The notes under the pieces: generated by a model | Told to the model about the DNA's origin: nothing | Database searches by the model: none | Seen by the model: only the letters and a program-made list of their open reading frames with translations | Program-made: the position numbers and the translations under genes | From: a virus | Strand: one strand, 5' to 3' | DNA length: 22,212 bases | IMG/VR virus record: IMGVR_UViG_3300033388_003442 | Span: 1-22,212 of that record | Part shown: positions 1-22,212 of the stretch, in pieces | How positions within the stretch are numbered: position 1 is the first letter of the stretch | Layout of the letters: every line of letters starts with the position of its first letter

Positions 1-13
1 AAAAATTAAAACT

Positions 14-403
14 ATGAATGAAGAAAATAACGCAGGACAAGGAATGCCCAAATATAAATGCCATAAGGAAGTTTGGGCATTAAAGATTAAAGCGATAGAA
101 TTAGATATTGATAAAGCAAACGAAGAAAATAGAGAAACTGATGGAAGTGCGATAATTATACCGGAAGAAGTTGGATATGAAGCATTTAAGGTAGATGTTT
201 CTTATGTGTCTAAACACAAACCAGAAGTAGGAGGATACTATGTTGTTTATAAAGATGGGTATAAATCTTTTTCACCCGCAGAAGCCTTTGAAAGTGGATA
301 TACGTTAAAAACTACTGAAGAAGCTACAGAAACCCTGTCAGAAGCTCCACAGGACGATACAGAGGGTACTGAAGAGAAAACCACAGAGAAAGAAACAGAA
401 TAG
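14..403 (+). CDS. Small conserved-looking phage protein, function unknown
   Basis: A 129-aa soluble protein. The central part, from about residue 11 (MPKYKCHKEVWALKI) to about residue 98 (FSPAEAFESGYT), has the look of a small phage protein I recall from many tailed-phage genomes, always without an assigned function. The last 30 or so residues are a Thr/Glu-rich acidic tail and are probably disordered. The start at 14 follows an A/T-rich leader with A at -3, like most genes here; Met11 (position 44) is an alternative start, and the family resemblance begins there. The gene ends about 100 bases before a bidirectional terminator, so it seems to close a rightward transcription unit whose earlier part lies outside the window. 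No catalytic motif, signal peptide or membrane segment is visible. Confidence 0.75.
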   Translation: MNEENNAGQGMPKYKCHKEVWALKIKAIELDIDKANEENRETDGSAIIIPEEVGYEAFKVDVSYVSKHKPEVGGYYVVYKDGYKSFSPAEAFESGYTLKTTEEATETLSEAPQDDTEGTEEKTTEKETE

Positions 404-487
404 TAAAATAACACGGCGGGAGTTTTCATAAAATTTCCTCATCGCTGTCAAAAGAGAGTAACAAAGGGAAGTCATATTTGTTTTTTC

Positions 488-501
488 GCTTTCTAGAAAG
501 C
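488..501. repeat. Perfect 14-bp palindrome beside the terminator
   Basis: The sequence gctttctagaaagc is an exact self-complementary palindrome centred on CTAG, between the 14-403 gene and the terminator hairpin. It could be an operator-like site or part of a compound terminator structure. No function can be assigned. Confidence 0.4.
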
Positions 502-508
502 TCTCTGC

Positions 509-542
509 AAAAAAGCGCTAGATATTCTCTAACGCTTTTTTT
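509..542. terminator. Bidirectional intrinsic terminator between convergent units
   Basis: Positions 509-522 and 528-541 form a stem (9 bp, one C-A mismatch, 4 bp) with a 5-nt loop, tattc. The arms begin with an A-run and end with a T-run, so the hairpin carries a U-tract in both directions. It sits exactly between the rightward gene ending at 403 and the leftward gene ending at 552, where a shared terminator is expected. Confidence 0.75.
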
Positions 543-551
543 GTAAAAAAT

Positions 552-734
552 TTATTTAATGATATTCTCAACCCACACCTCCCCTGATCCTTCTACCGGC
601 GTAACTAAGTATCTGTCATTGCCGTAAGAGGATTTGTAGTCGAGGATTTTTACTTTGATTTTTAATCCTTTTTGCTTGCGGAATTTGATATGGATATGGA
701 CTGTTTGTCCAATTAGTTTTAATTTTTCTTTCAT
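552..734 (-). CDS. Small basic beta-rich (SH3-like) hypothetical protein
   Basis: A 60-aa Lys-rich protein made mostly of short alternating beta segments (KLKLIGQTVHIHI, KGLKIKVKILDYK, DRYLVTPVEG, GEVWVENI). This pattern suggests a small SH3-like barrel; I do not recognise a named family. The open frame extends upstream to an ATG at 809, which would give 85 aa and overlap the preceding gene by 26 bases. I prefer the ATG at 734 because the extra N-terminus looks like translated AT-rich DNA, and the upstream sequence aaaataaatat matches the start contexts elsewhere in the window better. It is the second gene of a two-gene leftward unit that ends at the 509-542 terminator. A nucleic-acid or protein binding role is possible but not shown. 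Confidence 0.5.
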   Translation of the reverse strand: MKEKLKLIGQTVHIHIKFRKQKGLKIKVKILDYKSSYGNDRYLVTPVEGSGEVWVENIIK

Positions 735-783
735 ATATTTATTTTTTATGTAATTTGGTAATTTAATTCGCAATTTGCATAAA

Positions 784-1011
784 TTAAACAACTTCTTCGT
801 GAACTTCATCCCAACATTCTTGTAAGAATGAATTGATACGCGCGCTGTCTTGTTCTGATATCATTTCATCTTCTCCGTCTTCAGTTTCAAAATCTTCACA
901 AAATTCAAACATCCAATCTTCCCATCCCATTTCTGCTTCAAATATATTGTATTCTTCATCACTATATTTTTTTGCTTGATTAACGATTTCTTTTTTTATT
1001 TTTTTGTTCAT
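784..1011 (-). CDS. Small strongly acidic hypothetical protein
   Basis: A 75-aa protein with about 24 Asp/Glu against 7 Lys/Arg; the basic residues are concentrated in the first 15 positions. The middle (EAEMGWEDWMFEFCEDFE) and the C-terminus are rich in acidic and aromatic residues. It is the first gene of a leftward pair, transcribed away from the repeat-rich region 1012-1307. The start has A at -3 and no Shine-Dalgarno. A TATAGA sequence lies 6 nt before the ATG and may be a poor -10 box. Small, acidic, early-position phage proteins are sometimes DNA mimics or host-takeover factors, but nothing in the sequence proves that here. No family recognised. Confidence 0.6.
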   Translation of the reverse strand: MNKKIKKEIVNQAKKYSDEEYNIFEAEMGWEDWMFEFCEDFETEDGEDEMISEQDSARINSFLQECWDEVHEEVV

Positions 1012-1019
1012 AATAATTC

Positions 1020-1099
1020 TATAAGAGATGTGATATAATAATTAAGTGGGATTGGTTATGTGGCGGGACTAGCGCCACCCCTGTCCCTCATCTCTTATA
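1020..1099. repeat. Nested stem-loop, 11-bp outer arms
   Basis: tataagagatg (1020-1030) is the exact reverse complement of catctcttata (1089-1099). Between them gtggcg (1050-1055) pairs with cgccac (1063-1068) across a 7-nt loop. There is no U-tract, so it is not an ordinary terminator. It could form in the leader of the leftward unit or as a DNA cruciform. Confidence 0.5.
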
Positions 1100-1107
1100 C
1101 TTATAAC

Positions 1108-1126
1108 TATACACTATAGGGGATAG
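1108..1126 (-). promoter_or_regulatory. 19-bp repeated element, copy 1
   Basis: Read on the minus strand this is ctatcccctatagtgtata, which matches the plus-strand element at 1246-1264 at 17 of 19 positions. The shared 11-mer tatagtgtata is itself nearly palindromic (TATA-N3-TATA), as expected for a dimeric repressor site. This copy is also embedded in the ataactat/atagttat inverted repeat of 1103-1130. Confidence 0.45.
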
Positions 1127-1142
1127 TTATGCAACACCCTGC

Positions 1143-1151
1143 TGTGGATAA
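1143..1151 (-). promoter_or_regulatory. DnaA-box consensus match
   Basis: tgtggataa is the exact reverse complement of TTATCCACA, the consensus high-affinity DnaA box. A weaker 7-of-9 resemblance (ttatgcaac, 1127-1135) lies 7 bases to the left. A single perfect 9-mer is unlikely but not impossible by chance in about 300 bases. The surrounding inverted repeats make an origin or DnaA-linked control plausible. Confidence 0.4.
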
Positions 1152-1245
1152 CTCAACTTTGTGATTTTTGTCTTGTATAGTGACTCAACTGGTTGGTGGT
1201 GTGGGACGAGGCTTAATTAGTCACTGTGTTGAACAGGAGGATATA

Positions 1246-1264
1246 CTATACCTTATAGTGTATA
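1246..1264 (+). promoter_or_regulatory. 19-bp repeated element, copy 2
   Basis: ctataccttatagtgtata matches the reverse complement of 1108-1126 at 17 of 19 positions. It overlaps the hairpin ccttata-gtg-tataagg at 1251-1267. A third partial copy of the core (tatagtg) is at 1176-1182. Spacing and inverted orientation suggest paired binding sites. Confidence 0.45.
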
Positions 1265-1307
1265 AGGATAGCTTAGAACGCAATTTTGGGCGACAAAATT
1301 TGTAAAA

Positions 1308-1469
1308 ATGGTATTATTAGAATATATGAGAATACTGGTAATGATAATTATATTTTTATGGATTGAATTTATTATATTTAATGGGAATTTTTTTAAGTGT
1401 TATTACGAAGGGGCAAATTTTGTGGAAGATAATTATAGTTGTAGTGGCATGGATATTCTTTTTCAATAG
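1308..1469 (+). CDS. Small single-pass membrane protein, hypothetical
   Basis: An ATG at 1308 opens a 53-aa frame closed by TAG at 1467-1469. The protein starts MVLLEYMRILVMIIIF and continues hydrophobic to about residue 25, enough for one membrane helix. A short polar tail follows with two cysteines (FFKCYYEG and NYSCSGMD). The start context, gtaaaaATG, has A at -3 and no Shine-Dalgarno, as for other genes here. It lies in front of the 92-aa gene at 1485 and overlaps that gene's likely -35 box. Small membrane proteins at this position may be holin-like, superinfection-exclusion or host-modifying factors. I do not recognise the family, and AT-rich DNA can produce hydrophobic ORFs by chance. 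Confidence 0.45.
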   Translation: MVLLEYMRILVMIIIFLWIEFIIFNGNFFKCYYEGANFVEDNYSCSGMDILFQ

Positions 1470-1478
1470 TTGTATAAT
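1450..1478 (+). promoter_or_regulatory. Sigma70-like promoter placed for a leaderless transcript
   Basis: TGGATA (1450-1455, 4 of 6 to TTGACA), a 17-nt spacer, then a perfect TATAAT (1473-1478). The ATG of the next gene is only 6 nt after the -10 box, so the transcript would start at or next to the start codon. It would drive the 92-aa gene, the chaperonin and the terminase genes. Confidence 0.45.
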
Positions 1479-1484
1479 TAGGTT

Positions 1485-1763
1485 ATGAAAATATTTAAAG
1501 CAAAAGATTATAAGACTCGTGCAGAATTAGAGAACGATGTTCGTAATTCATTTGGTTTAACTCCGACCAAAAAGGAAGCAACAATACAAGGTAAGATTTT
1601 TGACCTTGCAAAGTTATCGTTATCAGCTCGTACTATTTTTTGGGGAATTAGTTGTGAAGTGATACAGCCAAAATCTAAGAAGGAAAAAACAAAAGTAAGC
1701 CGAGGTAAAAAAACAGACTTCGGTATTAATAATCGTGATAATAAAATAAAAAATGCCAAATAA
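1485..1763 (+). CDS. Small hypothetical protein preceding the chaperonin
   Basis: A 92-aa protein. Residues 1-58 look like a compact alpha/beta domain (MKIFKAKDYKTRAELENDV at the start, LSLSARTIFWGISCEV near its end). The C-terminal 30 residues are Lys/Arg-rich and probably disordered (SKKEKTKVSRGKK). Its last 11 bases overlap the start of the chaperonin gene, so translation is probably coupled. The position recalls groES-groEL operons, but I see no GroES features: no GroES-type N-terminus, no mobile loop, and the charged tail is atypical. It could be a chaperonin partner or merely the first gene of the packaging operon. A perfect TATAAT lies 6 nt upstream of the ATG. Family not recognised. 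Confidence 0.7.
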   Translation: MKIFKAKDYKTRAELENDVRNSFGLTPTKKEATIQGKIFDLAKLSLSARTIFWGISCEVIQPKSKKEKTKVSRGKKTDFGINNRDNKIKNAK

Positions 1764-3429
1764 AAGCACAAAAACATTATTGGGGTTTGAAGCTCGTAAG
1801 AAAATTCTTAAAGGTGTAAACAAAGTTTATAATGCAGTGAGACTTACTCTTGGTCCGGCAGGTAAAAACGCTTTGCTTCCAAGAACATTTAATCGTGGAC
1901 CTCGTTCAACTAATGATGGTGTAAATATTTCAGAGAATATTTTATTGAGAGATCCACATGAGAGGATAGCGGCAGATTTTTTTAAAGAAGGTTCAAAAAA
2001 AACTAATGAACTTGTTGGAGACGGTACAACAGGTACAGCAGTAATTGGTGGACATCTCGTAAATAAGATTTTTAATAAATTACCAAACGAAAATATTCCA
2101 GCGTTTTCTCTTGACGGAAAATCTTCAACTGATGTAATGGTAATGCGTCAAGAAATGAAAGAAGCAAAAGAAAAGGTTATTGAAGAAATTAAAAAAGTAG
2201 CGAAACCGATCAAGACACTAGAAGAATTAAAAAAGATAGCTTTGATATCTATTGAAGATAAAAAATCTGCCGATATCGTAGCTGAAATGGTTTGGGAATT
2301 GGGTGTTGATAATTATGTAGATACAGTGGAAGGCTATAAGGGAGAAATTGAAACTGAAACAATTAAAGGTATGCGGTTTCCTGCAAAAGTTGCCGCTCGC
2401 GCTTTTGTTAATAAACCCGAAAGATATGAAATGATAGCGGAAGACGTACCCGTTCTTGTTACAAATTATAAACTGGATAATCCTTTTGAGGTTGTTAGAG
2501 TTTTGGAAAGTGTAAAAGTTCCTAAAATAGCTATTGTAGCGCCGGAGTTTTCACAAAATGTTCTTCAATCAATAATTGCAACGATCAAGAATGGAATATT
2601 TATTTATCCGGTTGCTGTTCCTTCGTTGCGAACAGCGCAACTTGAAGATTTGGCAATCTACACCAAAGCAACTTTGATTGATAAAGATGCCGGTAAAAAA
2701 TTAGATAGTGTAATAAAGGAAGACTTAGGCTTTGCTGAAAGAATTGTTGTGAAAGATACTGACAATAAAGAAGACGCTGTGCTTATTGGCGGAAGAGGCA
2801 CAAAAATAAAAAGAGGACAAGGTACTCTAGTTACTGAACGTTGCGATATGTTGAAAGAGCAAATGAAGGAAACAAAAAACAACGTTGCAAAAGAACAACT
2901 TAAACGAAGAATAGCTAATATGTCATCTGCTGTTGGAGTAATAAGAGTGGGAGCTTCAACTGATGCAGAAAGTCTTTATTTGAAATTAAAAATTGAAGAT
3001 GGTGTATATTCATGTAAGGCGGCACTGGAAGAAGGATACGTAAAAGGAGGTGGATTGTGTTTAAAAGAAATAGCAGAAACAATGGAAGAAAATATTTTGA
3101 CCGATTCCCTTAAAGCTCCTTATGATCAAATTCAAAAGAATGGTGGTAAAGTAAAAATAGGAAAAGATGTAATTGATGCTGCTAAAGTGGTAAGATTAGA
3201 AATAGAACATGGAGTGTCAATTGCTTCTCAACTTATTACAACTGATATTCTTGTAGCTGATGAGGAAGAAATAACAACAGGTGAGGCGAACAGAGCTATT
3301 GCTAAAGCTATAAACAATGGTGTATATTTCAAAGCGAAACACGAAGGAATGTTAAAAGAAAGTGAAATGGAAGCTGAAAAGGACAGAATGGAAATATTTA
3401 ATCAAGCTTTATTTAATGATCTGGATTAA
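1753..3429 (+). CDS. groL: Phage GroEL-like chaperonin (Cpn60)
   Basis: A 558-aa group I chaperonin that should fold proteins in an ATP-driven ring, most likely phage capsid or tail subunits. Equatorial motifs are clear: LTLGPAGK (32-39, nucleotide loop), TNDGV (53-57, aligning with GroEL Asp52), VGDGTTGT (88-95, the GDGTT signature), then near the C-terminus the conserved IEDG Asp (about 416, GroEL Asp398) and EEGYVKGGG (426-434). The apical domain is diverged. The GroEL segment with Tyr199, Tyr203 and Phe204 aligns to VAARAFVNKPE, so only the Phe (218) is kept, and the GFGDRR helix is replaced by PSLRTAQLEDLA. The Gly-Gly-Met tail is absent. No groES is visible nearby. The gene overlaps the 92-aa ORF by 11 bases and is 3 bases from terS. 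Phage-borne GroELs are known, for example in Pseudomonas phages EL and OBP. Confidence 0.92.
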   Translation: MPNKSTKTLLGFEARKKILKGVNKVYNAVRLTLGPAGKNALLPRTFNRGPRSTNDGVNISENILLRDPHERIAADFFKEGSKKTNELVGDGTTGTAVIGGHLVNKIFNKLPNENIPAFSLDGKSSTDVMVMRQEMKEAKEKVIEEIKKVAKPIKTLEELKKIALISIEDKKSADIVAEMVWELGVDNYVDTVEGYKGEIETETIKGMRFPAKVAARAFVNKPERYEMIAEDVPVLVTNYKLDNPFEVVRVLESVKVPKIAIVAPEFSQNVLQSIIATIKNGIFIYPVAVPSLRTAQLEDLAIYTKATLIDKDAGKKLDSVIKEDLGFAERIVVKDTDNKEDAVLIGGRGTKIKRGQGTLVTERCDMLKEQMKETKNNVAKEQLKRRIANMSSAVGVIRVGASTDAESLYLKLKIEDGVYSCKAALEEGYVKGGGLCLKEIAETMEENILTDSLKAPYDQIQKNGGKVKIGKDVIDAAKVVRLEIEHGVSIASQLITTDILVADEEEITTGEANRAIAKAINNGVYFKAKHEGMLKESEMEAEKDRMEIFNQALFNDLD

Positions 3430-3432
3430 AAC

Positions 3433-3843
3433 ATGGCAAGACCAAGTAAATATACAAAGAAATTAGCGGACAATATTTGCAAACAAATTGCAGATGGAGA
3501 GAGTGTACGAAAAATTTGTGAAAAAAAAAGTATGCCAAATGCTTCGACTGTTCATGCTTGGGTACTTGACAACGAAGCGTTTTCCAAGCAATACGCACGC
3601 GCAAAAAGTATTGGAGCTGAAATAGAGTTTGAAGAGCTTGATGATATTGCTAAAAACGAACCAGATGTTCAGAGGGCAAGATTAAGAGTTGATACAAAAA
3701 AATGGAGTCTTTCCAAAAAAATACCTAAAAAGTATGGAGATAAACTTGACCTAACAAATGACGGAGAAAAGTTTGATGGAATTGGAACTATAATAATTAA
3801 ATCTCCTGATGAAAAGAACACTGGAACTAAATCCAAATCCTAA
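3433..3843 (+). CDS. terS: Terminase small subunit (Sf6 gp1-like)
   Basis: A 136-aa DNA-recognition subunit of the packaging motor, which selects phage DNA and presents it to the large subunit. The N-terminus (MARPSKYTKKLADNIC) and the helix-turn-helix region at about 20-50 (GESVRKICEKKSMPN followed by STVHAWVLDN) match the familiar form of Sf6/HK97-type small terminases. The YARAKSIGAE helix (54-63) and the RLRVDTKKW...KKYGDK segment (about 83-103) are also typical of that group. It lies 3 bases after the chaperonin gene and directly before terL, which it overlaps by 35 bases. The start has A at -3 and no Shine-Dalgarno. Confidence 0.9.
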   Translation: MARPSKYTKKLADNICKQIADGESVRKICEKKSMPNASTVHAWVLDNEAFSKQYARAKSIGAEIEFEELDDIAKNEPDVQRARLRVDTKKWSLSKKIPKKYGDKLDLTNDGEKFDGIGTIIIKSPDEKNTGTKSKS

Positions 3844-5224
3844 ACAATATCTTGCGTGGCAAGCATTGAAGGATTCAAATATAGCTGAGATACATTATGG
3901 CGGTGCGGCGGGTGGTGGTAAGACATGGCTTGGTTGTGAATCTAGGATAGTGAGAGCATATGCTTACCCGGGCTACAAGTCATTTATCGGAAGAAAAGAA
4001 CTAACACATTTGATGTCTACAGCTTTCATTACTTTTCAAAAGGTAATGAAATTTTATAAAATACCAGACACAGAATGGAATTTAAATGGTAAATATAACT
4101 ATATTGAATTTAAAAATGGTAGTCGGATAGATCTTCTCGATCTTGCCAATAAACCAAGCGATCCAATGTATGAGAGACTTGGTTCTCTTGAATATACTGA
4201 TGGTTGGATAGATGAGGCGGGGGAAGTACCATTTATGGCTGTTGACATTCTTCAATCTCGTGTCGGTCGTCATATGAACGAGGAGTTTAGGATAAACCCC
4301 GACACTCTTTACACATATAATCCAAATAAAGGCTGGGTATATCGTGTGTATAAACAATGGAAAGAAGGAACTTTACCGAAAGATGTTGTATTTATTCAAG
4401 CTCTTTACAAGGATAATCCCTTTACTGCTGAAATATATGGTAAACAGTTAGACAGAATTAAAGACCCCGCAATGAGGGCAAGATTAAAACTTGGTTCATT
4501 TGAATATGATGATGACCCTACTACTTTAATGGATAATGATGCTGTGATTGATTTGTTTACAAACACCCTTTCTTTTTCGGAAGAAAAATATATGAGTATT
4601 GATGTTGCTCGTCATGGTGTAAATAAAACAGTTATTTATTTATGGGAGGGTTGGACATTGTATGGTGTAAGAATATATGAGAAACAAGATACAGCCGTAA
4701 CTTCACAGAAAGCTCGCGACATAGCAAGAGTTGAGGAAATCCCTTATAGTCATTGCGTAGCCGATGAAGATGGTATTGGTGGCGCGGTAGTGGATAATAA
4801 TAAAGGTTTTCGTGGATTTATTGCTAATACTCCTGCTTATGATAATCCGCAAACTAACGAAAAAGAAAACTTTGCCAGTCTTAAAGCACAAAGCAGTTAT
4901 AAACTAGCTGAAAAGGTTAATGGACATAAAATGGCTATCAAAATTAAAGAGGGACAATTTCATTCAGAAGTACCCGAAATTACTTTTGAAGTTTGGCGTG
5001 ATCTGCTTATTGAAGAATTGGAAGCGATCAAGTCAAAGAATATGGATAAAGATACAAAGTTGCAAATACGTTCTAAAGATGAAGTGAAAGAAGAAATTGG
5101 GCGGTCTCCTGATTTTTCTGATACAGCGATGATGCGTTCTATTTTTGAATATAAACTGCCGAGAATAACTTTTGGTAATGTTGTTGTTAACAAACCAACT
5201 TGGACAGGTTTTAATAGACAATAA
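3809..5224 (+). CDS. terL: Terminase large subunit (packaging ATPase and nuclease)
   Basis: A 471-aa motor protein that cuts concatemeric DNA and pumps it into the prohead. The ATPase domain has Walker A GGAAGGGKT (31-39) and a Walker B/catalytic stretch DGWIDEAGE (131-139). The RNase H-fold nuclease domain has its acidic residues at SIDVARHG (Asp265), VADEDGIGG (Asp319 and Asp321) and PDFSDTAM (Asp435 and Asp438). Length and motif order are normal for a large terminase, so it looks intact. The ATG at 3809 lies inside terS with a 35-base overlap, suggesting coupled translation. This start lacks A at -3 and is less certain than others, but no residue needed for function lies upstream of it. 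Confidence 0.93.
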   Translation: MKRTLELNPNPKQYLAWQALKDSNIAEIHYGGAAGGGKTWLGCESRIVRAYAYPGYKSFIGRKELTHLMSTAFITFQKVMKFYKIPDTEWNLNGKYNYIEFKNGSRIDLLDLANKPSDPMYERLGSLEYTDGWIDEAGEVPFMAVDILQSRVGRHMNEEFRINPDTLYTYNPNKGWVYRVYKQWKEGTLPKDVVFIQALYKDNPFTAEIYGKQLDRIKDPAMRARLKLGSFEYDDDPTTLMDNDAVIDLFTNTLSFSEEKYMSIDVARHGVNKTVIYLWEGWTLYGVRIYEKQDTAVTSQKARDIARVEEIPYSHCVADEDGIGGAVVDNNKGFRGFIANTPAYDNPQTNEKENFASLKAQSSYKLAEKVNGHKMAIKIKEGQFHSEVPEITFEVWRDLLIEELEAIKSKNMDKDTKLQIRSKDEVKEEIGRSPDFSDTAMMRSIFEYKLPRITFGNVVVNKPTWTGFNRQ

Positions 5225-5228
5225 ATGT

Positions 5229-5255
5229 TTGCAATTTTAAAAAGTATGTTACAAT
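5229..5255 (+). promoter_or_regulatory. Extended -10 promoter before the portal gene
   Basis: TTGCAA (5229-5234), a 15-nt spacer, and TACAAT (5250-5255) preceded by TGT, giving a TGN-extended -10. The portal ATG is 6 nt downstream, so again the mRNA would be nearly leaderless. The spacer is shorter than ideal; the extended -10 may compensate. Confidence 0.4.
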
Positions 5256-5261
5256 AAAATT

Positions 5262-7220
5262 ATGATAGGTGATATTTTATCAGAAACACCAGTCTCAAGT
5301 TACCAGCCATCAAAAGAAATTGGCGATTTTACAGCTTTCGTAAAAAAAGACTTTGGTTTTGGAAATGAAATATTAAATCGTACTTGGACCGAACTCAATG
5401 ATCGCTCGGTGATTGAAGATATGAACAGAGGGCAAAAAACTTTCAATGCTTTTGTTGATGATAATGTTGAAAATCCGGCAGAGGCATGGAAGTGGAGAGG
5501 TACGAGAAGTAAAGCAAGAAACAAAGCTCTTGCTATGCACGCTCAACTTACAGCAGGTTATATTATTCCTATGTTTATGGCGCAGAACGATCAGAACGAG
5601 GAGGATATGGATGTATCTGAATTTATGCGTGATGTGGTTGAATGGATGGTGCAAAACTCTGAATACAAATTATCGTTTCTTTCAATCGCAATGGGGATGT
5701 TAATGAACCCTGTTAATTATCTTGGGGCTGAATATGCGGAAGTATTTCAAACGATCAAAGAGAAAACAAAACAAGGATATACTAAAAAAGAAATAATTGA
5801 TGATGAATTATCGGGTTTCAAAGCACCTGTATATTCAGCAGACCAGATACTTATTTCTAATGCACATGAGCAAAATATTCAAAGACAAAGATGTATTATT
5901 AAACGAAGATATATTGATTATACGGAAGCCGAAGCAAAATATGGAAAGCATCCTAATTGGAGTTATGTTCAAGTGGGAATAAAATCTATATATAATGAAG
6001 AAGAAGGATTATTTTATGATGTAAAAGATACTGACCATCCTTTTTTAGTTGAAGAAGCTATACCTATGTATCGTAGAGATGATACAGAAGCTCCTTTTGT
6101 TGGTGGTATTTATATGGGGGATGATGATGTGGAAAACAATCCTATTAAACATCGTGATAATCGTGGAGCGCCAAAATATAATGTTATTCCTTTCGGTTAT
6201 CAACGAGTGAACGAACATTTCTTTTATTATAAATCTTTGATGAATTCAATGTATTGGGACAATATGTTATTGGATGCTCAGTATGAAATGGGAATGAATA
6301 GAGGTTTCCTTGATACGAATATGCCCCTCGCGGTAACAGGAACAGATGCTAAGATAGACAGTGAAATAATCTTTCCATCTGCTGTGGTTGCATTTCAAGA
6401 TAAAGACACGAAAGTTACTCCGATACTTCCTGCTGCTAATCTTAATGGATTATTTAATGCAATGGGGCAGACGGAGAAGTCAATGGAAGAAGGATCTGTA
6501 TCAGATCAAAGTGCTGGACAAGTCGGCGCGGCAAGTACAAAAGCAACAGCTATTGCAGTAGCGGAGAGAAATGCAAAGATATTATTGCAGGGTGTGGGAA
6601 AAACTCTAGCTCAGTCAGTTGTATCATATGGTGGACTTATGGCGGATATTGTTGTTAATTTCTTATCCGTGCCTGAGATAGCAGAAATGCTAGGTGGACA
6701 AACAGAATTAAAATACAGAACATTTATTCTTAAAGGTAAAGCAGTTAACGGAAAAGAGACAGATAAGGTGTTGAAATTTGATCAGTCAATGCTTGGTATG
6801 TCAATGACCTCGGAAGAAATAGATAAAGAAAACTTGAGAATGTTAAAGAAATCCGGTTATCCTAATAATAAACAAACATTGTATAGAATGAACCCCGAAT
6901 TGTTTGCCAGATATAAATACTTAGTAAGTGTTGAACCAGAAAGAATGTTTCCGAAGAATGAAGAATATATGCAAGCTATATATTCACAGCTTTATGCTCA
7001 GTTAAGGAATGATCCTCTTATTGAAGGAGAAGAATTGTTAAGGAAAGTATTATATGCTTTCTTCCGAGGAGATGGCGAAGATTTGATAAAAAAACAGCAA
7101 CCGCAAGAACTGGAACAAATGACAAGAATGCTTGGTGGAAAACCACCTGAAACAGCAATGGGACAACAAGCACAAAATAAAACATCTGCTAATGCACTTG
7201 CAGGGGTCGGATTAGCATAG
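5262..7220 (+). CDS. Portal protein
   Basis: A 652-aa protein in the canonical place immediately after terL; portals form the dodecameric ring at the DNA-entry vertex. The sequence fits a P22-like portal. Residues 193-228 hold ADQILISNAHEQNIQRQRCI followed by a KRRYIDYTEAEAKYG stretch typical of this group. The segment around 420-460 is Ala/Ser-rich and helical (SAGQVGAASTKATAIAVAER, then GVGKTLAQS), resembling the crown-proximal helices of large podoviral portals. The acidic, Gln-rich C-terminus (from about 600) may form the barrel or be disordered. No signal peptide or protease domain is visible. The 37-base gap before it holds a likely promoter. Identification rests on position plus remembered family character, not on a catalytic motif. 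Confidence 0.85.
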   Translation: MIGDILSETPVSSYQPSKEIGDFTAFVKKDFGFGNEILNRTWTELNDRSVIEDMNRGQKTFNAFVDDNVENPAEAWKWRGTRSKARNKALAMHAQLTAGYIIPMFMAQNDQNEEDMDVSEFMRDVVEWMVQNSEYKLSFLSIAMGMLMNPVNYLGAEYAEVFQTIKEKTKQGYTKKEIIDDELSGFKAPVYSADQILISNAHEQNIQRQRCIIKRRYIDYTEAEAKYGKHPNWSYVQVGIKSIYNEEEGLFYDVKDTDHPFLVEEAIPMYRRDDTEAPFVGGIYMGDDDVENNPIKHRDNRGAPKYNVIPFGYQRVNEHFFYYKSLMNSMYWDNMLLDAQYEMGMNRGFLDTNMPLAVTGTDAKIDSEIIFPSAVVAFQDKDTKVTPILPAANLNGLFNAMGQTEKSMEEGSVSDQSAGQVGAASTKATAIAVAERNAKILLQGVGKTLAQSVVSYGGLMADIVVNFLSVPEIAEMLGGQTELKYRTFILKGKAVNGKETDKVLKFDQSMLGMSMTSEEIDKENLRMLKKSGYPNNKQTLYRMNPELFARYKYLVSVEPERMFPKNEEYMQAIYSQLYAQLRNDPLIEGEELLRKVLYAFFRGDGEDLIKKQQPQELEQMTRMLGGKPPETAMGQQAQNKTSANALAGVGLA

Positions 7221-7226
7221 TATAAT
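7198..7226 (+). promoter_or_regulatory. Candidate sigma70-like promoter after the portal gene
   Basis: TTGCAG (7198-7203), a 17-nt spacer and a perfect TATAAT (7221-7226). It overlaps the end of the portal gene and lies 28 nt before the next ATG. It could add transcription for the scaffold and capsid genes, which are needed in large amounts. Confidence 0.35.
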
Positions 7227-7254
7227 TTTATTATTAAAAGTTAATTATAAAGAT

Positions 7255-7578
7255 ATGAAGATTAAAACTTACGAACTTATAAACAATGAAAAAGTAGAAC
7301 GCGCTTTAAGTAAAATTACAAAAGAGGACGGCTCTTACGATAAAAACACTCTTCTTGCTGAATATGATAAGTTAGGTGGGCTTATTCGTAATCAAGAGGG
7401 AAGTAAAATAAAGATTGGTTCTTTCTATGATTTTAAGAATAAAAAAGCTTTGAAAAAACCGAAAGTAACTTTAGTTTTTAATGTGAATGGGGAATTTGTG
7501 GAAGTTCCTGAAGGAAAAGAAAAACCGGAAATAATTAAAGCAGCTGAAACACTTGAGAAACAAAAGAAAGATAAATAA
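7255..7578 (+). CDS. Hypothetical protein between portal and scaffold
   Basis: A 107-aa, Lys-rich protein. The first 60 residues look helical then extended (TYELINNEKVERALSKITKE near the start, SKIKIGSFYDFKNKKALKKP near the middle). A beta hairpin follows (KVTLVFNVNGEFVEV) and a charged C-terminal helix. No membrane segment, signal or known motif is visible. The stop codon overlaps the next start (TAATG at 7576-7580), so the two are translationally coupled. Its position in the head operon suggests a structural or assembly role; I do not recognise the family. Confidence 0.7.
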   Translation: MKIKTYELINNEKVERALSKITKEDGSYDKNTLLAEYDKLGGLIRNQEGSKIKIGSFYDFKNKKALKKPKVTLVFNVNGEFVEVPEGKEKPEIIKAAETLEKQKKDK

Positions 7579-8006
7579 TGAAAGAATGGCTGATTAAAAA
7601 GTTAGGTGGATACACGGAACAAGGATTTTTGACAACTGATGATTTTATTGAACATGTTCGTTCATTAGGATTAAGAGAAAAGAATGTTATACTTACATTA
7701 GCGGTACGAAGATTATTTAATACTATTAGTGAAGATGATATTCTTAAACAAAATTCTGACAATACATGGATGTTTGAGGGAAAACCTCTTACGAAAGGTG
7801 AAATAAATTCATTAAAAATGCAAGCTAAAGATTATGTAGGCAGTCGTTTGTATAAAGTGATTAGTAAAGATATTACATATCAAGCCAATCGGAAAATGTT
7901 CATTGATTCACAGGGGGAAATAGATTTAACAGCAGGAAAACTATTATTATTTTATAACGATATAGTCAACACTAGACTAAAAAATATGTCCAACTCACGA
8001 CTTTAA
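7578..8006 (+). CDS. Hypothetical head-region phage protein
   Basis: A 142-aa mostly helical protein. It begins MKEWLIKKLGGYTEQGF, a start I recall from many uncharacterised phage proteins encoded between portal and scaffold. A distinctive middle (WMFEGKPLTKGEINSLKMQA) and end (TYQANRKMFIDSQGE followed by LTAGKLLLFYNDIVNTRL) fit the same family. No function is established to my knowledge; an assembly or capsid-associated role is inferred from position alone. It starts one base into the previous stop codon. The following gap of about 70 bases before the next ATG contains nothing I recognise. Confidence 0.75.
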   Translation: MKEWLIKKLGGYTEQGFLTTDDFIEHVRSLGLREKNVILTLAVRRLFNTISEDDILKQNSDNTWMFEGKPLTKGEINSLKMQAKDYVGSRLYKVISKDITYQANRKMFIDSQGEIDLTAGKLLLFYNDIVNTRLKNMSNSRL

Positions 8007-8074
8007 ACTGAGATGTTTTAACACTATTAGCTTTAGGTGATGTCTGACGAGACCAAAAACACGATGTTAATATT

Positions 8075-8806
8075 ATGACTCAAGAAGAAAAGACGGAGAA
8101 ATCCGATGTAGAAAAAACTACTGAACAAACAACTGAGGAAGAAAACACTGAAGAAACTCAAAAGGAGGGAACTGAGGAGGAATCAACCGAGGAAAGTTCT
8201 TCAAAAGAAGATATAGATTACGGAGCTATTCAAAAAGAGGAGGAAGATCGTGTTAACAAGCCAGATGTTCACAAAGCTCAAGAAGCGTTCAATGAACGTA
8301 AAGAGAAACGAGAAGAAGAAGTTATTGAAGATGAAGATAAACCTCTAACTCGTAAAGAACTTCTTGGTGTACTTGCACAAGAACGCACTCAAAACCAGAA
8401 AGAAGCTCAAGGAATTAGAGCTTTGGAAATTGCTCGTGCCAATACTTCATCAGAAGCGGAAGCACAGGCAACTATTGTGTTTTGGAAAAGTCGCGTTGTT
8501 CCGACAGGTGATCTTGCACAAGATGTTTTATTCGCTGTTGGAGGACTTAACCATAAACGGTTAATATCTAAAAATAATGAATTATCTCGCGCATTGAAAT
8601 CTAAAGATGGATTATCACGAGATACAGCTTCAACTCACAGAGAAGGACAACAAGGTAATGTGCCTAAGATGTCATCAGCTGATGCTACAGCATTAAAACA
8701 AGCTGGTTTTCAATGGGATGGAGCAAAACGTTTATACAAAAAAGAATTACCTAACAAAAAAACTCTTTTTAAAGACCCAAAAACAAAGAAGACTTGGGTG
8801 GCTTAG
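8075..8806 (+). CDS. Probable scaffolding protein
   Basis: A 243-aa highly charged protein located just before the decoration and capsid genes, the usual place for scaffold. Residues 1-50 are a Thr/Glu repeat region (TEKSDVEKTTEQTTEEEN and similar), probably disordered. Residues 60-130 are predicted helical (HKAQEAFNERKEKREEE, LTRKELLGVLAQERTQNQKE). The C-terminus is basic (KRLYKKELPNKKTLFKDPKT), as in scaffolds that bind the inner capsid surface with a positively charged C-terminal domain. Scaffold proteins are poorly conserved, so this is a positional and compositional call. No protease motif is visible. The start has A at -3 and no Shine-Dalgarno. Confidence 0.6.
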   Translation: MTQEEKTEKSDVEKTTEQTTEEENTEETQKEGTEEESTEESSSKEDIDYGAIQKEEEDRVNKPDVHKAQEAFNERKEKREEEVIEDEDKPLTRKELLGVLAQERTQNQKEAQGIRALEIARANTSSEAEAQATIVFWKSRVVPTGDLAQDVLFAVGGLNHKRLISKNNELSRALKSKDGLSRDTASTHREGQQGNVPKMSSADATALKQAGFQWDGAKRLYKKELPNKKTLFKDPKTKKTWVA

Positions 8807-8823
8807 CTTCTCATTACTAAGCT
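8800..8823 (+). other. Small hairpin at the scaffold/decoration gene junction
   Basis: gcttag (8801-8806) pairs with ctaagc (8817-8822), extended by one G-U pair, with a 10-nt loop. It includes the stop codon of the scaffold-like gene. No U-tract follows, so it is more likely an mRNA processing or stability element than a terminator. It could also be chance. Confidence 0.25.
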
Positions 8824-8838
8824 AACAACAATTTAATT

Positions 8839-9363
8839 ATGAAAGCAGATTTATCTGTTCATGGTCCTGCGGGAACGCTCAAACGTTATCTCGCTTCCGG
8901 TCAAACAGCTATTCAAGCTGGAGAACCATTGCATTCAGTAGCAACACAATCAAGTGGTGCGGCTACTGATAATGTTTTTGTTCTTGCAGCTGCGGATACT
9001 CCTGTTATTGCAACACATCGTTTTGGTGGCGTTGCTTTGGAGAATTCTTTGAATGCTTCGGCTGGCACAACTAATGCTCAAACATTGAACGCGGCTTGTC
9101 CTGTTCCTTATGTGGGTATTATTCGTGGTAAAGCGGAAACAGCTGGCAATATTGATACTGCGGCGGAACTTGTAGCAATTCTACATGATTACGTTCTTAT
9201 TGATTACAATGCGACTGGAGCGGCAGATGGTGGACAACTATATACAATCAAAGATACTGCGGCAGCGGATACATCAGGACTTGAAATTCAAGATGGAAAT
9301 ATTTCTCTTGGAACTCTTGATGTTACTATTGACGCTCGTGCTTATAGACACGATGTAACTTAA
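8839..9363 (+). CDS. Probable capsid decoration or head structural protein
   Basis: A 174-aa Ala/Thr-rich protein immediately upstream of the major capsid gene. It looks like an all-beta structural protein (VFVLAAADTPVIATHRFGG, ACPVPYVGIIRGKAET, DYVLIDYNATGAADGGQLY). Head decoration proteins are often encoded directly beside the major capsid protein, and size and composition fit. No signal peptide, membrane helix or enzymatic motif is seen. The start context, ttaattATG, is the repeated SD-less pattern of this window. It could instead be a minor capsid or neck protein; I rely on position and composition. Confidence 0.6.
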   Translation: MKADLSVHGPAGTLKRYLASGQTAIQAGEPLHSVATQSSGAATDNVFVLAAADTPVIATHRFGGVALENSLNASAGTTNAQTLNAACPVPYVGIIRGKAETAGNIDTAAELVAILHDYVLIDYNATGAADGGQLYTIKDTAAADTSGLEIQDGNISLGTLDVTIDARAYRHDVT

Positions 9364-9390
9364 TTTTATTAATTTAATTTTTTAACAAAT

Positions 9391-10353
9391 ATGACTTATA
9401 CAGGAGGACATACAACAGGACTTTCGGCGGATGCTTGCCAAACTGCTATTGATGCAGTTGCATGGGAAACATACGAACGAGAGCAACAACCTGCTTATCT
9501 TTCTGCAAAAGATAGTTTTTTCTTTCAACAGCAAACTGCTGATGAAATGGTCTATGTATGGGATGAAGATTCTAACGTCGGAGCTTTTACAGAGACCGAC
9601 GAACAGGAGATTATTTCAAACGATGATACATTTCTTGGAAATCAGAAAACTGCTCGGCAGAGAAAGTGGACAAAACAAATTCCTGTTTCATTTGAAGCGT
9701 TTAAGACTGATAAAGTTGGAAAACGTGAAAAAATAGGTAGTCAAATTGGCGATCGTGCGCGTCTTACACAAGATAAAGGAGCAATCCTTGATACTTACGG
9801 AGATGCATTTGCCGGTTCAATAAATACGACACCGGACGGCGAAGCATGGGCTTCCAATTCTCACACAACTCTTAAGGGGCATACTGTGGATAATCTTGAA
9901 ACAGGTGTACTGAATGCAGATAACTTATGGACAGTGGTTCAATCTCTTGCCAATATGAAAGCGCAAGACGGCGAAGCTGGTTCATATGTATTTGAGGGAA
10001 TTGTTGTTCCTTTCATTCTTTACAAAACGGTAAAAGAAACAATGGCTTCAACTCTTGTACCATTTTCAGCAGAAAATCAAATTAACTTATTTGATACTGA
10101 TTATGGAACAGTACGAATTGCAGGTTCAATTTTCTTAGGTTCAACTTATAATACAAATTCAAACGCTAATACTTCTTATCATGCGATAGGTAGCGGACAT
10201 ATGGCTACTCGTAGAGTATTAACCAGTTTGGATACTTCTATGATTGAACCAAAATATACAGCTAACGATACTTACGCATATAGAGCTAGATATATGGAAT
10301 CTCACTTCATTGAGAGTTTCCCTGCTTATGTGGGAAGTAATGGAACGGTTTAA
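9391..10353 (+). CDS. Major capsid protein (HK97-fold, predicted)
   Basis: A 320-aa protein in the expected place for the main shell subunit, after scaffold and decoration genes. Residues 85-115 (KTARQRKWTKQIPVSFEAFK) and 148-168 (TPDGEAWASNSHTTLKGHTV) resemble the E-loop/P-domain region and the common DG...W...SHTT motif of HK97-fold capsid proteins. The segment LADMKAQ-like at about 187-193 (SLANMKAQDGEAG) and the following beta strand (FEGIVVPFILYKTVKETM) match the spine-helix and P-domain pattern. Length is normal for the family. There is no obvious prohead-protease gene, so maturation may not need one. The phage chaperonin may serve this protein. Confidence 0.8.
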   Translation: MTYTGGHTTGLSADACQTAIDAVAWETYEREQQPAYLSAKDSFFFQQQTADEMVYVWDEDSNVGAFTETDEQEIISNDDTFLGNQKTARQRKWTKQIPVSFEAFKTDKVGKREKIGSQIGDRARLTQDKGAILDTYGDAFAGSINTTPDGEAWASNSHTTLKGHTVDNLETGVLNADNLWTVVQSLANMKAQDGEAGSYVFEGIVVPFILYKTVKETMASTLVPFSAENQINLFDTDYGTVRIAGSIFLGSTYNTNSNANTSYHAIGSGHMATRRVLTSLDTSMIEPKYTANDTYAYRARYMESHFIESFPAYVGSNGTV

Positions 10354-10380
10354 GTTATTATCATTTAATCACCAATCACT

Positions 10381-11043
10381 ATGAATATAAAACAAACAAT
10401 CATAGTCGCTGCGATTACAACTCTTGTAGTTGTAGGATTTGCAGCAGTGGTTGGTGGTAATAACCAACCACAGGTACAAGTACAAGAGGCAGTAAACGAA
10501 GCATTAAATAAACTTGGAGCTTCCGGAACACGCTTTCCAAATGGGATAAGTGCTGATACTACTTCTCCCACTTCAGGGCAAGTAAGAGGTACTACTTTTA
10601 CTTCAACGGGAGAAGGTACATTTGCTAGCGCGAGTGTAACTGGCGAAACAGTTGTTGAGGGCTTTACGCAAGGTGGCGGAGTTCTTAATGTTTCAACTAC
10701 TAGTGCGGCATATACGCTTACACAAGCTCAAATGCTTGCAAGCAATGTAATTGAAATTGAAACAGTCGCAGGTGCGGCGGCTCTTACTCTTACTCTTCCT
10801 GCAACAAGTACAATGAGTACTTTAATTGGTACAGCGGGAAATGTACGAGAATGGCTTATTGAAAATAACCATACAGGTGCGGCAACTACAACCACTATGG
10901 TGGCTGGAACAGGTATTGATTTACTCGAGAATGACGGACAAAACGTTGTTATAGGAATAAACAATACGGCAACGCTTAGATGCTGGAGAAAAGAGAATAC
11001 AGATGTTGGTTGTATCGTAAATGAAACGATACCAGCAGACTAG
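10381..11043 (+). CDS. Signal-anchored Thr/Ser-rich structural or surface protein
   Basis: A 220-aa protein beginning with a short basic stretch and a hydrophobic segment (MNIKQTIIVAAITTLVVVGF, about 6-26), typical of a signal peptide or membrane anchor. The rest is beta-rich and low in charge, with Thr/Ser-rich strands (NVSTTSAAYTLTQAQML, ALTLTLPATSTMSTL). The C-terminus holds two cysteines (LRCWRKENTDVGCIVNE), which could form a disulfide if the protein leaves the cytoplasm. It follows the capsid gene at a 27-base gap, in a region that should encode virion parts; a secretion signal there is unusual. It may be a host-surface or virion-displayed adhesin. I recall similar proteins from Parcubacteria-associated sequences but no function. 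Confidence 0.7.
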   Translation: MNIKQTIIVAAITTLVVVGFAAVVGGNNQPQVQVQEAVNEALNKLGASGTRFPNGISADTTSPTSGQVRGTTFTSTGEGTFASASVTGETVVEGFTQGGGVLNVSTTSAAYTLTQAQMLASNVIEIETVAGAAALTLTLPATSTMSTLIGTAGNVREWLIENNHTGAATTTTMVAGTGIDLLENDGQNVVIGINNTATLRCWRKENTDVGCIVNETIPAD

Positions 11044-11044
11044 T

Positions 11045-11087
11045 ATTTCTATCTTGCTTCTTTTTTGGAGGAAGCAAGGTTAGAAAT
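11045..11087 (+). other. Strong intergenic hairpin, possible mRNA processing element
   Basis: Positions 11045-11060 pair with 11071-11087 over 16 base pairs (including one G-U) with a single bulged T and a 10-nt loop (ttttttggag). The arms contain cttgcttc/gaagcaag as a perfect core. There is no U-tract after it, so it is not a standard intrinsic terminator. It may protect the capsid mRNA 3' end or act as a factor-dependent terminator. Confidence 0.55.
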
Positions 11088-11119
11088 ATTAGTTAAATTA
11101 GTAATTTAAAAATTAAAAC

Positions 11120-11662
11120 ATGAGTAAAATACAAAAAATATCTATATTCGCAATTCTTATAAGTGCAATATTTGGACTTGTAATAGTTTGGACGGTGTTT
11201 TTATCACCACTAGAATTAAGCGCGCGCGCTAGTTATGTAACAATAGAAAGAGTTGGTAATACGGCTTCTACAACAGTTGTTTCTATGTCTCCAGGGACCG
11301 CAACAACAACTCTTTCATTTGAAACGAATGAGGTTGATGAAGTTAATCTGTTTATGCAAGTAAATGCTTCTTCTTCAACTTCAACGCTTGCTTGGGAGTA
11401 TGAATTTAGTAATGATAACGTAGATTGGTTTGGTGAAGATGGAATAATTATTACAGCTTCGTTGGGAAGTGAAACAACATATCATTCGTCGTCAACAATT
11501 TCACATAGATGGAATCCGGGTGCAGCAGGAATTGCAAGAAAAACAGTCAAATTACCTACAATTTCTTCAAGATATTCTCGTATTGTTTTTACTGTTCCTG
11601 ACGGAGTAGGAAATTTAACAATGTGGGCAAATGCTTCATTAAAACGTAACGCGGGTAATTAA
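11120..11662 (+). CDS. Second signal-anchored beta-rich protein
   Basis: A 180-aa protein with an N-terminal basic stretch and a long hydrophobic helix (MSKIQKISIFAILISAIFGL and onward, about 8-32). It resembles an uncleaved membrane anchor or signal peptide. The remaining 145 residues are Ser/Thr-rich beta strands (GTATTTLSFETNEVDEVNLF, SRYSRIVFTVPDGVGNLTMW) with a WEYEFSNDNVDWFGED segment. The fold suggests a jelly-roll or immunoglobulin-like domain; none is certain. It is separated from the preceding signal-anchored gene by a strong hairpin and lies one base before the next ATG. As with the neighbour, an export signal in a head-tail gene cluster is unexpected. Confidence 0.7.
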   Translation: MSKIQKISIFAILISAIFGLVIVWTVFLSPLELSARASYVTIERVGNTASTTVVSMSPGTATTTLSFETNEVDEVNLFMQVNASSSTSTLAWEYEFSNDNVDWFGEDGIIITASLGSETTYHSSSTISHRWNPGAAGIARKTVKLPTISSRYSRIVFTVPDGVGNLTMWANASLKRNAGN

Positions 11663-11663
11663 A

Positions 11664-11837
11664 ATGTTTACAATCTCACAAACAAAAGAACATTTAACTT
11701 CAATGATCCATTCAGGAACGTTGAATCAAGTGCGTAATTTTGAGGCGGCGTGTGAGAGAGCGGCAATGACTATGCTACTTAAATGTCATCCACTTGAAAC
11801 AATACGAACAGTTGGATTATCTTCCACAAGCAAATAG
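11664..11837 (+). pseudogene. N-terminal fragment of a split connector-like gene
   Basis: A 57-aa frame starting one base after the previous stop, with the usual start context (aattaaaATG). The peptide contains GTLNQVRNFEAACERAAMTM and CHPLETIRT, which I recognise as the N-terminus of a common phage protein of the head-tail region. In the relatives I remember, this continues for about 25 residues (a Tyr-rich DDVYNYALP-type segment) and then into a DIxPQxNR segment in the same chain. Here the frame stops at 11835-11837, while the continuation is in another frame from about 11794. I therefore read this as the front part of a gene broken by a net deletion of roughly 70 bases with frame change. 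A true split gene or an assembly error are the alternatives. Confidence 0.55.
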
Positions 11838-12756
11838 AACAAATTTGGATCAAGGAAGGAGAATCTTTGCGGAGTCTTTTGATTTGCGTAAAGCATTGGA
11901 TAATAGGACAGTATCTATTGAATCAAGTGAAGGAACAAAACTTATTCGTATTAATTGGGATGTTCGTGCGGCAAAAACACTTCACAATATGGATACTTAT
12001 GATGGGAATGGTACTTGGAGCGCTGTTGGAACAACTTCGGGAATAGAAACAGATACAATATATAAATATTCAGGTGGTGGTTCAGTTAGATTTGATTTGG
12101 CGGCTTCTGGGGACGGTATTCAGTGTACTGACATGTCTGCAATAGATTTGGAAGATGAAGACGAGTTAGCAGATGCTGTAATTCCTATATATTTTGGTTC
12201 TGTCACTCATTTAACAAGTATTTCTGGAATATGGGGGAATGATTTGACTACTAATTACTGGACTGGAGTTGCGCAAACAACACAAGCAGACGGTACAGCA
12301 TTTAGAGCCGGCTGGAACATAATTAAATTACCGTGGAGTACCGCTACAGAAACAGGAACAGTTGACTCGACAAAAGTTGATTCATTTAAACTTACTGTTG
12401 CCACGACTGGAGCAATAGCAGATATTCGTATAGATAATATTCAATTTGCTATTGGATATCCTTTTGATATTAAATATTATTCAAAATATTTATTTCAAAA
12501 TTCATCAGGTACTTTTATTTCCAAACCAACATCAGATGATGATAATGTAAATTTAGATAATGATGGATTTCAGATATATTTACTGGAACTTCTGATTGCA
12601 ATAGCACATCAACTAGAGGGGACAGATAGTGTATTTGACATTCAATTTGCTAAAAATGAGTTAGCAACACTTTATCAGGCATACAATGGAGAACATTCAA
12701 GTCAAACAAAGAAAGCAACTGTACATTATGGAGGATTACCTCGTTTTCAACGTTAA
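11794..12756 (+). CDS. C-terminal part of the split connector-like protein, with carbohydrate-binding-like domain
   Basis: A 320-codon frame with no ATG near its beginning; the first possible start is TTG at 11794, and the next Met is about residue 67. It overlaps the 57-aa fragment by 44 bases in a different frame. The sequence begins with a family-like segment (LDYLPQANRTNLDQ), then TVSIESSEGTKLIRINW. A beta-sandwich domain of about 170 residues follows (around 58-225: LHNMDTYDGNGTW, GGGSVRFDLAASGDG, NDLTTNYWTGVAQTTQ, IADIRIDNIQ), resembling galactose-binding or CBM-like jelly rolls. The last 90 residues are helical. It probably forms part of the neck or tail adaptor. The coding quality stays high to the end, so the break is recent, artefactual or tolerated. 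Confidence 0.7.
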   Translation: MKQYEQLDYLPQANRTNLDQGRRIFAESFDLRKALDNRTVSIESSEGTKLIRINWDVRAAKTLHNMDTYDGNGTWSAVGTTSGIETDTIYKYSGGGSVRFDLAASGDGIQCTDMSAIDLEDEDELADAVIPIYFGSVTHLTSISGIWGNDLTTNYWTGVAQTTQADGTAFRAGWNIIKLPWSTATETGTVDSTKVDSFKLTVATTGAIADIRIDNIQFAIGYPFDIKYYSKYLFQNSSGTFISKPTSDDDNVNLDNDGFQIYLLELLIAIAHQLEGTDSVFDIQFAKNELATLYQAYNGEHSSQTKKATVHYGGLPRFQR

Positions 12757-12758
12757 TT

Positions 12759-14606
12759 ATGGAAAGATATAAACTTAGAAAAGAAATAAAAGGATATGTA
12801 ACAAACGAAGAAGCTACTTCTGAAAAAGCTGAACCTCATATGATTGCCGGTTCACAGAATGTGCTTATTGATCCTCGTTTTGGTAAATTTGGTAATCGTG
12901 GTGGTTATTCACGGTTAGGCGCAGCTAATATGGCACTGACAGCTGTTAGACAAGCTCCTGTGTGGAATAACTCCACAGGTGGAGAATTACCGCTTAGAAT
13001 GTATGACGATGAACTAGAGGTATATTTGAGCGATGTAGGAGGGCAGACGATTGATGCTTGGACGAGAGTAAAAAGCAGTCTTGATACAACAGCAATACCG
13101 AGATTTGCAACTTGGTGGGACGGAACAGAAGATATTGATGTTCTTTTATTTGTTATAAACGATGATAATATTTATGAATGGGGAGGAGGAGTATTTACAG
13201 TAAAAACAGTTGATGATGCGACACATATTACTAAAAAAGGAGATAATACCTGGGCGGAAGATAGAATTTATACAAGTGCTAATAAAACGCTTGTTTGTGT
13301 CCGAACTGGTACAGAATATACATATTCAGCGGGAGAAAGTGGAACACAACTTACTGTTACGAGTTCAACAGGACTTACAGCTGGAGATATTTTAATGCAA
13401 AAGATCGTAACAAATACAGATAAACCAGCGACTAATAGGGATAACAATTACATTATGATGTTTGAGAATCAGATTTTTGTTGGTTCAGATACTGACAATG
13501 AAGTTTTAATATCGGCAAATGATGATTATACTGATTATTCTTATTCATCGCCTCGTGTAGCAGGAGAGGGGGGGATACTTACTTTAGATGGTCCGACTAA
13601 AGGGTTTGGTGTATTATCCCGAATACCTATTATTTTTTCTGGTAATTCGGGCATTTTTACCGCACAATTTGAAGAAATTGCAGTTTCTACAACTCTTGCG
13701 GAAACTTTAAAAGTTAGAAAACTTAAAACTGGTGTTAATCAAGGAGCATTTAATCAAGAAACTATTGTTCCAATAGGTGATTCTCTTATATATTTAACTA
13801 ATGAATCGGCTTTGAGAATGTTACAAACGGTGGAAACAGCGGATCAACCACAATTAAAAGCTCTTTCTAACCCGATAAAACCCGATTTTGACAATGAAAC
13901 TTGGACAAATGCTTGTGCTATATGGCACAGAAACAGATATTATCTTTCTTCTTCGGTAAATTCTAAAATATATATTCTTGATTATGTTGAAACAGCAGAC
14001 GGAAGAATTAAAAGATTTTGGCAACCGCCACAGATTTTACCTGTTAGGTGTTGGTCTGTTATAGATAGTGTTCTTTATGGACATTCTAATGTAGTGCCGG
14101 AAACTTATTTATTGTTTACCGGAGCTTCTGATGGAGTTTATAGTGGAATACCAACAGAAGATAAGCTCCCTATCCAAGCGATAGCTAAATTAGCTTATAG
14201 AACCTTTGGTGATCGTGCGAATTTAAAGAATTTTGATGAATTTTATGTTGAAGGTAATATTTCACCATCAACTGACAATTTAAAATTGACTTTACGATAT
14301 GATTTTGGCGGAGCTACTCAAGAAGTGGAGAAAATCATTAACGGAACAGACAATGATATTATTTATGAATCACTTGAAGCAACATCTCTTGGACAACAAC
14401 CACTTGGTTCTAATCCTCTTGGTGGGGCGAATGAAGAAGCGCCGGAGTTAGCGCGTTTTAGAGTTGTTTTTGGAATGCCAAAAGAAGATTTTCATGAAAT
14501 ACAAGAAACTTATGAAACAAATGAAGCTGATAAATCTTGGGAAATTATCGCAACAGGTCCCAATGTGAAAACATCCGCAAGACGTGATATAATAATTAAA
14601 AAATAG
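12759..14606 (+). CDS. Tail hub or nozzle-like beta-propeller protein
   Basis: A 615-aa soluble, beta-rich protein. Near the N-terminus, NVLIDPRFGKFGNRGGYSRL (about 35-54) has the form seen in podoviral tail-stabilisation or nozzle proteins, where a strand segment precedes repeated propeller blades. Repeated aromatic and Asp-rich strands follow (ATWWDGTEDIDVLLFVINDD, NNYIMMFENQIFVGSDTDNE, SNSKIYILD-like strand at about 405). P22 gp10 and T7 gp12 play this role at the tail tip of short-tailed phages, and the gene order here is P22-like; the assignment is by analogy. The gene begins 2 bases after the preceding stop and ends 4 bases before the fibre gene. No signal peptide or enzymatic motif is visible. 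Confidence 0.6.
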   Translation: MERYKLRKEIKGYVTNEEATSEKAEPHMIAGSQNVLIDPRFGKFGNRGGYSRLGAANMALTAVRQAPVWNNSTGGELPLRMYDDELEVYLSDVGGQTIDAWTRVKSSLDTTAIPRFATWWDGTEDIDVLLFVINDDNIYEWGGGVFTVKTVDDATHITKKGDNTWAEDRIYTSANKTLVCVRTGTEYTYSAGESGTQLTVTSSTGLTAGDILMQKIVTNTDKPATNRDNNYIMMFENQIFVGSDTDNEVLISANDDYTDYSYSSPRVAGEGGILTLDGPTKGFGVLSRIPIIFSGNSGIFTAQFEEIAVSTTLAETLKVRKLKTGVNQGAFNQETIVPIGDSLIYLTNESALRMLQTVETADQPQLKALSNPIKPDFDNETWTNACAIWHRNRYYLSSSVNSKIYILDYVETADGRIKRFWQPPQILPVRCWSVIDSVLYGHSNVVPETYLLFTGASDGVYSGIPTEDKLPIQAIAKLAYRTFGDRANLKNFDEFYVEGNISPSTDNLKLTLRYDFGGATQEVEKIINGTDNDIIYESLEATSLGQQPLGSNPLGGANEEAPELARFRVVFGMPKEDFHEIQETYETNEADKSWEIIATGPNVKTSARRDIIIKK

Positions 14607-14610
14607 CACT

Positions 14611-16485
14611 ATGAAATATATAGTAACATTCATCGCAACTTTAGCCCTCGTCCTCTCTATGGGAGCTATAAGTATTATTACAAATACAGTTGATAATATT
14701 GATTGGAGTCCAACTATAATAGAAAAAACTTTAATACAAGAAATTGAAGTAGGCGCGGATACTCAAAAGTTTTTAGGTGGTTTTCCATATACTCTCGCAG
14801 GTAGCGGAATAACTTCTTCGGTAAGTTCTATCACTTTAACATCTTTTACTTTACCTCAAACAGATTATGAAATATTGGACGGTGATCTGTCAGATACTTT
14901 TTATATAACAATAGAACCCGGAAATACATCACGTCAAGAGTTTGTGTCTTGTACTACGGTTACCCAGAATGCAGGTGATACAGCCACTTTTTCAGGTTGT
15001 TCTCGTGGACTTCTTCCTATTTCACCTTATACAGCTTCCAGTACTTATAGATTTTCTCACGCAGGAGGAACAAAACTTATATTCTCTAATCCACCGAATT
15101 TATACGATCAAGCCGTATTTAAAGCTAATGATGAGACTATAACAGGTATTCACACTTATACTTCAACTGCACAACCTCGCTATGATGCCACACCAATCCT
15201 CACCGGCAATGATTTATATTTTGCGTCAGTGGCTTATGTTAATAATTCAGCTAATCAAGGTGCGGCAACTTCTACAGAAACAAATGCGGGTATAGCAGAA
15301 CTAGCGACACTCGCTGAACAGGCAAGCGGAACACCGTGGGGAGCAAATGACCCACACGTTATGCAGTCTGAAAATGCAACGTCTTCTCCCAATGGCTCCG
15401 GTTCTGCTTATTATGCTTTAATCCTTAACTCTGCGGGGAAAATAGCACAAAGTGCGTTGAATTTAGCTGAAGATATCATTTTCACTGATAATGTGACAGT
15501 AACAGGAACAAGCACATTAGCGACTACTACAATAAATGGAGTTACTCTAAATCCTGTTTTTGGCGGTGATGGGTCAGATGGTGTTCTTACTATAACATCA
15601 GGAACAACAACAATTGACCTCGGAAATGCTTCAATTGTAACAAAAAATTATTCATCTATAAGTATAACAGGAACAGGAGTTCTCGCTTTTTCAAATGCTT
15701 CTACAACTGGAACAATTATTTATTTAAAATCACAAGGAAATGTAACAATAACAACATCTGCAAATCCTGCTATTGATCTTAGGTTACTTGGTGCTATGTA
15801 TGGAGTGGGAGGTGCAGCTAGTTATGGAAATGGGAGTAATGGAACAGGGGCGGCAAATGTCTTAGATAGTTTAATTCATTATGGATTAGGTGGTGGTGTA
15901 GTAAATGGAGACGGCGGAGTAGGTGGGGTAGCTTTTACCTTACCGAAATTCTATACACAAAAGAGTGATGATATCGCTATAAGAAAAAGTATTATTTTAG
16001 CTCCAGGTTCAGGAGGTGGTGGTGGAGAAGGTGGTTCAGGTGCCGATGGTGGTGTTGGAGGTCGTGGGGGTCGAGGAGCTGGAAGTTTACTTTTTGAAAT
16101 TGGTGGGGCATATAACTGTACTGGCGTATTTAATGCTTCTGGGGAAGCCGGAGTTGTCGGTTTAGCCCCGACTGGAGATCCTAGCAGTGGAGATAGAGGC
16201 GGTGGCGGCGGCGGCGGCGGCGGCGGTGGCGGAATTATTGTTATTTTATATAACATACTGACAGCAGATTCAGGTACTTATACTGTAACATCTGGTTCAG
16301 GCGGCGTTGGTGGAGCTGTCGGTGTCAACTTTAGCAACATTTCAGGCGGCGGTGGTGGTGGCGGTGCACAATTAACCGCTGGTGAAAATGGAAGAAACAG
16401 TGATACTCCAAATAATTACCACGGCGGTGGTGGTGGAGCTGGACGTTCGGGTGTTTCAGTAGTTTCTCTTAATACCGTTTTTTAA
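14611..16485 (+). CDS. Signal-anchored tail fibre/adhesin with polyglycine C-terminal domain
   Basis: A 624-aa protein. Residues 3-24 form a hydrophobic signal or anchor segment (YIVTFIATLALVLSMGAISI). Residues about 45-190 are Ser/Thr-rich beta modules ending near NPPNLYDQAVFKANDETITG. Residues 210-300 resemble a fibre module (NAGIAELATLAEQASGT, NSAGKIAQSALNL). From about 391 the protein is glycine-rich, with a run of 12 Gly at 530-541, 7 Gly at 579-585 and several GGxGG stretches. Polyglycine-II sandwich domains of this composition form receptor-binding tips in some phage adhesins (for example S16/T2 gp38), so a host-binding role is likely. The modules remind me of Parcubacteria-associated phage fibres. 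The gene starts 4 bases after the previous stop. Confidence 0.72.
   Translation: MKYIVTFIATLALVLSMGAISIITNTVDNIDWSPTIIEKTLIQEIEVGADTQKFLGGFPYTLAGSGITSSVSSITLTSFTLPQTDYEILDGDLSDTFYITIEPGNTSRQEFVSCTTVTQNAGDTATFSGCSRGLLPISPYTASSTYRFSHAGGTKLIFSNPPNLYDQAVFKANDETITGIHTYTSTAQPRYDATPILTGNDLYFASVAYVNNSANQGAATSTETNAGIAELATLAEQASGTPWGANDPHVMQSENATSSPNGSGSAYYALILNSAGKIAQSALNLAEDIIFTDNVTVTGTSTLATTTINGVTLNPVFGGDGSDGVLTITSGTTTIDLGNASIVTKNYSSISITGTGVLAFSNASTTGTIIYLKSQGNVTITTSANPAIDLRLLGAMYGVGGAASYGNGSNGTGAANVLDSLIHYGLGGGVVNGDGGVGGVAFTLPKFYTQKSDDIAIRKSIILAPGSGGGGGEGGSGADGGVGGRGGRGAGSLLFEIGGAYNCTGVFNASGEAGVVGLAPTGDPSSGDRGGGGGGGGGGGGIIVILYNILTADSGTYTVTSGSGGVGGAVGVNFSNISGGGGGGGAQLTAGENGRNSDTPNNYHGGGGGAGRSGVSVVSLNTVF
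16198..16233 (+). repeat. GGC trinucleotide repeat coding polyglycine
   Basis: Twelve consecutive glycine codons, of which 16204-16224 are seven GGC in a row, inside an AT-rich genome. Slippage would change the number of glycines without shifting the frame, giving length variation in the adhesin domain. Confidence 0.7.
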
Positions 16486-16490
16486 TTATT

Positions 16491-16601
16491 ATGCCAACAA
16501 CAGCAACCGGACAAAATAAAACAACTAATTCAACAGGTGGCGATACTGGACACAACAATATGCAACCATTTATTGTCTTGAATTATATTATTAAATACTA
16601 A
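16491..16601 (+). CDS. 36-aa protein resembling only the C-terminus of tail-collar proteins
   Basis: An ATG at 16491 (context aattattATG, A at -3) opens a 36-aa frame ending at TAA 16599-16601, one base before the next gene. The second half, GGDTGHNNMQPFIVLNYIIK, closely matches the conserved end of phage tail-collar domain proteins, which typically finish with a GGxQPHNNMQPF-LNY-I pattern. The first half is polar and Thr/Gln/Asn-rich (TTATGQNKTTNSTGG), as in the linker before that motif. The upstream fibre gene ends 6 bases earlier in another frame, so this is not its readthrough. It may be a remnant left by fibre-domain replacement, or a separately made subunit that completes a trimeric fibre tip. 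Confidence 0.6.
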   Translation: MPTTATGQNKTTNSTGGDTGHNNMQPFIVLNYIIKY

Positions 16602-16602
16602 T

Positions 16603-18762
16603 ATGCCATATCCTTTTAACATAGACCCAAAAGAAAAAAGAATGAGTATGCTTACAGATAAGCCTGCCGGCACTGATACTGTGCCACCTAAAGAGGAAAT
16701 TACTCCTCAAGGCTTTGAGTCTATTCCAATGGAAGAAGAAAAGAAAACTCCTCTTTCTTTTTCTGAAGAACAAGCAGTAAAGGTTTTAGATGAAACAGAA
16801 AAAAAGTTAGATGAATTAAAACCATCAGAACTTGTTGAGGACTTAAAAGAACCAGTTGAAGAGCCAAAAGAAGACAAAAATAAAGCTCTTGATGGGACAG
16901 TGGGGACACCGATGTCTCTTGAAAGTGCAATGGAGGTTTATGGTAATAATTTTGCGGGACTTCACCAAACAGCAAGTGGTGAATGGATAGCAGACGAAAC
17001 AGCACTCTCACGAGCGGGAGTAACTGGAATTACAGCACCTAATCCAACGTTCACAAAAGCAAAAGAAGAATATGATACAGCAAAAAGCAATCTTCTTAAT
17101 TTAGATGTTTCCAAAGACCCTGAATTACAAGGTATTATCTCTAGTATTACTTCTCAATGGGATAATCGTATTTCTGAAATGAAGCAAATAAACAAAGGCA
17201 GAGAGGCTTCTTTAACAAAACGGGGTATTCGTCTTGGCGGTCGTTATACTGGAGAAATATTTGGAGGAATAATCGCTTCGGAAGAACGCGCGGGAATACA
17301 GAAGATCGCTAATATTGAAGCACAAAAACAATCAGCGATAACTCAAGCTACTGCTGCTTATAAATCTCAAAAATGGGATGAATATTATGATTTAGTTAGT
17401 TTAGCTGAAAAGGAATACAATAGGGAGATAGAGGCAGTGAATGAACTGAATAAGTTAGCGGTTGAACAATCTAAATTATTGCAAGAAAAAAATAATGAGG
17501 AAATATCTAAAAGTGCTGTAAGTGATGGAGTTTATAATGCAATAATAGGGGGTGCGGAAGATGTGCAAAGTATATACAAAAACTTGCGTGATCTTGGAAT
17601 TGAAACAACTCCTGACGAAATTGAAAAAATGATGATTTCATTTATTCCTGAAAAGTCAAAAGACACAACAAAGAACACTTATGAATTTGGTAAAAATGAT
17701 GTTGGTAAACTTATTTCTGTTGGTTTAACTGGTGAAGATATACAAGCAACACAGGATGTCTTTAATCAATATGGTCTCTACGGTAAAGTTTCTGAGCTAG
17801 GAAACAAATCTTTAGTTGAATTTTTACCATCTGAACAATTAAAAGTAATAGAAGATATTTTATTTCCTCCTGTAAAATTATCAGATAAAGATGTAAAAAA
17901 AGGAGATTTGAGCTATGAACAAAGTATTTTAATTCCAAGAATTGGTAAACAAATTTATGGAACAAGAATTAGTGATAAAGAAAGCGAAAGAGTTGAAGGA
18001 TTTGTAACGCGTGGTATGGCTCTTGGTAAAAATCAATATGATATTATTGATGATGTATTAGGATATCAAGTTGAAAGAAACAAAGGACTTGCTGATGGAT
18101 TAAGAAATACTTTATTGGCAACTGTTGGTGCTGAAGGTCTTTTTGGATATGACATGCTTGGATTGGCGCGACTTATAAATATGGGTGAAGATATGCCTGC
18201 TGTTAGAAAAGTAGAAAATGCAAAAATGTTGGAAGCTAGAGAAATAATAGGAAAAGAAAATTTTGTTGCAGAAGCGGATATTATTTATGTAATGGATAAA
18301 GTAGATGAAATAAATAGCCTGCTCGGTGAAGGCTGGATTGATGATGTTGGTGCTTTTGAGGGTACCTTTTCTGGTTGGATATCTAAAAAGTTTGGTTGGG
18401 GACAAGCGGCAAAAATAAAAGCAAAAATAACATCAATTACTTCTGGTTTTGTTAATAAAAGAGCAGGTTCTGCCATTACAGATACGGAATGGGAGCGTAT
18501 TATTGCTCCAAATGTTCCAGCCTTGAATGATAGTGCTGATACTATTAAAATGAAACTTCAAGAACTTATAGATGATCCTATAACCAGATATAATTCCGAA
18601 AGAAAACAGGTTTCTTTACCTGAACTTACACGAGAACAAATTAGTACGCCTGAATTAAGAATAAAACTATATTCAGGAAATAAACAACAACAAGCAGATA
18701 ACTTTCTTGATTCTTTTGATGAAGATTATGATGAAAGTAGTTGGGGTAATATAAATATATAA
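16603..18762 (+). CDS. Probable internal virion (ejection) protein 1
   Basis: A 719-aa mainly helical protein. The first 100 residues are Glu/Lys/Pro-rich and disordered-looking. Residues about 145-310 are long helices with coiled-coil character (YDTAKSNLLNLDVSKD, EAQKQSAITQATAAYKSQKW, EYNREIEAVNELNKLA). Near the C-terminus, ITSGFVNKRAGSAITDTEWE (about 614-633) followed by PALNDSADTIKMKLQELI resembles a motif I recall from large uncharacterised virion proteins in which a helix pair precedes a Gly/Ala-Thr/Ser-x-E turn. Position after the tail genes, length and helicity fit P22 gp7/gp20/gp16-like or T7 core proteins, which leave the capsid to form a conduit across the envelope. No lysozyme or transglycosylase motif is visible. 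The start is one base after the previous stop. Confidence 0.55.
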   Translation: MPYPFNIDPKEKRMSMLTDKPAGTDTVPPKEEITPQGFESIPMEEEKKTPLSFSEEQAVKVLDETEKKLDELKPSELVEDLKEPVEEPKEDKNKALDGTVGTPMSLESAMEVYGNNFAGLHQTASGEWIADETALSRAGVTGITAPNPTFTKAKEEYDTAKSNLLNLDVSKDPELQGIISSITSQWDNRISEMKQINKGREASLTKRGIRLGGRYTGEIFGGIIASEERAGIQKIANIEAQKQSAITQATAAYKSQKWDEYYDLVSLAEKEYNREIEAVNELNKLAVEQSKLLQEKNNEEISKSAVSDGVYNAIIGGAEDVQSIYKNLRDLGIETTPDEIEKMMISFIPEKSKDTTKNTYEFGKNDVGKLISVGLTGEDIQATQDVFNQYGLYGKVSELGNKSLVEFLPSEQLKVIEDILFPPVKLSDKDVKKGDLSYEQSILIPRIGKQIYGTRISDKESERVEGFVTRGMALGKNQYDIIDDVLGYQVERNKGLADGLRNTLLATVGAEGLFGYDMLGLARLINMGEDMPAVRKVENAKMLEAREIIGKENFVAEADIIYVMDKVDEINSLLGEGWIDDVGAFEGTFSGWISKKFGWGQAAKIKAKITSITSGFVNKRAGSAITDTEWERIIAPNVPALNDSADTIKMKLQELIDDPITRYNSERKQVSLPELTREQISTPELRIKLYSGNKQQQADNFLDSFDEDYDESSWGNINI

Positions 18763-18764
18763 TT

Positions 18765-20933
18765 ATGGCAACATTAAGAGAAGCAATTGAATATTCAAGA
18801 AATAATCCTCAAGATCCAAAATCTAAAGAACTTTATAATATGATTAAAGGGGGACAAATGGATCAAAGAGCTGTACAAGAAGGAGTTGATTTGAGTGGAG
18901 CGGGTAGAATGATGACAGCTCCTCAAATTGCTATTGGTCAACATCCTGCAATTCGTGGATTTCAACCTTCACAAAAAAAGGGGGAAACTTGGGGAGAGAT
19001 TGCTAAAGAAACAGGTAGAGATATTCAAGAGACAATAGCTGGTTTTTATAGAGAAACCGGAAAAGCCGGAGAGGCAATAGTTAAAGAATTTGGTGAAAAA
19101 AAACCGTTAGCAGAAAGAGTTGTTGGTGCCGGAGCTGAATTTTATAAAGGAATTGGGCTAGGAGTTGAAGAAATAGTTATCGGTGCTGGTAAAACTCTTG
19201 TTTCAGAAGAAACTGAAAAAGCTGTTGGTGAAAAAATTAGAGCAATTGGAGAATCTGTTGGTGAAACTGAAATCGCGCAAGATCTTATGTTGAAGTATAA
19301 AGAATTAGATCCAGCTACAAAAGAACAAGTAGATAATATTTTAGGATATACTGAAGGTTTGGCTGAAATTGGTACTGCTGGATTAGCTTCAAAGGTTTCT
19401 AAACAAATATTTAAAGGTGTAGAAAAAACAATAGAAGTTGGTTTTAAAGCGTTACCTGAAGGAAAAGTATTAAAAGAAGGAATTGAGGCAGTTGGGGAAG
19501 CTGTTACTAAAGTACAAAGATATCCATCTGAAGTCATTGGAAAAACAAAAAATTATCTTTCACGAAAAAATGTTAAAGAGAATTTTGGTTCTTCTATTGA
19601 TAGGATTGCTATTTCCGCAAAAGAGGTAGATAAACCTAATCCTTTGTTTCTTTATGATAAAACATTAAAATCAAAACCAACAAAAAATCCTCTTTCTCTT
19701 TATGATGAATTTTATAAACAAGAACAAGCGTTTAAAACAGATATAAAACAAGATACAGCTATTGGTCTTGTTGGAGAAAGAATAGGGGGAGCTTATGATA
19801 ATGTAATTACAGCTAGACGTGCCGTTGGAAAAACAATGGAGAAAGAATTAGCTAAAATAGGCGATATAAAAACTAATGTCTCTACCGGTTTTTCTAATTT
19901 TGAAGAAGAATTATTAAAAAATGGAGTAAGATTTGATTCAAAAACGAGTAAATTGTTGGTTGACAAAACCTCTAAAGTAGCCGGTACTGATAAAAAACTA
20001 CTTGAAACATATATAAAAGAATTAAACAAACTTAATGCTGAACCTTCTGTTGCTGAATTAGATGCTTTTTTATCAAGAGTACCACAGGAAATTGATATCT
20101 ATAAAAGTAAAAATAATATAGTGAAAGTAACTAATGGAGAAAGAATTATTAAACAGAATTTACGACAATTAAGAGAACAAATATCGCCAAAAGTAAATCC
20201 TCTTTTTGAAAACTATTATAAAGCTCGTACTGATTATTCGGAATTATCTAATTTCTTAGATGAAGGAGCCTCTTTTTTAGGTAAAAAGACACAAACAGGG
20301 GATTTTGCTAAAGATGCTTCTTTAGCAAAAAGCTCTGTACAATCTATTCTTAATCAAGGTAAAAAAGATTGGTTACTTTCTCTTGAAGATCTAACTGGTT
20401 ATCATGCTCTTGATGAATCAATGTTAGCATTACAGGCGATGAAAGATGCAGGTAACTTTAGAGGACAATCTTTGCTTGATCTTATGACACAAGAAACAGC
20501 TAAAATTCCAACAACGGTAGGACAAGTAGTTGAAAAAGGAAAAGAAGTTGTTGGAAAGAAATTTGTCGGAGAACCTTATGAACAAACAAGACGTGTTATT
20601 ATGGAAAGAATGGGGCAAAAGATTGAAACGATACCAACACAATTCAAAGCAGGAATGTCAATTCAAAGTGTTATGGATGTAAAATCAAGAACTCCTGATT
20701 TTGCTAATGCTGTTGATTACGCAGTAAGACAATTAGATTCTCTTACTTCACAAACTGTTTTAAAAAAAGGTCAACTGGATCTTGATTTAGTAGAGAAAAT
20801 TGAAAATGTATTAGAAGTATTAAAAAGTGGAAAAGCTAGTTTAATTGAAGAAAAAGAGGCATTAAAGCAAGCTTCTGAAATAATTAAAGAATTAAATATA
20901 CCGACAAAAATTCAGGTTAAAAGTGTTAAATGA
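18765..20933 (+). CDS. Probable internal virion (ejection) protein 2
   Basis: A 722-aa helical protein starting 2 bases after the previous stop (context ataattATG). Residues 70-260 are Gly/Ala/Glu-rich amphipathic helices (ETGRDIQETIAGFYRETGKA, FYKGIGLGVEEIVIGAGKTL, EGLAEIGTAGLASKVSKQIF), the sort that could insert in membranes after release. Residues 290-520 are a Lys-rich helical bundle, and the C-terminus has coiled-coil potential (IEEKEALKQASEIIKELN). With its neighbour it forms a pair of large helical proteins after the tail genes, as in podovirus ejection modules. No enzymatic motif is seen. It ends with TGA, direct evidence against TGA being a sense codon here. Alternative roles such as a tail-associated structural protein remain possible. 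Confidence 0.55.
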   Translation: MATLREAIEYSRNNPQDPKSKELYNMIKGGQMDQRAVQEGVDLSGAGRMMTAPQIAIGQHPAIRGFQPSQKKGETWGEIAKETGRDIQETIAGFYRETGKAGEAIVKEFGEKKPLAERVVGAGAEFYKGIGLGVEEIVIGAGKTLVSEETEKAVGEKIRAIGESVGETEIAQDLMLKYKELDPATKEQVDNILGYTEGLAEIGTAGLASKVSKQIFKGVEKTIEVGFKALPEGKVLKEGIEAVGEAVTKVQRYPSEVIGKTKNYLSRKNVKENFGSSIDRIAISAKEVDKPNPLFLYDKTLKSKPTKNPLSLYDEFYKQEQAFKTDIKQDTAIGLVGERIGGAYDNVITARRAVGKTMEKELAKIGDIKTNVSTGFSNFEEELLKNGVRFDSKTSKLLVDKTSKVAGTDKKLLETYIKELNKLNAEPSVAELDAFLSRVPQEIDIYKSKNNIVKVTNGERIIKQNLRQLREQISPKVNPLFENYYKARTDYSELSNFLDEGASFLGKKTQTGDFAKDASLAKSSVQSILNQGKKDWLLSLEDLTGYHALDESMLALQAMKDAGNFRGQSLLDLMTQETAKIPTTVGQVVEKGKEVVGKKFVGEPYEQTRRVIMERMGQKIETIPTQFKAGMSIQSVMDVKSRTPDFANAVDYAVRQLDSLTSQTVLKKGQLDLDLVEKIENVLEVLKSGKASLIEEKEALKQASEIIKELNIPTKIQVKSVK

Positions 20934-21047
20934 TTAACGTGGGCTTAAAAGATAAACAAAAACAGATACAAAAAATAAAAAGATAGAGATAGGAATAGCC
21001 CACCAACCAAAAAGAAAAATTAATAACAAAAAAATGATAATTTCCAT
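20934..21047 (-). CDS. Possible 37-aa hydrophobic protein on the opposite strand
   Basis: On the minus strand an ATG (21045-21047) opens a 37-aa frame, beginning MEIIIFLLLIFLFGWWAIP and ending LLSPR, with its stop directly abutting the stop of the 18765-20933 gene. Nearly the whole protein is hydrophobic, enough for one or two membrane passes with a WW-Ala-Ile-Pro break. A perfect TATAAT (minus strand, 21055-21060) lies 7 nt before the ATG, and TTGTTG is 17 nt further upstream. It fills almost all of the gap between two virion genes. A-rich plus-strand DNA favours Phe/Leu frames on the other strand, so chance is a real alternative. If made, it could be a holin/antiholin-like or exclusion peptide. 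Confidence 0.35.
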   Translation of the reverse strand: MEIIIFLLLIFLFGWWAIPISIFLFFVSVFVYLLSPR

Positions 21048-21054
21048 TATTTAA

Positions 21055-21083
21055 ATTATACCATGTCAAGCAAATTACAACAA
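21055..21083 (-). promoter_or_regulatory. Candidate minus-strand promoter for the 37-aa ORF
   Basis: TATAAT on the minus strand at 21055-21060, with TTGTTG at 21078-21083 after a 17-nt spacer. The -35 matches only 3 of 6. The position would give a nearly leaderless message, as at 1450-1478 and 5229-5255. Confidence 0.3.
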
Positions 21084-21905
21084 GCCTTAAAAAAAATAAA
21101 CCAAAACCCCGATAATGTGCTTTTTGAGCGTATGGGTGGGCTTTTTGGACTTCTTGGTAAAGATTTTGCTAAAGAATTGGATACGGTTATCAAAGATATT
21201 CAAACAGAACTGGATAAGATGAAAAAGGAGACACTTACTTCCACTGATAAAGAACTTATAGAAAAAAAGAAAAGAGAACTGACAGAATTACAAAATAAAG
21301 CACAAGCTCTCTATTCTGAATTTACTGAGAAAACCACTCAACTTATTTTAGATGTAAATGATAAAACAAAAAGAGCCATTACAAGCGTACAGCAAACATC
21401 GGAAACAGTAGAGAATAATTTAGAGAAAACTTCAACACAAATACACGGTGAAATAATATCAGTTCTCAATAAAGCTAAAACAAACATAGACAAATATCAA
21501 GGTCCAAAAGGAGACGAGGGAGATAAAGGAAAAGACGGAAGTTCTGATAAACCGGACGAAATAGTAAAGAAAATAAATAAAGCTGACAAGAAAATATCAA
21601 TAGCTTCAATTTTTGGACTTTCTCAAGAGATCGTTAGTATTAAACAAGCTATTCGTAGAAAAGCTGGAGGTGGCGGAGGAGGGGGTATGGGGAATTTTAT
21701 CCATCAATCTTTCAATGGAAATGGAAGCATAACATCATTCACGCTTTCAAATGGTGTAGCAAGTGAGGGGAGAGCTATTTTTGTACGTTATCAAGGTCAA
21801 TTACAAGTAGATACTACACATTATTCTGTTTCGGGTAAAACTCTTTCTTTAACTTTTACGCCTAAGAATAACTCGTTTATTGATGTAACATATGTAAGAA
21901 CATGA
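21063..21905 (+). CDS. Coiled-coil/collagen-like tail fibre protein
   Basis: A 280-aa fibre with a clear modular plan. Residues about 35-145 are a long charged coiled coil (LDTVIKDIQTELDKMKKE, KKKRELTELQNKAQALYSE). Residues 147-159 are a short collagen-like stretch (GPKGDEGDKGKDG, four G-x-y triplets). Then follow a helical linker, a run of seven Gly at 202-208, and a C-terminal beta domain (211-280; SFTLSNGVASEGRAIFVRYQ, THYSVSGKTLSLTFTP) of a type widespread at the tips of phage fibres and used for trimerisation or receptor contact. There is no signal peptide, unlike the fibre genes on either side. The stop overlaps the next start (ATGA), so the two are co-translated. The start has A at -3 and no Shine-Dalgarno. 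Confidence 0.75.
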   Translation: MSSKLQQALKKINQNPDNVLFERMGGLFGLLGKDFAKELDTVIKDIQTELDKMKKETLTSTDKELIEKKKRELTELQNKAQALYSEFTEKTTQLILDVNDKTKRAITSVQQTSETVENNLEKTSTQIHGEIISVLNKAKTNIDKYQGPKGDEGDKGKDGSSDKPDEIVKKINKADKKISIASIFGLSQEIVSIKQAIRRKAGGGGGGGMGNFIHQSFNGNGSITSFTLSNGVASEGRAIFVRYQGQLQVDTTHYSVSGKTLSLTFTPKNNSFIDVTYVRT

Positions 21906-22212
21906 ATATAATAATCACAATTTTAATATCAGCTATTGTTTCAACCGGAGCTTTATTTATTCAAACACCAGATATGAATGTGGGAGTTGCTCCCAGAATA
22001 TTCACTTCTTCACAAGTAGGAACTTCTCCTACTGCGGGTGATGTGTTGCAGTCTGATGGTTTTACTTCTGAATGGGTAGCAACAACAACGTTAGGTATTG
22101 TGGGCGGCGGCTCTACCGGCGGCTCTACTGTTCTTACAACTAAAGGCGATATCCTCACGCATGACGGCGCAACCTCAACCAGACTAGCAGTAGGAACAGA
22201 CGGACAAGTGAT
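21902..22212 (+). CDS. Signal-anchored tail fibre-like protein, cut by the window end
   Basis: A frame starting at 21902 (ATGA overlap with the preceding fibre gene) and still open at the window edge, about 103 codons seen. Residues 1-17 are a hydrophobic signal or anchor (MNIIITILISAIVSTGALF). The next part has fibre-like repeats: SQVGTSPTAGDVLQSDGFT, EWVATTTLGIVGGGSTGG, then TTKGDILTHDGATSTRLAVG. The last resembles the KGDLLVHDG...L-VG-DGQVL unit common in tail fibres, and the VLQSxG...WVATTTLGI phrase is one I associate with Parcubacteria-derived sequences. It would be the fourth signal-bearing protein in this structural block. Its function, probably host attachment, is inferred. Confidence 0.65.
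   Translation, partial: MNIIITILISAIVSTGALFIQTPDMNVGVAPRIFTSSQVGTSPTAGDVLQSDGFTSEWVATTTLGIVGGGSTGGSTVLTTKGDILTHDGATSTRLAVGTDGQV

Follow-up and report, generated by a model that had tools for sequence, protein, structure and literature searches.

Predicted export signals on putative surface appendages of a group of podovirus-like phages that probably infect Patescibacteria

We analyzed a stretch of viral DNA of 22,212 nucleotides (IMG/VR record IMGVR_UViG_3300033388_003442; hereafter, the window). Four of its proteins, and nearly all of their orthologs in related phages, begin with a hydrophobic segment that resembles an export signal, and these proteins appear to be surface appendages of the virion. 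With modest confidence, we propose that the appendages are substrates of the host's Sec system that mature beyond the cytoplasmic membrane, while the core of the virion is built inside. Export of the appendages is well supported by the sequences; we infer that the proteins are actually translocated, that they belong to the virion, and that they join it at exit.

The preliminary description of the window had reported hydrophobic N-termini on the proteins that start at 10381, 11120, 14611, and 21902. Open reading frames are present at all four starts, and each protein has a hydrophobic N-terminal segment of 17–23 residues. (Segments were called from Kyte-Doolittle hydropathy and cleavage sites were read by eye.) Slot A (10381..11043, + strand; 220 amino acids) begins with MNIKQ[TIIVAAITTLVVVGFAAVVGG], and its segment spans residues 6–26 (10396..10458). 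Slot B (11120..11662, + strand; 180 amino acids) begins with MSKIQK[ISIFAILISAIFGLVIVWTVFLS], with the segment at residues 7–29 (11138..11206). Slot C (14611..16485, + strand; 624 amino acids) begins with MK[YIVTFIATLALVLSMGAISIIT], with the segment at residues 3–24 (14617..14682), and a transmembrane helix is predicted by AlphaFold2 (AF2) at residues 2–27. Slot D (21902..22212, + strand) is the beginning of a tail fiber that is cut by the end of the contig; it begins with MN[IIITILISAIVSTGALFI], and its segment spans residues 3–20 (21908..21961). The mean hydropathies of the best 17 residues are 2.74, 2.95, 2.41, and 2.46, respectively. The four proteins are as described, but 10381..22212 is not a single feature: the genes between these four lack such segments, and slot D is incomplete.

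Could these N-termini be artifacts of wrong start codons, or hydrophobic by chance? The starts are not marked by Shine-Dalgarno sites, and an in-frame ATG at 21974 would remove the segment from slot D. However, the start at 21902 overlaps the stop of the preceding gene (which ends at 21905), the start at 14611 is 4 bases past the nozzle-like gene, and the orthologs also begin with hydrophobic segments, including slot D orthologs with full signal peptides, so the starts are credible. The idea that translation begins downstream of the segments was not borne out, and the comparative data below refute this explanation.

To find relatives, we used the major capsid protein (9391..10353, + strand; Pfam Phage_capsid_4, E = 1.7e-4, which is under the curated cut-off) as the query. 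This gave about 45 contigs whose capsid proteins are 28–75% identical to the window's. Orthologs were assigned by position and homology; for slot B, a direct scan of viral contigs found nothing, and the orthologs were obtained via synteny. The segment is kept in 35/35 orthologs of slot A, 25/25 of slot B, 21/23 of slot C, and 9/9 of slot D, or 90/92 overall, so the pattern is broader than first noted. The same 90 orthologs, like the four window proteins, have a short N-region followed by an h-region of roughly 15 residues or more. In contrast, just 1 of 260 terminase, portal, scaffold, capsid, adaptor, nozzle, internal, and collagen-like proteins from the relatives' loci has an N-terminal segment (Fisher P of about 1e-80, which is not a true probability because the proteins are related). 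These include the major capsid protein (0/41), the tail nozzle-like protein, which was identified by position and alignment (12759..14606, + strand; 0/28), and the collagen-like tail-fiber protein (21063..21905, + strand; 0/11). Because the homologs keep the segments, the earlier proposal that they are real export signals or membrane anchors gains support from the comparison.

The finding that would have counted against this proposal, homologs without the segments, was made only in part: just two orthologs lack the segment, both of them slot C proteins (2 of 23), from L052 and L060. L052 (genome G799) has no signals on slot C or on the downstream fibers, yet it keeps those on slots A and B. 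In L060, slot D has a segment and slot C does not, which led us to reject the idea that the signals of slots C and D vary together, all or none. These exceptions imply that export is not indispensable for slot C. Also, a minority of the relatives (L028, L030, and L049) have neither slot A nor slot B; instead, they encode a small protein with no N-terminal signal.

Is it the sequence of the segment or its hydrophobicity that is conserved? Among slot A orthologs, the segments have 19% pairwise identity, versus 15% expected from composition, which implies that hydrophobicity itself is conserved. Across the orthologs, the segments also tend to follow the positive-inside rule: the N-terminal side is more positive in 63 cases and less positive in 7, with 20 ties. 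(The window's slot D has no N-terminal lysine or arginine.)

The types of signal seem to differ between the slots. Slots A, B, and C mostly look like signal anchors, while slot D and the further fiber genes behind it mostly have what look like classical signal peptides of the Sec type, complete with an AxA site. By eye, an AxA-type site 3–9 residues past the h-region is clear in most of the slot D fibers, in several slot B proteins, and in slot C of L039; it is unclear in slots A, C, and D of the window. In the window's slot B, ARA/S at residues 35–37 is a possible signal peptidase site, and sequences of the AxA or VxA type end the segment in slot B of L032, L044, L046, L052, and L025. In slot C of L039, a classical signal peptide (LSAFA/AD) replaces the signal anchor. 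None of the four window proteins has a lipobox cysteine for signal peptidase II at the expected place; AVGC occurs in slot C of L015 and L017 only.

We also considered that the hydrophobic N-termini might be docking or assembly peptides that lie buried within the capsid or the tail without ever being translocated. The N-termini of phage fibers are usually the docking part. Furthermore, slots A and C share a motif, LG[AGS], past the segment, as a shared docking site might. In slot A, [LFVI]G[AGS] occurs within 35 residues of the segment in 33/35 orthologs, versus 9.7 in shuffled sequences; in slot C, the motif occurs in 17/21, versus 5.1 in shuffles. In the window's slot A, it is part of LGASGTRFPNG (10513..10545, + strand), which is possibly a docking or processing motif. 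However, docking would not account for the positive-inside bias (63:7), the AxA cleavage sites, or the lack of sequence conservation in the segment. Nor would it account for the classical signal peptides in most slot D proteins, or for two fibers that have a C-terminal transmembrane segment with a basic tail. The replacement in L039 and the AxA or VxA sites of slot B fit export and not a docking peptide, and we consider that docking is improbable as the explanation.

The window's slot D has a weak match to a PHROG tail-fiber family (E = 5.8e-4), and its full-length relatives reach 1,804 amino acids. In complete or long contigs, signal peptides are also found on the downstream fiber genes, with seven in a row in G782. 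One fiber from G784 has a signal peptide as well as a C-terminal transmembrane segment followed by RSRRK. G787 has a signal peptide at one end of its contig and, at the other end, Peptidase_S74 and a transmembrane segment with KKK; we take these to be one gene that spans both ends. Like the tail fibers with an S74 (endosialidase-chaperone) domain, this slot D fiber has Peptidase_S74 at its end (E = 3.7e-13), but it has a signal peptide as well as a transmembrane segment past the domain. (The window's copy is cut at the contig end.) We rejected S74 as a feature of the clade, as it was found in just 1 of the 26 clade records and genomes that we searched, namely G787.

The gene directly upstream of slot D, wherever both are seen, encodes the collagen-like protein, of which up to 7 of the 11 members match PHROG tail-fiber and collagen families. 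This protein might be a cytoplasmic docking partner. We also considered that it might have a docking domain of the T7 gp17 type, for which the PDB gave no confirmation.

Are the exported proteins part of the virion? In the AF2 monomer prediction for slot A, a transmembrane helix (residues 3–25) is followed by a β domain (residues 97–220). In a Foldseek comparison to the PDB, this C-terminal domain matched the capsid spike of Pseudomonas phage Pa223 (9ny6_C; E = 3.8e-4, probability 1.00). Slot A has a predicted transmembrane segment in front of the domain, and a PDB sequence search with the slot A profile found no relation. Slot A also had 173 matches in BFVD at E ≤ 0.001, mostly to unnamed phage proteins and some to tail fibers. 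Because slot A matches a phage capsid spike by predicted fold, these proteins appear to be virion appendages.

Slot C combines its signal anchor with a conserved β domain and a glycine-rich C-terminus. The domain has a pair of positions that are C/C in 13 orthologs, F/V in 7, and mixed in none, which suggests a disulfide. The predicted fold of slot C had no confident match in the PDB, and its domain had only weak, short matches in Patescibacteria genomes (two of them). Searching deposited phages by tblastn with the slot C domain (L060's version), two slot B proteins (L007 and L005), and the window's portal found no relatives. PHROGs and Pfam gave no useful call for slots A–C, only scattered matches of single members, such as one slot C protein to a tail collar fiber family.

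A rather unlikely alternative is that export and anchoring do take place, yet the proteins do not belong to the virion: late in infection, they might be displayed as adhesins that draw new hosts, as a superinfection shield, or as decoys. The same export signals would fit, no route back to the particle would be required, and display would suit the likely hosts, whose chromosomes carry many exported fiber-like proteins with S74 domains. On the other hand, slot A lies directly behind the capsid gene and has the predicted spike fold, which point to a virion appendage instead of a decoy. Also, slots C and D are at the positions of podovirus tail appendages, and in most genomes, we recognized no receptor-binding protein without a signal that could substitute for them. 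We infer that the appendages join the virion and are not just displayed on infected cells.

The clade appears to be podovirus-like. The window's large terminase subunit (TerL) is recognizable (PHROG, E = 3.6e-19), and we recognized no tape measure, sheath, or tube, though most of the tail proteins match no family. The order of the late genes (portal, scaffold, capsid, adaptor, nozzle, internal proteins, and fibers) is similar to that of T7 and P22, but the virion proteins of those phages, including the gp17 fiber of T7 and the gp9 spike of P22, have no N-terminal export signal. Signal anchors with an N-in/C-out topology on several surface proteins are reminiscent of envelope spikes, so the particle might instead carry host membrane, as an enveloped or membrane-patched tailed virus with type II spikes. 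Given the ordinary TerL and gene order, the lysis-type genes in relatives (SLT and Amidase_2), the apparently cleavable signals of slot D, and the lack of recognizable genes from membrane viruses, we consider this very unlikely.

The preliminary description had suggested a tiny episymbiotic host, and the host is indeed probably a Patescibacterium. Relatives of the capsid protein are found in contigs from Microgenomatus and Kaiserbacteria metagenome-assembled genomes (MAGs), and the start codons, like those of Patescibacteria chromosomes, lack Shine-Dalgarno sites. Specifically, these sites precede 41/768 genes in the clade (93 expected at random) and 4/49 in Patescibacteria regions, as compared to 27/50 in Proteobacteria and 36/60 in T7 and P22. 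Another relative is in a Methylococcaceae MAG contig, which also lacks Shine-Dalgarno sites. Searching 380 Patescibacteria and 399 proteobacterial genomes for prophages returned only contigs that we already knew of. With no copy in the Patescibacteria beyond one already found, use of these proteins by a prophage-carrying host on its own surface is disfavored.

S74 domains are found in 92 of the 380 Patescibacteria genomes, and 10 of 20 chromosomal S74 proteins that we fetched begin with a signal peptide or transmembrane segment (by eye). Among proteobacterial S74 reading frames with a visible start, only about 3–4 of about 18 do (starts and strands were judged by eye). The exported chromosomal proteins resemble slot D in having a signal peptide or transmembrane segment, long repeats, and a C-terminal S74 domain; kinship is seen in the S74 domain alone.

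The sequence data support the distribution of the signals, their conservation, the topology bias, the types of cleavage sites, and a spike fold for slot A. If Sec export is correct, then the capsid spike (A), its small neighbor (B), and the tail protein (C) would mostly be anchored in the cytoplasmic membrane, N-in/C-out, and the tail fibers (slot D and further fiber genes) would mostly be exported via cleavable signal peptides. The shell, portal, adaptor, nozzle, internal, and collagen-like proteins would remain in the cytoplasm, where the core would be assembled; folding of the appendages would take place beyond the membrane, and they would encounter the core either at the membrane or when the cell lyses. 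As it stands, the model offers no account of the step that would bring exported proteins to a particle in the cytoplasm.

The accepted view is that tailed phages assemble their virions in the cytoplasm, and export signals would not be anticipated on their fibers. The coat proteins of filamentous phages are virion proteins with signal peptides, and they are inserted in the membrane before assembly, but these phages are another class of virus, and their whole coat assembles in the membrane. Our search of the literature found no report of export signals on virion proteins of Patescibacteria phages. We tentatively suggest, as a possibility, that a whole lineage of tailed phages assembles in two compartments, with a cytoplasmic core and with all receptor-binding appendages (capsid spikes and fibers) exported via Sec and then kept on the outer side of the host membrane, to be attached to the core as it exits.

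Sec signals that are found only on appendages, and that are kept even as the segments diverge almost to background in sequence, would mean a route of assembly or display that has not been described for tailed phages. Patescibacteria are difficult to grow in culture and to modify genetically, and this rule would offer a view of how they meet their viruses. Signal peptides on fiber genes, together with the absence of Shine-Dalgarno sites, form a signature that may help to assign hosts to uncultured phages.

The window is an IMG/VR virus record of 22,212 bases. Its proteins that start at 10381, 11120, 14611, and 21902 (slots A, B, C, and D) all begin with a hydrophobic segment, as the preliminary description stated. 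Searching viral contigs with the capsid protein and slot C yielded 56 relative loci on about 45 contigs; their capsid proteins are 30–75% identical to the window's, and a scan of genome contigs added three more relatives, with capsid identity down to 28%. We applied the same hydropathy threshold to every gene. Retention of the segment among homologs, which the preliminary description's reading depends on, is complete for slots A (35/35), B (25/25), and D (9/9) and nearly so for slot C (21/23, the exceptions being L052 and L060). Among the terminase, portal, scaffold, decoration, capsid, adaptor, nozzle, internal, and collagen-like proteins of the same loci, just 1 of 260 has such a segment (Fisher value ~1e-80 for slots versus other proteins, which is not a true probability because the rows are related). 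The slot-A segments share 19% identity, barely above the 15% given by composition, so it is hydrophobicity itself that is conserved. Unlike slots A–D in this clade, the virion proteins of T7 and P22 showed no such N-terminal segments.

No upstream start could add a segment to slot C of L052 (contig G799) or L060. In G799, the downstream fibers also lack signals, while slots A and B retain theirs; L060 has a fiber with a signal although its slot C has none. These exceptions show that the slot-C fold does not require the segment and that the signals are not lost as one fixed set.

Most relatives keep the gene order of the window. In the window, family matches identify GroEL (1753–3429; PHROG chaperonin, E = 1.5e-73), the small and large terminase subunits (starts 3433 and 3809), and, weakly, the major capsid protein (9391); the other names are from position and comparison. 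The portal-like gene (5262) is followed by two small genes, scaffold-like (8075) and decoration-like (8839) genes, the capsid gene, and, just after it, slot A. Then come slot B, adaptor-like (11664/11794) and nozzle-like (12759) genes, slot C within the tail module, two large internal-type proteins (16603 and 18765), a collagen-like protein (21063), and the start of slot D. GroEL also precedes the packaging genes in those relatives for which this region is visible (G781, G784, G785, G787, L051, L052, and L058). The window's adaptor gene is split over two frames (11664–11837 and 11794–12756) and is a single ORF in relatives (L003, 2472–3635; L007, 2318–3463); the frameshift, near 11815–11835, is either genuine or a sequencing error.

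Slots A and B are both missing from L028, L030, and L049, which instead encode a different kind of small protein; in some other relatives, this protein replaces slot B. A few relatives (L026, L043–L046) have other genes between slot B and the adaptor. A LAGLIDADG-like ORF interrupts the decoration gene in L005 (1791–2225) and L006 (6206–6640), and HNH-like ORFs adjoin decoration or capsid genes in L028, L030, L042, and L007; these are likely mobile introns or endonucleases. Two contigs carry differing versions of a gene, one per end: the capsid gene in G785 (248 and 41340) and slot A in G786 (1215 and 44740). These could be strain mixtures, chimeras, or true duplications.

Are the segments export signals or buried docking peptides? 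When slots A–D are pooled, the N-side flank carries more positive charge than the C-side in 63 cases and less in 7, in keeping with the positive-inside rule of inserted segments. Assigning signal peptides, anchors, and sites from hydropathy and by eye, we found that slot D mostly carries a Sec signal peptide of the classical type, with AxA (for example L007, TPAFA/V; L009, TAYA/L). Such cleavage-type sites close the slot-B segment in several phages (L046, VQA/NP; L044, VRA/NP; L032, VSA/NP), and in L039 the anchor seen in other slot-C orthologs is replaced by a classical signal peptide (LSAFA/AD). Nearly all further fiber genes behind slot D encode signal peptides: seven consecutive ones in G782, and two or three each in G781, G783, G786, G789, G790, and G800. 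A G784 fiber additionally has a transmembrane segment and basic tail at its C-terminal end. G787 has a fiber start at one end of the contig and a Peptidase_S74 domain, then a transmembrane segment and KKK, at the other; we read these as a single gene spanning the ends of a circular genome. Together, the flank bias, the cleavage-type sites, the fiber signal peptides, and the transmembrane ends favor export over docking.

The main rival explanation is that the slot proteins are displayed on the infected cell and are not parts of the virion. In slot A, the AlphaFold2 model shows a transmembrane helix (3–25), a second helix (33–45), and a confident beta domain (97–220). This domain matches the capsid spike of Pseudomonas phage Pa223 and an Acinetobacter phage tailspike (Foldseek probability 1.00), as well as 173 viral models, many unnamed and some of them tail fibers. 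This match, together with the position directly behind the capsid gene, makes a capsid spike the most likely identity of slot A. Structure modeling and fold search gave no confident fold for slot C. Its cysteine pair is C/C in 13/20 sequences, F/V in 7/20, and never mixed, which suggests a disulfide. A [LFVI]G[AGS] motif 5–30 residues after the segment (LGASGTRFPNG, LGADTVLP) is strongly enriched over shuffles in slots A and C and weakly in slot B. This LG[AGS]-type motif occurs in 33/35 slot-A (9.7 in shuffles) and 17/21 slot-C sequences (5.1 in shuffles), and may serve for docking or processing.

As for the host, one Microgenomatus MAG and one Kaiserbacteria MAG contain capsid relatives; a further one, 28% identical, lies on a single contig of a Methylococcaceae MAG. 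Shine-Dalgarno-like motifs precede 41/768 phage genes versus 93 at random positions, so they are rarer than random; none were seen at the window's 20 gene starts. Patescibacteria chromosomal genes resemble the phages in having few motifs (4/49; 5 at random) and frequent T at -1 (0.49, and 0.54 in the phages), versus motifs at 27/50 proteobacterial and 36/60 T7/P22 genes; the groups compared were Patescibacteria, Proteobacteria, and T7/P22, and other groups such as Bacteroidota also do without such sites. The Methylococcaceae contig looks misbinned, as just 1 of 27 genes in the L060/L095 stretches had the motif. Among 380 Patescibacteria genomes, the capsid gene was found only in one already known, so prophages are unlikely to be common in this group.

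Peptidase_S74 is present in 92 of the 380 genomes, mostly in very long ORFs. Among 20 of these proteins (whole or part), 10 begin with a signal peptide or transmembrane segment, 5 have a DNA-binding-type domain on the cytoplasmic side followed by a transmembrane segment and then S74, and 5 are incomplete or unclear. In Proteobacteria, about 3–4 of ~18 S74 ORFs with a visible start have a signal and most do not (some strands and starts are uncertain). By these counts, the likely hosts commonly encode exported fiber-like proteins. Giant proteins from Patescibacteria chromosomes (L133, L142, L143, L146, and L151) have N-terminal MerR-type HTH or integrase SAM-like domains, followed by a transmembrane segment, long repeats, and Peptidase_S74 at the C-terminus. 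This layout resembles that of eukaryotic MYRF, and the proteins may be membrane-held regulators with an outside fiber.

In the open-licence literature searched, the papers on Patescibacteria phages that were consulted make no mention of export signals in virion proteins. A survey of hypermutated targets reports signal peptides or transmembrane segments at the N-termini of cellular targets, whereas its viral targets are tail proteins (PMC8144416). Our analysis supports which proteins carry signals, their conservation, the topology bias, the types of cleavage site, and the slot-A fold. Under the mechanism we propose, the appendages would be translocated by the host Sec pathway and would fold and trimerize outside; the core would assemble inside and join them at the membrane or on lysis. 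As a guess, the collagen-like protein, which is never exported and is encoded directly before slot D, could be a cytoplasmic docking partner. In sum, these are tailed phages whose appendages seem to pass through the membrane.
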